This document shows, piece by piece, positions 1-64,000 of a DNA stretch of 64,000 bases. The position numbers were made by a program, and so were the translations under genes. Source of the DNA: Bacteroidia bacterium (GTDB lineage: Bacteria; Bacteroidota; Bacteroidia; AKYH767-A; OLB10). The DNA lies in assembly GCA_016788065.1 (NCBI GenBank), contig JAEUTI010000089.1:1-64000 (forward strand). The letters are read 5' to 3'. Within the stretch, counting starts at the first letter, position 1, and the number at the start of each line of letters is the position of its first letter. The notes below the pieces were generated by a model, which was given only the letters and a program-made list of their open reading frames with translations, did not search any database and had not been told where the DNA came from.

Positions 1-93
1 ATAGCTGAAACGAGGTAAATAATTTTTCGGAATAGTTCTTTTTGCCTTGCATAAACCAAAGTTAAACTACCAAATGCCCCTCTTTTAAAAAAG

Positions 94-124
94 TTGCTAA
101 TATTAATTAACATTCGTACCTTAG
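94..124 (+). promoter_or_regulatory. Putative Bacteroidota-type promoter for the cupin gene
   Basis: TTG at 94-96 is followed after 20 nt by TACCTTAG at 117-124, one mismatch from the Bacteroidota -7 consensus TAnnTTTG with correct spacing. Transcription would start near 130, just before the reading frame that matches the cupin family. Bases 1-93 show nothing else recognisable. This is a pattern match only. Confidence 0.4.
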
Positions 125-209
125 TTGCGCAACAAGCACACAAGTTGACCGTAAGCCCGGTTTATCACATAAAGAATTCCTAAACAATTATCTGAAACCG
201 GGAATTCCG

Positions 210-980
210 GTGGTGATTCCAGGAGCTATGAAAGACCAGTGGCCGGCATGGAAAAAATGGGATCCGGAATATTTTCGTGATCAATTGGGAGATAAACAAG
301 TTCGTGTTGCCGGAGAAAAGCCCACTTTACGAAAGTTTATGGAATCGGTAATGGCCTCAACAGAAGAGAAACCTTCTCATTATCTCAATGAAGTAAATAT
401 TCATATCGATTTTCCGGAATTACTCCCAGATGTAGAACCATTCCTATCATACGCATTACCAGATAGGTTAATGACATCATTCATGCCCGATACCTGGGGT
501 ATGCGTAAAGGTGTTGTAGAATTATTAATAGGTGGAAAAGGAACCAAATTTCCAACTCTGCATTACGATGGATTCCACATGAACACATTTGTAACGCAAA
601 TTCGTGGCGATAAAGAATTCATTTTGTTTTCTCCTGATCAAACCAAATACATGTATCCTTTGCATGAAGGTTCCAACAAATCGTTGGTAAATGATGTGTA
701 CAATCCGGATTTAAATAAATTCCCATTGTTTGCTCAGGCTCGTGCTCTAAAAACTACCATTTACGAAGGCGATACAGTTTTCCTGCCAAGCGGATGGTGG
801 CACACAACTCGCTTGTTGAGCTTGTCAATAGCACTTTCAACAAACAATGTTGGTGCAAAACAGTGGAATAATTTTGTTGATGATTTTGCCAAACAACTTA
901 CTGCTTCTCCTCTGCGTCAAACAGTTTACAAAGCATATTTAAAAGGTGCAGGTTCCATTCTGGATATAGCAGGAAAATAG
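210..980 (+). CDS. Cupin-like (JmjC/cupin_8) domain protein
   Basis: The product resembles the cupin_8/JmjC-type 2-oxoglutarate and Fe(II)-dependent oxygenases, which hydroxylate proteins or small molecules; the substrate is unknown. From the GTG at 210 it is 256 aa. The metal-binding triad is visible: HxD in LHYDGFHMNTF (H118, D120) and the distal His in LPSGWWHTT (H198). The start is uncertain. The frame is open upstream to 111 and its translation (DRKPGLSHKEFLNNYLKPG, from about 147) looks like the usual N-terminus of the family, yet this stretch contains no in-frame ATG, GTG or TTG. The true product is therefore probably about 20 aa longer, from a non-standard start or across a sequencing indel. 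It ends 3 bp from the convergent ABC ATPase gene. Confidence 0.8.
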   Translation: MVIPGAMKDQWPAWKKWDPEYFRDQLGDKQVRVAGEKPTLRKFMESVMASTEEKPSHYLNEVNIHIDFPELLPDVEPFLSYALPDRLMTSFMPDTWGMRKGVVELLIGGKGTKFPTLHYDGFHMNTFVTQIRGDKEFILFSPDQTKYMYPLHEGSNKSLVNDVYNPDLNKFPLFAQARALKTTIYEGDTVFLPSGWWHTTRLLSLSIALSTNNVGAKQWNNFVDDFAKQLTASPLRQTVYKAYLKGAGSILDIAGK

Positions 981-983
981 CTA

Positions 984-1733
984 TCATTCATAGTAAGTAA
1001 TCAGCTCTTCAATTGTCACTTCCTTACAAGTTGCTTTATCCCATTCTTTAAAAACGGCGCCTTCCTTCATCATTATAATGCGGTTGCCATATTTTACTGC
1101 ATCCTTTAATGAATGAGTCACCAGCATTGCTGTAAGGTTATGCTTTTTAACCAGGTTATCTGCAAGTTGCATAATTCTGGCGGCTGTAGCCGGATCAAGA
1201 GCAGCAGTAGGCTCATCCATCAGCAATACAGAAGCATTATCCATGACTGCCATCAATAAAGTAAGTGCCTGACGTTGTCCGCCTGATAATGTGCCGACCG
1301 GTTGATTCAATTTATTTTCGAGTCCCAGTTGCAGAACAGAAACAGCATCTGCAACCTGGCTCTTAAATTTATCATTAATTCCAAAATTCAAATTCTTCGT
1401 CTGTGTACGTATTGAAGCCAGGCGTAAATTATCAAGAATGCTAAGATCGGCAGCTGTACCTGCCAAAGGATCCTGAAAAACACGGGCAATCCATTTACTG
1501 CGTTGAAAATCTTTTAAATCAGAAACATCATTTCCATCAATTATAACCTGTCCCTGATCAGGGATAATCACACCGGCAATGGCATTTAATAACGTAGATT
1601 TTCCGGAGCCATTCGAACCTAAAACAACCACAAAATCACCTTTATTCAATTGCAGATTTACATCCCGCAAGGCAGTGATGGCGTTGGGAGTGCCGGGAGA
1701 AAATATGTGACCGGTATTTTTGACTGTGATCAT
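984..1733 (-). CDS. ABC transporter ATP-binding protein (TrpZ-like)
   Basis: ATPase subunit of an ABC importer, 249 aa. Walker A is GSNGSGKST (39-47), the signature LSGGQ is at 149-153, Walker B is VLLMDEP (169-175), and the H-loop histidine is about H207 in LVTHSL. It overlaps the upstream permease gene by 4 bp (ATGA-type coupling) and forms a three-gene operon with the permease and a PF04392-type lipoprotein. That arrangement matches the TrpXYZ systems described for tryptophan or other small ligands. The substrate here cannot be told from sequence. Confidence 0.93.
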   Translation of the reverse strand: MITVKNTGHIFSPGTPNAITALRDVNLQLNKGDFVVVLGSNGSGKSTLLNAIAGVIIPDQGQVIIDGNDVSDLKDFQRSKWIARVFQDPLAGTAADLSILDNLRLASIRTQTKNLNFGINDKFKSQVADAVSVLQLGLENKLNQPVGTLSGGQRQALTLLMAVMDNASVLLMDEPTAALDPATAARIMQLADNLVKKHNLTAMLVTHSLKDAVKYGNRIIMMKEGAVFKEWDKATCKEVTIEELITYYE

Positions 1734-2593
1734 GACCGACTCCGTTTAAATTTTGTCAACACCAAAACTACCAACACCAATGAGGCTGTAACTAATTTCA
1801 GATAGTTGGGATTCAATCCTGATGAAAGTGCTCCGGCGAGAATTAAACGAAACAAAATACTTCCTGCTACTACTAATACCAGTTGCAACAAAATATTATT
1901 ACTGTTAAACATTTTTGCAATTGCTTCCCCTATCATCACCGATGCCAAACCTGATATTACAATGCCGATTCCCATGTTAATATCGGCAAAGCCCTGGTAT
2001 TGCACCAGCAAAAACCCGCTGATTGCTGTGAGTCCGTTAGCCAATGCCAAACCGGTTATCATCATCACTCCTGTATTTATTCCCATTGCCCTTACCATTC
2101 GCTCACTGTTACCTGTTGCCCGCATGGCGATGCCAAAATCGGTGTGCAACAAATAATATAATGCAGCTACCAGTAATAAAACTGTTAGTAAAAAAACAAT
2201 CAATTCCATATTAATTGATTCGGAAGCAGGCAACAAGTCAAAAATGGAATTGACATTAATTAATGGAATATTCGGCCGACCCATAATTCCAAGATTTACA
2301 GAATACAAAGCGGTCATCACTAATATTCCTGCAAGCAAAGAATTAACTTTTAGTTTGGTATGAATAAGTCCTGTTGCTATGCCGGCCAATACACCTCCTG
2401 AAATTACAAAAAGCAGGGTAAGTAACGGATGCCAGCCGGAAACCAATCCCACCGCTGTAATTACTCCACCTAGTGTATAACTCCCATCAGTGGTGATATC
2501 AGGAATATTAAAAATTTTAAGACTTATAAAAATACCAAGCCCCATTGCAGCATAACCTAATCCCTGAAGCAGTGCAGCGGTATAAAAGTCCAT
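1730..2593 (-). CDS. ABC transporter permease (TrpY/BPD_transp_2-like)
   Basis: Integral membrane permease of 287 aa with about eight hydrophobic helices, of the branched-chain amino acid/ribose permease superfamily (BPD_transp_2). Conserved-looking elements include ISLKIFNIPDITTDGSYTLG near the N-terminus and the glycine-rich GIGIVISGLASVMIGEAI loop, where the ATPase would dock. It lies between the substrate-binding lipoprotein gene (7 bp gap) and the ATPase gene (4 bp overlap), so the three are very probably translated as one operon. It sits in the inner membrane. Confidence 0.92.
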   Translation of the reverse strand: MDFYTAALLQGLGYAAMGLGIFISLKIFNIPDITTDGSYTLGGVITAVGLVSGWHPLLTLLFVISGGVLAGIATGLIHTKLKVNSLLAGILVMTALYSVNLGIMGRPNIPLINVNSIFDLLPASESINMELIVFLLTVLLLVAALYYLLHTDFGIAMRATGNSERMVRAMGINTGVMMITGLALANGLTAISGFLLVQYQGFADINMGIGIVISGLASVMIGEAIAKMFNSNNILLQLVLVVAGSILFRLILAGALSSGLNPNYLKLVTASLVLVVLVLTKFKRSRS

Positions 2594-2600
2594 GAGTGTA

Positions 2601-3596
2601 CTAACGGTTAGGGGTATATGTTTGGAAAGTGGAATCAGGTTTTATTCCGTATCGTTCAGCTACTTTTGTATTGTAGAGTTTAATTCTTTTACTCACGATA
2701 GCAGGTTTCAAATCACGAACATGTTTGGTTTTTAAAAACCAGGCTGCCTGTAGTCCTGCATCATAACCCCATTGGTAGAAATCGGCACCAAACGATGCCA
2801 GCGCACCTCTGCTAACTAAACCAGCTTCACTTGTAAATACAGGCACATTGGCTTCATCACAACTCTTCACTACGGTTTCAAATGCTGCAAATATCACATT
2901 GTCGGGGAGTGCAAAAAAAGCATCAATCTTTTTATTCAGAAGTGCCTGCGTTACCAATTGCGCTTCGGATGAATTATTTACCGGAAGACTGATCAGCTCG
3001 AGTCCCAATTCCTTACATTTCTTCTGCAAAACATCAAATGCATCTTGTGATTGCGGCTCCGACTGATTATAAACTGTTCCTATTCGTTTTGCAGAAGGCA
3101 TGAGCTGATTAATCAGCACTACTGCAGTATCGATATAATCCAACGTTTCATACACACCAAATAAATTTTTAGGAGCCAGTCCTTTTTCATTCGTTAATCC
3201 AGCTAAGTCGGGACGAGGAGCTACCATCATAAACACCGGAATTTTTTCTGTTCGCTGAATTGCCGTAATGGTTGGAAGCGTAATATTGGTTGCAATTAAG
3301 GTTGGATGTTTTGAAAGGATAAAATCACACGCTTGGTTCAAAGTTGGTATATCCCCCTGAGCATTTGAATACACTACTGTTATGGTAGAATCCTTTTCAG
3401 AAAACCCTTTCGATGCCAAAGCATCAAAAAATCCATTCTTAGCTAATTCAATAGTTGGATCCTGAATAAAATCGAGGAAGCCAACTGTGGGGGTGGGTTC
3501 ATCAGGAGCATTTGGCCTGTTTCCACAGGAAAAAATTATACTGGTTACCAGCAATACTAAAATGGAACAGCCAACAATCTTTAATTTTTCTCTCAT
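2601..3596 (-). CDS. ABC transporter substrate-binding lipoprotein (TrpX-like, PF04392)
   Basis: Solute-binding component of the adjacent ABC system, 331 aa from the ATG at 3596. I chose this start because it gives a clean lipoprotein signal peptide: MREKLKIVG, a hydrophobic core, then the lipobox TSIIFSCG with the lipidated Cys. A longer frame to 3773 would add an Ala/Val-rich N-terminus that is the antisense of the glycine-rich tail of the neighbouring TPM gene. The mature part begins TVGFLDFIQDPTIELAKNGF, typical of PF04392 proteins, and contains two Rossmann-like lobes. The ligand is unknown; relatives bind tryptophan, tyrosine or other small molecules. Confidence 0.9.
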   Translation of the reverse strand: MREKLKIVGCSILVLLVTSIIFSCGNRPNAPDEPTPTVGFLDFIQDPTIELAKNGFFDALASKGFSEKDSTITVVYSNAQGDIPTLNQACDFILSKHPTLIATNITLPTITAIQRTEKIPVFMMVAPRPDLAGLTNEKGLAPKNLFGVYETLDYIDTAVVLINQLMPSAKRIGTVYNQSEPQSQDAFDVLQKKCKELGLELISLPVNNSSEAQLVTQALLNKKIDAFFALPDNVIFAAFETVVKSCDEANVPVFTSEAGLVSRGALASFGADFYQWGYDAGLQAAWFLKTKHVRDLKPAIVSKRIKLYNTKVAERYGIKPDSTFQTYTPNR

Positions 3597-3651
3597 AAAA
3601 GAATAATTTTGAAATGACTCTGATAGAATACTGATATCTGGTATTGAATTA

Positions 3652-4434
3652 TTACCAACTCCCACCAGCACCACCGCCACCGAAGCTGCCGCCTCCAAAG
3701 CCGCCGAAACCACCGCCGCCGCCGCCACCCCAGGAACTGCCACCGCCGCCGGTAAATCCTCCCCAGCGACCATGATGAATATTACGTGCCTGGTTTAACA
3801 AGGTCCATGCAGTCCAGAATGAAATGCTGTTTACGGAAGCATACGATTTCACTGATTTTATTTTGATAACGATAAACAGAATTATAAAAAATAGAACTCC
3901 CAAAATAAAAAAGACCGGAGTTCCTTTGGCTCCTTTTGCATCGGCTGTATATTCACCCGCTGCCAATCGAATCATGCTATCCACACCGCTGTTGATTCCA
4001 TCATAATATCTTCCCATTTTAAAAAATGGTTTGATATCCTGCTCAACAATTCGCTTCACTAATCCATCAGGCATCACCCCTTCCATTCCATAGCCTGTCG
4101 CAATAAATAATTTCCGGTCATCTTTTGCTATGAGCAACAAAACACCATTGTTTTTTCCTTTTTGTCCGATCCCCCATGCTTCAGCTAACTGAAAAGAATA
4201 GTCATCAACTGGATATCCATCCAGTGAACTAAGTATAACTACTGCAATTTGTGTTGAAGTTGAATCGTTGTAAGCAACCAGTTTCGATTCCAGCGCACTG
4301 ACCTCACCGGCTGAAAGAGTTCCGGTAAAATCATTCACCAGTTTAGGCGGATTTGGTCGTTCCGGTAATTCCTGTGCCATCCCTGCAAAAGGGAATAGCA
4401 ACAGGAGAAACCAAATTAAAAATTTATTCTTCAT
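3652..4434 (-). CDS. TPM-domain membrane protein with glycine-rich tail (YgcG-like)
   Basis: 260 aa. A signal peptide (MKNKFLIWFLLLLFPFAGMAQ) is followed by a TPM domain (about 30-165) with the usual FTGTLSAGEVSALE start and GIGQKGKNNGVLLLIAKDDR core. A transmembrane helix lies at about 172-190, and the tail of about 35 residues is almost only Gly, Ser and Phe, ending GGAGGSW. This architecture is that of YgcG-type proteins, commonly paired with LemA. TPM domains have been linked to phosphatase or chaperone-like roles in photosystem and envelope biology, but the bacterial function is unclear. The gene overlaps the start of the next TPM gene by 4 bp. The GC-rich repetitive DNA at about 3655-3755 is simply the glycine codons. 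Confidence 0.88.
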   Translation of the reverse strand: MKNKFLIWFLLLLFPFAGMAQELPERPNPPKLVNDFTGTLSAGEVSALESKLVAYNDSTSTQIAVVILSSLDGYPVDDYSFQLAEAWGIGQKGKNNGVLLLIAKDDRKLFIATGYGMEGVMPDGLVKRIVEQDIKPFFKMGRYYDGINSGVDSMIRLAAGEYTADAKGAKGTPVFFILGVLFFIILFIVIKIKSVKSYASVNSISFWTAWTLLNQARNIHHGRWGGFTGGGGSSWGGGGGGGFGGFGGGSFGGGGAGGSW

Positions 4435-4874
4435 ATTTTAGATCCAAACACCACATCATCAGAAAGCTCATTGCTGTCATTTCGCTCAAATGGGAAATAC
4501 CGCGCCAATGCTTCACCGGAAGCACTGATTGCTTCAATAATTCCATCGGCCATTTTGCCTGCCGAAAAATTTTGAAGCATTTTTGCTTTGATATCATCCC
4601 AAAATGCAGCACCAACTCGTTCATTGATTCCGGCATCACCGATTATGGCAAATTTACGGTCAACGAAGGCAATATAAATTAGCACACCATTCCTCAACGC
4701 CGTTTTATTCATGCCTAATTCATCAAAAATAAATGCTGCACGATTTAACGGTCCATCTTCAGAATGATCTTCAAAAAACACACGAATCTCGCCGGAAGTA
4801 CGTAATTCCGCTTTGCGAATAGCTTCTTTAATTGCTATCCGCTGATCATCGTTGATTGCTGTGAGTGCTTTCAA
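4431..4874 (-). CDS. Small TPM-domain protein
   Basis: 147 aa with a single TPM domain: RIAIKEAIRKAELRTSGEIR near the start, then NGVLIYIAFVDRKFAIIGDAGINERVG. It has no signal peptide or membrane helix, so it is probably cytoplasmic. The gene sits between lemA (4 bp gap) and the membrane-bound TPM gene (4 bp overlap). The order lemA, TPM without anchor, TPM with glycine-rich tail recurs across Bacteroidota and suggests that the three products act together at the envelope. The molecular role is not known. Confidence 0.88.
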   Translation of the reverse strand: MKALTAINDDQRIAIKEAIRKAELRTSGEIRVFFEDHSEDGPLNRAAFIFDELGMNKTALRNGVLIYIAFVDRKFAIIGDAGINERVGAAFWDDIKAKMLQNFSAGKMADGIIEAISASGEALARYFPFERNDSNELSDDVVFGSKI

Positions 4875-4878
4875 TTAT

Positions 4879-5466
4879 TTAGAATTTTACTTCGGGGGCT
4901 TTTGAAGCAGCAGCATCCGCTTCGAAATATGCACGAGGTGTAAATCCAAACATCCCCGAAAGGAAATTACGTGGGAAAGACTTTATGTAAGTGTTGTAAT
5001 CCTGTACAGTAGCGTTGAATTTATTTCTGGCAACCTTAATTCTGTTTTCTGTACCTGCTAACTCAGCCTGCAACTCCAGGAAATTCTGATTTGCTTTTAA
5101 ATCAGGGTACTGCTCAACTGTTACCAGCAACCGACTTAATGCAGAGCTAACTTGTCCCTGAGCAGCCTGATAATTTTGCAAAGCTTCGGGAGTAAGATTC
5201 GTTGGATCGAGTTTCACCTGACTAGCAGATGCACGGGCTTCGATTACGGCTGTCAAGGTTGACTTCTCAAATTCAGCATATCCTTTAACGGTATTAACTA
5301 AATTCGGAATCAGATCGAGGCGTCGCTGGTAGTCGCTTTCCACATCCTGCCAGGCACGGGTTACCTCTTCATTTTTGGTTACCATACTGTTGTAGGAACC
5401 GGCAAATAAGTTGTAAAGCAATATTGCTACAACAACCAGGCTCCCGATAATAATCCACTTTTTCAT
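4879..5466 (-). CDS. lemA: LemA family protein
   Basis: 195 aa from the ATG at 5466. The N-terminal membrane anchor is MKKWIIIGSLVVVAILLYNL, followed by the LemA helical domain with NSMVTKNEEVTRAWQDVESD, the conserved QRRLDLIPNLVNTVKGYAEF and the FN-containing RNKFNATVQDYN near the end. I preferred this start over one nine codons upstream because a TAACTTTG box lies at 5491-5498 and because the family begins with the anchor. LemA proteins are anchored with the bulk of the domain outside the cytoplasm; their function is poorly defined. It is the first gene of a lemA-TPM-TPM operon. Confidence 0.93.
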   Translation of the reverse strand: MKKWIIIGSLVVVAILLYNLFAGSYNSMVTKNEEVTRAWQDVESDYQRRLDLIPNLVNTVKGYAEFEKSTLTAVIEARASASQVKLDPTNLTPEALQNYQAAQGQVSSALSRLLVTVEQYPDLKANQNFLELQAELAGTENRIKVARNKFNATVQDYNTYIKSFPRNFLSGMFGFTPRAYFEADAAASKAPEVKF

Positions 5467-5490
5467 ATGTTTTGGTTTAATTTGATAGTA

Positions 5491-5498
5491 CAAAGTTA
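5491..5498 (-). promoter_or_regulatory. -7 box upstream of lemA
   Basis: On the minus strand these bases read TAACTTTG, an exact TAnnTTTG match 24 nt upstream of the chosen lemA ATG. I see no TTG at the expected -33 distance, so confidence is moderate. Confidence 0.35.
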
Positions 5499-5515
5499 TA
5501 ATAAAAGAAGTGGTT

Positions 5516-6007
5516 TTAAGACTTCACTCCTTTTATATGATCATCTATAACACGTAAAAAGGCTTCCGGTTTATGGGTACCGATTAAATATGCTGAGCCA
5601 TTCTTCATAGTAAGTTTTACAGCTTCCTTACCACCCGAATAAAACTTTATAACTCCATCTTTATGAAAGTTATACACCGGATTATTAATAAAATAGGTGC
5701 TGTAAGCCGTTTGTTCAACTCCCGATATTTCCGACAAAGGAATGGTGACCGCAGTAGTTCCCCAAAACCCGTTCAGCAGGATGTTTTCGGAAGTTATTCG
5801 GGTATGGATGTGAGTCACAAACAACAAAACCACCGAAATCACCAGAATTGCAACTCCCAGGAAAAACAACAAATCGCCATTAACCTCAGGAACATCGGTG
5901 TAATTGTAGGCCACAAAACAGAAAATGGCCAAAAAAATACGAAGGCTTAACGTACTTTTATTGGTGCCAATGTACTGGCGTTCTTCGAATTGGTAAGACT
6001 GATTCAT
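5516..6007 (-). CDS. Hypothetical membrane protein, PH-like C-terminal domain
   Basis: 163 aa, not recognised as a named family. Two hydrophobic helices at about 22-36 and 44-66 are followed by a soluble beta-rich part (about 68-160). The pattern HTRITSENILLNGFWGTTAV, then IPLSEISGVEQ and DGVIKFYSGGKEAVKLTMKNG, resembles the bacterial PH-like domains of small membrane proteins. It lies 4 bp downstream of tilS and just upstream of lemA on the same strand. The function is unknown. The ORF itself looks real because of its codon pattern, tight packing and membrane topology. Confidence 0.75.
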   Translation of the reverse strand: MNQSYQFEERQYIGTNKSTLSLRIFLAIFCFVAYNYTDVPEVNGDLLFFLGVAILVISVVLLFVTHIHTRITSENILLNGFWGTTAVTIPLSEISGVEQTAYSTYFINNPVYNFHKDGVIKFYSGGKEAVKLTMKNGSAYLIGTHKPEAFLRVIDDHIKGVKS

Positions 6008-6011
6008 GGGA

Positions 6012-7352
6012 CTATTGTTGATGATATTGGAATTTAGCTACCGTTCCGGTTTCCGGGGTGATTTTAAAGTCATCACTGATTCGATGGCCAACCACCCAGG
6101 CGACCTCATTATCAGAGACGAGTAAATATACTATTTCTTTCAATCCGGAAGGAATTTTTTCATCGGTCAGGAAGTCACTGATGAGTTTAGTGCCTCTCAT
6201 GCCAAAAGGACGAAAAGAATCTCCCCGCCTCCAAACCCTTACTGTTAAAGGGAAACGCAATTTAGCAGCATCCAAAATGGCGGTATGTTTATCAGACTTA
6301 ACGGGAAATCTGCCAGTCAGATCTGGATTACTAATTTCCAAGGTGATATTACCATAAGTTAACTCTATTTGTTTGGTTTCTGCTACTACTAATACAGGTT
6401 CGCTTATCTCTTCCGGGAAATTTTTAAGGAACACCAAAGTATCGGAACCAAGTACCAGTCGATGCCGACCAGAAATAAATTGTGCACCTGTTTCTGATTG
6501 ATATAACAGAGACGTGAAATCACTTGAATTAAATCCATATTTACCAAAAAAATGATAAAGCAAAATTTCAGGAGACGGGTACGATTTAAGATTGCTCAAA
6601 TAAATCATGCTCACCTTACCATCAAACATTGGAATCACCAAACGATGTTCCAATTCCATCATGTAACCTGAAATAATTTCTTCGTATCCCTTCATTAAAA
6701 ATGCATGCTGCATCAGGTGTTGCTGTGCTTCAGGATTAATTGATTCGAGCAATGGAAGAATAGAATGCCGGATTTTATTCCGGGAATATTTTTCAGATGA
6801 ATTGGAGGAATCTTCCCGCCAGGAGATGTTTTCCTGTGAAGCAAACTCTTCAATTGTCTTTCGTGAAAGCTGCAGCATGGGTCTTATAATTTTCCCGTTG
6901 CTGGCTAAGATGCCATGCGCACCTGATAATCCCGCACCACGTACCAAATTAAAGATAAGTGTCTCAGCAACATCACCGGCATGATGCGCGGTTAAGATGT
7001 AATGGAATCCTTCTTCCGTAGCAAGTTCATCAAACCACTCATAACGTAAATTTCGGGCTGCTTCCTGAATAGAAATTTTATGCTGAGTTGCAAATTCAAG
7101 TGTGTCAACTTGCTTGCAAAATACTTTAACGCTGTAATGTGCTGCCTGCTTCTCAACAAAAATTTGATCTCCTTCAGATTCATCACCACGCAATTTAAAA
7201 TTCATGTGTGCAACAGCGAAATTCCATTCCAATTTTTTGGCCACATGCACCAATACCATAGAATCGATTCCACCACTTACAGCAATAAGAACTTTCTTAT
7301 TTTCAAAATTTATTTTTTGAGACTCTAAAAAATCGACGATCTTTCTAAGCAT
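6012..7352 (-). CDS. tilS: tRNA(Ile)-lysidine synthase TilS
   Basis: Converts the wobble cytidine of tRNA-Ile(CAU) to lysidine using ATP and lysine. It is 446 aa with the N-type PP-loop SGGIDSM (26-32). The ATPase core includes HHAGDVAETLIFNLVRGAG and RPMLQLSRKTIEEFA, with the SRNKIRHSILPLL motif following. The C-terminal domain ends with VWRRGDSFRPFGMRGTKLIS and VVGHRISDDFKI, typical of the longer Bacteroidota/E. coli-like form. The gene overlaps the 3' end of pabB by 8 bp, suggesting translational coupling. Confidence 0.96.
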   Translation of the reverse strand: MLRKIVDFLESQKINFENKKVLIAVSGGIDSMVLVHVAKKLEWNFAVAHMNFKLRGDESEGDQIFVEKQAAHYSVKVFCKQVDTLEFATQHKISIQEAARNLRYEWFDELATEEGFHYILTAHHAGDVAETLIFNLVRGAGLSGAHGILASNGKIIRPMLQLSRKTIEEFASQENISWREDSSNSSEKYSRNKIRHSILPLLESINPEAQQHLMQHAFLMKGYEEIISGYMMELEHRLVIPMFDGKVSMIYLSNLKSYPSPEILLYHFFGKYGFNSSDFTSLLYQSETGAQFISGRHRLVLGSDTLVFLKNFPEEISEPVLVVAETKQIELTYGNITLEISNPDLTGRFPVKSDKHTAILDAAKLRFPLTVRVWRRGDSFRPFGMRGTKLISDFLTDEKIPSGLKEIVYLLVSDNEVAWVVGHRISDDFKITPETGTVAKFQYHQQ

Positions 7353-8703
7353 GTCGGCCCTCCTTTTCAGTCGAAAAAATAGCTGACAACGGAATATTTA
7401 AAACCTTTAGTTGGGGAGCGAGTTTGATTAACGTTTCTTCAAACTCTTTTTCAGGAATACTTGCTGCTGTAATAGCACCTCCTGCAGCCAAATAAATTTT
7501 ATGCGCAGCAGCATCATAAAAAATACTTCGGATCACCACATTAAAATCGAAATCGCCTTCCGGTGAAATATATCCGATAGTACCTGAATATAATTCGCGT
7601 TTAAAATTTTCTGCTGCTTCAATGATTTGCATTGCTCTAACTTTGGGAGCACCGGTCATAGATCCCATAGGGAAAGTAGCTTGCAACAAATCTGCAAATG
7701 AAGTGCCCTTATCAACTTTACAACTTACTGTTGAAATTAGCTGATGGACTTTTCTGAATGTATAAACTCCAAACAATTCATCCACTTTGACCGAACCGGG
7801 CAATGCGTGCTTCGATAAATCATTGCGAACCAGATCAACGATCATCACATTTTCAGCTCTTTCCTTTTCGCTTTTAGCGAGATGATTTTTATTCAATGTA
7901 TCCTGAACCGGATCAGTATCACGAGCGGCAGTACCTTTAATTGGCTGCGATAAAACTGTGTTGCCTGATTTTTTCAAGTAACGTTCCGGACTGGCACATA
8001 ACAGAAATTTGTTATCAGATTTATAAAACGCAGCAAACGGATTTGGAGATTCTGTTACCAATTTTTCATAGATGTAAACAGGATCAATAGTACCTTCCGC
8101 AGTCACTTGATGGCAATAATTCATCTCATAAATATCCCCTCGAGAAATATGATGAAGTATGGTGCCAATGGTTTTCAGATATGCATCCCGTGAAGGTAAT
8201 TGCACAAGTCGCAGAGAAGTTTGATGGGAGCTAATTTGATTTTCGGATGTTTGTATAGCCTGCAGAATTTCTGCAATGTTATTAATCCGGCTATAAATAG
8301 TCAGTTGCCCCTGTTTCATTATTAAAAGCTGCTCCGGAACAAAAAACTGAAGGGTAGCATAATTCATTGCCGGATGATGATGCGAATGCAATTTTTCAAT
8401 TTCATTCTTGAAGTCGTAGCAAACATGACCGAAAACCCAATTACCGGCGGCTTGCTGTCTTTTTAAAAATGCATTTAATTCCAGGAATGGTTCTTCGGCA
8501 GCATAAAAAATTTCAGATGCACCGGCAGCGGCAATCCAATCGTAAGTGATACCGGTAACAGGAACGGGACCATTGGCAGCGGTGTTACTATCAAGGAAAA
8601 CTCCATGGCTGAATTGTGCTAAATACCTCAGCACTCCGGAGCGCAGCCGGTCGGGATCAGAAGGAGAACTTACATGAGAAAACATAGTGCCTTTGGATGG
8701 CAC
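7345..8703 (-). CDS. pabB: Aminodeoxychorismate synthase component I (PabB)
   Basis: 452 aa, of the chorismate-binding anthranilate/ADC synthase component I family. It aminates chorismate to 4-amino-4-deoxychorismate for folate synthesis, normally with a PabA glutaminase. Signature elements in the C-terminal half are FLLCASPERYLKK, QPIKGTAARD, AENVMIVDLVRNDLSK, TFPMGSMTGAPKVRAMQIIE and YSGTIGYISPEGDFDFNVVI. The PIKGT motif is the ADC-synthase-like version, with Lys where anthranilate synthase has Ala, which supports PabB over TrpE. A second ATG lies six codons in (8685). Its product feeds folate, the substrate of the formate-tetrahydrofolate ligase encoded elsewhere in the window. Confidence 0.9.
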   Translation of the reverse strand: MPSKGTMFSHVSSPSDPDRLRSGVLRYLAQFSHGVFLDSNTAANGPVPVTGITYDWIAAAGASEIFYAAEEPFLELNAFLKRQQAAGNWVFGHVCYDFKNEIEKLHSHHHPAMNYATLQFFVPEQLLIMKQGQLTIYSRINNIAEILQAIQTSENQISSHQTSLRLVQLPSRDAYLKTIGTILHHISRGDIYEMNYCHQVTAEGTIDPVYIYEKLVTESPNPFAAFYKSDNKFLLCASPERYLKKSGNTVLSQPIKGTAARDTDPVQDTLNKNHLAKSEKERAENVMIVDLVRNDLSKHALPGSVKVDELFGVYTFRKVHQLISTVSCKVDKGTSFADLLQATFPMGSMTGAPKVRAMQIIEAAENFKRELYSGTIGYISPEGDFDFNVVIRSIFYDAAAHKIYLAAGGAITAASIPEKEFEETLIKLAPQLKVLNIPLSAIFSTEKEGRHA

Positions 8704-8732
8704 TAAATTAGCTAATTAAACCGAGAATTGAA

Positions 8733-9668
8733 TCAGGCAAAAACTGCTTTTTCGGTTACTTCCTGCCAAACCATTTTCACACCTTGCTCCAATGAGATCC
8801 GATGTTTCCATCCTGCATTATGAATGGCAGTTACATCGAGCAATTTACGGGGTGTTCCATCAGGTTTGGATGGGTCAAAGCGAAGATTTCCGGTATAACC
8901 ACTAACCTCTTTTATCAGTTGAGCTAAATCGGCAATGGTAAGATCGACGCCGGTACCTATGTTAAAAAATCCTTCACCGCTATAGTTATTCATCAGAAAA
9001 TAGCATGCATCAGCCAGATCATCAACATGTAAAAATTCACGCATCGGTTTGCCACTTCCCCAGATTTCAACTTCGGGAGTTCCATTTTTAATGGCTTCAT
9101 AAAACTTGCGCATCAAAGCCGGCAATACGTGCGAGTTCTTTAAATCGTAATTATCGTTCGGGCCATATAAATTGGTTGGCATAACCGAAATGTAATCACA
9201 TCCATATTGCATTCGGAATGCTTCACACATTTTCAAACCTGCAATTTTTGCTATTGCATAAGGCTCGTTGGTTTGCTCCAGTGAACCCGTTAAAAGATAT
9301 TCCTCTTTAATAGGCTGGGGACACATTTTAGGGTAAATACAAGATGAGCCCAAAAACAGCAATTTCTTTACATTGTTTTCATACGATTGACGGATCACAT
9401 TGGACTGGATCATCAGATTTTCATAAAGAAAATCGGCGCGATAAGTATTATTGGCAACTATTCCTCCAACTTTCGCAGCTGCTAAAAAGACATATTCCGG
9501 TTTTTCATTCGTAAAAAACGATTGTACCGCCTGTTGATTCCTAAGATCAAGCTCTTTGGAAGTTTTGGTGATCAGATTGGTATAACCTTCTGCTTCCAGT
9601 TTCCTGACAATGGCAGAACCCACCATACCACGATGTCCTGCAATAAATATTTTGCTGTTACGATCCAA
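8733..9668 (-). CDS. fcl: GDP-L-fucose synthase
   Basis: Epimerises and reduces GDP-4-keto-6-deoxymannose to GDP-L-fucose with NADPH. It is 311 aa, an extended SDR with the nucleotide motif GHRGMVGSA (11-19) and catalytic Tyr137/Lys141 in EPYAIAKIAG. The family loops FLGSSCIYP and GSGKPMREFLHVDDLA are also present. It lies 57 bp downstream of gmd, giving the two-step pathway from GDP-mannose to GDP-fucose. The pair is divergent from the EPS locus, whose glycosyltransferases are the likely users of the nucleotide sugar. Confidence 0.96.
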   Translation of the reverse strand: MDRNSKIFIAGHRGMVGSAIVRKLEAEGYTNLITKTSKELDLRNQQAVQSFFTNEKPEYVFLAAAKVGGIVANNTYRADFLYENLMIQSNVIRQSYENNVKKLLFLGSSCIYPKMCPQPIKEEYLLTGSLEQTNEPYAIAKIAGLKMCEAFRMQYGCDYISVMPTNLYGPNDNYDLKNSHVLPALMRKFYEAIKNGTPEVEIWGSGKPMREFLHVDDLADACYFLMNNYSGEGFFNIGTGVDLTIADLAQLIKEVSGYTGNLRFDPSKPDGTPRKLLDVTAIHNAGWKHRISLEQGVKMVWQEVTEKAVFA

Positions 9669-9725
9669 CTTATATAATCTTTAAAATATTCTTAATCAAT
9701 TATTTAAAACTCGAAATCCCGAATT

Positions 9726-10841
9726 TTACCCTTCATTATAATTAATGATTTCATGACCACCTTCCTGGAGGTATTTATCTCTGCCAAAGAGTTTCAGGTC
9801 ATAAGCAACCATTTCTTTAACAATAGAATCGAGATCATGTTTAGGAGTCCATCCCAATTTAGTTTTTGCTTTAATCGGGTCACCAATCAGCAATTCAACC
9901 TCAGCGGGGCGATAATAATTTTTGTCGATTTTCATTACTTCCTTTCCAACCGGAACAGGATACAGCGGATTATTGGAAGCTTTAACAACTGCTACTTCAT
10001 TCTCTTCTTTACCAATAAATTCGAGTTCAACCCCAATCTCGGCAAATGCTTTAATAATAAAATCACGGACAGTAGTTGTAACACCGGTTGCTACTACAAA
10101 ATCTTCGGGAGTATCAACCTGCAACATCATCCACATAGCTTCCACATAATCTTTAGCATGGCCCCAGTCACGTTTCGCATCGATGTTTCCCATATAGACG
10201 CAATCTTGCAGACCAAGCGCGATGCGGGCAACAGCACGGGTAACTTTGCGGGTTACGAAAGTCTCTCCTCTGAGTGGTGATTCATGGTTGAAAAGGATAC
10301 CGTTCACTGCAAACATATCATAAGACTCGCGATAATTCACGATAATCCAGTAGCCATATAATTTAGCAACCGCATATGGTGAACGTGGATAAAATGGCGT
10401 AGTTTCTCTTTGAGGAATTTCCTGTACCAAACCATAAAGTTCGGAAGTAGATGCCTGATAAATCTTCGTTTTTTTAGTCAAACCCAGCAATCGCACGGCT
10501 TCCAGGATACGGAGCGTACCAATTCCATCTGCATTTGCGGTATATTCAGGGGTTTCGAAACTTACCTTCACGTGCGACATGGCACCGAGGTTATAAATTT
10601 CATCGGGTTGTACTTCCTGAATAATTCTGATAATATTCGTAGAGTCGGTCAAATCACCATAATGCAGTTTAAATTTGACATTCTTCTCATGCTGATCGTG
10701 GTATAAATGATCGACCCTTTGGGTGTTGAAAAGCGAGCTGCGGCGCTTGATTCCATGAACATGATACCCTTTTTCTAATAAGAGTTCTGCGAGATAAGCC
10801 CCGTCCTGACCTGTAATACCTGTAATTAATGCTGTTTTCAT
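9726..10841 (-). CDS. gmd: GDP-mannose 4,6-dehydratase
   Basis: First step of GDP-L-fucose synthesis, NADP-dependent dehydration of GDP-mannose. It is 371 aa with [12 protein letters not shown] (8-19), the catalytic STSE segment (131-134) and Tyr156/Lys160 in [12 protein letters not shown]. It also has the [16 protein letters not shown] stretch typical of Gmd. A spacing of 57 bp to fcl suggests co-transcription. The promoter region between gmd and the divergent Wzc-type gene (10842-11104) is shared, so fucose supply and polymer synthesis may be co-regulated. Confidence 0.96.
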
Positions 10842-10888
10842 GAGTTTCTGCTTGGAAATTCGGTTTTTGGTTCAATAAATATTAGTTT

Positions 10889-10918
10889 CAAACGTTAATG
10901 CCCTTCAAATAGTTGCAA
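10889..10918 (-). promoter_or_regulatory. Putative gmd promoter
   Basis: On the minus strand TTG (10916-10918) is followed after 18 nt by TAACGTTTG (10889-10897). This resembles the -33/-7 pattern, with one extra base in the -7 box. It lies about 48 nt upstream of the gmd start. Confidence 0.35.
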
Positions 10919-10976
10919 TTTTGCACCTTTCGGGATATGAATTTGATACTTATACCCTTCTCTCCTTCCGAATTGT

Positions 10977-11018
10977 TAATTTTGTGCAAAACTAAGTAGA
11001 AAATTCCCTTTCCGGGAA
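10977..11018. promoter_or_regulatory. Divergent promoter boxes and TTCCC/GGGAA inverted repeat between gmd and wzc-like gene
   Basis: The 263-bp intergenic region 10842-11104 has TAATTTTG on the plus strand (10977-10984) and TAGTTTTG on the minus strand (10987-10994), both TAnnTTTG matches placed almost back to back. Next to them is an inverted repeat, TTCCC at 11004-11008 and GGGAA at 11014-11018. Neither -7 box has a TTG at ideal distance. The rest of the region shows no gene. Confidence 0.3.
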
Positions 11019-11104
11019 ATAAAATATAACCTGTTAAAACATAACTTTATTACCAAAATTGCGGTATAAACCCGTTTAAGGAAATTAGTAAAATATCATT
11101 ATTC

Positions 11105-13408
11105 ATGAGCAAACCCGTTACAAGCAGCGCCATCATTGATCAAAAGGACATTAAAAAAACCATTTCCCTGGTTCTAAAGAACTGGTATTGGTTTATACTT
11201 TTCCTGGGCCTGGGAATTGGTGGTTCCATCTTTTATTTATACAAAGCCACCAAATATTATGGTGCAACGGCCGAAATTCTGATTAAACCGCAGAAAAACG
11301 CATTCAAAGATGCACTCAGCGCCTCATTATCAACCGGTCCTTCAAAAGATGAAATTGCCAACGAAATCGAAGTACTGTCATCATCACGTCTGATTAATGA
11401 TGTTATCAGCAAACTGAATATTGATATTTCCTATTTTATTGAAGGCCGTATTAAAACCGGTGAAATCTACAAAGGCAAACCGTTTCTGGTTGATGGTAAA
11501 GTTTTGGATGCCACATTTTACGGAGTTCCATTCTTTGTAAATATTCTGGATAAACAAAAATACAAACTGACATTAGAGTTTGGAGCTTACAAATACAGCA
11601 AGATCCACAAGTTCGGAGAACCGGTGGTGAACGATAAATTTTCACTCATCATCAACAGCGATTCATCTATTGTTGGTAAGAACACCGTAAATCTTGCTGA
11701 AACAAGATACTTGTTTCGCATTAACGACCGTGCCTATCTGGTAAAAAAGTATAAGCAGTCACTGCAACTTTCTATGGGTGAAGAAGCTACTGTTATTGAA
11801 GCTTTCATTGAAGATGAAGTTCCTGAAAAAGCAGTTGACTTCCTGAAGGTACTAACTGAAATGTACCTGGAAAACTCCGTTTCTGTTCAGAAGGAAATTA
11901 ATGAAAACACATTAGCATTTATTGATGGTCAGCTGAAAGAAGTTGAAGACATTCTGAATGGTGTTGAGTCGAATCTGGAGCAATTCCAACGTTCCCGGAA
12001 TGCAGTAAATCCGGAAGGCGAACAGGGAGTTTATCTGCAACAAAAAGTTGATTTTGAAACGCAACGTGCCCAGTTAGGTATTCGCCTCCGTTCACTCGAT
12101 TATTTATATGAGCAGCTTACATCCGGAACCGATGGTGGCGCTATCAGTCCAGCCCTACTTGGTGATGCACCAGACCCTGCAATGGGTGCCGCTTTCACAG
12201 AATTAAGCGTATTGCAACAACGTAAAACAAACCTTTTATTCAGCAATACACCAAGCAGTCCGGTTGTTAAAGAAGTAGAGGCTCAATTATCAATTGCGCG
12301 TCAGAATCTGATTTCTATTGTGATGAACATGCGTAGAAATGTCACTGTACAAATCAATTCGCTTTCATCACAACTTGGACAATTTCAGGGGGCCATGAAC
12401 CAGATGCCATCAACTATCAGAGGCTTGGTAAACATTAACCGTAAGGTTGAAATTAATGAAAAGATTTACCTCTTCCTTTTGGAAACCAGAGCACAGACTG
12501 TAATTGAAAAGGCAGGAATTGTTGCTGATAAAAGCATTTTAGAGCCGGCAATTTCCACAGGTCTGGAGCGTCCGATTCAACAAAAAATTCTTCTTGGAGG
12601 AGTGGCAGTTGGCTTAGTGCTTTCATTTCTTGTAATATTCCTGAAAAGCATATTTTACAACTTCATCCATACTAAGGATGATCTTACCGAACTCACTACA
12701 CTTCCAATCATTGGTGTTATTGGCAAAAGTAAAGATGCCAAGACCGATTATCTGGTGGTGGACAAATTCCCGCAATCGCTCACCAGTGAAGCCTATCGCG
12801 TGGTTCGAACCAACCTTTCTTATTTTAGTCCGAAAGCCAGCAGCAAAGTGGTGTTATTTACCTCTTCGGTAGCCAGTGAAGGTAAAACGTTTAATGCTAT
12901 TAATACCGGAACTATTCTGGCAAAGACCAAGAAGAAGGTTGTGCTTGTAGATTTGGATTTGCATAAACCTAAACAGGCAAATGCATTCAACCTTATGAAC
13001 GATGTTGGGGTTACCTCCTATCTCGTTGGAAAATCGCGGTTAAGTGAAATCATTAAAGAAACACCAATTGAAAATCTGCAGGTAATACTCACAGGACCTC
13101 GTACTCCGAATGCTTCCGAACTCATTCTTGATCCGATGCTTGAGGAAATGATCAACGAATTGAAAACAATGTATGATTATGTGATCCTCGATACACCACC
13201 GGTTGGATTGCTTTCAGATGCATTAGCACTGATGAAATTCTCGGATCTGAATGTGTATGTATTAAAAGCAGGATTCTCTAAGAAAGATTTTGTTGATATC
13301 GCACATCAGATCGTTGAAAAAAATAATGTGAAACATTTGGTATTCCTTCTTAATAACGTGAATGTGAAAAACATTCCGGCAGGTTATGGTGGAGGTTATT
13401 ATAAATAA
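11105..13408 (+). CDS. wzc: Polysaccharide co-polymerase / bacterial tyrosine kinase (Wzc-like)
   Basis: 767 aa. An N-terminal Wzz domain with a membrane helix (about 27-47) and a long, partly coiled-coil periplasmic region are followed by a second helix near 500-518. A cytoplasmic BY-kinase domain completes it. In the kinase, Walker A is SVASEGKTFN (about 588-597), Walker A' is VVLVDLDLHKP and Walker B is YVILDTPPVGL. The C-terminus carries a short tyrosine cluster (GYGGGYYK), the likely autophosphorylation site. Such proteins control chain length and export in Wzy-dependent pathways. It is the first gene of the plus-strand EPS locus, followed after 27 bp by the ABC flippase gene. The usual partner, an SLBB-type outer-membrane export protein, is not in this window. 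Confidence 0.93.
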   Translation: MSKPVTSSAIIDQKDIKKTISLVLKNWYWFILFLGLGIGGSIFYLYKATKYYGATAEILIKPQKNAFKDALSASLSTGPSKDEIANEIEVLSSSRLINDVISKLNIDISYFIEGRIKTGEIYKGKPFLVDGKVLDATFYGVPFFVNILDKQKYKLTLEFGAYKYSKIHKFGEPVVNDKFSLIINSDSSIVGKNTVNLAETRYLFRINDRAYLVKKYKQSLQLSMGEEATVIEAFIEDEVPEKAVDFLKVLTEMYLENSVSVQKEINENTLAFIDGQLKEVEDILNGVESNLEQFQRSRNAVNPEGEQGVYLQQKVDFETQRAQLGIRLRSLDYLYEQLTSGTDGGAISPALLGDAPDPAMGAAFTELSVLQQRKTNLLFSNTPSSPVVKEVEAQLSIARQNLISIVMNMRRNVTVQINSLSSQLGQFQGAMNQMPSTIRGLVNINRKVEINEKIYLFLLETRAQTVIEKAGIVADKSILEPAISTGLERPIQQKILLGGVAVGLVLSFLVIFLKSIFYNFIHTKDDLTELTTLPIIGVIGKSKDAKTDYLVVDKFPQSLTSEAYRVVRTNLSYFSPKASSKVVLFTSSVASEGKTFNAINTGTILAKTKKKVVLVDLDLHKPKQANAFNLMNDVGVTSYLVGKSRLSEIIKETPIENLQVILTGPRTPNASELILDPMLEEMINELKTMYDYVILDTPPVGLLSDALALMKFSDLNVYVLKAGFSKKDFVDIAHQIVEKNNVKHLVFLLNNVNVKNIPAGYGGGYYK

Positions 13409-13435
13409 TCCGATTAATACCGGATGTATTAAATT

Positions 13436-15226
13436 ATGAGTGACGAAAATTTTGTTCAGCCATCTAATAGCTTTATAAATTCCATTAAGAGTGTCAGGAA
13501 ACACACCAATGGCGCACAAAAAAGGAAAATAGGAGCTCTTAGTATATTGGTATTCTTTTCAGCTGTAATGGATGTGGTTGGATTAGCCGCAGTGCTTCCT
13601 TTGATACAGGCCGGAACGGATACTAAAATGATCCACACCAACAAATACCTGAGTGCAGTTTATAATTATTTTGAATTCAGTACCGATAAATCATTCGTTC
13701 TGTTTTTAATTGGCTGTCTGCTGGCTTATTTTTTATTCAAAACTGCTTTCGGAATTTTTGTGAACTGGTTGCAGGCGAGACTCACTGCCGACATTGCAGT
13801 TTACATCACACAAAATCAATTCATCAAATATTACAAACTCGACTTCCTCGATTTCTCTGCCATCAAATCTTCTTTATTGATGCGGAATATTTTGTATAAT
13901 CCAACAAGCTATGTGCAATGGATCGTGCAACCGCTGACTATGATTTTGTCGGAGTTTATTATAGTACTTTTGATCATTGGTGCAATTGCCTATTACGATC
14001 TCTTCCTGTTCGGATTCATTTTGGTTACCATCGGACCTGCAACTTACCTGGTTTATTCTGCACTTAAGAAAAGAGGGACTGCCGTTGGTGTGGGCATCGA
14101 CAATGTTTTCCCTTATGCTTTGAGCAGTTTAACAGAAGCCATCAGTGGTTACATCGACATTAAACTGGCAGGTAAAGAAGATAATTATCGCAAACGTTAT
14201 CTCAAACATTTGAAAAATTATCAAGAGCTTCAGCAAAGTGCTTATTTGCTGAGCATGATTCCTATCAGGACCAACGAAATAATTGCATTGCTTGGAATTA
14301 TTCTGATTTTCATGTATGCTTTATTTTTAAGCGATGGCAGTGCTGATGTTTTGATTATGGTAGGAGCATTTGCTGCAGCAGCCTATCGTTTGATGCCTTC
14401 CATGAACCGGATTCTGAATTCATTCATGTACATCAACAAAAACCAGGTTTCCATTTATAACCTTGAAATTTTTGATGAACTGCTGAAAGAGGAAAATGAA
14501 AATCCCGATCCTGCACCGGTACCATTTAATTCTTCCATTAAATTCGATCGCATTTCATTTAGTTTTCCAAAATCCGATAAACAGATTTTAAAGAATCTCA
14601 CCTTTGAAGTGAAAAAAGGTGAAAAAATTGGATTTGTTGGTTCATCAGGATCAGGAAAAACTACCCTGATGAATATCTTGTTGCGTTTTTACAATGAAAA
14701 CAGCGGCCAAATACTGGTTGATGGTATTCCGTTAAGACCTTCTCAGAAACAATCGTGGAGAAACTTAATCGGGTATGTGAAGCAGGATATTTTCCTGTTG
14801 GATGGTTCCATTCGTGAAAACATCACTTTGGGCGATGCCAAGGTAGATGAAGAGCGTTTACAACGTTGCATCAAACAGGCTTCGCTCGATAAATTAATTG
14901 AAGGACTACCTGCCGGGGTGAATAGTCAAATCGGTGAAAAGGGAAATAACCTTTCAGGAGGTCAGCGGCAAAGAATTGGCATTGCCAGATCTTTGTATCG
15001 TAATGCAGAAATACTTATCTTTGATGAGGCAACGAGCGCGCTGGATAACAAGACTGAAAATGAGGTTACTGAGTCTATTGATTCCTTATCAGAAACCAAT
15101 AAAACCATATTTATAATCGCTCACCGGATCACCACATTACGTAATTGTGACCGGATTTATGAGTTGAAGAATGGTGAAATTTCAGGCGTGTATTCCTACA
15201 GAGAACTCGTTGAAAAAGTGCTTTAA
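13436..15226 (+). CDS. ABC-type lipid-linked oligosaccharide flippase (PglK/MsbA-like)
   Basis: 596-aa half-transporter with an N-terminal six-helix exporter domain (about 30-330) and a C-terminal nucleotide-binding domain. Walker A is GSSGSGKTT (about 402-410), the signature is LSGGQRQRIGIARSL (about 506-520), Walker B is ILIFDEATSALD, and the H-loop is IIAHR. Its place between the Wzc-like gene and the sugar-modifying genes, with no Wzx (MATE-fold) flippase nearby, suggests that it flips the lipid-linked repeat unit as PglK does. An alternative is transport of another lipid. It acts in the inner membrane as a homodimer. Confidence 0.88.
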   Translation: MSDENFVQPSNSFINSIKSVRKHTNGAQKRKIGALSILVFFSAVMDVVGLAAVLPLIQAGTDTKMIHTNKYLSAVYNYFEFSTDKSFVLFLIGCLLAYFLFKTAFGIFVNWLQARLTADIAVYITQNQFIKYYKLDFLDFSAIKSSLLMRNILYNPTSYVQWIVQPLTMILSEFIIVLLIIGAIAYYDLFLFGFILVTIGPATYLVYSALKKRGTAVGVGIDNVFPYALSSLTEAISGYIDIKLAGKEDNYRKRYLKHLKNYQELQQSAYLLSMIPIRTNEIIALLGIILIFMYALFLSDGSADVLIMVGAFAAAAYRLMPSMNRILNSFMYINKNQVSIYNLEIFDELLKEENENPDPAPVPFNSSIKFDRISFSFPKSDKQILKNLTFEVKKGEKIGFVGSSGSGKTTLMNILLRFYNENSGQILVDGIPLRPSQKQSWRNLIGYVKQDIFLLDGSIRENITLGDAKVDEERLQRCIKQASLDKLIEGLPAGVNSQIGEKGNNLSGGQRQRIGIARSLYRNAEILIFDEATSALDNKTENEVTESIDSLSETNKTIFIIAHRITTLRNCDRIYELKNGEISGVYSYRELVEKVL

Positions 15227-15243
15227 CAGCTTCCTTTCAACCA

Positions 15244-16374
15244 ATGCTCGAACGTATATTTACCCAGATAAGATTCCGCTTTTTTGATTTCAAAAGCAAA
15301 CAGCAGGATACTTCCCAGCCCGGAACAACGCACCTCAACAGGTCACTCAGATGGTTTAAAGCAAGTCTGCTCCCCGACGGTGGCGCCTCTGCTAAATATT
15401 CCATGATGACACATGAGGTAGCGCAAGGTTATCCAATGACCACTGCCATGTGGATTCCGGCGCTTTTAAAAATAAAGAATAAATATCCCGAAATTTACCA
15501 TGATGTAATGGGAACCACCGATATTACCGGTGATTTGGTTAACTGGGTTTTGCTCACACAGCGTCGTGATGGTACTTTCCCCGGTTCTTTCGGAGATTTC
15601 ATGAATCAGCCACCCCGCGTTTTTAATAACGGGGTTATCATCCGAAACCTGCTTCGGTATTACGAAACTAATCAAAGAGAAGATGTTCTTAATGCCTGCA
15701 TTCAAAGTGCGGAATGGCTATTGAAAGTACAATCGAATGATGGCAGCTGGCGGCAGTTTACATTTCACCAATTAAGCTCCAATACAATTACCGGTGCTGC
15801 TTTGATCCGACTCGGACAAATTTGTAATGAACCAAAATATGTCGAGGCAGGAGAAAAAAATATACGATTTGCCATAGGTTTACAGAGTGAAAATGGCTAT
15901 TTCAGGGGGAACGGTTTTGACAGTGCTTCGAGTGCTTATACTATTACCATTGGCTATGCATTAAATGGAATTTTGCAGGCCGCTGAATTAACAGGGAATG
16001 AAAATTATGTCAAATCCGCACTAAACGGACTTGTTCCTGTATTAAACTTAACTCGGAAAGATGGCTTTTTGGTAGGTGAAATTGATGAACAGTTCCGGTC
16101 CCAATCGAGTTTTACCTGCTTGCCCGGAAATGCACTTTTAGCAATGGCATCTTACCATTTATCGAAAATGACCGGAAACTCCGATTTGAAGCTCCGAGGT
16201 GACCTTTTGACCGATTACCTCAAATCGCGTCAGATGGATTCCCAAACTCCTACCATTTCGGGTGGAATATCAGGCTCCTGGCCAATAAGCGGCAATTACT
16301 GCTCCTATGAAATTCCCAGTTGGGCAGTCAGGTATTTTACCGAAGCCCTGCTTTTGCAGGATGAATTGAAGTAA
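15244..16374 (+). CDS. Alpha/alpha-toroid (terpenoid-cyclase-like fold) protein of the EPS locus, function unknown
   Basis: 376 aa, no signal peptide or membrane segment. The sequence is a series of helix pairs with repeated QxxDG-like turns: LTQRRDGTFPG, VQSNDGSWRQF and LQSENGYFRGNGFD. These are typical of alpha/alpha barrels such as terpenoid cyclases, uronyl epimerase C-terminal domains and some polysaccharide hydrolases or lyases. I cannot assign a family. The absence of a DDxD-type cyclase motif speaks against a true terpene cyclase. It lies 17 bp after the flippase gene and 125 bp before wecB, so a role in sugar or polymer modification is inferred from position only. The 125-bp gap after it shows only a weak GCTGA/TCAGC repeat. 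Confidence 0.65.
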   Translation: MLERIFTQIRFRFFDFKSKQQDTSQPGTTHLNRSLRWFKASLLPDGGASAKYSMMTHEVAQGYPMTTAMWIPALLKIKNKYPEIYHDVMGTTDITGDLVNWVLLTQRRDGTFPGSFGDFMNQPPRVFNNGVIIRNLLRYYETNQREDVLNACIQSAEWLLKVQSNDGSWRQFTFHQLSSNTITGAALIRLGQICNEPKYVEAGEKNIRFAIGLQSENGYFRGNGFDSASSAYTITIGYALNGILQAAELTGNENYVKSALNGLVPVLNLTRKDGFLVGEIDEQFRSQSSFTCLPGNALLAMASYHLSKMTGNSDLKLRGDLLTDYLKSRQMDSQTPTISGGISGSWPISGNYCSYEIPSWAVRYFTEALLLQDELK

Positions 16375-16499
16375 GTAGCTGAATATCAGCACCTCTAAAT
16401 CCATTTAAAAATAAAACAATTTTACCTATTCTACGTAAAATTCGAACCCTTCATTTCGTTGGGAATTGATAATTTTACACTTTAAACCTGCTCACTATT

Positions 16500-17630
16500 A
16501 TGTGCAAGATTCTGATCGTTGTTGGTACAAGACCAAATTTTATTAAGGTTACCCAATTTAAAAAGGTTAACGAGCAATTGGGAAGCCCTTTTGATATAAA
16601 GATCGTTCATACCGGTCAGCACTATGACGATAAAATGGCTGATGTATTTTTCCGTCAGTTTGAATTGACTCCCGATTATTTCCTGAACATACCTGCTGAT
16701 TCCGCCAACACACAAATGGCAGAAATTATGCTTCGCCTGGAAAAGGTAGCAAAAGAATTTAATCCATCTTTAATGATGGTTGTTGGAGATGTAAACTCAA
16801 CATTTGCCGCTGCAATTACAGCTAATAAAATGGGCCTTAAAATAGCTCATATTGAAAGTGGTTTACGCAGCAATGATCGCACCATGCCTGAGGAAATAAA
16901 CCGTTTGCTGACCGATGAAATTACTGATTATTTCTTCGTTACAGAACAAAGTGGCTGGGATCATCTTATCGCAGAAAACAAACCTAAAGACTCCCTCTTT
17001 TTTGTTGGGAATACCATGATTGATACACTGGTTGCTTTCGAACATAAAATTCAGAAAGATGAAGTGCTTACTAAACTTGGAATTAAAAAAGACCAGTTTG
17101 CACTCATGACCATGCATCGCCCTGCAACAGTTGATTTTAAAGAAGGCCTTACCAAACTGATCGATATTATAGATTTTATCACTGAAAGTATGCATCTCGT
17201 TTTCCCAATTCACCCAAGAACTACGGGCAAATTGGAGAGCTTCGGATTGATGAACAGAATACGTGATAATAAGAAACTAATTCTTACCGAACCATTAGAT
17301 TATTTTGCTTTTCAAAAACTAACATCCGACTGTAAATTTGTAATCACCGACAGTGGTGGAATTCAGGAAGAATCAACATTCCGCAGAATACCTTGTTTGA
17401 CATTACGACCTAATACTGAGCGACCATCCACAATTACTATTGGAACCAATGAACTGGTGCCTTTTGATGTGACTATAGTGAAAGAAAAGATTGAAAATAT
17501 AAAAGCCGGCAAACATAAAAAAGGTGAAATCCCTCCTTTCTGGGATGGAGATTCCACTCGCAGGATTCTGGAAGTTTGTAAAGTACTTTTTGCAGATGAA
17601 CTTAATAAAAAATCTATTTTCAGCATCTGA
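16500..17630 (+). CDS. wecB: UDP-N-acetylglucosamine 2-epimerase (non-hydrolysing)
   Basis: Interconverts UDP-GlcNAc and UDP-ManNAc, supplying ManNAc residues. It is 376 aa, GT-B fold, beginning CKILIVVGTRPNFIK. Family motifs are AHIESGLRSNDRTMPEEINR (two catalytic acids), the MHRPATVD histidine and TDSGGIQEESTFRRIPCLTL. The next gene starts 3 bp downstream. No UDP-ManNAc dehydrogenase is seen nearby, so the sugar may be used as ManNAc itself. A 125-bp gap precedes the gene, longer than most in this locus, and could hold an internal promoter, although I see no good -7 box. Confidence 0.95.
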   Translation: MCKILIVVGTRPNFIKVTQFKKVNEQLGSPFDIKIVHTGQHYDDKMADVFFRQFELTPDYFLNIPADSANTQMAEIMLRLEKVAKEFNPSLMMVVGDVNSTFAAAITANKMGLKIAHIESGLRSNDRTMPEEINRLLTDEITDYFFVTEQSGWDHLIAENKPKDSLFFVGNTMIDTLVAFEHKIQKDEVLTKLGIKKDQFALMTMHRPATVDFKEGLTKLIDIIDFITESMHLVFPIHPRTTGKLESFGLMNRIRDNKKLILTEPLDYFAFQKLTSDCKFVITDSGGIQEESTFRRIPCLTLRPNTERPSTITIGTNELVPFDVTIVKEKIENIKAGKHKKGEIPPFWDGDSTRRILEVCKVLFADELNKKSIFSI

Positions 17631-17633
17631 TCT

Positions 17634-18638
17634 ATGAAAGTACTAAATCATCTGAAACCGGCAGATCATCACATTTTATCTCAGATAAGTGATAATTGGC
17701 CCTTTCAATTTGTGTCAGAATTTACCCGCTTTCATAAATACTATTTTAATGAAACGGTGAACATCATTTATGATGAAGAGTTGAATGCCTACATGCCTTT
17801 GCGCATTTTGGATATGAAGTTGTTTGCACCTGCTCAAATTTTGTATGCTCCCTTGAGGGAAAGTATGGAGTTGTCGAAAGAGGAACAAATGCAATTCTTT
17901 AATAAACTAATCCGATTGCTACAAAACCAGGGCGGATGTGAACGTTTGGTGCAGCCTCATCCATACAGTATTCTTTCTGCAATTCCTGAAGGAGCAAAAT
18001 ATTGTGATTTCGGAACTTACGTGGTCGATCTCGAGAATCAGACCATCGAACAAATACTCGAAAAATTCCATCCTAAATACCAAAAGGCTGTTACTCACTC
18101 TGAAAAGAATGGTGCAGTGGTGAAAATCGGTAAAGAATGTCTTAACGATTTCTTTATGATTTATAAAAGCACTATGGAGAGAGCCGGACTACATCTGGAT
18201 GAATTTACCTATTTTCAATCGCTTTACGATTATCTGGGTGAAAACAGAATCAGCTGTGGTGTAGTCTATGATCAGGATGAACCAATTAGTGGTATCTTTG
18301 TTATTCATACATTATACGGCGCCTTCCTGACTCATGCCGGCACACGTGGTGATTCTAAACTCTATGGTGCAGCGAAGTTGCTGAACCTCGAAATGATGCG
18401 ACATCTGAAGGAAAAAGGTGTAAAGAAATATGACTTCGTTGGTGTCCGCTTAAAAAATAACAATCCTGCATTAGAAGGAATATTCCGCTTCAAGAAAGGA
18501 TTTGGAGGTGACCTTAAAGAGGGATACCTTTGGAAAATCGATATTTTACCACTGAAAGCCAAAGCTTACGATCTGATGGTAAAGCTTAAATCCGGAAATG
18601 ATAAATTAACTGATATTATTGATCAGGTGAACACCTGA
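17634..18638 (+). CDS. FemAB-like / GNAT-fold acyl or aminoacyl transferase
   Basis: 334 aa, of the GNAT (Acetyltransf_6)/FemAB superfamily. Visible family features are PKYQKAVTHSEKNGAVVKIG in the middle and GIFVIHTLYGAFLTHAGTRG with MMRHLKEKGVKKYDFVGVRL in the second half. The end has the FRFKKGFGGDLKEGY motif common to FemAB-like proteins of polysaccharide clusters. Known members use aminoacyl-tRNA for peptidoglycan bridges; those in EPS loci are presumed to attach an acyl or amino acid group to a sugar. The specific donor and acceptor are unknown. It is tightly coupled to wecB. Confidence 0.8.
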   Translation: MKVLNHLKPADHHILSQISDNWPFQFVSEFTRFHKYYFNETVNIIYDEELNAYMPLRILDMKLFAPAQILYAPLRESMELSKEEQMQFFNKLIRLLQNQGGCERLVQPHPYSILSAIPEGAKYCDFGTYVVDLENQTIEQILEKFHPKYQKAVTHSEKNGAVVKIGKECLNDFFMIYKSTMERAGLHLDEFTYFQSLYDYLGENRISCGVVYDQDEPISGIFVIHTLYGAFLTHAGTRGDSKLYGAAKLLNLEMMRHLKEKGVKKYDFVGVRLKNNNPALEGIFRFKKGFGGDLKEGYLWKIDILPLKAKAYDLMVKLKSGNDKLTDIIDQVNT

Positions 18639-18659
18639 TAACCTAAACCTTGCTCTGGA

Positions 18660-19871
18660 ATGCCTGTCCCGGTTAATAAAAATTTACACATACTAATTAT
18701 GCCTTCCTGGTATAAGTCGCCTGAAACTCCGGTTTTAGGAACTTTCTTTGAAGAACAGGCTCGTGCATTGCAAAAAGAAGGATATACAGTTGGTGTAATC
18801 TATCCTGAATATACTCCTCCGGGCGAATTATTCTCCAGCAAGAATAAGGAACGCCTCGATTTTTATATGGACAAAGGGATTCCAACCTTTAATATTAAAA
18901 CTCAGGCCGGAATTCCTAAATTACGCCGACTCAGTTATCGTCAATACAGTAAGGCTGTAAATGATGTTTTTGATGAATATGTGAAAAATTTTGGCAAACC
19001 TGATCTTATTCATGCACACTCCGTTTTTCATGCAGGAATTGCAGGATTTCAGATTGCCAAATTGCATAAGATTCCATTCATCATTACCGAACACCTCACT
19101 GCTTACCTCATGGGTTACATCAACAATAAAGTTGATATTGAAGTAGCGCGGGAAATATTTGAATATGCTGATGGTTCGCTTATTGTAAGTCATAACTTCA
19201 GAAAAGATCTGGAAAAACAACTTGATCTGCCTGAAAATACTTTCAAGGTAATTCACAATCTGGTAAATGAATTGTTCTTCAATTCCTATTTGCCGAAAAC
19301 CTATAGTGGCCCTGAAGAAACTTTCCGGTTCTTTACCAATTCGTTTCTGTTGCCAAGAAAAAATATCAGATTGATTATTGACGCCGTAAAAATTCTACTC
19401 GATAAAGGACTTAATGTGCATCTTACCATAGGTGGTGACGGACCAATGAATGAAACTTTGCGGGAGTATGTAAAATTCCTTGGACTGGAAAGTAAAATTC
19501 ATTTCACAGGAAAACTCTGGCGTGATGAAGTCAAGACCGAAATCGATAACAGCCATGCGTTTGTGCTGGCCAGTCAATATGAAACCTTTGGTGTGGTGCT
19601 TATCGAAAGCCTTGCTTGTGGTCGCCCTGTGGTATGCACCGATTCCGGTGGCCCCCGGGATTTCGTTCATAAAGAACAAGGGGTAATCGTAAAAGAACAC
19701 GAACCTGAAGCTATGGCTAAAGGAATGGAACATGTGATTCAGAATTATAACAGCTATAATCAGAAAGAACTAATTTCTTATTGCCGCGAAAACTTTAATG
19801 AGCATAAAATTGCCAGCGAAATGATGGAAATGTATCACAACGTTCTAAGCAAAAGAGTGATCTATTCCTGA
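18660..19871 (+). CDS. Glycosyltransferase family 4-type
   Basis: 403 aa, GT-B fold. The N-terminal acceptor domain begins HILIMPSWYKSPETPVLGTF and contains DLIHAHSVFHAGIAG. The donor-binding domain has GGDGPMNETLREYVKFLGLE and the EX7E-type motif YETFGVVLIESLACGRPVVC, typical of retaining GT4 enzymes using nucleotide-diphospho sugars. It is one of six glycosyltransferases in the locus, and the sugar transferred cannot be deduced. Gene spacing is 21 bp upstream and 23 bp downstream, consistent with one operon. Confidence 0.92.
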   Translation: MPVPVNKNLHILIMPSWYKSPETPVLGTFFEEQARALQKEGYTVGVIYPEYTPPGELFSSKNKERLDFYMDKGIPTFNIKTQAGIPKLRRLSYRQYSKAVNDVFDEYVKNFGKPDLIHAHSVFHAGIAGFQIAKLHKIPFIITEHLTAYLMGYINNKVDIEVAREIFEYADGSLIVSHNFRKDLEKQLDLPENTFKVIHNLVNELFFNSYLPKTYSGPEETFRFFTNSFLLPRKNIRLIIDAVKILLDKGLNVHLTIGGDGPMNETLREYVKFLGLESKIHFTGKLWRDEVKTEIDNSHAFVLASQYETFGVVLIESLACGRPVVCTDSGGPRDFVHKEQGVIVKEHEPEAMAKGMEHVIQNYNSYNQKELISYCRENFNEHKIASEMMEMYHNVLSKRVIYS

Positions 19872-19894
19872 TATTTTTTATCCCTTTAAATGAT

Positions 19895-20941
19895 ATGCAA
19901 AAGCAACTGCTGGTTACTTTCGATTATGAACTTTTTTTAGGCAATCGCAGTGGCCATATTCACGATTGCATGATTGAGCCAACTAACCGGTTGATGGCAA
20001 TCATGGCAAAACATAAAATCCGCTCTGTATTTTTTGTGGATACTACATACTTGTTGAGGTTAAAGAAACAGGCAGAAAATTCTACTCAATGCGCTGCTGA
20101 TTTCAAAACCGTAGCTACTCAATTAACCGATCTGGTGAAACAAGGTCACTTTGTGTATCCGCATGTCCATCCGCATTGGCTGGATGCCATTTACGATGAA
20201 AAAACCAATCAGTGGCAACTGAATGACACTGCCAAATATCGGTTTCACAACATCTCCGATTCAGAAAAAGCAATGGTTTTCAACGGATCAGTAAAGATCC
20301 TCGAAGAAATCCTGCACCCCTCCTTCCCCGATTACAAAGTAAACGCCTATCGTGCCGGTGGTTGGTGTATTCAGCCTTTCTCCGATTTTAAACCTTATTT
20401 TCATCAAAATAAAATCGAATACGAATTCAGCGTTCTGGGAGGAATTTACCAGTTTACCGATGCCCAATATTTCGACTTTTCCAATGCGCCTCAAAAAACC
20501 ATTTACAGGTTCAACGATGACGTTTGTGTTCCCGACCCAAATGGCCCTTTCACACAGTACAATATTAGCTCTATACCATTGTCTAACAACAAGTTAATGC
20601 TAAATAAGCTGTGGCTCAAGTTATTGTACAAAATCAAGGGTGATCACACTTTCAACAAAGGCGAAGGACAACCATCCAGGATTTTGAATGGTATAAAACC
20701 CGTTTCTGATAAAGGCCATGACCTTAGCGATACGCACTGGGAGCGGATTTCAGTCGAATTGCTGACAGCTGTTAAGATGAGTGCCTACAAGAATTTCCTC
20801 GATCAGAACAAATACATGCACTTTATCTCCCATCCAAAAATGATCACCAACCATAATCTGGTAGTTTTCGACAATTTCCTGGATTGGGCGTTTGAAAAGT
20901 ATTCTGTGAGTACCGACTTTCATAGTATGCTTCCTGAATAA
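19895..20941 (+). CDS. Polysaccharide deacetylase-like (NodB-superfamily) protein
   Basis: 348 aa, cytoplasmic by the absence of a signal peptide. The N-terminal LLVTFDYELFLGN has the motif-1 Asp (D10), and RSVFFVDTTYLL follows. The metal-site histidines are in FVYPHVHPHWLD (H90, H92, H94), and YRAGGWCIQPF is a further conserved block. This matches the divergent polysaccharide-deacetylase family seen in Bacteroidota capsule clusters rather than secreted chitin deacetylases. The reaction may be N-deacetylation of a lipid-linked or nucleotide sugar; the substrate is unknown. It lies between two glycosyltransferase genes. Confidence 0.75.
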   Translation: MQKQLLVTFDYELFLGNRSGHIHDCMIEPTNRLMAIMAKHKIRSVFFVDTTYLLRLKKQAENSTQCAADFKTVATQLTDLVKQGHFVYPHVHPHWLDAIYDEKTNQWQLNDTAKYRFHNISDSEKAMVFNGSVKILEEILHPSFPDYKVNAYRAGGWCIQPFSDFKPYFHQNKIEYEFSVLGGIYQFTDAQYFDFSNAPQKTIYRFNDDVCVPDPNGPFTQYNISSIPLSNNKLMLNKLWLKLLYKIKGDHTFNKGEGQPSRILNGIKPVSDKGHDLSDTHWERISVELLTAVKMSAYKNFLDQNKYMHFISHPKMITNHNLVVFDNFLDWAFEKYSVSTDFHSMLPE

Positions 20942-20992
20942 TTTTGAGGCGAAACTGCAACCTTTATTCTGTTTAGTTGTAAATGTATTCCT

Positions 20993-22135
20993 ATGATTTA
21001 CCTGACCTATAATGATCAGCCTTCCGGCGTGTTTTCGAGCCAGGTAAACGACGTGTGCAATTATCTGAATAAAACTACTGATGCCAGAATCAAGCTGGTA
21101 GCCATCATTTCATTGCACCAGTTCATGGAAAACCGTCGCAAAATCAGGAAAGAAGTTCCGGATGCACTGGTTTTGCCAGCACTTCCGAAAGCAAAATATT
21201 GGAAGTTCAGTATTTTGGTTGTGGGCTTGATTTGCCTGCTAACCGGCCAACGACAAATTATTGCCAGAAATATCATGGCAACTCTGATAGCTTTGAAACT
21301 CAAGAAAGCAGGTCTGGTAAAAAAAGTCTGTCTGGATGGCCGTGGTGCCATTGCTGCGGAATGGAACGAATATCAGGTTGTTCCCGACGAGAATATGAAA
21401 AAAGCGATTTTCGGTCAGGAAAAAGAAGCTGTTCTTGAAAGTGATTTCCGGATTGCTGTTTCTTCCAAACTGGTGAATTACTGGAAAACATCGTTTGGTT
21501 ACTCAGGCAACAATCATGTGGTCATTCCTTGTACACTGGGCAGCGATTTCAAAGTTCCGGAATTTACCGACAGTGCGATTACAAAGGCTGCAGCTGCACA
21601 AGGATTTGCCAAAGATGATTTGGTAATGATTTATTCAGGATCAACTGCAGGATGGCAATCATTTGCTGTATTGGGAGATATACTGGGGAAAGTACTGAAA
21701 GAAAATCCGACTCACCGACTTTTATTTCTCGCCAAAGAAGATGAGAATATCAGCAAAATGAAAGCCGATTTCCCCGGACAGGTAACCAACAAATGGGTTG
21801 GTCATAAAGAAGTTCAGCAAGTACTTATGGCCGGCGATTTTGGGATCTTATACCGGGAAGACAGCGTCACCAATCAGGTAGCGTCGCCTACCAAATTTGC
21901 CGAATATCTGGCAGCAGGGTTGCCTGTAATTATTTCTGATAATCTGGGTGATTATTCCGATTTTGTGAAAAATCATCAATGCGGAAATGTTATTGGTCCT
22001 GGTCAACAAATTACACTTGCCAAAACCGGATCTGCCAGCAAACTACGAATGGCAAAACTGGCAGAAACACATTTCACCAAGAAGTCACAACTGGAGCAAT
22101 ACAACAAACTGATTGCTTTCATGAATAAAAACTGA
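20993..22135 (+). CDS. Glycosyltransferase (GT-B fold)
   Basis: 380 aa. It begins MIYLTYNDQPSGVFSSQV and has the GT-B donor-site segment SPTKFAEYLAAGLPVIISDN, with GDFGILYREDSVTNQ before it. The centre contains VKKVCLDGRGAIAAEWNEY. It belongs to the GT4/GT1-like family in a broad sense, with less typical N-terminal features than its neighbours. The sugar and acceptor are unknown. It is separated by 51 bp from the deacetylase-like gene and by 23 bp from the epimerase gene. Confidence 0.85.
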   Translation: MIYLTYNDQPSGVFSSQVNDVCNYLNKTTDARIKLVAIISLHQFMENRRKIRKEVPDALVLPALPKAKYWKFSILVVGLICLLTGQRQIIARNIMATLIALKLKKAGLVKKVCLDGRGAIAAEWNEYQVVPDENMKKAIFGQEKEAVLESDFRIAVSSKLVNYWKTSFGYSGNNHVVIPCTLGSDFKVPEFTDSAITKAAAAQGFAKDDLVMIYSGSTAGWQSFAVLGDILGKVLKENPTHRLLFLAKEDENISKMKADFPGQVTNKWVGHKEVQQVLMAGDFGILYREDSVTNQVASPTKFAEYLAAGLPVIISDNLGDYSDFVKNHQCGNVIGPGQQITLAKTGSASKLRMAKLAETHFTKKSQLEQYNKLIAFMNKN

Positions 22136-22158
22136 AACATTTAAATGCCCAATATACT

Positions 22159-23064
22159 ATGAGTAAGATCTTAATTACCGGAGGAGCCGGTTTCATCGGT
22201 TCAGCAGTTATCCGTCATCTGCAACAATTCAATAACGAAATATTTGTTATTGATAATCTCTCATTTGGAAATCGTGAATTCATTTCCGTTCCTGATGCTA
22301 ATTTTTTTCATGAGGATATTCTTAACCGGGATCGCATGGTTAAAATAATTGGAAATATTAAACCCGATTATGTGATTCATCTTGCTGCGGTGCATTTTAT
22401 CCCCTATTGCAATGAACATCCTTATGAATCGAGTAACATCAACATCCGCGGAACCATGCATATTCTGGAAGCTGCGCGACTTGCAGGTGTACAAAAAGTA
22501 TTCTTTGCTTCTACAGCAGCTGTTTATCCTATTTATGATGAAGCAGTAACTGAACAACACGTAGTTGGTCCACTCGATATTTACGGACTTTCAAAGTTAA
22601 CCGGTGAACATTTATGCAATGAATTCCATTTGATGACAGGTATTCCGACTGTGATCTGCAGATTCTTCAATGCTTTCGGTCCGAACGAAACCAATCCACA
22701 CCTGATCCCAGAAATTCAAAAACAAATCTTAGGTGGTAACAGAAAAATAAAATTAGGAAACCTGACTCCAAAAAGAGATTTCATTCATACTTATGACATG
22801 GCAAATGCCGTTCATACTTTGCTTGATAAAACTGCTTCTGGTATTCATACATACAATTTGGGTCGCGGCATCGAGTATTCAGTTACTGAAATTGTAGATG
22901 CATTCTCGGAAGCAATTGGTGAAAAAATAGAAATTGAAGTTGATCCTGCCAGAGTCCGTAAAGTGGAAAGAATGCACCTGCTTGCTGATGTCACCAAACT
23001 TAAATCGCTTGGATGGCAACCTAAAACAGGAATTGAAGACGGCATCAGAACACTGGTAGAATAA
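22159..23064 (+). CDS. NAD-dependent nucleotide-sugar epimerase (UDP-glucose 4-epimerase-like)
   Basis: 301 aa, an extended SDR with the dinucleotide motif TGGAGFIGS (7-15) and catalytic Tyr142/Lys146 in DIYGLSKLTGEH. The substrate-binding segment CRFFNAFGPNETNPHLIPE and the KLGNLTPKRDFIHTYDMANA block are typical of nucleotide-sugar epimerases and dehydratases. It probably makes the galacto-configured or a related sugar for the EPS. The exact specificity (UDP-Glc, UDP-GlcNAc or UDP-GlcA) is not resolved. The next glycosyltransferase starts 1 bp downstream. Confidence 0.9.
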   Translation: MSKILITGGAGFIGSAVIRHLQQFNNEIFVIDNLSFGNREFISVPDANFFHEDILNRDRMVKIIGNIKPDYVIHLAAVHFIPYCNEHPYESSNINIRGTMHILEAARLAGVQKVFFASTAAVYPIYDEAVTEQHVVGPLDIYGLSKLTGEHLCNEFHLMTGIPTVICRFFNAFGPNETNPHLIPEIQKQILGGNRKIKLGNLTPKRDFIHTYDMANAVHTLLDKTASGIHTYNLGRGIEYSVTEIVDAFSEAIGEKIEIEVDPARVRKVERMHLLADVTKLKSLGWQPKTGIEDGIRTLVE

Positions 23065-23065
23065 T

Positions 23066-24178
23066 ATGAAATCATCAAAACCACAGGTTATTTTTTGCAC
23101 CGACGGAATTTTCCCGCTGGCTGTAGGTGGCATGCAACGTCATTCCAGATTGCTGATTGAGGAACTGGCCGCTATGGGCGGGCTGGAACTCATCGTTATT
23201 CATCCACATGCCGGCCAATCGGTTTTCAATAACCCCGAAATAAAGGAAATAGCTTTAACTCCCGTTCAAACCAGCAAACGGTATTTGATCAATTGCTACA
23301 ATTATTCGAAACAGGTTCTGGAAATTCTGCTTCAGTATCCGCATGCAGTCATCTACTCACAAGGATTATCTGTCTGGCATGGAATCGGTCAGGTATCGAA
23401 ACGCCTGATTGTAAATCCTCACGGTCTGGAACCTTATCAGACGCTTTCATTAAAAGATAAGCTGCTGGGAACACCTTTCCGGTTGATTTTCAACCACCTT
23501 TTCCGCAATGCAACCCATGTTGTATCGTTGGGTGGCCGGTTAACCGGGATATTGAATGGACGATGCAGGAATGTGGTTACACTGCCAAATGCAGTAAATG
23601 TTCCTGAACCCATCATTAGAAAGTTTGATAATGTACCTTTACAATTCCTTTTTGTGGGCCGATTTGCCTTCAACAAAGGAATAAATATACTTGCCGAAGC
23701 GGTTAAATCTCTGAATGAAGATGGCTATGGCGATAAAATGGTATTCAATCTGGTAGGAAAAGGTCCGTTGTTTGACGAATACAAGAAAGTCTACAACTTC
23801 AATAATCTCAACTACCTGGGTTTTGCCGATGATGACAAATTAAATGAGCTCTACAAAACAAATGATATGTTTGTTTTGCCAACGTTGTTTGAAGGTATGC
23901 CTACAGTAGTGTTGGAAGCGATGGCTCATGGAATGCCGATTATTGTAACCGATGTGGGTGCAACACTTGAGATGGTTGACGACAAAAATGGTTTTATAAT
24001 CGATAAAAACAGTGTTGATTCTCTGAAGGAAAATCTTCTGAAATATTATCATACGACTGCTGAAGAAAGAAAAAATCTGTCAAAGGCATCTTATGAAAAA
24101 GTGAAAAATAACTTTACGTGGAAAATAGTTGCGGCTAAACATTACCGTTTGTTCGAAACTGTTTACGCCACAACCTGA
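23066..24178 (+). CDS. Glycosyltransferase family 4-type
   Basis: 370 aa, GT-B fold. The N-terminus FPLAVGGMQRHSRLLIEELA carries the glycine-rich loop of GT4 enzymes. The donor domain has FLFVGRFAFNKGINILAEA and the EX7E motif in LFEGMPTVVLEAMAHGMPII. One base separates it from the epimerase gene and 3 bp from the polymerase-like gene, consistent with translational coupling. The donor sugar is unknown; it might use the product of the adjacent epimerase. Confidence 0.92.
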   Translation: MKSSKPQVIFCTDGIFPLAVGGMQRHSRLLIEELAAMGGLELIVIHPHAGQSVFNNPEIKEIALTPVQTSKRYLINCYNYSKQVLEILLQYPHAVIYSQGLSVWHGIGQVSKRLIVNPHGLEPYQTLSLKDKLLGTPFRLIFNHLFRNATHVVSLGGRLTGILNGRCRNVVTLPNAVNVPEPIIRKFDNVPLQFLFVGRFAFNKGINILAEAVKSLNEDGYGDKMVFNLVGKGPLFDEYKKVYNFNNLNYLGFADDDKLNELYKTNDMFVLPTLFEGMPTVVLEAMAHGMPIIVTDVGATLEMVDDKNGFIIDKNSVDSLKENLLKYYHTTAEERKNLSKASYEKVKNNFTWKIVAAKHYRLFETVYATT

Positions 24179-24181
24179 TGC

Positions 24182-25543
24182 ATGAATGAATTCCTGAAAC
24201 GTAATCTCCAGTTTGTAGTGATGCTGCTCATTTGGGTGGTATCCGGTTTTGTGGCTTCCCCGGTAGCTGTTGGAGTAGTTGCGCTTTCTGTTATACTTCT
24301 GAAAAGAAAAGATATGTTCCCCGAATTAATTATCGGTTTCATATTTATTCTCATCCTTTCCGATAGTCGCCAATATCAACTGGAATTCGCCAAGAAGGTA
24401 AAAGATATCTACCTGATCCTGCTGGCCGCTTTCTATTTCTTCGACCGAAAGCAATTCAATTTTAAAAATGCCATGGTCATTCCGTTTATCCCATTTATTA
24501 TCTGGGGATTTATCGTGGTCTTTCGAAGTCCGGAAATGCAAATTGCATTTATGAAAACGCTTTCATACGGATTGCTCTATCTGGTAATACCTGCCTATTT
24601 CACGAAAGCATTCCGCGATAAAGGAGCTATCTTTTTGAAAGACTTCATCATGTTCGTATCACTGCTATTCATGATTGGTGTAGCGCTTATTGTCCTTGCT
24701 CCCAACTTCGTGTTTCTGGCTGGCCGCTTTAGCGGGATATTAGGGAACCCGAATGGTTTGGGAATATTTACTGTACTGGCTCTTATCCTTACCGTTTGTA
24801 CACAAATCAAATTTCCAAATCTGTTCACCCGAAATGAACTGATCATGATTTATACATTCATGGCACTTTCGGCTATCCTTTCGGGTTCCAGAAATACGCT
24901 GATGTGTATTTTTATATTTCTCGTATTCACCAAATTTTACAAGATATCATACTGGTATGGATTCATTGCGGTAATTATTGCAGCTATGCTTTATCAGGTG
25001 GTCTTCTCCAATCTTCCAACAATTCTGGAAGCACTTGGTCTTGCAAAAGCATTGCGGGCCGATACACTCGAAAATGGTTCAGGAAGGATGGTGGCCTGGT
25101 TGTTTGCATTGAGCAAGTTGAATTCCGACATAAAACTGTTTATGTTTGGAGGAGGTTTCTCATTCGACGAATATCTATATTACATCAATTACACCATGCT
25201 AAGTGCAATGGGCCATCAAGGAGGTGTTCACAATACCTATCTTGCTCTTTGGCTCAATACCGGAATAATTGGGCTGGCTTTATGGCTGGTAGGATTTTTT
25301 CGCTCCGTTTTCAAAGCGGTTACCGTTTCCTACACAGCATTTCCAATGATGTATGCAGTAATATTTTCAGCAACCTTTGAAGCATGGTTGATGGGATCAC
25401 TGAACCCATTCCACATCATGTTCCTTTTTGTACTTACTCTGATCACAACAAATACATCTGATTTTGCCGGAGAACAACTTCCGGCCATAACAACAGCAGA
25501 TATTCCTGCTTCGGAAGAATCTGAAAAACCAGGCAATAACTGA
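24182..25543 (+). CDS. O-antigen polymerase/ligase-like membrane protein (Wzy/WaaL family)
   Basis: 453 aa with about ten to twelve predicted membrane helices and a hydrophilic C-terminal tail. A large extracytoplasmic loop before the last helices contains NGSGRMVAWLFALSKL and then GHQGGVHNTYLALWLNTGII. The HN motif followed by a GxxG turn is characteristic of the Wzy_C/O-antigen ligase family. In this context it is the best candidate polymerase for the repeat unit flipped by the upstream ABC transporter. Ligase activity is an alternative. Sequence divergence in this family is high, so the assignment rests on topology, this motif and position. Confidence 0.85.
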   Translation: MNEFLKRNLQFVVMLLIWVVSGFVASPVAVGVVALSVILLKRKDMFPELIIGFIFILILSDSRQYQLEFAKKVKDIYLILLAAFYFFDRKQFNFKNAMVIPFIPFIIWGFIVVFRSPEMQIAFMKTLSYGLLYLVIPAYFTKAFRDKGAIFLKDFIMFVSLLFMIGVALIVLAPNFVFLAGRFSGILGNPNGLGIFTVLALILTVCTQIKFPNLFTRNELIMIYTFMALSAILSGSRNTLMCIFIFLVFTKFYKISYWYGFIAVIIAAMLYQVVFSNLPTILEALGLAKALRADTLENGSGRMVAWLFALSKLNSDIKLFMFGGGFSFDEYLYYINYTMLSAMGHQGGVHNTYLALWLNTGIIGLALWLVGFFRSVFKAVTVSYTAFPMMYAVIFSATFEAWLMGSLNPFHIMFLFVLTLITTNTSDFAGEQLPAITTADIPASEESEKPGNN

Positions 25544-25547
25544 TATC

Positions 25548-26708
25548 ATGTCAGCAGCTAAGAAAAAAATATTGGTTTTCATCGACTGGTATCTGCCCGG
25601 ATTCAAAGCGGGCGGACCAATAAAATCGTGCTCCAGTATGGTCCAAAGGCTTCATGATGAATTTGATTTCAGAATTGTTACCGGAAATACCGATCTGAAT
25701 GAATCTATTCCATTTGAAAATATAAAATCAGATGAATGGAATATCCTCGAGGATAAAACACCGGTTTTTTATTGTTCGGCAAAATCAAAAAATCATGCAT
25801 CAATAAGTAAAATTATTGAAGAACAAATGCCTGATGTAGTTTACCTGAACAGCATGTTTTCTCCCTGGTTTACTTTAGTGCCACTCATGGTTTCAGGAAA
25901 ATACGAAAACAAAATTAAAATTGTTGTTGCTCCTCGTGGCATGCTTAGTCCAGGCGCCCTGGCATTGAAACCACTCAAGAAAAAAATGTTCCTGCATTTT
26001 GCGAAGCTCATGCGATTGTTTAATAACGTAACGTTTCATGCATCAACAGAAATTGAAGTAAATGAAATCAAGAAGGTGTTCGGCTCGAAGGCTTCCATTG
26101 TTCATGCAATAAATATTACACCTAAAACTGAAATTCAGAAACAAATTCGCACGAAAACTTCACAACTTACAAGACTTGTTTATGTTGGTAGAATAAGTGA
26201 AGTTAAAAACCTGCTTCAATGCATTCATGCACTTGGCTCCATAAATATTGGTTCTTCAAAAATTGAATTTGATATTTATGGCCCTGTTGATGAAATTTCT
26301 TATAAACAACAATGCGATGAAGCCATATCCCGGTTATCGCAAAATATAAAAGTAAATTTTAAAGGAGCCATTGACAACAATGCTATAAAAGCCATATTAC
26401 CAGGCTATCACTTTTTGCTGTTGCTAACCATGAATGAAAATTATGGCCATGCAATTGTCGAAAGTTTTACTGCCGGGTTACCGGTTATTATCAGTAACCG
26501 AACTCCCTGGAGACAACTGGAAAATGCGTGCAGAGGATGGGATTTGCCTTTAGAAGATAGCAGCACCATCTCAGCAGCACTGGAAAAAGCTTGCCTTATG
26601 AATCAGCAAGAGTATAACAAATGGAGTGATGCTGCCTATGAATTTGCCGACAGTATTCACAATAACAAAAAAACCTTATCAGATACCATTCGTCTGTTTG
26701 AAAATTAA
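25548..26708 (+). CDS. Glycosyltransferase (GT4-like)
   Basis: 386 aa. The N-terminus VFIDWYLPGFKAGGPIKSCS is typical of GT4-like enzymes with an acceptor-binding glycine loop. The centre has VVAPRGMLSPGALALKPLKK. The donor site contains RLVYVGRISEVKNLLQCI and ENYGHAIVESFTAGLPVIIS with the two spaced glutamates. The PRGMLSPGAL stretch is seen in fucosyl- and mannosyl-type GT4 enzymes, but I cannot assign the sugar. It follows the polymerase-like gene by 4 bp. Confidence 0.9.
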   Translation: MSAAKKKILVFIDWYLPGFKAGGPIKSCSSMVQRLHDEFDFRIVTGNTDLNESIPFENIKSDEWNILEDKTPVFYCSAKSKNHASISKIIEEQMPDVVYLNSMFSPWFTLVPLMVSGKYENKIKIVVAPRGMLSPGALALKPLKKKMFLHFAKLMRLFNNVTFHASTEIEVNEIKKVFGSKASIVHAINITPKTEIQKQIRTKTSQLTRLVYVGRISEVKNLLQCIHALGSINIGSSKIEFDIYGPVDEISYKQQCDEAISRLSQNIKVNFKGAIDNNAIKAILPGYHFLLLLTMNENYGHAIVESFTAGLPVIISNRTPWRQLENACRGWDLPLEDSSTISAALEKACLMNQQEYNKWSDAAYEFADSIHNNKKTLSDTIRLFEN

Positions 26709-26725
26709 TTAAGATAGTAGATTAT

Positions 26726-27799
26726 ATGTCGAAATTGCCACTAAAAAAATGCGTATTTCTTTTCACCGAACTTGCCGGTTACATTGTTGCGTGCATGAAA
26801 GACCTGGCAGCAACCGGTTTGGTGGAAGTGCATGTGGTAAGGTGGCCCGTAAATGCTGTGGCACCATTTAAATTTTCACTGGAGGGAGAAAATCTTCACT
26901 TTTATGAACGCGCATCATTCTCTGATGAACAACTTCTGAAATTTGTAAATGACATTAATCCCGATATCATTTTTTGCAGTGGCTGGATAGACAAAGGCTA
27001 CATGGCGGTGTGCAAATCTTACCGAAACAAAACAAAAACCGTTCTTACCATTGATAATCCGTGGAGAAATACTTTAAAACAAAATCTGGCGTCTTTTGTA
27101 GGGCCTTTGTATCTGCATAAATATTATTCGCATTGCTGGGTTCCGGGTTCACCACAGCGAAAATTTGCCAGAAAGTTAGGCTTTAAGGACGAAAACATCC
27201 GTGAAGGAGTTTATTCATGTGATTTTAAACTTTACCACCAACTGTTTGAAACCTACCACAAATCGAAAGAAAAAGCATTCCCGAAAAGAATCATTTTTGT
27301 TGGCAGATATACCAAACTCAAAGGCGTAAAAGAACTTTGGGAAGCATTTATCAGATTTCACCAGGAACAACCAAACGAATGGGAATTGTGGTGTCTGGGA
27401 AAAGGTGATATGGATACCGATTTTCCGAATCATCCAAAAATTAAGAACTTTGGATTTGTGCAACCGGAAGAAATGGCAAAATTTATTTCAGAAACGGGCG
27501 TTTTTATTCTTCCCAGCCACTATGAACATTGGGGAGTAGTAGTCCATGAATATGCAGCTGCCGGCTTTCCGCTGATTTGTACAACCTCAACAGGAGCGGC
27601 AACAACCTTCCTGGAAGAAGGCAAAAATGGTTTCTTTCATGATCCGTGCAGTACAGAATCACTGGTTGCGGTGCTGAAAAAAATTGATCGGCTGTCACCA
27701 GCTGAATTACTTAAAATGGGAGATGCAAGTGCAGCAATTGCCGAGCGAATCACTCCTGCAAAATGGTCATCAACAGTTTTGGAATTTATAAATAATTAA
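26726..27799 (+). CDS. Glycosyltransferase (GT4-like)
   Basis: 357 aa, GT-B fold. The donor-binding half includes RIIFVGRYTKLKGVKELWEA, ELWCLGKGDMDTDFPNHPKI and the acidic motif in SHYEHWGVVVHEYAAAGFPL. The N-terminal half is divergent but has DIIFCSGWIDKGYMAVCK. It lies 17 bp after the preceding glycosyltransferase gene and 5 bp before the asparagine-synthase-like gene. Donor and acceptor are unknown. Confidence 0.9.
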   Translation: MSKLPLKKCVFLFTELAGYIVACMKDLAATGLVEVHVVRWPVNAVAPFKFSLEGENLHFYERASFSDEQLLKFVNDINPDIIFCSGWIDKGYMAVCKSYRNKTKTVLTIDNPWRNTLKQNLASFVGPLYLHKYYSHCWVPGSPQRKFARKLGFKDENIREGVYSCDFKLYHQLFETYHKSKEKAFPKRIIFVGRYTKLKGVKELWEAFIRFHQEQPNEWELWCLGKGDMDTDFPNHPKIKNFGFVQPEEMAKFISETGVFILPSHYEHWGVVVHEYAAAGFPLICTTSTGAATTFLEEGKNGFFHDPCSTESLVAVLKKIDRLSPAELLKMGDASAAIAERITPAKWSSTVLEFINN

Positions 27800-27804
27800 T
27801 CCCT

Positions 27805-29673
27805 ATGTGCGGCATTGCTGGAATTTTCGGAATTAAAGATAAGGATCAATCTGCTGTAATTATACAACAGATGAACGACCGTATTGCACATCGCGGACCC
27901 GATGATCAGGGAATCTATACCGATGAATTTGTAGCACTCGGTCACCGGAGGCTCGCAATTCTCGACCTCTCCCCTGCCGGTCACCAACCCATGCACAGTC
28001 TGGATGGGAATATTGAAATTATTTTTAATGGTGAAATCTATAACTTCATGGAAATCCGTGAGAAAATAGATAACTATGATTTCAAAACACGAAGTGATAC
28101 AGAAGTAATTATTGCTGCATATCTGAAATGGGGCAAACAATGCGTGCATCAGTTTAATGGCATGTTTGCTTTTGCTATTTGGGATAAAACTAAAAAGGAA
28201 TTATTTATTGCACGCGACAGACTCGGAATAAAACCTGTCTATTATTATTTAGATGGTTCCGTATTATATTTTTCTTCCGAAATCAGATCACTGCTAGCAT
28301 CTGGAAAAGTTCCTAAAAAAATCAACCGGAATGCGCTTGCCGATTATTTTACTTATCAGACTGTCCATGCACCCTATACTATAATTGACAAGGTACTGAT
28401 GCTGATGCCCGGTCATCACATGACTGTTTCAATGTCAGGCATGAAGATTGAAAAATATTGGGATATTATTGCAAACCGGTCAAAAGCTGCAGAAGGAAAA
28501 TCGTACAGCGATGTTTGTAGTGATGTGCGTAAGTTATTTGAAGCTGCCATTAAACGTCGCCTCATCAGTGACGTGCCGTTTGGAGCATTTCTGTCAGGTG
28601 GTATCGATTCATCAGCAGTTGTTGGTTACATGAGCAAGGTACAACAGCAACCGGTGAAGACTTTCAATATTTCATTCGATGAAAGCGAATTCAGTGAAGC
28701 CAAATATGCAAGAATTATCTCCGAAAAATTCGGAACCGACCATAAAGAACTAAAACTAACACCCGCCGATTTTCTTGCTGCATTGCCGGCAGCCATGAGT
28801 GCGCTCGATCATCCGAGCGGTGATGGCCCCAATTCTTATATCGTTTCTAAAATTACGAGAGAGAACGGAATTACCATGGCACTCTCCGGACTTGGTGGTG
28901 ATGAATTATTTGCCGGCTATCCCGTTTTCAACAGAAGCCTTCAGTTCGAAAGCAAGAAGTGGTTGTGGAATATTCCAGCAGGAATCCGCAAAATAATGGG
29001 TGCTGTAGCGATGAAAATTAAACCCGGAATTATGGGTGAAAAATACAACCAGTTGCTTTCGTTACCATCGGGAAGTGTAGCTGATACTTTTCCGGTATCT
29101 CGACAAATAAGCACACCGGATCATATTGCAAAACTGCTGAACTTTCCGATGCCACCCGACCGCGTAGCTGAAATTGTTTCGGAAGAACTTAGAAATAATA
29201 AAGATCTTGGTGTATTATCACAGGTGAGTGTTGCTGAAATCACCACCTACATGCAAAATATTTTATTGCGCGATACCGATCAGATGAGCATGGCCTCTGC
29301 ATTGGAAGTTCGGGTTCCTTTCCTCGATTACGAACTGGTAGAATATGTAATGGGAATTGATGATGAATACAAAACTCCATCTTTCCCTAAAAAATTGCTG
29401 GTAGAAAGTATGGGCGATTTACTTCCCGATGAAATTGTGCATCGCAAAAAAATGGGATTCACGTTCCCCTGGGAAAAATGGCTGCGAAACGATTTAAAAA
29501 GTTTCTGTGAAACCCGAATTCAATCGCTGGCAAAACGTCCATTTATAAATGAAAAAGTGCTGTTAAACAGATGGCAACAATTTCTGGATGGCAATCCTGC
29601 TGTCAGATGGCCCGATATATGGATTGGTGTGGTTCTGGAAAACTGGTTGATAGAAAACAAGATCGAAAATTAA
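27805..29673 (+). CDS. asnB: Glutamine-dependent asparagine synthase-like amidotransferase
   Basis: 622 aa. The N-terminal class II glutaminase starts MCGIAGIFG with Cys2 as nucleophile, followed by HRGPDDQG and FNGEIYN. The C-terminal synthetase domain has the ATP pyrophosphatase loop SGGIDSS (about 265-271) and LSGLGGDELFAGYP. It is full length for AsnB. Within EPS loci such enzymes are thought to amidate carboxyl groups of sugars or add amino groups, but the sequence cannot separate that from ordinary asparagine synthesis. It has 5-bp and 4-bp gaps to its neighbours, so it is part of the EPS operon, which favours polymer modification. Confidence 0.92.
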   Translation: MCGIAGIFGIKDKDQSAVIIQQMNDRIAHRGPDDQGIYTDEFVALGHRRLAILDLSPAGHQPMHSLDGNIEIIFNGEIYNFMEIREKIDNYDFKTRSDTEVIIAAYLKWGKQCVHQFNGMFAFAIWDKTKKELFIARDRLGIKPVYYYLDGSVLYFSSEIRSLLASGKVPKKINRNALADYFTYQTVHAPYTIIDKVLMLMPGHHMTVSMSGMKIEKYWDIIANRSKAAEGKSYSDVCSDVRKLFEAAIKRRLISDVPFGAFLSGGIDSSAVVGYMSKVQQQPVKTFNISFDESEFSEAKYARIISEKFGTDHKELKLTPADFLAALPAAMSALDHPSGDGPNSYIVSKITRENGITMALSGLGGDELFAGYPVFNRSLQFESKKWLWNIPAGIRKIMGAVAMKIKPGIMGEKYNQLLSLPSGSVADTFPVSRQISTPDHIAKLLNFPMPPDRVAEIVSEELRNNKDLGVLSQVSVAEITTYMQNILLRDTDQMSMASALEVRVPFLDYELVEYVMGIDDEYKTPSFPKKLLVESMGDLLPDEIVHRKKMGFTFPWEKWLRNDLKSFCETRIQSLAKRPFINEKVLLNRWQQFLDGNPAVRWPDIWIGVVLENWLIENKIEN

Positions 29674-29677
29674 TATC

Positions 29678-30238
29678 ATGGAAAAAATCAAAACCGATCT
29701 TTCGAAATTCGATAACAGCTGGTATCAGCATGGCGGATCAACCATAAAACTGGCTTTGTGGCATGTAGTATCTGCTATTTTTTTTCTGAATCATTTATCT
29801 GCAATGAGCAGTGTTAAAGTTTCGCTGTTGCGGATGTTTGGCGCTAAGGTCGGCAAAGGTGTGGTGATAAAGCAATGTGTTCGAATCAAATATCCGTGGC
29901 TCCTGGAAATTGGAGATCATGTGTGGATTGGTGAATGTTGCTGGATAGAAAACCATGCACCGGTTAAAATCGGAAATCATGCCTGTATTTCTCAGGATGC
30001 TATGCTTCTTTGCGGAAATCACAATTATAAAAAGTCGGGTTTCGACCTGATTACCGGTAAAATTACACTAGAAGAGGGTGTGTGGATAGGTGCCAAATCA
30101 ACCGTCACCCCAGGAGTTACCTGTAAATCGCATTCCGTCTTGAGTGTTAATTCCGTCGCCAGCAGCAATTTAGAGCCTTATGGGATATATCGGGGTAATC
30201 CAGCTGTATTCCAAAAGGAAAGAGTTATAAAAGAGTAA
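29678..30238 (+). CDS. WcaF-type hexapeptide-repeat acetyltransferase
   Basis: 186 aa, left-handed beta-helix acetyltransferase. The N-terminal region FDNSWYQHGGSTIKLALWHV matches the WcaF/colanic acid acetyltransferase family. Hexapeptide repeats run from about VGKGVVIKQCVRIKYP through IGDHVWIGECCWIENHAPVK to LEEGVWIGAKSTVTPGVT, with the catalytic His likely in GNHNYKKSGFDL. It probably O-acetylates a sugar of the repeat unit with acetyl-CoA. It is coupled to asnB by a 4-bp gap and is followed by a 123-bp intergenic region with hairpins. Confidence 0.9.
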   Translation: MEKIKTDLSKFDNSWYQHGGSTIKLALWHVVSAIFFLNHLSAMSSVKVSLLRMFGAKVGKGVVIKQCVRIKYPWLLEIGDHVWIGECCWIENHAPVKIGNHACISQDAMLLCGNHNYKKSGFDLITGKITLEEGVWIGAKSTVTPGVTCKSHSVLSVNSVASSNLEPYGIYRGNPAVFQKERVIKE

Positions 30239-30246
30239 TATCTTTG
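30239..30246 (+). promoter_or_regulatory. -7 box before the last EPS glycosyltransferase
   Basis: TATCTTTG is an exact TAnnTTTG match directly after the acetyltransferase stop codon. No TTG lies at the ideal -33 distance. If used, transcription starts at about 30252, at the foot of the first hairpin. Confidence 0.35.
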
Positions 30247-30251
30247 CTGTA

Positions 30252-30320
30252 ACCCTTTGAGTCGTTAAAGGGTATAATAACAGACCGGATGATTTCAGGA
30301 AGCGAAATTGAAATCACCGG
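30252..30320 (+). promoter_or_regulatory. Two consecutive hairpins in the leader of the terminal glycosyltransferase gene
   Basis: Hairpin 1 pairs ACCCTTT (30252-30258) with AAAGGGT (30267-30273), with an 8-nt loop. Hairpin 2 pairs CCGG plus TGATTTCA (30285-30297, one bulged A) with TGAAATCACCGG (30309-30320), a 12-bp stem with an 11-nt loop. Neither is followed by a run of T, so ordinary intrinsic termination is unlikely. They may form a structured 5' leader or protect an RNA end after processing. Confidence 0.5.
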
Positions 30321-30361
30321 ACTAATTGTCATTGAGCTTGTAACCTTCATAACCTTTTCCA

Positions 30362-31117
30362 TTGAAAATCTCTATTATTACCATCACTTACAACAGTGAA
30401 AAAACTGTTGAGGATACTATCAAATCGGTAGTGTCACAGGATTTCCCGAATGTGGAATATCTGATCATTGACGGCTTATCGAAAGATAAAACCCTACAGG
30501 TAGTCAATAAATACTCTGCTTATATCGATAAAGTTGTCTCTGAAAAAGACAAAGGCCTTTATGATGCTTTGAATAAAGGTATCAAGCATGCTACCGGTGA
30601 AGTGATAGGGATGCTTCATTCCGATGATGTGTATGCCAATAATCAGGTTTTATCGAAGGTAGCACAGCAATTCGCTATTGATCCGGCTTTGGAAGCAGTT
30701 TATGCCGATTTAGTTTTTGTTGATCGTGAAAATACTGATAAGGTATTACGTACCTGGAAGTCGGGAGCATATAAAGAAGATGCCTTCAAGCAAGGCTGGA
30801 TGCCACCTCATCCAACATTTTTTGTAAAGAAATCGGTGTATGAAAAACTGGGAGGTTTTAATCTCGATTTGAAACTTTCCGCCGATTATGAATTAATGCT
30901 TCGTTTCATTCATAAAGAAAAAATTAAAATTGCTTATTTACCGGAGATCATTGTCAAAATGAGAATGGGTGGAATCAGCAACACCAGTTTCTTTGTGAAG
31001 TTAAAAGCGAATATGGAAGACAAGCTTGCGTGGAAATTAAATGGAGTTAAACCCGGATGGTTCACTACAATTCGTAAGCCATTGAAAAAACTGAGTCAGT
31101 ATTTCGTGAAAAGCTAA
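30362..31117 (+). CDS. Glycosyltransferase family 2
   Basis: 251 aa, inverting GT-A enzyme. It begins KISIITITYNSEKTVEDTIK, with DGLSKDKTLQVVNKY for nucleotide binding, a metal-binding segment MLHSDDVYANN and LSADYELMLRFIHKEKIKIA later. The start codon is TTG at 30362. A stop codon in frame at 30350-30352 leaves no ATG choice, and this start gives the standard family N-terminus. Unlike the other EPS genes it is separated from its upstream neighbour by 123 bp with hairpins. It overlaps the convergent purN gene by 4 bp. It probably adds one sugar of the repeat unit. Confidence 0.92.
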   Translation: MKISIITITYNSEKTVEDTIKSVVSQDFPNVEYLIIDGLSKDKTLQVVNKYSAYIDKVVSEKDKGLYDALNKGIKHATGEVIGMLHSDDVYANNQVLSKVAQQFAIDPALEAVYADLVFVDRENTDKVLRTWKSGAYKEDAFKQGWMPPHPTFFVKKSVYEKLGGFNLDLKLSADYELMLRFIHKEKIKIAYLPEIIVKMRMGGISNTSFFVKLKANMEDKLAWKLNGVKPGWFTTIRKPLKKLSQYFVKS

Positions 31118-31689
31118 ACCGGCATTTCATTTCTCAGTAACTGCTCCACCACAACAGGAAACCATTTCATTTCCAGCTCATGAATTTTTGCGGCAACATC
31201 CTGCGGGGTGTCTGTCTCCAGTAATGCTGTTTCATATTGTGCAATGATTTCACCTTCATCAAAATTTTCGTTGACATAGTGAATGGTTATACCGGTTTTG
31301 GTTTCCCCAGCCGCTACCACAGCTTCATGCACATGCATGCCATACATACCTTTTCCGCCAAAAGCGGGTAACAAGGCCGGATGAATATTTATAATGCGAT
31401 TGTAGAAATTTCGAATGAGATCTTTTGGAACCAGTTTTAAAAAACCGGCCAAAATAACAAGATCAATTTCCTTTTCCTTCAGAAAGGTCAATACACTTCC
31501 ATTTTCAAATGCTTCCTTATTCATATAATAAGAAGGAACTCCAAGACGGGCCATTCGCTCATGAACAAATGCATTTTTGCGGTCAGAAATCACCAATTCG
31601 ACCCTTGCCAGGGGATGATTTGAAAAATAATTGACCAGATTTTCGGCATTTGAACCCGATCCGGAGGCCAAAATGGCTAGTTTTTTCAT
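31114..31689 (-). CDS. purN: Phosphoribosylglycinamide formyltransferase PurN
   Basis: Third step of purine synthesis, formylating GAR with 10-formyl-tetrahydrofolate. It is 191 aa, starting KKLAILASGSGSNAENLVNY, the phosphate-binding loop. The catalytic Asn and His are in NIHPALLPAFGG and the catalytic Asp in NENFDEGEIIAQ. It is convergent with the last EPS glycosyltransferase gene (4-bp overlap) and divergent from acpP, sharing a 170-bp upstream region. A TACCTTCG box at 31694-31701 on the minus strand could be a degenerate -7 element. Its 10-formyl-THF substrate can be made by the fhs product encoded at 55-57 kb. Confidence 0.95.
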   Translation of the reverse strand: MKKLAILASGSGSNAENLVNYFSNHPLARVELVISDRKNAFVHERMARLGVPSYYMNKEAFENGSVLTFLKEKEIDLVILAGFLKLVPKDLIRNFYNRIINIHPALLPAFGGKGMYGMHVHEAVVAAGETKTGITIHYVNENFDEGEIIAQYETALLETDTPQDVAAKIHELEMKWFPVVVEQLLRNEMPV

Positions 31690-31801
31690 CCCGCGAAGGT
31701 AAATAAACCTCGTTTAAAGGCAGAAAAAAGTGGGAAAATGGACTTATTTACCTTCTTATGCCCCATCAACATGCTGTTTTTCATAATATTACGAATATAT
31801 T

Positions 31802-31832
31802 TTGATCATTAAAGTATAAATTTGTTACTTTG
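31802..31832 (+). promoter_or_regulatory. acpP promoter
   Basis: TTG at 31802-31804 is followed after 20 nt by TTACTTTG (31825-31832), one mismatch from TAnnTTTG with ideal spacing. Transcription would start at about 31839, leaving a leader of about 20 nt before the acpP ATG. An additional TAAATTTG (31817-31824) has poor spacing. Confidence 0.55.
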
Positions 31833-31859
31833 CGCTTCAACTTTAAATTACTAAAAACT

Positions 31860-32096
31860 ATGTCAGACATTGCAACCCGCGTAAAAGCAATTATTGTTGA
31901 CAAACTAGGTGTTGATGAGAGTGAAGTACAGACTGAGTCCAGCTTTACTAACGATCTGGGCGCTGATTCTTTGGATACAGTTGAATTAATCATGGAATTC
32001 GAGAAAGAATTCAATATCGCTATTCCTGATGATCAGGCTGAAAAAATCAGCACGGTTGGACAGGCTATCGATTACATCACGGCAAACGTAAAGTAA
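31860..32096 (+). CDS. acpP: Acyl carrier protein
   Basis: 78 aa. It carries acyl chains during fatty acid synthesis on a phosphopantetheine attached to Ser37 in [12 protein letters not shown]. The rest is the standard acidic four-helix [37 protein letters not shown] and [11 protein letters not shown] chose the ATG at 31860 over an earlier in-frame TTG at 31830, because that one lies inside the probable -7 box and the family begins MSDIATRV. It is the first gene of the common acpP-fabF-rnc operon. Confidence 0.97.
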
Positions 32097-32115
32097 TCAC
32101 ACCTTTTTTTACCGG

Positions 32116-33369
32116 ATGAAATTCAAAAGAGTTGTAGTAACAGGGCTAGGTGCGCTCACCCCATTAGGCAATACGGTTTCGGAATACTGGAATGGACTTG
32201 TTAATGGCGTAAGTGGTGCCGGCCCTATTACACGCTTTGATGCATCAAAATTTAAGACCCGTTTTGCATGTGAAGTAAAAAACTTCGATCCGGGTAGTAT
32301 TCTCGACAGAAAAGAAGCACGTAAACTAGATTTATTCAGTCAGTTCGGACTCGCAGCAGCCATTCAGGCTATTGAAGATTCGAAAGTAGTTTCGCACCCC
32401 TCCTTTAATCCCGATCGTGTTGGAGTAATCTGGGCGGCAGGAATTGGTGGATTGCGAACCTTCATGGATGAAGCAAGTGCATTTGCTAAAGGTGATGGAA
32501 CACCACGATTTAATCCCTTCTTCATTCCTAAAATGATTATTGATATTGCTTCCGGCCATATCTCTATTCGTTATGGTTTGCGTGGACCAAATTATGCGAC
32601 TGTTTCAGCCTGTGCATCTTCAACTCATGCATTAAATGATGCCTTTATGCTGATTAAACTCGGCAAGGCAGATGCAATTGTTGCAGGTGGCTCTGAAGCT
32701 GCCATTAATGAACCTGCCGTTGGAGGATTCAATGCTATGCATGCTTTATCGGAACGAAATGATAGTCCGGAAACTGCATCACGTCCGTTCGATCTTGATC
32801 GCGATGGGTTTGTGATGGGTGAAGGTGCTGCAGCAGTAGTTCTGGAAGAATATGAACATGCTATTGCCCGTGGAGCAACTATTTATGCTGAAATGATGGG
32901 TGGTGGTATGTCTGCCGATGCTTATCACATCACTGCACCGCATCCGGAAGGACTTGGAGCATTGAATGTGATGAAGAATGCTTTACATGATGCCGAAATG
33001 GAAGCAACCGAAATTGATTACATCAATGTACACGGAACTTCTACTCCTTTAGGAGATATCAGTGAAGTAAAAGCTATTGAAAGTGTGTTTGGTGAACATG
33101 CTTATAAGTTAAATATCAGTTCTACGAAATCAATGACCGGTCACTTACTTGGTGCAGCCGGTGCCATTGAATCTTTAGCTTCCATTCTTGCTGTACAAAA
33201 TGATATTGTGCCACCTACAATTAATCATTTTACCGATGACCCACAGTTTGATCCCAGACTGAACTTTACTTTTAACAAAGCACAACATCGCATAGTAAAT
33301 GCTGCCCTCAGTAACACTTTTGGTTTTGGAGGTCACAATGCATCTGTTATATTCAGGAAAATAAAATAA
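32116..33369 (+). CDS. fabF: 3-oxoacyl-ACP synthase II (FabF)
   Basis: Elongating beta-ketoacyl-ACP synthase, 417 aa, cytoplasmic and dimeric. The catalytic Cys is in TVSACASSTHAL, and the two active-site histidines are in NVHGTSTPLGD and SMTGHLLGAAG. The N-terminus KRVVVTGLGALTPLGNTV and the C-terminus SNTFGFGGHNASVIF are standard. It lies 19 bp after acpP and 6 bp before the rnc start, in the same frame as rnc with a single TAA between. Confidence 0.97.
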   Translation: MKFKRVVVTGLGALTPLGNTVSEYWNGLVNGVSGAGPITRFDASKFKTRFACEVKNFDPGSILDRKEARKLDLFSQFGLAAAIQAIEDSKVVSHPSFNPDRVGVIWAAGIGGLRTFMDEASAFAKGDGTPRFNPFFIPKMIIDIASGHISIRYGLRGPNYATVSACASSTHALNDAFMLIKLGKADAIVAGGSEAAINEPAVGGFNAMHALSERNDSPETASRPFDLDRDGFVMGEGAAAVVLEEYEHAIARGATIYAEMMGGGMSADAYHITAPHPEGLGALNVMKNALHDAEMEATEIDYINVHGTSTPLGDISEVKAIESVFGEHAYKLNISSTKSMTGHLLGAAGAIESLASILAVQNDIVPPTINHFTDDPQFDPRLNFTFNKAQHRIVNAALSNTFGFGGHNASVIFRKIK

Positions 33370-33375
33370 ATCCTT

Positions 33376-34110
33376 TTGGACTTCCTGCTGCCTTACCGCC
33401 TGTTATTCTCAGGTGATAAAGAATTGATTCTTTCTCTCCGGAATATTCTTGGATTCTATCCGAAAAATATCGCTATTTATAAACTTGCATTTTCTCACCG
33501 TTCAGTTGCACCAACAACTGTTAATGGCATGCAAATGTCGAATGAGCGCCTTGAATATTTAGGTGATGCTGTTTTAGGTGCGATAGTAGCTGAGCTGTTA
33601 TTCAGAAGGTTTCCATTCAGAGATGAAGGATTCCTGACAGAAATGCGTTCACGTTTGGTGAGCAGGGAACATTTAAAGAGTTTGGCATTAAAAATTGGCC
33701 TCGATAAATACATCAAAAATAACTCCGGTCCGGGCATGTACCGATCTATGTATGGAGATGCATTTGAAGCGTTGGTAGGTGCTATTTTTCTGGATAAAGG
33801 ATATAAAGCTGCGGAGCATTTTATAGTCGACAGAATGATTCGTTTGCATGTAGATCTCAACGATATTGAACTGGCAGACTCTAATTTTAAAAGCCGAATT
33901 ATTAATTGGGCACAACGTGAGAAAAAATCTATTGTCTTTGAAACACTCGAAGAAGGTAATGGCAATAAATTAATAAAAGTCAGACTGGTAATTGATGGTG
34001 AAGAAATTTCAACGGGCGCTGATTTTGTAAAGAAAAAAGCAGAACAAATTGCTGCCGGAAAAGCTTGTGAAATATTAAAAGTACTTCCCGATTCTAAAGA
34101 CGATCAGTAA
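33376..34110 (+). CDS. rnc: Ribonuclease III
   Basis: Endonuclease for double-stranded RNA in rRNA maturation and RNA decay. It is 244 aa with the signature NERLEYLGDAVLG, the second catalytic cluster YGDAFEALVGAIFLDKG and a C-terminal double-stranded RNA-binding domain ending about KKKAEQIAAGKACEIL. The start is the TTG at 33376. No ATG is available before the catalytic domain, because the same frame reaches back only two codons to the fabF stop, and the translated N-terminus LLPYRLLFSGDKELI fits Bacteroidota RNase III. Initiation is probably coupled to the end of fabF. Confidence 0.94.
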   Translation: MDFLLPYRLLFSGDKELILSLRNILGFYPKNIAIYKLAFSHRSVAPTTVNGMQMSNERLEYLGDAVLGAIVAELLFRRFPFRDEGFLTEMRSRLVSREHLKSLALKIGLDKYIKNNSGPGMYRSMYGDAFEALVGAIFLDKGYKAAEHFIVDRMIRLHVDLNDIELADSNFKSRIINWAQREKKSIVFETLEEGNGNKLIKVRLVIDGEEISTGADFVKKKAEQIAAGKACEILKVLPDSKDDQ

Positions 34111-34138
34111 GATATTTATTGGTCAACGACAAAATATC
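34111..34138. terminator. Weak hairpin between convergent rnc and the hypothetical gene
   Basis: GATATTT (34111-34117) pairs with AAATATC (34132-34138) in the 43-bp convergent gap. The stem is AT-rich and has no clear T run, so it is at best a weak bidirectional terminator. Confidence 0.25.
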
Positions 34139-34153
34139 AGCTAGTCATCATTT

Positions 34154-35584
34154 TCACTTTTTCATTTTTTCTTCTGTCTTTTTCCTCAACCAGTTAATAT
34201 CTGCAATTTGTTTAACAGTATTAATTTCCTGTAGTAATGCTTCTAGTTTGTCGGGTTGCCATGCTGCTTTTTTAAGTGCAGTTGTGAATTTAATCATATT
34301 CCGATAAATAGTTCTCTGGTACTCGGATACCATTTTGTTCCTGTTAAGAAAAATCCTGAAGGCTGCAATGTGATAAAAGAATGTTTCTTCATCGTCCATT
34401 TCATAATAACACTTCAACAAAATGGCACGCATATCGAGCTGGTAATATAAATCGGTGAATTCAACCTGTCGCAATTGAGATAGTGCCTTACGGTAATCGC
34501 CAATACTGAAATAATAGTAGGCAAGATTATAAACAAAGGCATTTTCCTGCTCATGAGGTTGCAAAAATTTCTTGTAAGATTCAATAAAGTTGAACACCCA
34601 ATCGTGATTGCCGCTGCGAATACCAATTACAACAATATTTTTAAAATCCCATTGCGATAAATAACCATTGTTAAAAATTACTTTTCGCTCTAAAACTGAT
34701 TGGTAAATCCTGAATAATTTATTCACATAATGAGCCTGTCCCTGATTAATTTTTTTGATGCAATAATTCATTTGATACTGATACATATCTCTTAAATCAG
34801 AATGCATGAAATTATTTCCTGAAGAAATTAATAAATGATCGAGCTCTTCAAAATGCACTTCATTTTCCGGCTCTGTTAATGTCATTAAAACGCGGAAGTA
34901 AGATGCAATTAATGGGACTTCTTTGAATGCACCATTCCTCAGTTGCTCCAGCAATTCATCACGCATAAAAAAATCATAATTCACTGCCATTACATTTTGC
35001 ACATTAATGATTGCACATAACATCTGTAACTTTCTGGCGATATAAAATTTATCTAAAAAACGTGTTGCTTCACCAATGGGACTTTCATCAGATCGTTTTT
35101 GTCGAGGTAAAAAATGATTCATGTGAATGTATTCCGACTGATGACGTGCAAAATAAAAACCGGCATCCTTTACCAGGTCCATGTCATTGGCTACAGTTTC
35201 AGGTTGATACTCGGACAAATATGCTTTATCGGCTCCTCTTTTTGCCAATTCTTCCAAAAGGAGCAAATCTGCAGTACGTCCATCAATTTGTAATGCCTTG
35301 ATTTTTAAATAGCTACAAGCTAATTTATACAAATCGGTCATTGCATACCTTAATTTCTTATCTTCATATGTCTTTTGCCCGGAAAATCTGAAATAAAGTT
35401 CTTCTCTGGTAAGTGTACAAGTATGTAAATCGGGATGAAAATCGCTCAATACCTCATACAATTCCAAAGCCCTTCCGGAGGGTCCACCTATGCCGGAAAC
35501 AATGAAATTGCGGAATTCCCGCCATTCTACAGGGGTAATTGCAACAAGGATACTGAACAATTTCGATTTCGACCAACTTTGCAT
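34154..35584 (-). CDS. Hypothetical helical (TPR-like) protein, Bacteroidota-specific type
   Basis: 476 aa from the ATG at 35584; a TTG three codons earlier is less likely. It is almost entirely helical, with no signal peptide or membrane segment. Segments such as NAFVYNLAYYYFSIGDYRKALSQL look like TPR helix pairs. The N-terminus KLFSILVAITPVEWREFRNF and the middle HQSEYIHMNHFLPRQKR are not from a family I can name. I recall similar uncharacterised proteins only in Bacteroidota. It is convergent with rnc and divergent from the following T9SS gene. The function is unknown; a scaffold or regulatory role would be a guess. Confidence 0.75.
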   Translation of the reverse strand: MQSWSKSKLFSILVAITPVEWREFRNFIVSGIGGPSGRALELYEVLSDFHPDLHTCTLTREELYFRFSGQKTYEDKKLRYAMTDLYKLACSYLKIKALQIDGRTADLLLLEELAKRGADKAYLSEYQPETVANDMDLVKDAGFYFARHQSEYIHMNHFLPRQKRSDESPIGEATRFLDKFYIARKLQMLCAIINVQNVMAVNYDFFMRDELLEQLRNGAFKEVPLIASYFRVLMTLTEPENEVHFEELDHLLISSGNNFMHSDLRDMYQYQMNYCIKKINQGQAHYVNKLFRIYQSVLERKVIFNNGYLSQWDFKNIVVIGIRSGNHDWVFNFIESYKKFLQPHEQENAFVYNLAYYYFSIGDYRKALSQLRQVEFTDLYYQLDMRAILLKCYYEMDDEETFFYHIAAFRIFLNRNKMVSEYQRTIYRNMIKFTTALKKAAWQPDKLEALLQEINTVKQIADINWLRKKTEEKMKK

Positions 35585-35742
35585 ATCCGACAAAATTAAT
35601 AAAATTAATTAACTTAAATAATTTACATAACATTAATTTTCAACATTTTACAAATTTATGTTTACTTATATCATAATTTTAAGCAAAATAATCGACTCGA
35701 CAAAAGCGATATTTTGTATTTCAAGGATTGATATTAGTGAAA

Positions 35743-35774
35743 TACATTTGTAATGTGATAGAAGATTTATCACA
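35743..35774 (+). promoter_or_regulatory. -7 box with overlapping inverted repeat upstream of the T9SS gene
   Basis: TACATTTG (35743-35750) is an exact TAnnTTTG match. Just downstream TGTGATA (35754-35760) is repeated inverted as TATCACA (35768-35774) with a 7-nt spacer. The repeat would cover the transcription start and lies 12 nt before the ATG. It may be an operator or an mRNA hairpin. No TTG sits at the ideal -33 distance. Confidence 0.4.
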
Positions 35775-35786
35775 ATTAACTGGGCC

Positions 35787-37967
35787 ATGAAAAAATTCGC
35801 ACACATTTTAACCACATGTATACAGCTAAGTATTGCCACTCTGGCAATAATCGCTGCGAGTTTTTGTACATCATCAGGAAGTCATATTGTTGGAGGTGAA
35901 ATTACCTATCAATGGATTTCAGGAAATGATTACAAACTACGACTAACTTATTACAGCGACTGCAGCGGCATTCCAAATCCTACTTCCGCTTTAATTGAAG
36001 TTAATTCACAATCGTGTGCACAAAGTTTTTCTATCAGTATTCCAATTGTTTCCGGACCGACAGATATTTCTCCCATTTGTGCTGCATCCTTACCAAATGC
36101 GGCATGTAATGGCGGAACGCTGTATGCGGTTAGAAGGATTGTTTATGAAGGTGTAGTTTCATTAAGCGGGCCTTGTAACGATTGGGTATTTAGTTATAAT
36201 GAATGTTGCCGAAATGCAGCTATTACAAATATTACCAGTGCAGGTGGTTTAGGAAGTTATTTCGAAGCTACATTAAATAATCTGGATGTTCCATTTAATA
36301 ATTCTGTTGAATTTGCCGGAATACCGGTGCACATGATTCAAAACAATACAACCAGTTCTTTAAGCTGGAACACTTTTGATGTCGATGGCGATTCTATACA
36401 TTATGAAATGGTAGCTCCAAGAGATTATGTTGGTTTGAATCCGATTAATCTTGCATTTAATGCAGGATTATCAGCGACACAGCCATTTATAGCTTCGAGT
36501 CCAACTTTATTGAATTCTCAAACAGGATTACTGACAATTTCACCAAATGCATTGCAAATTACTGTAATGTCAATGAAAATTTCTGAATTCAGAAATGGAA
36601 TTAATGTTGGAAATATTTACCGTGATTATCAGTTTGCTGTAATTAATACAACCAACGCATTACCAAAGTTGTCAGGTATAAACGGCAATAATATTTATAC
36701 AACGAATACTTGTCCCGGCGACACACTTCAATTTGACGTTTTCAGTACCGATGCAGATCAGTTTCAAATACTGGAGGTTTCCATGGGAAACAATTCAACT
36801 TCAGCTTCCTTAACTACAACACCTGCACAGTTTCCTGTTGGAACATTTACATGGGTTCCTTCGACAGCAGATATCAGCAGTCAACCGTACATATTTACGT
36901 TAAATGTACGTGACGATAATTGTGATTACTTCGGGACACAAACTTACGCTTACCAGATTTACGTAAATGGTTGCAACACGAATGATGTTTGGCCCGGCGA
37001 TGCGAATTCTGATGGAGTTGCTAATTTATACGATTTACTCTCAGTCGGAATAGGCTTTAATACTTCCGGCACACCACGTGTGGGAGCTTCCACTAACTGG
37101 ATAGCACAACCATCTGTTAACTGGCCAAATTCTTTTCTTTCAGGTATAAACTACAAACATGCCGATACCGATGGAAATGGAATTATTGAGTGGTCGGATA
37201 CCACGGCTATTTTCCAAAATTATGGTCTTAATCACCCGTTACGGACAGCACCTCCTGCCGTAGCAGGATTAGCAGATCTGACTATCACTGCAAGTGCCGA
37301 CACCATTGGCACCAGCATGTTACTTGATTTCAATATCGAAATCACTTCATTTGTTGACAGCATTTACGGACTCGCATTCCGTATGTACCTCGATCCTTCC
37401 TTAGTTGATATATCTACCCTTCAAACAAATTATACCGGATCCTTTTTCGGAACATCCGGTACTGATATGGTGAAGCTGGATTACAATACCGGAAACGGCT
37501 TACTGGATGTTGCAATAAGCAGAATTGATCACATAAATATTTCCGGCGGCGGTCCGGTAGGAAAAGTAACTATTGTTACAACTGACAATGTAAGTGGGAA
37601 AATGATGCTGAATGTGGCACCGTTCGACATCGTTGGAGTAACCGCTACAGGTGATGAAATAAACTTCAACTCTTTTGGAGATGCCGTAGTTATTGATCAG
37701 AACTTTACCGGTATCAATGAACACAATTTGTCTCCTGAATTCTCCGTTTATCCAATACCTTCTTCTGATGTGATTTTTGTTGAACACTATGGTCAGAATA
37801 AATTGTTGACGGTTGAAATTGAAGATGTAAATGGTCGCGATGTGATGACCATTAATAATCCGGTCAACAAACAACAAATTAGTGTTCAATCACTCAACAA
37901 AGGGGTGTATTTTATAAAAGCTACGAATGCCTTTGGCACTTCAATAAAGAAATTAATGATCTTCTAG
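35787..37967 (+). CDS. Secreted T9SS cargo protein with dockerin-like calcium loops
   Basis: 726 aa, predicted exported by Sec and then through T9SS. The N-terminal signal region is MKKFAHILTTCIQLSIATLA, followed by GGEITYQWISGNDYKLRLTY, a start common in large Bacteroidota gliding/adhesin-type proteins. Around residues 400-475 two EF-hand-like loops occur, DANSDGVANLYDLL and DTDGNGIIEWSDT, spaced like a dockerin type I pair. The C-terminal 80 residues form a T9SS type A sorting domain: FSVYPIPSSDVIFVE, then VNGRDVMTINN and LNKGVYFIKATNAFGTSIKK. The role is probably cell-surface or extracellular; the ligand is unknown. It ends 26 bp before a good terminator hairpin. Confidence 0.85.
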   Translation: MKKFAHILTTCIQLSIATLAIIAASFCTSSGSHIVGGEITYQWISGNDYKLRLTYYSDCSGIPNPTSALIEVNSQSCAQSFSISIPIVSGPTDISPICAASLPNAACNGGTLYAVRRIVYEGVVSLSGPCNDWVFSYNECCRNAAITNITSAGGLGSYFEATLNNLDVPFNNSVEFAGIPVHMIQNNTTSSLSWNTFDVDGDSIHYEMVAPRDYVGLNPINLAFNAGLSATQPFIASSPTLLNSQTGLLTISPNALQITVMSMKISEFRNGINVGNIYRDYQFAVINTTNALPKLSGINGNNIYTTNTCPGDTLQFDVFSTDADQFQILEVSMGNNSTSASLTTTPAQFPVGTFTWVPSTADISSQPYIFTLNVRDDNCDYFGTQTYAYQIYVNGCNTNDVWPGDANSDGVANLYDLLSVGIGFNTSGTPRVGASTNWIAQPSVNWPNSFLSGINYKHADTDGNGIIEWSDTTAIFQNYGLNHPLRTAPPAVAGLADLTITASADTIGTSMLLDFNIEITSFVDSIYGLAFRMYLDPSLVDISTLQTNYTGSFFGTSGTDMVKLDYNTGNGLLDVAISRIDHINISGGGPVGKVTIVTTDNVSGKMMLNVAPFDIVGVTATGDEINFNSFGDAVVIDQNFTGINEHNLSPEFSVYPIPSSDVIFVEHYGQNKLLTVEIEDVNGRDVMTINNPVNKQQISVQSLNKGVYFIKATNAFGTSIKKLMIF

Positions 37968-37993
37968 ACTTGTGGTTAGGTCTGTTTTTCCAG

Positions 37994-38027
37994 AACGGTG
38001 GGCGCCCAGCTCACCGTTTATTTTTTT
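37994..38027 (+). terminator. Rho-independent terminator after the T9SS gene
   Basis: AACGGTG (37994-38000) pairs with CACCGTT (38012-38018), with further partial pairing inside (GGC/GCT). The stem is followed by a T-rich tract at 38018-38027. It separates the T9SS gene from the small HTH gene. Confidence 0.8.
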
Positions 38028-38083
38028 ATAGCCTTTGAGATATTATCCGTTTTTCATATTATTGCATATAACCACAGCGTTTT

Positions 38084-38380
38084 ATGAAAAGCGAACAAGG
38101 AGAATTGAAGTTTTTTGCAACTTTCCCCTCAAAGGAAACACTTCGCCTGCTCCTGGAATGGCATGCACTGTATGAGGAATTACAGATTGAAAAGAAGCGT
38201 ATGTCGCTGTGCACAGAAACTGACGCCATAAAGTTACTCGACATCCCCGCAAGGAAGCTCCACCAATACGTGAAAGAAGGATACCTGAAAAGAAAGCCAT
38301 CCGGAGAATTCTACAAATATCAGGTGATAAAACTGCTGTTTGAGGTAAAACAAGAGGAACTTTACCAGTCAATTTCGTAG
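38084..38380 (+). CDS. Small helix-turn-helix (MerR/excisionase-like) protein
   Basis: 98 aa. The C-terminal half, CTETDAIKLLDIPARKLHQY followed by VKEGYLKRKPSGEFYKYQV, has the winged-helix pattern of HTH_17/MerR-like DNA-binding domains: helix, turn, recognition helix, then a wing with G-Y-L. The N-terminal half is helical (ETLRLLLEWHALYEELQIEK) and could dimerise. It stands alone between two T9SS cargo genes and behind a terminator. No phage or plasmid genes are near, so a chromosomal regulator is more likely than an excisionase. The targets are unknown. Confidence 0.65.
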   Translation: MKSEQGELKFFATFPSKETLRLLLEWHALYEELQIEKKRMSLCTETDAIKLLDIPARKLHQYVKEGYLKRKPSGEFYKYQVIKLLFEVKQEELYQSIS

Positions 38381-38450
38381 GTTCATCAAAAAAATTTGGT
38401 AATTTAAACCACCTTTTCTATTTTCACATAAATTGTCAAAATTTATAGCC

Positions 38451-40271
38451 ATGAAAAAATTTCTATTGTTGATATTCATTTGTTCCCTGAACTTTACCAC
38501 CCAGGCACAACAATTTCTTTCAATCAACCCGAATTTTGCTAATTCAGGTCAAACATTATCCACTACTGTCACTTCTACCGGCTTTTATTATACTATGGGT
38601 TCGGCACCAGGTCAATTTTGGCAAGACTTTTACATGTATCAGGGAAGTTATATCATTTATCCAAATTCAATTAATGTGCTTGATGACGATCATTTAGATG
38701 TTAACTGGTCGATACCTGCTGCGGCACCAAGTGGAAATTACGATGTTGAATGGAGTTTTTCCGGAGTCGGATTTACAATGGACGTTCCCGGTGGATTTAA
38801 TATAAATTGTGTTCCAGTTCAGGCTGTAATTTCACAACCAATTTATTATTACATATGTCCATCAGGCGGCTCAGCAACGCTAACTGCCAATTCAGGAACA
38901 GGATTAACTTATCAATGGTTTAAAAATAATGTGCTTATTCAAGGAGCAACGTTACAAAGTTACAATGCAACTTCTGTTGGTACTTATCAGGTAAAAGTTA
39001 CAAATGCACAAGGATGTCCGGATATGTCGGATCCGGTGTTTGTTTACAATGCCAGTACTCCAAATGCGATAATTTCATCTCCATCAACAAATATTACGGT
39101 ATGTCCAAGTCAGATTGTGACTCTGGGAACCAGTTCCGGTTTCGGTTATACCTACCAATGGTTTAAGAGTGGTGTTTTATTGAACGGTAGTACTTCACAA
39201 TTTTTAACCGTTTCCGACAGCGGATCTTATACCGTAAGAGTTACCAATAACCAAGGATGTTCTAACACTTCTCTTCCTAGAATAATCTCTTGGGCATCAA
39301 TACCAGTCGCATCAATAACAACTTCTACAGGTAATCCCGGATTTTGCTCCGGCTCAACTGTTGGCTTAAGCACTCCACCAACTGCGGGATATACCTACAA
39401 GTGGTATAAATATGGAAACCTTATTGCGGGAGCCACCTCATCAACTTATCAGGCATCTACTGCCGGGAAATATAAAGTTGTGGTTACCAATTCTACCGGC
39501 TGTTCTAAAACATCTGCTCCATTAACCATTTCATTATATCCGATTCCACCGGCTACTATTACTGCTACAGGACCAACAACATTCTGTCAGGGTAGTCAGG
39601 TGAAATTGCAGGCAAATTATGGTTCAACCTATTCGTATCAATGGTATAAATATGGAAATGTTATTCCGGGCGAAACCAACCGAAATTTATTTGCCAACTC
39701 AACAGGCCCTTATAAGGTGGAAGTTACATCAGCATATGGCTGCTCTAAAAAATCGACTGCAACCAATGTGACAGTGCTTGCTACTCCTGTTGCAACCATT
39801 ACTCCTGATGGCCCTACTACATTTTGTGCTGGCGGAAGTGTGCTTTTAAAAGGTCCAAATGGCACCGGTAATACCTATCAATGGAAATTGATGGGTAATG
39901 ATATTCCAGGAGCAACCAACAAAAATTATACAGCTACGGCTGCTGGAAATTACAAAGTTGCCGTTACCAATTCACTGGGATGCACCGATATTTCCGATGC
40001 GGTAACTGTGACTGTTCCCTGCAGAATGAAAAATGAAACGATCACTGAAAATTTAGAGCTGTTTCCAAATCCGGCAAATACTTATATCACTATTTCCGGA
40101 GGAATTCCTTCGAGCTATGAAGTTATTAATGCAACTGGACAAGTGCTTATTTCGCAAGAAAAAAAGACAACCGATGTAATTGATATCTCATCAATCCCTG
40201 CAGGTTTGTACCTGATTCGGGTAGTAACTGAAAACGGCCCTTCAACATTGAAATTTATAAAAGAAGAATAA
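38451..40271 (+). CDS. Secreted T9SS protein with tandem Ig-like repeats
   Basis: 606 aa from the ATG at 38451; a TTG six codons earlier would spoil the signal peptide MKKFLLLIFICSLNFTTQAQ. The body consists of about five tandem Ig-like/PKD-like repeats of 80-85 aa. Each has a pattern such as TFCQGSQVKLQAN, YSYQWYKYGNVIPGE, then TGPYKVEVTSAYGCSKK. The first 130 residues are a distinct N-terminal domain. The C-terminus is a T9SS type A domain (LELFPNPANTYITISGG, LYLIRVVTENGPSTLKFI). It is presumably surface-attached or released, perhaps an adhesin. The repeats are close to those of the partial gene at the window's right end. Confidence 0.87.
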   Translation: MKKFLLLIFICSLNFTTQAQQFLSINPNFANSGQTLSTTVTSTGFYYTMGSAPGQFWQDFYMYQGSYIIYPNSINVLDDDHLDVNWSIPAAAPSGNYDVEWSFSGVGFTMDVPGGFNINCVPVQAVISQPIYYYICPSGGSATLTANSGTGLTYQWFKNNVLIQGATLQSYNATSVGTYQVKVTNAQGCPDMSDPVFVYNASTPNAIISSPSTNITVCPSQIVTLGTSSGFGYTYQWFKSGVLLNGSTSQFLTVSDSGSYTVRVTNNQGCSNTSLPRIISWASIPVASITTSTGNPGFCSGSTVGLSTPPTAGYTYKWYKYGNLIAGATSSTYQASTAGKYKVVVTNSTGCSKTSAPLTISLYPIPPATITATGPTTFCQGSQVKLQANYGSTYSYQWYKYGNVIPGETNRNLFANSTGPYKVEVTSAYGCSKKSTATNVTVLATPVATITPDGPTTFCAGGSVLLKGPNGTGNTYQWKLMGNDIPGATNKNYTATAAGNYKVAVTNSLGCTDISDAVTVTVPCRMKNETITENLELFPNPANTYITISGGIPSSYEVINATGQVLISQEKKTTDVIDISSIPAGLYLIRVVTENGPSTLKFIKEE

Positions 40272-40276
40272 AAATA

Positions 40277-40906
40277 TTATTTCAACTCTTTCATAAAAAT
40301 ATAGCCGCCTTTTTCAGCTCCCCATACCTGCTTATCTCTGGAATCGAATCCACGATCCCAGGAAACCATCTTATCATGATGAACAACTACTTCTGAGGTG
40401 GCGTAGGTTGCACCTCTTAAATTACTCGGACAGTTGTTTGCATTAGTACTTCCTTTGAATGAACCATCATCCAGTTTACGAAGTATGATCGAACAACCAT
40501 CTCTGAGCTCGAGTGAATCAACTGATAACTGCTCAAAAACCTCAGGTGTTTTCCAGGCTCCTGCAAATCGAAGTGGATCGCTGACTGTGTATACTATACT
40601 TTCTATTGATCCATCTGCAAGCTGAATCAACTTATAAAATCGTTGCCTGTATGGTTTATCAAGTGCTGATGCCATTGCCTGTTCCACATACAACCATTTA
40701 CCGTTATTTGATTTAGACCAAATCGGAGACATATGAAGCCTGATATCATAATAATCGGTATCGTTTTTTGACTGTTCTTGGCTGCTGAATGATCCTTGCA
40801 TGTAACCATACAATACATGCAAATCATTCATGCCTTTTTCTTGCTGACCATAACTTACTCCGGCAGATAAAATGCATCCTGCAATTGCTATCAGTAACTT
40901 TTTCAT
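40277..40906 (-). CDS. CpeT/CpcT-family (DUF1001-like) protein with signal peptide
   Basis: 209 aa. After a signal peptide (MKKLLIAIAGCILSAGVSYG) the sequence follows the CpeT/CpcT family: LYGYMQGSFSSQEQS, YYDIRLHMSPIW, WLYVEQAMASALDKPYRQRF, YKLIQLADGS and GSFKGSTNANNCPSNLRGAT. In cyanobacteria such proteins attach bilins to phycobiliproteins. In non-photosynthetic bacteria the function is not known, and there is no bilin or phycobiliprotein gene here. Export to the periplasm also differs from the cyanobacterial lyases. It is convergent with the Ig-repeat gene (5-bp gap). Confidence 0.82.
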   Translation of the reverse strand: MKKLLIAIAGCILSAGVSYGQQEKGMNDLHVLYGYMQGSFSSQEQSKNDTDYYDIRLHMSPIWSKSNNGKWLYVEQAMASALDKPYRQRFYKLIQLADGSIESIVYTVSDPLRFAGAWKTPEVFEQLSVDSLELRDGCSIILRKLDDGSFKGSTNANNCPSNLRGATYATSEVVVHHDKMVSWDRGFDSRDKQVWGAEKGGYIFMKELK

Positions 40907-41116
40907 TTGCTCTACTTTTAATTAATATAATTTGCCAAATTAATATTTTTAGAAACTGCTACAGCATCTTCCAGGCACTTTAGATTTAAATACCTCAACT
41001 TCGCGAAGCAGATGCATTTTTATCTCATTGATATTTAAATAATTATAAATATCTGCAACGCACTTCCCAGCTATATATTTTTCCCTAAATTGTACCTTTT
41101 AAACTTCAACCTTTAA

Positions 41117-42715
41117 ATGAGAACGATTCTTATCTGGTGCTTATCGTTGATTTGTGTTTTTTCACAATTGCCCGCACAGATTTCACCTCAATCCCAAGCA
41201 ACAAAAAATAACAGTGCAACCATTGTTAGAGGAGCGTATCTTCAGGCTATTGCACCGCACAGTATTACCATTCGATGGCGAACAGATGTTCCAACAGACA
41301 GTAGAGTGTTGGCAGGAAAAACTATGAACTATGGCATTTCTGTACAAAACACAACATTTACCACCGAACATGAAATAACATTATCTGGATTAGAATCTAA
41401 CCAACAGTATTTTTACGCTGTTGGAACCACCACTGAAATTTTGCAAGGTGATTCCACCAATAAATTTATATCCGCACCTGCACAAGGAGAATTTATTCCT
41501 GTACGCGTTTGGGCTACCGGTGACTTCGGAAACGGTTCTGCAGCACAGGCTGCAGTGAGAGATGCATATCTGAATTATGATTCTAAGCCCACTAATTTAT
41601 GGATCTGGCTTGGAGATAATGCCTACGCATCAGGAACTGATTCTGAATATCAAACTAATGTTTTTGATATGTATCCTGAGCCATTAAAAAGATTTCCATT
41701 AATGCCTTCACCCGGAAATCATGACTATGGTAATACAGGATTTGCTTCGGGAATAACCTTAACAACCGATGCTCCCTATTTTTCGATTTTTACTACTCCT
41801 CAAAATGGGGAGTCCGGCGGGATTCCTTCTTTCAGTCCAAAATATTACTCCTACAATTATTCCAATATTCATTTTGTATCGCTCGATAGTTACGGTTCTC
41901 TTCAGGATCCCGGCTCTCCTATGGTGGAATGGCTGAAAAGTGATCTTGCCAATCACAATCAAAGATGGACCATTGTCTATTTTCACCATCCACCTTATAC
42001 AAAGGGGACACATGATAGTGATACCGAAATTGAATTGTACAGTATCCGACAAAATATAATTCCTATTCTGGAACAACATGGTGTCGATTTAGTATTGAGC
42101 GGACATTCCCATTCGAATGAAAGAAGTTATCTGCTACATGGCCATTACGGACTTTCTTATACATTTTCACCTTCTATGATGGTTCAACCCAATCATACCA
42201 ATTTTGTTAAATCACCTCCATACACAGGCACTGTATATGCAATATGTGGGACCAGCGGACAATCACCGGGGCCGTCGCAAAACGATGCACCAATGCCTTG
42301 TATGTTTTTTAACGATTTTAATACCAATTGTTCTATGGTACTCGATATCGATCGTGATCTTCTCAGTGCTAAATATCTGACTTCTGCCGGCACCGTTCTT
42401 CATGAATTTTCCATTACCAAAACTGGCCCTTCCTCAATTATTGAATATGGCGAAGTATCCTATGAAATAACATATGATAGCAGCGATCAGTCTGTTTTGT
42501 TAACCTGCTTCTCAACTAAAAAAACCTCCATGAAAATTTCTCTTTGTGGTCTTAAAGGAGAACTCATTTCAAATTTTACCGATATACCCGCATCACTTCC
42601 TCAAGGGTATTCTATGCAAAAAATCAAACTTCCGGAACTTTCAAAAGCTATGTACCTGATTGTTCTCCAATTGGATGATCAACTTTTCTCTAAAAAACTA
42701 TTGATGGGTAAATAA
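41117..42715 (+). CDS. Secreted metallophosphoesterase, purple-acid-phosphatase-like
   Basis: 532 aa. A signal peptide is followed by a fibronectin-III-like N-terminal domain (GAYLQAIAPHSITIRWRTD) and a calcineurin-like phosphoesterase domain. Metal ligands are visible in order: ATGDFGNG, WLGDNAYASG, PGNHDYGNT, YFHHPPYTKG and SGHSHSNERS. This is the dinuclear-metal pattern of purple acid phosphatases. The C-terminal 90 residues, ending MYLIVLQLDDQLFSKKLLMG, resemble a degenerate T9SS type A sorting domain. It probably releases phosphate from organic phosphates outside the cell. The 210-bp region upstream has no clear promoter beyond TACCTTTT near 41091. Confidence 0.9.
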   Translation: MRTILIWCLSLICVFSQLPAQISPQSQATKNNSATIVRGAYLQAIAPHSITIRWRTDVPTDSRVLAGKTMNYGISVQNTTFTTEHEITLSGLESNQQYFYAVGTTTEILQGDSTNKFISAPAQGEFIPVRVWATGDFGNGSAAQAAVRDAYLNYDSKPTNLWIWLGDNAYASGTDSEYQTNVFDMYPEPLKRFPLMPSPGNHDYGNTGFASGITLTTDAPYFSIFTTPQNGESGGIPSFSPKYYSYNYSNIHFVSLDSYGSLQDPGSPMVEWLKSDLANHNQRWTIVYFHHPPYTKGTHDSDTEIELYSIRQNIIPILEQHGVDLVLSGHSHSNERSYLLHGHYGLSYTFSPSMMVQPNHTNFVKSPPYTGTVYAICGTSGQSPGPSQNDAPMPCMFFNDFNTNCSMVLDIDRDLLSAKYLTSAGTVLHEFSITKTGPSSIIEYGEVSYEITYDSSDQSVLLTCFSTKKTSMKISLCGLKGELISNFTDIPASLPQGYSMQKIKLPELSKAMYLIVLQLDDQLFSKKLLMGK

Positions 42716-42785
42716 TTGTATTTTTCTGTTCCAGACTGCATTATCATCGTAACTAATTACAATACAGCAAGTTAGTCTTAAGTGT

Positions 42786-42809
42786 GTTATTGCTAACAAA
42801 GGCAATAAC
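42786..42809. promoter_or_regulatory. 8-bp inverted repeat upstream of ispG
   Basis: GTTATTGC (42786-42793) and GCAATAAC (42802-42809) form a perfect inverted repeat with an 8-nt spacer, 28 nt before the -7 box of ispG. It could be an operator. It is not followed by a T run, so it does not look like a terminator for the phosphatase gene. Confidence 0.4.
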
Positions 42810-42836
42810 TTTTCAGAACAATTGTTTGTTTTAAAC

Positions 42837-42844
42837 TAAATTTG
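42837..42844 (+). promoter_or_regulatory. -7 box of ispG
   Basis: TAAATTTG is an exact TAnnTTTG match five bases before the ispG ATG, so the mRNA would be nearly leaderless. No TTG at ideal -33 distance. Confidence 0.4.
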
Positions 42845-42849
42845 CAGGA

Positions 42850-44814
42850 ATGGAAACAGGCATTTTATCACACCTTTATTGCAACAGTCTGACCAGCTAT
42901 CAGCGAAAGCTTACCAGAGAGGTAAAAATCGGTATGGTTCCTATGGGTGGGACCAATCCTATCCGGGTGCAGTCAATGACTACCACCGATACCATGAATA
43001 CCATTGCTACGGTTGAACAAAGCATCCGCATGATTGAAGCCGGATGTGAATATGTTCGAATTACAGCCCCAAGCATCAATGAAGCTAAGAATCTGGCGAA
43101 CATCCGAAATGAACTTCACAAGCGAGGATACACTACCCCACTCATAGCTGATATTCACTTTACACCGAATGCAGCTGAAATGGCAGCCCGGATCGTTGAA
43201 AAAGTGAGAGTGAATCCCGGTAATTATGCCGATAAAAAGAAATTCGAAACAATCGACTATACCGATGCAGCTTATGATGCAGAACTGGATCGTATCAGGG
43301 AGCGATTCACTCCTCTTGTAAAGATTTGCAAAGAATACGGTACCGCAATGCGCATTGGTACAAATCATGGATCACTAAGCGATCGAATTATGAGCCGCTA
43401 TGGTGATTCACCACTTGGTATGGTGGAATCGGCTCTTGAGTTTTTGAGAATTTGTGAAGATTTATCTTACCACAATATTGTGTTAAGCATGAAATCAAGC
43501 AACCCTCAGGTTATGGTTCAGGCTTATCGCTTGCTGATTTCTAAAATGCAAGATGAAGGGATGAATTATCCGCTGCATCTGGGTGTTACTGAAGCCGGTG
43601 AAGGTGAAGATGGCCGGATAAAATCTGCAGCAGGCATTGGTACTTTACTCGAAGATGGCATTGGTGATACGATCAGAGTTTCTCTAACGGAAGATCCTGA
43701 ATTTGAAATCCCCGTGGCACGTGTCTTAGTGGACCGGTACAGCAACAGAACCAATCATGCCCCTATTCCAGGAATAGAGCATATAAGTCTTTTGCCATAT
43801 TCACCATTCGAATATCAAAGACGCAAATCAACTGCTGTAACTAACGTTGGCGGCACAAACGTTCCTGTTATTATCGCTGATTATTCTCATAAAGAAAAAA
43901 TTACAGCTGCTTCTTTGTTTCCTGTTGGATACAATTATGCTGTTGAAAGTGATAAATGGAATCTTAGTGATCAGGCATGCGATTTTATTTATTGCGGAAA
44001 TAATCCTGTTACACTTGAAATTCCCGGCACACTGGGATTAATTTATAATTGTGACTTCTGGTTAAACCATCAGCATCAACCAAGAACATATCCCTTGTTT
44101 TGTGGCAATGAATATATTGGCGCTGCTGCAAAATCTGATATCCTGAATTTCGTTGCAATGGATGCTTCTGTAATTTTTAATTCAGACAACGATTTCCTTT
44201 CTCGCATTAAGAACGACAACACAGTGGTGCTCATTGCAGATACTTCCAATCTGCATGGCATGGCCGATGAACGCCGGATATTTATCGAGTTAATGCTTCG
44301 ACAAATTAACTGTCCCGTAATTATAAAATTTAATTACAAGCAAATTCCCGAAGAAACATTGCAATTACATGCAGCAACCGATGCAGGGGCATTGCTTCTT
44401 GATGGTTTTGGAGATGGATTGTGGTTGAAAGCGCCGGGGATTGCATCTGAAAAAACAATGAATAGTTTGGGATTTGGAATTTTACAGGCAACACGAACCA
44501 GAATTTCAAAAACAGAATACATCTCCTGCCCTTCCTGTGGCAGAACTTTATTCGACCTTCAGGAAACTACTGCAAAAATTCGTTCCCGTACGCACCACTT
44601 AAAAGGGATTAAAATTGGAATCATGGGTTGCATTGTAAATGGTCCGGGTGAAATGGCTGATGCCGATTATGGATATGTTGGTGTTGGTGTTGGAAAAATT
44701 ACCTTATACAAAGGTCGCGAAGTAGTGAAGAAAAATATTGAAGCAACTGTTGCTGTAGATGAACTGATTGAATTAATAAAAGAGCATGGTGACTGGGTAG
44801 ATCCGGTTTCTTAA
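42850..44814 (+). CDS. ispG: 4-hydroxy-3-methylbut-2-enyl-diphosphate synthase (IspG/GcpE), long form
   Basis: Penultimate step of the MEP isoprenoid pathway, reducing MEcPP to HMBPP with a 4Fe-4S cluster. It is 654 aa, the long form with an inserted domain found in Bacteroidota and plants; the short form is about 370 aa. The N-terminal TIM barrel has GTNPIRVQSMTTTDTMNTI and GYTTPLIADIHFTPNAAEMA. The cluster cysteines are in SCPSCGRTLFDLQETT (about 560 and 563) and GCIVNGPGEMADADYG (about 594), the latter with the catalytic Glu. It appears to be a single-gene unit followed by ferritin after 37 bp. Confidence 0.96.
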   Translation: METGILSHLYCNSLTSYQRKLTREVKIGMVPMGGTNPIRVQSMTTTDTMNTIATVEQSIRMIEAGCEYVRITAPSINEAKNLANIRNELHKRGYTTPLIADIHFTPNAAEMAARIVEKVRVNPGNYADKKKFETIDYTDAAYDAELDRIRERFTPLVKICKEYGTAMRIGTNHGSLSDRIMSRYGDSPLGMVESALEFLRICEDLSYHNIVLSMKSSNPQVMVQAYRLLISKMQDEGMNYPLHLGVTEAGEGEDGRIKSAAGIGTLLEDGIGDTIRVSLTEDPEFEIPVARVLVDRYSNRTNHAPIPGIEHISLLPYSPFEYQRRKSTAVTNVGGTNVPVIIADYSHKEKITAASLFPVGYNYAVESDKWNLSDQACDFIYCGNNPVTLEIPGTLGLIYNCDFWLNHQHQPRTYPLFCGNEYIGAAAKSDILNFVAMDASVIFNSDNDFLSRIKNDNTVVLIADTSNLHGMADERRIFIELMLRQINCPVIIKFNYKQIPEETLQLHAATDAGALLLDGFGDGLWLKAPGIASEKTMNSLGFGILQATRTRISKTEYISCPSCGRTLFDLQETTAKIRSRTHHLKGIKIGIMGCIVNGPGEMADADYGYVGVGVGKITLYKGREVVKKNIEATVAVDELIELIKEHGDWVDPVS

Positions 44815-44851
44815 ATTTAAAATACTAATTACTAAATTAAAACTTATCCAA

Positions 44852-45364
44852 ATGATATCTAAAAAAATTGAAGCGCTGTTAAATCAGCAGGTAGAACTCG
44901 AGGCCTCATCCTCTCAATATTATCTGGCAATGGCTTCCTGGGCAGAAATCAAAGGCTACAATGGTGTATCAAAATTCCTTTACACCCATTCTGATGAAGA
45001 GCGTACGCACATGTTAAAGCTGATAAATTTTATCAATGAGCGTGGCGGCCACGGAGTTGTTCCGGCACTGAAAGCACCACCGGCAAGCTTTAAAGGTATT
45101 CAGGAAATATTTGAGCAAATCCTGAAACATGAAATTCATGTATCTACTGAAATAAACAAGCTGGTTGAACGTTGTCTGGCAGAAAAGGATTACACCACAC
45201 ATAACTTCCTTCAGTGGTATGTTTCAGAACAAATAGAAGAAGAAGCTTTGGCCAGAAATGTCCTTGATAAGCTGAATCTGATCGGAAACGATAAAGGGGG
45301 AATGTATTTATTCGACCGTGACCTGGAAACACTTTCCACGCAACAGGATAAAAAAGGGAAATAA
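44852..45364 (+). CDS. ftnA: Ferritin
   Basis: Iron-storage protein, 170 aa, forming a 24-mer. The ferroxidase ligands sit at the same positions as in E. coli FtnA: Glu17, Glu50, His53, Glu94, Gln127 and Glu130 (motifs NQQVELEASS, DEERTHMLKL, LKHEIHVSTE, VSEQIEEEAL). A complete catalytic centre is therefore expected. It has no haem-binding Met of bacterioferritin. It may be co-transcribed with ispG, an iron-sulfur enzyme, although iron regulation cannot be read from the sequence. Confidence 0.96.
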   Translation: MISKKIEALLNQQVELEASSSQYYLAMASWAEIKGYNGVSKFLYTHSDEERTHMLKLINFINERGGHGVVPALKAPPASFKGIQEIFEQILKHEIHVSTEINKLVERCLAEKDYTTHNFLQWYVSEQIEEEALARNVLDKLNLIGNDKGGMYLFDRDLETLSTQQDKKGK

Positions 45365-45383
45365 TTCCCATATAGCATCATAA

Positions 45384-45437
45384 TGTGCCTTAATAGCCGG
45401 AAAAAGTGCTAATTTCTGTCTGTTAAGGCACAATTTT
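45384..45437. terminator. 10-bp perfect inverted repeat between ferritin and S41 peptidase genes
   Basis: TGTGCCTTAA (45384-45393) and TTAAGGCACA (45423-45432) are exact inverted copies with a 29-nt loop, followed by ATTTTT. It may terminate the ferritin transcript, although the loop is large for an intrinsic terminator. A regulatory site is an alternative. Confidence 0.4.
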
Positions 45438-45470
45438 TGCCTGATAAATCACCATAAAAACAACTTACCA

Positions 45471-47060
45471 ATGAAAATAAAATTTTTATTTATTGCTGCT
45501 ATGTTCATTTGCACGGCAACAATCAGCAACGCACAAAGTTCACCTGCGTCAAGAAAAATTGATGCTTTATTGCAAATGATCAACTATGCTTATGTTGATA
45601 CTGCCAATGAAAGTAAATTGGCGGAGGATGCAATCAGAGCAATTCTCAAAGATCTTGATCCGCACTCTGTTTATATTGCGGCAAGTGATTTAAAAGAGGC
45701 TAATGAACCTTTGGTAGGTAAATTTGAAGGAGTAGGAATTCAGTTCAATATTTTTGAAGATACCATCATGGTTACGCAGCCGATTCCCGGAGGCCCCTCT
45801 GAAAGATTAGGTATTCGTGCCGGCGACCGCATCGTGCAAATCGACACTGCCAACGTAGCCGGAATAAAAATTACCAATAACGATGTTTTCAAAAAGCTTC
45901 GTGGTGATAAAGGAACAAAAGTAAATGTTAAAATTTTCCGCCGTGGAGAAAACGAACTACTGGATTTCGAAATTACCAGAGATAAAATTCCGATTTTCAG
46001 TGTGGATGCTTCCTATATGGCAGACCCAAAAACCGGATATATAAAAATAAGTCGATTTGCCGATTCAACAGTTGAAGAATTCAAGAAAGCTCTTGAAGAT
46101 CTCAAAAGCCGCGGTATGCAAGCACTTATCCTGGACCTATCGGACAATGGTGGTGGCTATCTCAACAGAGCGATCGAACTCGCTGATGAATTTTTGACTG
46201 ACAACAAATTAATAGTTTACACTGAAGGTAAAGCAAATCCGAAACAAGAGTATTTTTCCAGCCCAATTGGTGGATTTGAAAAAGGGAAACTGGTAGTTTT
46301 GATTAATGAAAATTCGGCTTCAGCAAGCGAAATTGTTTCAGGTGCAATTCAGGATTGGGATCGCGGACTGATTATCGGTCGTCGTTCTTTTGCAAAAGGA
46401 CTGGTTCAAAAACCTTTTCCACTTCCCGATGGCTCAGCCGTGCGACTCACTATTGCAAGGTACTACACTCCTTCCGGAAGATGTATCCAGAAATCTTATG
46501 AAAAAGGAGATGAAGATTATGAGTTGGATCTTTCACACCGATTCAAACATGGTGAATTATATAGTGCCGACAGTATTAAATTCAATGATTCCCTTCGATA
46601 TGAAACACAGCAATCGAAGCGTACAGTTTATGGTGGTGGAGGAATTATGCCCGATATTTTCGTGCCGTTGGATACTACAAAAAATAGCAAATATCACTCT
46701 GACCTGATTCGTAAAACTGTGATGTTTGATTTTGCATTGACATACACTGACAATAACAGAAAAGAACTGTTGAAAAAATACCCGGATATCTCCAAATTCA
46801 GAAGTGACTTTAAACTTACGGATGCCATGTTTGAAGATCTCATTGCTTTTGGCGAGAAGAAAGGTGTTCCCAGAGATAGTGCAGGACTTGCTGTTTCATC
46901 AGAGCTCATTAAAGTACAGCTGACCGCTTTGCTTGCCCGCGATTTATGGAATACAGATGCCTACTGGCAGGTAATCAACGATATCAATCCGTTTTATATC
47001 AAAGCAATGGAATCATTGAAAAATGATACTTTCGAAAGAATGAAAATTGCCGAGAAATAA
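45471..47060 (+). CDS. S41 family C-terminal processing peptidase
   Basis: 529 aa, exported (signal peptide MKIKFLFIAAMFICTATISN), acting in the periplasm. A PDZ domain (about 80-165; PIPGGPSERLGIRAGDRIVQ) precedes the S41 protease domain. The catalytic Ser is in INENSASASEIVSGA and the general-base Lys in RRSFAKGLVQKPFPL, as in CtpA/Prc-type enzymes. The substrate-binding floor is GYIKISRFADSTVEEFKKAL. The C-terminal 150 residues are an extension common in Bacteroidota members. It probably trims or degrades envelope proteins. A strong terminator follows. Confidence 0.95.
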   Translation: MKIKFLFIAAMFICTATISNAQSSPASRKIDALLQMINYAYVDTANESKLAEDAIRAILKDLDPHSVYIAASDLKEANEPLVGKFEGVGIQFNIFEDTIMVTQPIPGGPSERLGIRAGDRIVQIDTANVAGIKITNNDVFKKLRGDKGTKVNVKIFRRGENELLDFEITRDKIPIFSVDASYMADPKTGYIKISRFADSTVEEFKKALEDLKSRGMQALILDLSDNGGGYLNRAIELADEFLTDNKLIVYTEGKANPKQEYFSSPIGGFEKGKLVVLINENSASASEIVSGAIQDWDRGLIIGRRSFAKGLVQKPFPLPDGSAVRLTIARYYTPSGRCIQKSYEKGDEDYELDLSHRFKHGELYSADSIKFNDSLRYETQQSKRTVYGGGGIMPDIFVPLDTTKNSKYHSDLIRKTVMFDFALTYTDNNRKELLKKYPDISKFRSDFKLTDAMFEDLIAFGEKKGVPRDSAGLAVSSELIKVQLTALLARDLWNTDAYWQVINDINPFYIKAMESLKNDTFERMKIAEK

Positions 47061-47084
47061 GCAATAAATTTCAATATGATTATT

Positions 47085-47112
47085 AAGGCTGGAAATTCTT
47101 CCAGCCTTTTTT
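47085..47112 (+). terminator. Rho-independent terminator after the S41 peptidase gene
   Basis: AAGGCTGGAA (47085-47094) pairs perfectly with TTCCAGCCTT (47099-47108) around a 4-nt loop, followed by TTTT. This is a classical intrinsic terminator 24 nt after the stop codon. Confidence 0.92.
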
Positions 47113-47123
47113 ATTAAAGGAAT

Positions 47124-47154
47124 TTGGATATATTAATTTTTTATCCTATTTTTA
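47124..47154 (+). promoter_or_regulatory. Putative promoter of the next T9SS gene
   Basis: TTG (47124-47126) is followed after 20 nt by TATTTTTA (47147-47154), one mismatch from TAnnTTTG. Transcription starting near 47161 would exclude the ATG at 47155 and favour the ATG at 47182. Confidence 0.35.
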
Positions 47155-47181
47155 ATGAAAATAATCAAAAACCTTATCTTC

Positions 47182-48996
47182 ATGAATAAGATATTAGTTG
47201 TATTTTTTAATTTAATTGTTCTGGTTGCTTTTTGTAAAGAAATCCCAAAAACACTAAAAAGAACTATCGATATCGATAAAATGGCAACTCTTTGCGCCCC
47301 TCCGAATTCAGAGGCTGAACTATATATTAATAATGTAAGGACTACAATACTGAATGGTGGTGATATGTGGTGGAACCTTACCAATGGGAAATACGAAGTA
47401 CCCGCAGGTACAGGAAAACACAGTCTTTTTGCAGGAAGTTTATGGATTGGCGGTATTGATGGAGGTGGGCAGCTCAGAGTAGCAGGTCAAACATACCGCC
47501 AAAATGGCATGGATTGGTGGTCGGGAGCGATGGATACAACAATTCTGGATATTCAAATACTGGATTGTCTATATTATGACAGACATTGGAAAGTAAATAA
47601 ACAGGATGTTCTTGATTTTATTTCCAATGGAACCACTACTGCTGATATCATTTCATGGCCGGGAAATGGCAATAGTGCAACTAATGAAGGGCATTATTTA
47701 GCACCATTTTACGATAATAATGGTGATGGTATATACAATCATATTGATGGAGATTACCCTGCATACAATTTTACTTCCAATTACCCAACAGTCCCTGGTA
47801 CTAATGTTCAAACTTGTAACAACTATTTGTTCGGCGATCAATCAATATGGTGGGTAATAAATGATGTAGGAAATTTGCATTCTGCGTCCGGTTCAGATGA
47901 AATTGGTTTGGAAGTCCGATGTCAGGCTTTTGCATTTCAAAGCAGTTCACCAGCTATCAATAATGCAACTTTTTATCAATATCAAATCATAAATCGGTCC
48001 TCCACATATTATACAAATACATATTTTGGCCAATGGGTAGATCCTGATCTTGGATATGCTGTAGATGATTATGTTGGATGTGATGTTGGACGTGGTCTTG
48101 GTTATTGTTACAATGGTGATTCATTTGATGAATCTTTTAGTGGTTATGGTATTGATCCGCCTGCAATTGGAATCGATATTTTACAAGGACCAACGGCAGA
48201 CCTAACAGATGGCTTAGATAATGATCGTGATGGTTGTATAGATTGTACGTTTATTGATTCTTCCGGTACAGTCGTGATTTATTATGATGACGTCCTTCCC
48301 GAACAAATAAGTATTACCAGTTTCATCAATTATACTCATGTAAATAACTCACCTACTGGAATTCCTAATGGTTTTACCGGATACTATAATTATTTGCGCG
48401 GAGTATGGTTAGATAATCAGCCAATGACTTTTGGCGGTGATGGCAGAAATCCTTTAAATCCCATATACACTTATATGTATCCAGGCACTTCCGATCCCTT
48501 TAACCCAACCAATTGGTCAGAATTAAGTGTCGGAAATATTCCTGGTGATCGGACATTTGTCCAGTCAGCCGGACCATATTCTATGGAACCAGGAGAAGTT
48601 GATTATGTAACAACTTCCGTTGTGTGGGCACAACAAACAGGAGGCGGGCCCTTGGGATCACTTGCACTGCTACAACAATATGATGATGAAGCTCAGCAAT
48701 TATTCTCTAATTGCTTTAGATTGATTGGTGTTGGAATTGATGAAATTGAAGTGAGCATAAATATTTCTGTTCATCCAAACCCATCAAACGATTTTGTAAT
48801 GTTCGAAAATTCTGATCCATCGAAAAATTACAATCTCAAAATATTTAATTCAACCGGGCAATTGGTTTTAACTGAGTCAAATATTCTGAACGGAAATTAT
48901 AAATGGGAAACCAGCACGCTTCCAAAAGGAACATACATTTATGAAATTTCATCAGCGGATAAAAAATTGAAAGCAGGAAAAATAGTGTTGTATTAA
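47182..48996 (+). CDS. Secreted T9SS type A protein, function unknown
   Basis: 604 aa from the ATG at 47182; an ATG nine codons upstream (47155) is possible but lies at the putative promoter. The signal peptide is MNKILVVFFNLIVLVAFC. The mature part has CAPPNSEAELYINNVRTTIL, GGDMWWNLTNGKYEVP and LFAGSLWIGGIDGGGQLRVA, a pattern I recognise from large uncharacterised Bacteroidota surface proteins. Asp-rich loops such as YDNNGDGIYNHIDGDYP and GLDNDRDGCIDC suggest calcium binding. The C-terminus is a T9SS type A sorting domain (SVHPNPSNDFVMFENSD, TLPKGTYIYEISSADKKLKA). It is convergent with moaCB, with no terminator visible in the 49-bp gap. Confidence 0.85.
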   Translation: MNKILVVFFNLIVLVAFCKEIPKTLKRTIDIDKMATLCAPPNSEAELYINNVRTTILNGGDMWWNLTNGKYEVPAGTGKHSLFAGSLWIGGIDGGGQLRVAGQTYRQNGMDWWSGAMDTTILDIQILDCLYYDRHWKVNKQDVLDFISNGTTTADIISWPGNGNSATNEGHYLAPFYDNNGDGIYNHIDGDYPAYNFTSNYPTVPGTNVQTCNNYLFGDQSIWWVINDVGNLHSASGSDEIGLEVRCQAFAFQSSSPAINNATFYQYQIINRSSTYYTNTYFGQWVDPDLGYAVDDYVGCDVGRGLGYCYNGDSFDESFSGYGIDPPAIGIDILQGPTADLTDGLDNDRDGCIDCTFIDSSGTVVIYYDDVLPEQISITSFINYTHVNNSPTGIPNGFTGYYNYLRGVWLDNQPMTFGGDGRNPLNPIYTYMYPGTSDPFNPTNWSELSVGNIPGDRTFVQSAGPYSMEPGEVDYVTTSVVWAQQTGGGPLGSLALLQQYDDEAQQLFSNCFRLIGVGIDEIEVSINISVHPNPSNDFVMFENSDPSKNYNLKIFNSTGQLVLTESNILNGNYKWETSTLPKGTYIYEISSADKKLKAGKIVLY

Positions 48997-49045
48997 TCAG
49001 ACAAATAGAAAATTGCCGAGAATTGATTCGTACTGATGTTGTAAT

Positions 49046-49966
49046 CTATTTGTATCCATCATGTGGCTCATGCTCCATCACTTTAAAAAGATGAAGCAAG
49101 TAAGGAAACAAAGCGTCCATGCTTTCTCCTGCTCCTCTTGTTGATCCCGGCAATGCAAGAATCAATGTCTTGCCAATTAACCCTGCCAGACTCCTGGAAA
49201 GCATGGCATAAGGCATTCTAAGCTGACCATAAACACGTGCAGCTTCCGCAATACCGGGAATTTCCCGGTCGAGTAATGGACGAACAGCCTCCGGTGTAAC
49301 ATCCCGAGCCGACAAACCGGTGCCGCCGGTAATTATAATCATTGATAGTGGCGATACTAAGAGGCTTTTAATTTTATTTTGAATTGCATCTATTTCATCC
49401 GGAATAACAGCATAATCCGAAATGCTAACCTGCATTTTTTCCAAACGCTCTGTGATTGCTTTCCCGGCAAAATCCTGCTTCTTACCTGCTGAAATGCTGT
49501 CTGAGCAAACCACAACAGCAGCATGTAAACCTGCACCTGACTTATCAGCAAACTGCGACTTACCACCTTTCTTTGACTGAAGTCTGATTTGTGCAATTTC
49601 TATTCCTTTATCGATAGGTTTTAACATATCATAGATTGTTAATGCCACAACCGATGCGCCATGCATCGCCTCTACCTCTACTCCGGTTTTATAAATGGTA
49701 TGCACTTCAACTTCAATCAAAATTTCAAGTCCGGAAATTTTATATCTGATATTTGTATACTCAATGGGTAAAGGGTGACAATCGGGAATCATGTCACTCG
49801 TTCTTTTCACAGCAAACAACCCCGCAACACGCGCCGATTCCAAAACATCTCCCTTGGGAACTGTTTTATCATTGATTGCCTGAATGGTGTTGGCCGAACT
49901 AACCCTGACAATTGCTTCAGCTATAGCCGAACGATGTGTTGATACCTTGGGTACAATGTTTATCAT
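49046..49966 (-). CDS. moaCB: Bifunctional MoaC/MoaB molybdopterin biosynthesis protein
   Basis: 306 aa, a fusion. Residues 1 to about 150 are MoaC (cyclic pyranopterin monophosphate synthase accessory protein): SANTIQAINDKTVPKGDVLE, PDCHPLPIEYTNIRY and GVEVEAMHGASVVALTIYDM. From about 155 it is MoaB/MogA-like (molybdopterin adenylyltransferase): AAVVVCSDSISAGKKQDFAG, IITGGTGLSARDVTPEAV and LPGSTRGAGESMDALFPYLL. It thus covers an early and a late step of Moco synthesis. It is the last gene of the formate/Moco operon, 20 bp after fdhA. Confidence 0.93.
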   Translation of the reverse strand: MINIVPKVSTHRSAIAEAIVRVSSANTIQAINDKTVPKGDVLESARVAGLFAVKRTSDMIPDCHPLPIEYTNIRYKISGLEILIEVEVHTIYKTGVEVEAMHGASVVALTIYDMLKPIDKGIEIAQIRLQSKKGGKSQFADKSGAGLHAAVVVCSDSISAGKKQDFAGKAITERLEKMQVSISDYAVIPDEIDAIQNKIKSLLVSPLSMIIITGGTGLSARDVTPEAVRPLLDREIPGIAEAARVYGQLRMPYAMLSRSLAGLIGKTLILALPGSTRGAGESMDALFPYLLHLFKVMEHEPHDGYK

Positions 49967-49986
49967 AAACTAAAAATGAATCTGCT

Positions 49987-52743
49987 TTAAACAGCATTTT
50001 GCGTTGCTGCCAACTCCGGATTTTTATACTTTCCTTTACTCTTACGAATATTTACCGCAACAACTTTGTATTCCGGACACATAGCTTCACTGTCGCTAAC
50101 ACTTGAGGTAAGATCATTCATGCGAACATCCGGAAAATGGAATGTAGAAGAAAGGACGCCTTCTTTAACCTGATCCGAAATTTTTGCTTTCACATCAATT
50201 TTCCCTCTCGCTGAAATAACACACACCATCTCTCCATCATTAATTAAATGTTTCGCAGCATCGGCAGGATGAATCAGAAGTACATCATCGGTAAGAATTT
50301 CAACATTTCCGGTGCGACGGGTCATGGCTCCGCAATTGTAATGCTCCAGCTCTCTGTTGGTAGTGAGAATATATGGAAACTCTGCTCCATGATTTACAAT
50401 TTCTTCTGATTCCTTCCAGGTTGCTACCTGAAACTTTCCTTTGCCACGTTTGAAACTTTCCACATGTAAAATTTCTGTATCGGAACCATCAGGTAATACG
50501 GGCCATTGCTTTCCATTGTCTCCAAGTTCCGACCACTTAACACCGGCAAAAAACGGAACTATTTTTGAAATCTCTTCAAGCATCGTATCAGGATCGTACG
50601 GAGCCTGCGCATAGCCCATTTTATTCATAATTTCAACCATTATCTGACCATCAGGTTTAGTTCCCGGAATGGGTGGTACCACTGCCTGAACCTTCTGAAT
50701 TCGTCGCTCACCATTGGTGAAAGTACCGCTCTTTTCAAGAAAAGATGAAGCAGGCAAAATAACATGAGCCATTTTTGCCGTTTCTGTCATAAATAATTCC
50801 TGCACAACAAGTAAATCAAGATTACTCATTGCTTTCATAACATGTTGGGTATTTGGATCCGTCTGAACATTATCTTCTCCCATTAACCATAAAGCTTTTA
50901 ACTTACCGGCTATTGAAGCATCATACATTTCAGGGATTTTCATTCCCTTTGAAAAAGGCACTTTCACTTTATAAAAATCACTGTACATTTTATTTATTTC
51001 CGGATCATAACTATCGAGATAACCAGCGCCCTGATGTGGCTGACAACCCATATCGGCTGCACCCTGCACATTATTCTGGCCTCTTAAAGGATTCACACCA
51101 ACACCCCTACGACCGATATTTCCGGTAATCATGGCCAAATCTGCAATCAACATTACTGTGTAAGTACCTTGTGAATGCTCCGTAACACCTAATCCATGAA
51201 ACGACATGGCATTTCGTGCCGATGCATAATCGATTGCTGCAGCCTTCACCTGCATACGATCAACACCGGTAACTTTTTCCAGATTAGCAATGTCGAGAGA
51301 AAGGATATGATTTTTAAATTCCTGGTATCCTTCTGTTCTGGATTCAATAAATGAAGTATCTTCAAGCTTTTCTGTAATGATATAATATAACATCATGTTC
51401 AGCAAAGCCACATTTGTTCCGGGCTTAAGTTGTAAATGATGCTTTGCGTAACGTGCCATTTCCGTACGACGGGGATCAATTACAATGGCAGTACCTTTCA
51501 TAGCAAATTGCTTGAGCTTTGCACCGGTTACCGGATGTGCATCCGTTGGATTGGCGCCTATCACCAGAATACAATCAGTATACTTAAGATCGATGATAGA
51601 ATTAGTTGCTGCTCCCGTTCCGAATGTACGTTGCATACCCAATGCCGTTGGTGAATGGCAAACACGGGCACAACTATCAATATTATTGGTGCCAATGACG
51701 GCACGAATAAATTTTTGCATCAGATAATTCTCCTCGTTAGTACAACGGGCTGATGAAATTCCTCCAATTGCATCGGGACCATGAGTTGCTTTAATGCGAT
51801 TCAGTTCATTTGCAATATGATCATAAGCTTCATCCCATGTTGCGGGTTCAAAAACACCATTTCTTTTAATGAGCGGCGTTTTCAATCTGTCGGGATGGTT
51901 GTAGAATGAAAAAGCAAACCGACCTTTCAAACAAGTATGTCCTGTATTCACATCAGCATCATAGGGTGCCTGAATTGACTTTACTTTATTTTCAGCAACA
52001 GCAACTTCCAAATTACATCCAACTCCGCAATAGGTGCAAATTGTCCGTACTTTCTTATCTACAGCAATCGATTTCGATTCAAACACATCCGAAATTGCAC
52101 TGGTAGGACAGGCTTGTGCACAAGCACCACAACTCACACAATCGGATTCGAAAAATGAATCATTATAACTTTTAATGATGTGGCTATCGAAACCCCGTCC
52201 GGCCATACTCAAAACAAATTCGCCCTGCACTTCATCACAGGCACGAACACATCTGCCGCAATTTATACACTTCGACAAATCAGAAGTCATGTAAGGGTGA
52301 CTCAAATCTTTTTTCCTGTCCAGATGATTTTTACCTTCCGGATAACGCACATCACGAACACCAACTTTTGCTGCTACTGTTTGAAGCTCACAATTATTAT
52401 TCACCTCACAGGTTAGGCAATCTAAAGGGTGATCTGTGAGAACCAACTCAATAATATTTTTTCGTAATCTTTTTATGCGTGTAGAATCGGTGTAGATGTA
52501 TGAATTTGCCATCACCGGAGTATGACACGAAGCCTGAGCTTTGGCCGGACCACCTTGTACCAGTGCTACATCAACACTGCACACTCTACAGGCTCCAAAA
52601 GGATCAAGGTTTGGAGCATCACACAGGGTGGGAACGAAATCATGCCCGAAATTTCTGCGTACCAGTTTCAATATAGTGTCACCATCCTGAATCTGATATG
52701 GTTGATCATTGATGTAAGCTACTTTTATGGATGTATTTTCCAT
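49987..52743 (-). CDS. fdhA: NAD-dependent formate dehydrogenase, molybdopterin subunit (FdsA-like)
   Basis: 918 aa, oxidising formate to CO2. The order is a NuoG-like 2Fe-2S domain (C41, C52, C55, C73), a His-Cys cluster (H105, C109, C112, C118), two 4Fe-4S ferredoxin motifs (C159-C169 and C202-C212), the Mo-domain 4Fe-4S (C236, C239, C243, C271), then the bis-MGD catalytic domain. The Mo ligand is Cys362 in SCARVCHSPTA, so this is a cysteine and not a selenocysteine enzyme. GLGVTEHSQGT is typical of formate dehydrogenases. A diaphorase-like gene upstream completes a soluble NAD-linked enzyme. There is no Tat signal, so it is cytoplasmic. Metal may be Mo or W. Confidence 0.94.
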   Translation of the reverse strand: MENTSIKVAYINDQPYQIQDGDTILKLVRRNFGHDFVPTLCDAPNLDPFGACRVCSVDVALVQGGPAKAQASCHTPVMANSYIYTDSTRIKRLRKNIIELVLTDHPLDCLTCEVNNNCELQTVAAKVGVRDVRYPEGKNHLDRKKDLSHPYMTSDLSKCINCGRCVRACDEVQGEFVLSMAGRGFDSHIIKSYNDSFFESDCVSCGACAQACPTSAISDVFESKSIAVDKKVRTICTYCGVGCNLEVAVAENKVKSIQAPYDADVNTGHTCLKGRFAFSFYNHPDRLKTPLIKRNGVFEPATWDEAYDHIANELNRIKATHGPDAIGGISSARCTNEENYLMQKFIRAVIGTNNIDSCARVCHSPTALGMQRTFGTGAATNSIIDLKYTDCILVIGANPTDAHPVTGAKLKQFAMKGTAIVIDPRRTEMARYAKHHLQLKPGTNVALLNMMLYYIITEKLEDTSFIESRTEGYQEFKNHILSLDIANLEKVTGVDRMQVKAAAIDYASARNAMSFHGLGVTEHSQGTYTVMLIADLAMITGNIGRRGVGVNPLRGQNNVQGAADMGCQPHQGAGYLDSYDPEINKMYSDFYKVKVPFSKGMKIPEMYDASIAGKLKALWLMGEDNVQTDPNTQHVMKAMSNLDLLVVQELFMTETAKMAHVILPASSFLEKSGTFTNGERRIQKVQAVVPPIPGTKPDGQIMVEIMNKMGYAQAPYDPDTMLEEISKIVPFFAGVKWSELGDNGKQWPVLPDGSDTEILHVESFKRGKGKFQVATWKESEEIVNHGAEFPYILTTNRELEHYNCGAMTRRTGNVEILTDDVLLIHPADAAKHLINDGEMVCVISARGKIDVKAKISDQVKEGVLSSTFHFPDVRMNDLTSSVSDSEAMCPEYKVVAVNIRKSKGKYKNPELAATQNAV

Positions 52744-52777
52744 GATATGTATTTTTGGATATTAGTAATGGTTAACA

Positions 52778-54433
52778 TCACTTTTCAATAAAATAACTTT
52801 TCAATTCATCACCGAAATAATGAAGTGCATTTTTCACCGGAAGTGGTACACCACCACCTAATGCGCATAATGAACCCACTTCAAGTGTTTCAAGCAAATC
52901 ATCAAGCAACTGCCGCTCCATTTTGTAATCAGTTGTGCGTGCTTTCTCAATCATTTCATAGCCTCGTGTAGAACCAATTCTGCATGGAAAACACTTACCG
53001 CAACTTTCATGTGCTGTGAAGCGGAATAAATGTTCGATATAATGAATCAAAGGATAATCGGCAGGTATACAAACAACTGATGCATGTCCTAATAAAAACC
53101 CTTCTTTTGCAAAGGAATCGAAATCAACCGTGAGTGAATCGATTTTAGATACAGGCACCAATCCGCCCAGTGGACCACCAATATGCATGGCTTTAACAGG
53201 AGTTTTAAATCCACCTGCCATAACATCAACCACATGACGTAACGAAGTACCCATATCAACTTCATAGATACCGGGGCGATTAAAATGACTATCGAGTGAG
53301 ATAAGTTTAGTGCCACTCGATTTTTCTGTTCCTATCGATGCAAAAGCCTGGCCACCATTTTTGATTATAAACGGAATATTTGCCAGTGTTTCCACATTAC
53401 TAACCACAGTAGGTTTATTAAATAACCCTTTCTGTGCAGGATAAGGCGGACGCACTCTTACTTCCGGACGTTGCCCTTCAATGGAAGAAAGCAAGGCCGT
53501 TTCTTCGCCACAAATATATGCACCTTGCGCTTTTATAACCTTAAAATGAAATGAAAATGATGATCCCTGAATATTATCACCAACAAAACCCAATTTTTTC
53601 AACTCTTCGATTGCAGCACTAATAATTTCCACAGATTCCGGATATTCTCCGCGAATATATACCACCCCATGAGCAGCACCGGTCATATAGCCGGCAAGAA
53701 TCATTCCCATTAAAAGTGAATGAGGTCGTTCTTCCATGATGTAGCGATCAGAGAAAGCTCCCGGATCACCTTCATCGGCATTACAAACTATAAATTTTGT
53801 TGAATCACCTGCATTCCTGCATGCTTCCAGTTTAAAAGCAGTACTGAATCCGGCACCTCCACGACCACGAAGTCCCGATTTTTTTAATTCACCAAGTAAA
53901 TCAATTGGATTCCGTTTTAATGCATCTGTAAGAATTGAATAGTAGGTTTTTAATTCTGGTTGAGCAACTGTGAGTATCGCATTGCCGGCACTTCCTACAT
54001 GATATTTTTCAGCAGTGTGTTGTTGATTGGAACGAATCGCAGGTAAATTGTCGATATCATTTCCGGAAAAATTTTTACCATTGATGTAGAAGGCACTATT
54101 TTCATGACAACGACCCAGGCAGCACATCTCCCCTATTTCATTTTCACTGTAAGCAGTCTGCAGCTTAGAGTGCAATTTAACCTGTGTTCCGGCGGTCATA
54201 CATGCACTGCCATTGCAGATATAAACCTTTTTGCCTTTATTTTCAGGACGTAAGAAATCATAAAATGAAACTGCGCCATAAACAGTTGATTTCCCTACCA
54301 GAAATTCCTCACGCAATCTCTCCAGATCTTCCAGATCAGGTGTACCAGTTGCAGCGGAGGCATTGCCATACTCTTCAAAAAGGTTCTTGTCGAGTCCCTT
54401 TCTGCCTGATAATTCACTTAAATTTTTTGACAT
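52778..54433 (-). CDS. fdhB: Formate dehydrogenase NAD-reducing subunit, NuoE-NuoF fusion (FdsB/FdsG-like)
   Basis: 551 aa, carrying electrons from the FdhA clusters to NAD+. Residues 1 to about 140 are a thioredoxin-like 2Fe-2S domain of the NuoE type with C73, C78, C105 and C109 (YICNGSACMTAGT, CCLGRCHENSAF). The rest is NuoF-like: FMN/NAD-binding GLRGRGGAGFSTAFKLEA and GDPGAFSDRYIMEERPHS, an SLBB-like region, then the N3-type 4Fe-4S site in ESCGKCFPCRIGSTRG with the last Cys in LCALGGGVP. In most FDHs of this type the two parts are separate genes (fdsG, fdsB). It lies 34 bp before fdhA and 5 bp after fdhD. Confidence 0.93.
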   Translation of the reverse strand: MSKNLSELSGRKGLDKNLFEEYGNASAATGTPDLEDLERLREEFLVGKSTVYGAVSFYDFLRPENKGKKVYICNGSACMTAGTQVKLHSKLQTAYSENEIGEMCCLGRCHENSAFYINGKNFSGNDIDNLPAIRSNQQHTAEKYHVGSAGNAILTVAQPELKTYYSILTDALKRNPIDLLGELKKSGLRGRGGAGFSTAFKLEACRNAGDSTKFIVCNADEGDPGAFSDRYIMEERPHSLLMGMILAGYMTGAAHGVVYIRGEYPESVEIISAAIEELKKLGFVGDNIQGSSFSFHFKVIKAQGAYICGEETALLSSIEGQRPEVRVRPPYPAQKGLFNKPTVVSNVETLANIPFIIKNGGQAFASIGTEKSSGTKLISLDSHFNRPGIYEVDMGTSLRHVVDVMAGGFKTPVKAMHIGGPLGGLVPVSKIDSLTVDFDSFAKEGFLLGHASVVCIPADYPLIHYIEHLFRFTAHESCGKCFPCRIGSTRGYEMIEKARTTDYKMERQLLDDLLETLEVGSLCALGGGVPLPVKNALHYFGDELKSYFIEK

Positions 54434-54438
54434 CCCTT

Positions 54439-55260
54439 TTATTTATTATTCGAAACTAATTCGGTTCGTAGTATTCTTTCTGGATGAGCATAAACAGTTA
54501 ACTTCTTACTTCTGCAAAAAGCAATTAAAGTCATGCCGGCAGCAACAGCATTTTCCACAGCCATAGAAGATGGCGCAGACACGGCAGCTAAAACTGGTAT
54601 TCCCACAGCTTGAACTTTATTTACTATTTCATAGCTGACTCTGCCACTCACGGTAATGCATTTTGCTTTTGAAAGTGTTTGATTCAACACCAGTGAACCA
54701 ATTACTTTATCAACTGCATTGTGCCTTCCAATATCTTCGAACATGGCAATCATTTCACCATCTATACTGAAAGCTGCTGCTGCATGTGTTCCTCCTGATG
54801 ATCTGAAATCAAGCTGAGCTTCCGACATTTTAGCAAACATACATTCCAGAATTCGGGGATCAATCTTAGCATCATCGTTAATAGTATTGGTTGAAAGTGT
54901 TTCTTCGAATGAAGTTCTTCCACACAATCCACATGAAGATGCAGAAATGATATTTCTGGAAGCAGCGAAATCTTTTAATAAATTTTCTTTAGGCAAAACT
55001 AAATTCAGAGCTGTGATGAATCCTTTTGGTCCACTGGATTTAATTTGCATTTGATGAGCATTTATTCTTTGCCGGTAAACTCCTTCTGTAAACAAAAGAC
55101 CCTGCACTAATTCCAATTCATGCCCGGGAGTTCGCATCGTAACAGTAAAAGGCTCCTCATTAATAGCAATCGACAATGATTCTTCAATAGCAAGCATATC
55201 ATTTACCTGAGAAAAATTCCCATCGTTAAATAGCAAACCATTATAAGAATTTGTTTTCAT
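54439..55260 (-). CDS. fdhD: Formate dehydrogenase maturation factor FdhD
   Basis: 273 aa. It transfers sulfur from IscS to the molybdenum cofactor before insertion into formate dehydrogenase, giving the essential Mo=S ligand. The functional cysteines are C110 and C113 in SASSCGLCGRTSF. The phosphate-binding and MGD-binding region includes GGTHAAAAFSIDGEMIAMFE and DIGRHNAVDKVIGSLVLNQ, and SGRVSYEIVNK is typical. Its presence directly upstream of the FDH genes supports FDH function of FdhA. The gap to fdhB is 5 bp. Confidence 0.95.
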   Translation of the reverse strand: MKTNSYNGLLFNDGNFSQVNDMLAIEESLSIAINEEPFTVTMRTPGHELELVQGLLFTEGVYRQRINAHQMQIKSSGPKGFITALNLVLPKENLLKDFAASRNIISASSCGLCGRTSFEETLSTNTINDDAKIDPRILECMFAKMSEAQLDFRSSGGTHAAAAFSIDGEMIAMFEDIGRHNAVDKVIGSLVLNQTLSKAKCITVSGRVSYEIVNKVQAVGIPVLAAVSAPSSMAVENAVAAGMTLIAFCRSKKLTVYAHPERILRTELVSNNK

Positions 55261-55306
55261 GCAAGTTTATAAATGATATTCTGAAATCAGAAAACACACG
55301 AGCACT

Positions 55307-56992
55307 CTATGATAATCCTGTAATATTTCCATCATCATCAATATCCATTCCTTCGGAAGCAGGGATAGCAGGTAAACCCGGCATCCTCATCATTTCACCA
55401 AGAATTGGAACTACGAATCCGGCTCCTGCAGCAAGTTCAAATTCCCGGACATTAACTTTAAATCCGGTTGGTCTGCCGGTTTTATTTTCATCATCCGAAA
55501 ATGACTTCTGTGTTTTAGCCATGCAAACCGGGAAGCCATTTACTCCAAGTTTTACAAACTCCTTGAGCTGATTGCTTGCTTTTACACTGTATGTAACATC
55601 ATCGGCACCATAGATTTCCAGTGCGATTTTCTTGATCTTCTCTTCAATTGGCAAACTCCAGTCATACAACTGATGATAGTTATTGGTACCTTTTTCAATA
55701 ACATCAACAACGGCTTTGGCCAGATCTTTAGTGCCTTCACCACCTTGACCCCATCCTTTCGATAACACTGCCTGAACCCCAACTTTAGCGCATTCATCTA
55801 CAACATATTTCACTTCTTCATCTGAATCAGAATAGAAGCTATTGATTGCAACTACAGGAGTCAAACCAAACTTCTTGCAATTTTCAATGTGTTTGGCGAC
55901 GTTCTGGAAACCCTTGCGGATATAGTCCATATTTGGAGTATTGTATTCTTCCTTCTTCGCTCCTCCATGGTGACGAAGCGCTCTTACTGTTACAACAAGT
56001 ACAAGAGCCTTTGGTTTTAAGCCACCTACCGGACATTTAATATCTAAGAATTTCTCAGCACCCAGATCGGCACCAAAACCAGCTTCTGTAACGACATAAT
56101 CACAAAGTGACATACCTGTTTTAGTCGCAATGATACTATTGGTTCCCTGAGCAATATTGGCAAATGGTCCACCATGAATGATAGCGGGATTCCCTTCCAG
56201 TGTTTGCACCAGATTCGGCTTAATGGCATCGCGAAGTAAAATAGCCATAGCACCTTCAGCTTTCAAATCACGTGCATAAATTGGTTTCTTATCGAAAGTA
56301 TATCCGATGAAAATATTTCCAAGTCGTTTTTTGAGGTCACTGAAATCTTTAGAAAGACAAATGATTGCCATTACCTCAGAAGCTGCTGTGATATTAAATC
56401 CATCTTCACGAGGAATACCATTCGAGCTTCCACCGATTGCAATAATGATATGACGAAGTGCGCGATCATTCATATCCATTACACGCTTCCAAACCACTGT
56501 ACGCGTGTCAATATTTAAGGTACGTGATTTGCTTTGAATATTATTGTCGATCAACGCAGCGAGTAAATTATTCGCCTTTTCAATTGCAGAAAAATCACCG
56601 GTAAAATGAAGATTAATATCTACCATTGGAATAACCTGAGAATAACCTCCTCCTGCAGCACCTCCTTTCATTCCAAAAACAGGACCTAGTGATGGCTCTC
56701 TGAGTACCACCATTGCATTCTTACCGATCTTGTTCAATCCATCGGTTAAACCTATCGAAACAGTAGTTTTTCCTTCTCCCGCTGGTGTTGGATTTATTGC
56801 AGATACAAGAATTAAATTCGACTTCGCTACTTTCGTTTCATCAATGATTGAAAGGGGAAGTTTTGCTTTATATTTTCCATATTGCTCCAACAACTCGGTG
56901 TCAATATTCAGTTTTCTGGCAATATCACGAATTGACTTAATATCAGCACGTGTAGCAATTTCAAGATCAGTTAGATTTTCAGTGGTTATCAT
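55307..56992 (-). CDS. fhs: Formate-tetrahydrofolate ligase
   Basis: 561 aa, full length. It makes 10-formyl-tetrahydrofolate from formate, THF and ATP. The P-loop is TPAGEGKTT (69-77); further family blocks are LREPSLGPVFGMKGGAAGGG, NIAQGTNSIIATKTG and EAGFGADLGAEKFLDIKC. It lies within the formate dehydrogenase/Moco operon, 46 bp before fdhD and 11 bp after moaE. The cell can thus either oxidise formate or assimilate it into the folate pool, for example for purine synthesis (PurN). Confidence 0.97.
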   Translation of the reverse strand: MITTENLTDLEIATRADIKSIRDIARKLNIDTELLEQYGKYKAKLPLSIIDETKVAKSNLILVSAINPTPAGEGKTTVSIGLTDGLNKIGKNAMVVLREPSLGPVFGMKGGAAGGGYSQVIPMVDINLHFTGDFSAIEKANNLLAALIDNNIQSKSRTLNIDTRTVVWKRVMDMNDRALRHIIIAIGGSSNGIPREDGFNITAASEVMAIICLSKDFSDLKKRLGNIFIGYTFDKKPIYARDLKAEGAMAILLRDAIKPNLVQTLEGNPAIIHGGPFANIAQGTNSIIATKTGMSLCDYVVTEAGFGADLGAEKFLDIKCPVGGLKPKALVLVVTVRALRHHGGAKKEEYNTPNMDYIRKGFQNVAKHIENCKKFGLTPVVAINSFYSDSDEEVKYVVDECAKVGVQAVLSKGWGQGGEGTKDLAKAVVDVIEKGTNNYHQLYDWSLPIEEKIKKIALEIYGADDVTYSVKASNQLKEFVKLGVNGFPVCMAKTQKSFSDDENKTGRPTGFKVNVREFELAAGAGFVVPILGEMMRMPGLPAIPASEGMDIDDDGNITGLS

Positions 56993-57003
56993 AAGTTGAT
57001 TAT

Positions 57004-57456
57004 TCAGTTGGTACTTGTATTTTGTTTCCAGGAATGTGTGTTATCATTCAATAGCTCTTTGCCCCATACCGGAACCTTATTCTTGATCTCTTCAACGACA
57101 AATGCACATGCATCAATAGCCATTTTACGGTGGCGGGAAGAAGTGAAGACAAACAATGAAATCTCACCTGTCTTCACCAGTCCTAAAGAATGGTAAATAT
57201 GCATGCAAGATAATTGAAATCTTGAAAAAGTCTCCTCCCTTATTGAAAATAGTATCTCGTCCGCCATTTCCTTGTAGCAAGTGTATTCTATTCCTATAAC
57301 TTCCTTATTATCAATAACATCAGCCCTCACCTGACCTAAAAAAATGCTATGGGCACCTATTCCGGTTTGGGAACTATGACCGGCAATACTGGTCGCAATT
57401 TTCTCGGGCGATACCGGCCCTTCAATAAAAACCTCTTTTTTCTTGTGTTCTTTCAT
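57004..57456 (-). CDS. moaE: Molybdopterin synthase catalytic subunit MoaE
   Basis: 150 aa. With MoaD thiocarboxylate it inserts sulfur into cyclic pyranopterin monophosphate to make molybdopterin. Family motifs: GAHSIFLGQVRAD, IEYTCYKEMADEIL, HSLGLVKTGEISLFVFTSSR and VVEEIKNKVPVWGKE, with the two active-site lysines in the last block. It overlaps moeB by 4 bp. The C-terminal 15 residues are a short polar extension. Confidence 0.95.
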   Translation of the reverse strand: MKEHKKKEVFIEGPVSPEKIATSIAGHSSQTGIGAHSIFLGQVRADVIDNKEVIGIEYTCYKEMADEILFSIREETFSRFQLSCMHIYHSLGLVKTGEISLFVFTSSRHRKMAIDACAFVVEEIKNKVPVWGKELLNDNTHSWKQNTSTN

Positions 57457-58583
57457 GGCATTTCCCCCTTTAAATATTCGTTTAATACTTGTGCGCCTCC
57501 TACCAGGCTCTTGACTTCAGCAAACCCAAATTTCTTGAACAAAATATCTGCTCCTATTTTACTTCTGTATCCGGAGGCACAAACCAGCAAAGTTGGTATT
57601 TCAGGCCGCAGCTCACTGGCCTTTGCTTCCAGCTTTTCCAACGGAATCAATTTAACGCGATTAGAATTTATAACTGGCTGCTCACCGGGTTGTCTCACAT
57701 CAATTATCTGAAGTATTTCCTCATGTTTCATCCAGGCTTTCAGGTTGCCGGAATTAATTTCCACTGATGGAGATGAACAAAATCTATCATAACTAAAAGC
57801 TCTTAGAGCAGCCGAATCTGAAGGAAATCCCAACCAATTCTCTTCATTTCGTTCTACTACAAATTGGTTCCATTGAAATGAAGTTCCATCAAAGAAATGA
57901 AGTATTGTATATTCAAAATTTCCAATCTTAGCAATCCATTTTAGTGCAACATGAGCCTGCATCATGCCAATAAAACCGGGTATAGTATTTAACACACCTT
58001 GTTCATGACAACTTTGTACACTTCCCGATTCAGGTGGATGCTGAAAAATACATCTGTATGTTGCCCCGCGTTTTCCATTCTCAAGTAAATTATTGAACAG
58101 CGCAAACTGACCGGAATAACGATTTACAGAACCATGAATAAAAGGTTTTTCAAGCAACACACAAGCATCATTAATCAGGTAACGGGTTTCAAAATTATCT
58201 GTGCAATCAATTATCAGATCAAATTTTCGGATTATATGCTCAACATTCTGAGTAGTTAATCTTTCAGGGAAAGTGTGAACTGAAATATGATCATTAATTG
58301 CTTGCAAATGCTTTGCAGCAACCTCACATTTTAACGCTCCTATATCATTGGTTTGAAATAAAACCTGCCTTTGCAAATTACTTAATGAAACCACATCAAA
58401 ATCTACGATACCTATAGTTCCAATTCCGGCAGCAGCCAGATAGCTTAATACCGGAGAACCTAGTCCACCTGCGCCAACAACTAATACATTAGCTTGTTTA
58501 AGCAACAACTGACCCTTAGTACCAAATTCAGGCAACATCAGGTGACGACTGTATCGTAATTTTTCGTGCTCGTTAAGATCCAT
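57453..58583 (-). CDS. moeB: MoeB/ThiF-type adenylyltransferase with C-terminal rhodanese domain
   Basis: 376 aa from the ATG at 58583, which gives the family start MDLNEHEKLRYSRHL; an ATG five codons earlier (58598) is possible. It adenylates the C-terminus of MoaD and passes sulfur from the rhodanese domain. The ATP motif is GAGGLGSPVLSYLAAAGIG with DFDVVSLSNLQRQVLF. The rhodanese loop is LLVCASGYRSK. Unusually, the two CxxC zinc motifs of most MoeB proteins are absent: only YRC remains at the first, and the second region reads FVVERNEENW. It overlaps mobA by 11 bp and moaE by 4 bp. Confidence 0.92.
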   Translation of the reverse strand: MDLNEHEKLRYSRHLMLPEFGTKGQLLLKQANVLVVGAGGLGSPVLSYLAAAGIGTIGIVDFDVVSLSNLQRQVLFQTNDIGALKCEVAAKHLQAINDHISVHTFPERLTTQNVEHIIRKFDLIIDCTDNFETRYLINDACVLLEKPFIHGSVNRYSGQFALFNNLLENGKRGATYRCIFQHPPESGSVQSCHEQGVLNTIPGFIGMMQAHVALKWIAKIGNFEYTILHFFDGTSFQWNQFVVERNEENWLGFPSDSAALRAFSYDRFCSSPSVEINSGNLKAWMKHEEILQIIDVRQPGEQPVINSNRVKLIPLEKLEAKASELRPEIPTLLVCASGYRSKIGADILFKKFGFAEVKSLVGGAQVLNEYLKGEMP

Positions 58584-59148
58584 ATTCTTTCCAGGCATTC
58601 AGATCTGCTTTGGTATTAAAATTCAGAAATAAATTTTCAGCATTATCGAATTCAACTAAATTTAAGCTGAATTTCTTAACTATCAATTGCATTTTTAAAA
58701 TATCGGAATGTATCAGTGCACCTAATTTTTCTTGAATGGAAGCATGATAAAAACCACATAATGGTTCAATTCCATCTTTTGTTAAGGGCAGACAAATTTC
58801 AGAATCATTTATAGCCTCATACAATTTTAAAATTGCCTCCGTAGTAATCAATGGCATATCACAGGCAATAACGAAAATCCATTCAGAATTTGCATGCTCA
58901 AAGGCTGAAACAATACCGCCGGCAGGTCCTTTATCAGTTATAGAATCAGGGAAAACCTGAAATCCTGAATTTTTATAACTATCGTTATTGCTTATCACAA
59001 TAACATCCGAAAAAAGCGTGCTCAATACTTCCAAAATATGGGAGGACATTGGCTTATTTCTGAACTCCACCAATCCTTTATCACTACCCATCCGGGACGA
59101 TTTCCCACCTGCAAGGAGGACAGCAGTAGCATCTGACAATTTTAACAT
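58573..59148 (-). CDS. mobA: Molybdenum cofactor guanylyltransferase MobA
   Basis: 191 aa. It attaches GMP to molybdopterin, forming the MGD needed by the bis-MGD formate dehydrogenase in the same operon. The nucleotide-binding signature is AVLLAGGKSSRMGSDKGLVE near the N-terminus, and the metal-binding segment is FVIACDMPLITTEAI. GIEPLCGFYHASIQEKL is also typical. It overlaps moeB and is 1 bp from the TSUP transporter gene. Confidence 0.94.
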   Translation of the reverse strand: MLKLSDATAVLLAGGKSSRMGSDKGLVEFRNKPMSSHILEVLSTLFSDVIVISNNDSYKNSGFQVFPDSITDKGPAGGIVSAFEHANSEWIFVIACDMPLITTEAILKLYEAINDSEICLPLTKDGIEPLCGFYHASIQEKLGALIHSDILKMQLIVKKFSLNLVEFDNAENLFLNFNTKADLNAWKEYGS

Positions 59149-59149
59149 T

Positions 59150-59884
59150 TCATTGCAAGATAAGTTTTATTCCGGCAAATATCAACACCATTGCAAGAAC
59201 TTTTTTCATCATTGCAGGTGGCAACTTTCTGCTACCAACCCAGGAGCCCACCAGTCCGCCACAAAAAGCAGCGATAGTCCAGTAAAGGATCTCCATATCA
59301 GGTAAAAATCCGGTCATTGCCATACCTAACAGGCCGGAAATGGAATTTAAAAAAATAAATAACGCCGATATGAGTGCAGTTTGTTTGAGTCCCGCCCAGC
59401 CCATTATTAATAACAACGGACTTAAAACAATTCCACCTCCAATACCTGTGATTCCGGAAACTATTCCGATAGCTAAACCAACAAGAATGGTAATATATGC
59501 TGCAGGTACCTGTATCACTCTTTCAGGAACATTAAAAAAACCTGTTAAGCGAATTGCAGCAATTAAAATCAGGACACCTAAAATTTTCCGATAAACTTCA
59601 TCCGAAACCGGAATCATAGCACCAAAAAAAGCGGCAGGCATACTACCCGCAATTAGTGCAATAAAAAAACCTTTCGGAAGCTCTGATACACTGCTAAATC
59701 TGATGAATGCAACCATGGATACAAAAACATTCATCAGTAATGCTGCAGGTTTCATAGTTTCAGGAACCATATGAAGCAATCCCATGATTGCCAGATAGCC
59801 ACTTGCTCCGCCATGCCCAACTGATGAATAGAGCAAGGCAATCAAAAAGAAAATGAGCGGAAGAAAACTTAGAACTACATCCAT
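59150..59884 (-). CDS. TSUP-family (TauE/SafE) membrane transporter
   Basis: 244 aa with about eight membrane helices. It has the TSUP hallmarks SSVGHGGASGYLAIMGLLHM in the first repeat and IVSGITGIGGGIVLSPLLLI in the second. Known family members move sulfite, thiosulfate or organosulfur anions. Here it is embedded between moeA and mobA with gaps of 7 and 1 bp, so it is very likely co-expressed with cofactor synthesis and formate oxidation. The substrate is not shown by sequence. Export of sulfite from sulfur transfer, or transport of another small anion, are possibilities. Confidence 0.9.
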   Translation of the reverse strand: MDVVLSFLPLIFFLIALLYSSVGHGGASGYLAIMGLLHMVPETMKPAALLMNVFVSMVAFIRFSSVSELPKGFFIALIAGSMPAAFFGAMIPVSDEVYRKILGVLILIAAIRLTGFFNVPERVIQVPAAYITILVGLAIGIVSGITGIGGGIVLSPLLLIMGWAGLKQTALISALFIFLNSISGLLGMAMTGFLPDMEILYWTIAAFCGGLVGSWVGSRKLPPAMMKKVLAMVLIFAGIKLILQ

Positions 59885-59891
59885 CAGGAAA

Positions 59892-61100
59892 CTAGTTTAA
59901 ATGATTCACCATTTGAACCCGTACATGATCGCCTTCTTTGACCTCAACAACTTCTTCATCAATTACCACGATACAATTTGCTTTACAAAACGGAAGCAGT
60001 TTATAAGATTCCTGCCCTTCCAGAATGGTGACAGTTTGAAGGTCGGTGTAAGCTCGTAAAAAATGAATCATACCACTTTTTTTAGAATAATTACCATTGA
60101 CAGGCAACTGCATTTCCTTCGCAAATGGCGTCGGATAACCCATTGAACGATATAAGGCAGGCAGCACATATTCATAAAAACAAACCATCACTGAAGCAGG
60201 GTTTCCGGGCAATCCAAAAATTACCTTCTTATTTTTCATACCAAAATAAATTGGTTTACCAGGCTTTTGTTTTACTTTGTAAAAAATGGCTTTAACCTTC
60301 TGATTGCTGAGAGCCTTCCCGACAAAATCATAATCACCAACGCTGATTCCACCGGTAAACAAAACAAAATCATGCTCCTTTGAAGCTTCTTTAAAAATGT
60401 CAATTGTGTTCTGCAAATTATCAGCAGCATGAAATATGGAAATATCCTCAAACCCATGTTCATTTAAAACCGAATTAAGCATAAAGGAATTGGATTCATA
60501 AATGCAGCCCTCTTCTAAATCTTTCCCTGGAGCGATCAATTCATTTCCTGTTACAATAACTGCAATAGCCGGTTTTTTGAAACATCGAACCGTAGTTGTT
60601 CCAAGAGAATATAAGAGACCAATACTTCCGGATGTTATTCTTTCAAATTTCGGAATGGCAATCTCACGCTTTCTGATTTGTGAACCTCTGTAACGAATAT
60701 TACTTCCTCTGGTTATATTTTCATTATCGGGGATCATCTCCTCCTGACGTACAGTAACATGCTCTTGCATAACAACTGTATCGAGACTATCCGGCACAGC
60801 TGCACCGGTAAAAATGCGAATACAACTTCCGGATTCACATTTGCCTTCAAACACTTTTCCAGCAGTTGATTCCCCGCAGATTTTTAAACTTTTAAACTTT
60901 TTCAGATCTTTTATCCGGAAAGCATAACCGTCGACAGCAGCCTGGTTAAAGGGTGGAGAATCTATTGGGCTCAAAATACTCAATGCAGTAACTAAACCAC
61001 GTGAGGTATTCACTTCATAATTTTCAATCTTAGCCAGTGGAATTTCCTTTAACAGTAATTCCTTAGCTTCTTCGAAAGATATCATAAAAGCCTTACCCAT
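59892..61100 (-). CDS. moeA: Molybdopterin molybdenumtransferase MoeA
   Basis: 402 aa. It inserts molybdate into adenylated molybdopterin. Typical blocks are DSPPFNQAAVDGYAFRIKDL, RGSNIRYRGSQIRKRE, VIVTGNELIAPGKDLEEGCI, LFTGGISVGDYDF and KQKPGKPIYFG with GLPGNPASVMVCFYEYVLPA. Starts at 61100 or five codons later (61085, MISFEEAK) are both possible. I kept the longer, which leaves 2 bp to moaA. Confidence 0.95.
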   Translation of the reverse strand: MGKAFMISFEEAKELLLKEIPLAKIENYEVNTSRGLVTALSILSPIDSPPFNQAAVDGYAFRIKDLKKFKSLKICGESTAGKVFEGKCESGSCIRIFTGAAVPDSLDTVVMQEHVTVRQEEMIPDNENITRGSNIRYRGSQIRKREIAIPKFERITSGSIGLLYSLGTTTVRCFKKPAIAVIVTGNELIAPGKDLEEGCIYESNSFMLNSVLNEHGFEDISIFHAADNLQNTIDIFKEASKEHDFVLFTGGISVGDYDFVGKALSNQKVKAIFYKVKQKPGKPIYFGMKNKKVIFGLPGNPASVMVCFYEYVLPALYRSMGYPTPFAKEMQLPVNGNYSKKSGMIHFLRAYTDLQTVTILEGQESYKLLPFCKANCIVVIDEEVVEVKEGDHVRVQMVNHLN

Positions 61101-61102
61101 AA

Positions 61103-62107
61103 TTAGCCTCCTATTCCCATCATAGATCTGCGGTGGGAAGATGTTTCTTCAAGTCCCCAGCTTACTCCGCTATTTCCTCCCAGCTGAAAATGTTTACCCG
61201 CCAAACACGATCGTATTAAGAGTGAAACATCTTCACCGGAACGAAGTGCACTCAATAAGTCAGTTTCTGTTTTGCTGAACAAACAATTGCGCATTTTACC
61301 ATCTGAAGTAAGTCGCAATCTGTTACATCCACCACAAAATGGTTCACTCATGGTAGTGATGATCGAAAATGTCCCGTTATAATTCTTAATTTGAAATTTT
61401 TTTGTGGTGTCGTGAACACCATCTTCTAACTTAATAATTTCGGAATGCGTTCGGGCAATAATTTCCAGCATTTCACCGGCATGAATCACCCGATCAGGTT
61501 GCCATTTATTTCCGGGAAATGGCATAAATTCAATAAACCTCACATGAACTGGTTCTTCTTTCGTCCATTCAACAAAGTCTGCAAGTTCATTTTCATTATA
61601 TCCGTTCATAACTACCATGTTGATTTTAACATGAAAGTTATGATCTAGTAATAACTGAATATTATTTTTTACCTGAATGAAATCATCCCTTTGGGTGAGT
61701 TTATGAAATAAATCCCTGTTGAGAGTATCGAGACTGACATTGATAGAATTGATCCCGGCTTCCTTAAAAACATCCATAAAATGATGTATTCTGGAACCAT
61801 TGGTTGTTAAAACCAATTTTGTTCCGGTCATTCCAAGCTCCCTGATAATCATGGATGCATCTTTTCTGACCAGAGGTTCACCGCCGGTTATCCGGATTTT
61901 TTTTACTCCCTCGCAGATAAATATTTTCGCTAAGGAAATTATTTCACTGGTAGACATCTGATCCGAACCATGCGAATTACAATCCCCCTTTATGCTATCA
62001 TCCAGATGTTCAGGCTGAGGCAAACAGTACAAACATTTGTAGTTGCACCGGTCTGTCAGACTGATTCTCAGGTAGTCATGTATCCGACCAAACTGATCTT
62101 TGAGCAT
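61103..62107 (-). CDS. moaA: GTP 3',8-cyclase MoaA
   Basis: 334 aa, radical-SAM enzyme starting molybdopterin synthesis from GTP. The N-terminal cluster is CNYKCLYCLP (C21, C25, C28), the SAM site includes RITGGEPLVRKD, and the C-terminal cluster is in FCGGCNRLRLTSDGKMRNC. The C-terminal GG tail needed for activity is present (MMGIGG). It lies 76 bp from moaD, the largest gap in the operon, with a TAATTTTG box on the minus strand at 62154-62161 that may be an internal promoter. Confidence 0.96.
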   Translation of the reverse strand: MLKDQFGRIHDYLRISLTDRCNYKCLYCLPQPEHLDDSIKGDCNSHGSDQMSTSEIISLAKIFICEGVKKIRITGGEPLVRKDASMIIRELGMTGTKLVLTTNGSRIHHFMDVFKEAGINSINVSLDTLNRDLFHKLTQRDDFIQVKNNIQLLLDHNFHVKINMVVMNGYNENELADFVEWTKEEPVHVRFIEFMPFPGNKWQPDRVIHAGEMLEIIARTHSEIIKLEDGVHDTTKKFQIKNYNGTFSIITTMSEPFCGGCNRLRLTSDGKMRNCLFSKTETDLLSALRSGEDVSLLIRSCLAGKHFQLGGNSGVSWGLEETSSHRRSMMGIGG

Positions 62108-62153
62108 GGTTTTAAATTAATGATTAATTGCAGGGACTGAAAACCTTGCCTCC

Positions 62154-62161
62154 CAAAATTA
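62154..62161 (-). promoter_or_regulatory. Possible internal -7 box before moaA
   Basis: The minus strand reads TAATTTTG, an exact TAnnTTTG match 46 nt upstream of the moaA ATG. No TTG lies at the ideal -33 distance, and no Moco-riboswitch-like structure was recognised in this 76-bp gap. Confidence 0.3.
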
Positions 62162-62183
62162 CATATAAAAAAGATAAAACATC

Positions 62184-62417
62184 TCAGCCTCCTGAAAAAG
62201 GAGGTAAAATTGCAACTACATCCCCATCAGTAAGCAACAAATTACCGTTAATTAATTTATGATTTACAGCAATCGCATAATTCAATTTTCCCAGATTTGG
62301 AAACTGCCGGTTTAACTCAGTACGAATCGAATCTGTATCAACTGCCACCTTTTGCTGCTCTCTGAATCCGGTTGCTTCTGCTGCAGCAGAAAAAAAAACT
62401 AATTTAACTGAAGCCAT
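62184..62417 (-). CDS. moaD: Molybdopterin synthase sulfur carrier subunit MoaD
   Basis: 77 aa, ubiquitin-like. It ends VVAILPPFSGG, with the C-terminal Gly-Gly that is adenylated by MoeB and converted to a thiocarboxylate. The N-terminus KLVFFSAAAEATGFREQQ is the usual first strand. It is the first Moco gene of the run. Only 3 bp separate it from the stop codon of the T9SS adhesin-like gene upstream, so its promoter must lie inside that gene or it is co-transcribed with it. Confidence 0.95.
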   Translation of the reverse strand: MASVKLVFFSAAAEATGFREQQKVAVDTDSIRTELNRQFPNLGKLNYAIAVNHKLINGNLLLTDGDVVAILPPFSGG

Positions 62418-62420
62418 AAA

Positions 62421-64000
62421 CTAATGAAGATAATCTGGGATACAAACGATTCTGAAATTATGAATTTGCACTGAATCTAAGACTGAAAGTGTATATACTC
62501 CGGAATTCACATGCGGAAGTGAAATATTTCCATCACTACCTGCGAATATTACTCCTTTCGCTATGGTTGCCCCTCGCTGATCAAAAAGGACATATTCGAG
62601 ATCTGAATGAATTACGTCGTTTAATTTGATTGTAAAATTACCTGAACCGGGATTCGGATAAACAGTAATTAATTCCATTATACTTGTTGAAGCAGGTTCC
62701 CGGCAAACCACAGCAACTGCTAAAACATTCGAATTTTTAGTGCAACCATTTGATCCTGTAACGGTCACTTTATAATTTCCGGTGGTTTTGGCATAATATT
62801 CATCGGAAATAGCACCGGCAATGTAAGAAGAACCTTTGCGCCATTGATAAGTGATGCCTGCACCAGAATTCGCTCGCAGTAATACGCTGTCACCATCACA
62901 AAATGAAAGCGGACCGCCGGCAATAATTGATGCAGGAGGTGAAGGTAATATAGAAACCAAAATTGAATTCGAATTTCTGGAACAGCCATTTGAATCAGTT
63001 ATCCTGACTTTAAACTGACCTGCAGTCTTTGCAACATACTGTAGCCCTGTTGCTCCTACAACATCATTGCTGTACTTTTTCCATTGATACGAATAACCTG
63101 ATGCATTATTTGCTTCAAGTGTTACACTGTCGCCGACACAAAACGAAGTATTGCCAGAAGCTGTAATATTCGCAGGTGGTAATGGATTTACTACAACAAA
63201 TGTATTTCCCGAATTGCGGGAACATCCAAATACCGAAGTTGCAGTTACTTTATAAGTTCCCGTTCCTGATGCAGTATAAGTAGAATCCGTTGCGCCGGAA
63301 ATAAGGTTGCCGTATTTTCTCCATTGGTACATATACGAACTCCCTGTGTTGGTGACAAGCTGAACATTGCCGCCGGCACAGAAAGTTGTAGGTCCGGAAG
63401 GTGTTACTATTAATGGGGGAATTATATCAACATTAATAGTTACCGGAGTACGTGGTGTCAGTGGACAGATATCATCTCCGATATAAAACGTAGTTGAATT
63501 CTGCAACCCTGGAGTGGTGTATTGTGATCCTGATGATAATAAATTCCCACCGGTTAAAGCATCATAAAATGAAATGTAGTTTCCATTTACAGCAGTGATG
63601 GTATAATTCTTACCCTGACAAATGGTAATTGACTGTGATGAGCCTGCATAATCGACAGCTTCGCAGAGATCGCCTAAAGCAATTATAAATCCATCAGCTG
63701 AGCCTGCAACTGAAACTGAATTACTTGAAAAAATTCCGGGTGCAAGATCTGCTGTTCCGGTAAAAGATCCGCATATTCTTAACCGATCATTACTATCAAT
63801 AGCCATATCCGTTCCTGAATCTGTTGCAATACCTCCGAAACTTTCACCGAAACTAAACTGATTGCCGCTGCCGGTGAATGCAACTATAAAAATATCAGAA
63901 GCTCCCTGCGGAGAATAAGTTGCAATTGTATCAGCATCCGGATTCAAATCAATTTCATCAGAAAAATTTCCGGTAGCATACCATACATCAGATGTACTGT
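62421..64000 (-). CDS. Secreted T9SS protein with Ig-like repeats (partial, N-terminus beyond window)
   Basis: At least 526 codons in frame up to the window edge; no start is seen. From the N-terminal side it first has beta-propeller-like repeats (WYATGNFSDEIDLNPDADTI, LRICGSFTGTADLAPG), as in SBBP-type repeats. Then come about three to four Ig-like repeats with TFCAGGNVQLVTN, YMYQWRKYGNLISGA and TYKVTATSVFGCSRN. The T9SS type A C-terminus (ITVYPNPGSGNFTIKLNDVI, SGVYTLSVLDSVQIHNFRIV) ends it. The Ig repeats are closely related to those of the protein encoded at 38.5-40.3 kb on the other strand. It is presumably a surface or released adhesin-like protein. Confidence 0.87.
   Translation of the reverse strand, partial: STSDVWYATGNFSDEIDLNPDADTIATYSPQGASDIFIVAFTGSGNQFSFGESFGGIATDSGTDMAIDSNDRLRICGSFTGTADLAPGIFSSNSVSVAGSADGFIIALGDLCEAVDYAGSSQSITICQGKNYTITAVNGNYISFYDALTGGNLLSSGSQYTTPGLQNSTTFYIGDDICPLTPRTPVTINVDIIPPLIVTPSGPTTFCAGGNVQLVTNTGSSYMYQWRKYGNLISGATDSTYTASGTGTYKVTATSVFGCSRNSGNTFVVVNPLPPANITASGNTSFCVGDSVTLEANNASGYSYQWKKYSNDVVGATGLQYVAKTAGQFKVRITDSNGCSRNSNSILVSILPSPPASIIAGGPLSFCDGDSVLLRANSGAGITYQWRKGSSYIAGAISDEYYAKTTGNYKVTVTGSNGCTKNSNVLAVAVVCREPASTSIMELITVYPNPGSGNFTIKLNDVIHSDLEYVLFDQRGATIAKGVIFAGSDGNISLPHVNSGVYTLSVLDSVQIHNFRIVCIPDYLH

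Follow-up and report, generated by a model that had tools for sequence, protein, structure and literature searches.

The glycan operon and the toroid gene

The window analysed here is a stretch of 64,000 nucleotides from the genome of a Bacteroidia bacterium (contig JAEUTI010000089.1, forward strand), in which a glycan-biosynthesis operon extends from 11105 to 30238. The gene under study, designated the toroid gene, lies inside this operon on the plus strand, from the ATG at 15244 to the stop codon at 16374, and its 376 codons contain no internal stop. The open reading frame is real and not a chance product, because full-length homologues exist in unrelated genomes, and it is present as a single copy in the whole genome. 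The locus comprises the following features.

8733..10841, minus strand: GDP-fucose pathway pair, a GDP-mannose dehydratase and an epimerase-type gene (Pfam)
11105..13408, plus strand: Wzc-type chain-length/kinase protein, the first gene of the operon (Pfam Wzz, GNVR, AAA_31)
13436..15226, plus strand: ABC exporter, the 5′ border of the exchangeable slot described below (Pfam ABC_tran)
15244..16374, plus strand: toroid protein, 376 amino acids (open reading frame, AlphaFold2 model, homologues)
16500..17630, plus strand: WecB-type UDP-GlcNAc 2-epimerase, the 3′ border of the slot (Pfam Epimerase_2, 303.6 bits; neighbour in related loci)
17634..18638, plus strand: FemAB-like acyl/aminoacyl transferase of the same conserved operon (Pfam FemAB; matched in 20 of 24 genomes of the family)
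18660..30238, plus strand: remaining glycan operon (Pfam)

A first-pass annotation of this DNA had described a 376-residue protein encoded in an exopolysaccharide (EPS) operon, and this description holds, as the frame is intact and the surrounding glycan operon is supported by Pfam matches. It had also placed the gene directly after a flippase gene. The toroid gene does follow an ABC gene directly, starting 17 bases 3′ of it and ending 125 bases 5′ of the wecB-type gene, but the designation of the ABC gene as a flippase is presumptive. The ABC ATPase domain of this neighbour scores above the Pfam cut-off and its ABC membrane domain below (24.6 versus 28 bits), and the gene is matched at a level of at least 1e-80 in 23 of the 24 genomes of the bacterial family to which the window belongs. 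The GDP-fucose pair is divergent from the glycan operon and syntenic in relatives. The distal part of the operon (18660..30238) contains glycosyltransferases, an NAD-dependent epimerase, a Wzy_C polymerase/ligase, an asparagine-synthase-like gene and a hexapeptide protein; the sole gene of this part that gave no Pfam match (19895-20941) is a conserved operon gene of 348 amino acids, the start of which resembles NodB-type deacetylases by eye only.

The gap between the toroid and wecB-type genes (16375-16499) spans 125 bases, versus −4 to 44 bases in six related loci, and it folds somewhat better than shuffled sequences (z −2.4). Promoter-like sites near the toroid gene were not above shuffles (two versus a shuffle mean of 4.1), and terminator-like sites numbered four versus 1.5 in shuffles.

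Predicted fold and the wider family

In the Pfam search, the window protein stayed below the cut-offs of GH88 (PF07470; 20.2 versus 26.6 bits) and SQHop_cyclase_C (20.1 versus 26.1 bits), and no other family passed; in NCBIfam, the best score was 20.4 bits against a cut-off of 322.7 bits. PF07221 (AGE superfamily) and PF06662 (D-glucuronyl C5-epimerase) were both absent among the Pfam families found up to E 1 for the window protein. PF06662 was matched at E 0.001 or better by 26 of the 50 alignment members, and the SQHop_cyclase_C cut-off was passed by some typical relatives, such as that of L106 at 32.0. In the PDB, no sequence matched the window protein better than E 0.19.

The AlphaFold2 model, calculated from an alignment of the window protein and 49 relatives, is an all-helical toroid (pLDDT 95.5, pTM 0.93), in agreement with the alpha/alpha toroid suggested in the first-pass annotation. 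The repeated QxxDG-like turns named there are also present, as QRRDG (106-110), QSNDG (163-167) and QSENG (214-218, with N for D). For the structural matches, the values refer to realigned chains, and matches within Z 1 of each other were counted as tied. The top match was the uncharacterised structure 7tem (Z 32.6), accompanied by the GH88 structure 3wiw (Z 31.4, rmsd 2.9, 325 residues) and cellobiose 2-epimerase 9l8i (Z 31.4, rmsd 3.2, 337 residues); drimenyl diphosphate synthase was found at Z about 27. The model of a typical family member (L058, pLDDT 96.0) likewise has the GH88 and AGE groups near the top. Because both groups rank so high, the predicted barrel is of a type common among sugar enzymes and names no reaction, and the earlier statement that no motif assigns a reaction is confirmed by profile searches and fold comparison alike. 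Among viral structures, nothing specific matched the window model. The N-terminal helix was also considered as an amphipathic membrane anchor, a candidate that was dropped since its moment of 0.39 was attained by 37% of shuffles.

The window protein belongs to a widespread family of (alpha/alpha)6-barrel proteins from exopolysaccharide and glycan loci, and this family has no fitting Pfam or NCBIfam model of its own. Both the full-length sequence relationship to the family, which is marked by the motifs YPETTGY ... PNW, and the location in a glycan-biosynthesis locus were found for the window protein. An even draw of genomes from the phylum gave 13 matches among 395, the own genome counted; five of the matches are full-length (26-30% identity) and the other seven partial. 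An order-wide search gave matches in 10 of 42 genomes, every one in the family of the window. A tblastn search reached as far as two haloarchaeal plasmids, of Haladaptatus and Halobellus, with relatives at 30.0% (E 2e-30) and 25.6% identity over 94% of the query; both polysaccharide loci carry sulfatase and wecB genes, and one carries a heparinase-type gene. A scan of species genomes for the family motifs yielded at least 569 relatives among at least 595 pattern matches. The 79 loci kept from it, a sample biased toward query-like sequences, are distributed over Pseudomonadota (30), Methanobacteriota (11), Cyanobacteriota (7) and others. With the window protein alone as query, the scans of viruses and phages and a first scan of genomes gave no relatives, and neither did the viral scan with alignment A2; the GH88 and AGE searches (61 genomes) gave comparison proteins only. 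Two further proteins were observed. An open reading frame of 1134 amino acids (L018:7314-10718) has a C-terminal toroid behind stretches that look radical-SAM- and methyltransferase-like by eye, and a more distant toroid-like frame in another Bacteroidota genome (L022:7528-8724) adjoins a wecB-like gene.

The literature search gave no description of the toroid family among the matches listed. A misannotation of relatives as delta-aminolevulinic acid dehydratase was not confirmed by this search.

A formyltransferase homologue is present in 31 of the 79 toroid loci, and its position is narrowly defined: it forms one fusion protein with the toroid in 6 of 79 loci (L046, L048, L049, L050, L054 and L076), is the next gene downstream in 22 of 77, and accounts for 4 of 871 genes at other offsets. 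The fusions come from Halobacteria (four), Latescibacterota (one) and Acidobacteriota (one), and 16 of the 22 downstream cases are in Pseudomonadota; because of this clustering by phylum, the independent events are fewer than the counts. As called, the reading frames of the toroid and the downstream formyltransferase overlap in 21 of 22 cases, which is partly an artefact of choosing the earliest start codon. In the formyltransferase fold, the N-x-H and DTG motifs are catalytic. Both occur in 7 of the 10 partner sequences printed, and three Halorubrum fusions have Y-H-H instead. Asparagine-synthase genes (30 of 79 loci), wecB (12 of 79) and heparinase-type genes (9 of 79) are further neighbours, and a frequent neighbour at −1, the representative of which gave no Pfam match, is presumably PaaK/CapK-like.

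From these gene partners, typical members would perform a tailoring step on a sugar amine or carboxyl group. They are probably cytosolic enzymes that tailor a sugar or lipid-linked glycan before export, and in several phyla they would be coupled to the formyltransferase. The pairing of toroid and formyltransferase seems to be undescribed in the literature searched, among the matches listed. It ties a protein family of bacteria and archaea to formyltransferases by fusion or tight adjacency in surface-glycan loci, and it leads to the specific prediction of a tailoring step linked to N-formylation. The window genome and three genomes of the related group g180 contain just two formyltransferases apiece, and this partner is therefore not at work in their loci; it is also absent beside the g180 orthologues that have kept the six residues considered next.

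Exchanged polar residues and the operon slot

In the AlphaFold2 model, the family motifs start the helices at 64, 126, 178, 233, 293 and 359, that is, every second helix. In the (alpha/alpha) toroid fold, every second helix is an inner helix, and from this helix order the six polar positions E65, Q131, R182, H234, Q298 and N359 of the family presumably lie in the barrel centre. The window protein has M, V, I, I, L and S at these positions (plus strand; counts refer to the 79 pattern-found loci and to 8 relatives that tblastn recovered independently of the motif pattern).

15436..15438, plus strand: codon 65, Met versus family Glu (YPETTGY), start of helix 64-80 (Glu in 79/79 and 8/8)
15634..15636, plus strand: codon 131, Val versus family Gln (FNTGQ), start of helix 126-143 (Gln in 77/79 and 8/8)
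15787..15789, plus strand: codon 182, Ile versus family Arg (TRxAW), start of helix 178-194 (Arg in 73/79 and 8/8)
15943..15945, plus strand: codon 234, Ile versus family His (HTIAY), start of helix 233-250 (His in 79/79 and 8/8)
16135..16137, plus strand: codon 298, Leu versus family Gln (CLTGNAQ), start of helix 293-310 (Gln in 79/79 and 8/8)
16318..16320, plus strand: codon 359, Ser versus family Asn (PNW), start of helix 359-374 (Asn in 78/79 and 8/8)

All six residues occur together in 70 of the 79 pattern-found loci, where the near-invariance of E65 and N359 is partly due to selection, as both lie inside the search patterns. At columns of at least 92% conservation, the window protein keeps 1 of 10 polar versus 23 of 36 other residues (Fisher p 0.0036, descriptive only); three intact orthologues from the same operon position (L024-L026, g180, 45-47% identical to the window protein) keep 8, 9 and 8 of these 10. 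The same three orthologues retain all six residues (EQRHQN), and in a fourth, which is partial, the five covered positions are likewise unchanged. The copies of groups g176 and g172 read ELISLG, RINSLG and RIISIG, and thus the loss of residues is not confined to the window. Judged by these residues, the window protein is a sequence relative, but not a typical, presumably active member, of the EPS-toroid family. Since all six polar residues are exchanged, and five have given way to Met or an aliphatic side chain, the ancestral reaction has most likely been lost.

A possible but rather doubtful alternative is that the protein remains catalytic, its active site or substrate having changed and its pocket having turned from polar to largely aliphatic. 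Such an enzyme might act on another, perhaps lipid-bearing substrate through C292, Y238, E356, R363 or His 57/175, a version that we likewise regard as somewhat improbable. The fold and frame are kept under continuing constraint, C292 and Y238 are retained in the window copy, and positions 131, 182 and 298 are aliphatic also in most g172/g176 copies, which indicates a direction rather than random decay. However, no new conserved polar set was found, in a comparison of only two same-genus genomes, one of them with 34 codons. The three g172/g176 copies moreover have Ser or Tyr at C292 and differ at H234 and E65, and His 57, His 175 and other histidines of the window protein are not conserved in relatives.

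The place between the ABC exporter and wecB was surveyed in the 24 genomes of the family. This slot contains the toroid in nine genomes (G000, G395, G396, G397, G407, G414 and G415-G417; in G395, only its start is present, at a contig end) and an MBOAT O-acyltransferase in six (G398, G399, G405, G409, G410 and G412), and it is empty in seven (G400-G404, G408 and G413). In the other two, there are no downstream genes (G406) or no ABC match (G411). Pfam supports the MBOAT identity in 3 of 6; with one of these three as reference, the other five proteins, two Pfam-tested ones among them, are 59-79% identical to it. In the six MBOAT loci (L171:7543-9957, L172, L173, L165, L166 and L176), a weakly DltD-like partner was seen in five. 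MBOAT genes are found elsewhere too in toroid-bearing genomes, so that the exchange is one of place and not proof of equal function. We propose that the slot carries a dispensable tailoring function in this lineage. Because the typical toroid, the residue-stripped toroid, an O-acyltransferase cassette or nothing occupies one slot of the same operon, this natural experiment makes EPS chemistry directly comparable with slot content.

These results bear on the remaining proposals of the first-pass annotation. A glycan-modifying step fits the wider family and the exchange with an O-acyltransferase, but catalysis of it by the window copy is doubtful in view of the six lost residues. Conservation in related EPS loci, on which that reading had been made to depend, is partial: a toroid occupies the slot in 9 of 24 genomes, and the slot is empty or refilled in 13 of 24. 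The original observation stands, and its interpretation is supported in part.

The seven slot copies that were aligned group together in a single clade (100/100). The position of the window copy within it depends on the columns used: with all columns (47 rows) it groups with g172/g176 (98/87), and after removal of 20 conserved columns (33 rows) with g180 (93/72), so that one or two residue losses are both possible.

The window toroid looks constrained, with thin within-genus data of 34 codons: in these first codons of the toroid, the same-genus comparison gave six synonymous and two non-synonymous differences, and in the 597 codons of the ABC gene, 88 and five. Compared with two g180 genomes, the window shows 46% identity in the toroid and 54-55% in the ABC gene, and FemAB and a glycosyltransferase are 54% identical to those of one g180 genome. 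The dN from the window to its orthologue is 0.53-0.55 for the toroid versus 0.39-0.40 for the ABC gene, and over nine pairs the toroid dN exceeds that of the ABC gene by a factor of 1.3 to 2.8, with synonymous sites near or beyond saturation throughout.

This faster evolution than that of the neighbours would also fit a gene that is being lost, in which a dispensable tailoring step gave up its key residues first and its frame next. Seven of the 24 genomes have nothing in the slot; one of them is G408, which is sister to the window in the five-gene operon tree and has a typical toroid in another locus. In G414, the toroid frame (L036, about 11761-12913) is broken within a homopolymer run, which is either real or an assembly error, and the copies of G415-G417 are intact. 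We nevertheless consider decay unlikely, given the intact 376-codon frame and confident fold of the window copy, the two non-synonymous versus six synonymous changes in the sole within-genus stretch, and 46% identity to the g180 copies despite saturated synonymous sites.

The explanation that we favour, with about an even chance of being correct, is that of a pseudoenzyme: the window protein would be a member of a glycan-locus family that has been retained although it is probably non-catalytic. Its fold and reading frame would be held by selection, and on this basis we suggest a role in binding or presenting: the barrel may bind or present the glycan or a partner of the ABC exporter. Alternatively, it may be a reaction-switched tailoring protein of this family. 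The missing formyltransferase partner counts against the favoured explanation, as do the evolution of the toroid, faster than that of its neighbours throughout, and the empty slot of G408, which also fit slow decay. A more elaborate version, which we offer tentatively and regard as unlikely in its entirety, is that the typical family is a glycan-tailoring enzyme working with a sugar formyltransferase, fused or translationally coupled to it in several phyla, and that the non-catalytic barrel of the window lineage, with its aliphatic pocket, binds a polyprenyl-linked glycan and passes it to the adjacent ABC exporter. Should the window protein prove to be a pseudoenzyme, EPS export would offer a case in which an enzyme fold has been conserved for binding.

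Comparison with known alpha/alpha-barrel systems

The unsaturated glucuronyl hydrolases of GH88/GH105 (3wiw, 1vd5 and YteR 1nc5) share the (alpha/alpha)6 fold over nearly the whole chain, at 14% identity and with a Pfam score below the cut-off. A profile alignment with a GH88-family protein covers 75 columns only (probability 63). GH88 enzymes use a catalytic Asp pair, but the wider toroid family has no conserved Asp pair at the starts of its presumed inner helices. AlgL and BcsZ are alpha/alpha barrels of the periplasm. Both BcsZ (GH8) and AlgL (alginate lyase) are carbohydrate enzymes coded in EPS operons, where hydrolases and lyases are common (PMC7710045). Neither was found as a homologue of the window protein in the Pfam and PDB sequence searches, and both act on the finished polymer. 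A conventional, active hydrolase or lyase, trimming the glycan as these two do, would agree with the GH88-type fold, but it is very unlikely: the GH88 score is below the cut-off, none of the six family polar residues is present, and the window protein has no signal peptide evident by eye, which counts against a periplasmic trimming enzyme.

The AGE superfamily (N-acylglucosamine and cellobiose 2-epimerases 9l8i, 8wbu and 7d5g) shares the fold at 11-13% identity, and 8wbu is the nearest Foldseek match of a typical toroid-family member. The AGE mechanism uses two catalytic His residues, whereas typical toroid members have a single invariant one, H234, which is replaced in the window copy.

Terpenoid cyclases (squalene-hopene cyclase and drimenyl diphosphate synthase) share the repeat turns and the toroid. 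A terpenoid-cyclase-like enzyme acting on the lipid carrier would account for the weak SQHop_cyclase_C similarity, a profile score of 45.7 bits to 3sqc and the drimenyl diphosphate synthase fold match. The sequence similarity, however, lies mainly in the QxxDG-type repeat stretches and below the Pfam and NCBIfam cut-offs, the terpenoid-cyclase motif DxDD is absent, and the family context is sugar chemistry, so that we regard such an enzyme as most improbable. The action on the lipid carrier suggested in the first-pass annotation accordingly finds no direct support. The Haladaptatus and Halobellus plasmid proteins, named 'prenyltransferase/squalene oxidase repeat-containing protein' by PGAP, are true relatives from glycan loci; they keep all six polar residues, and the window copy keeps none.
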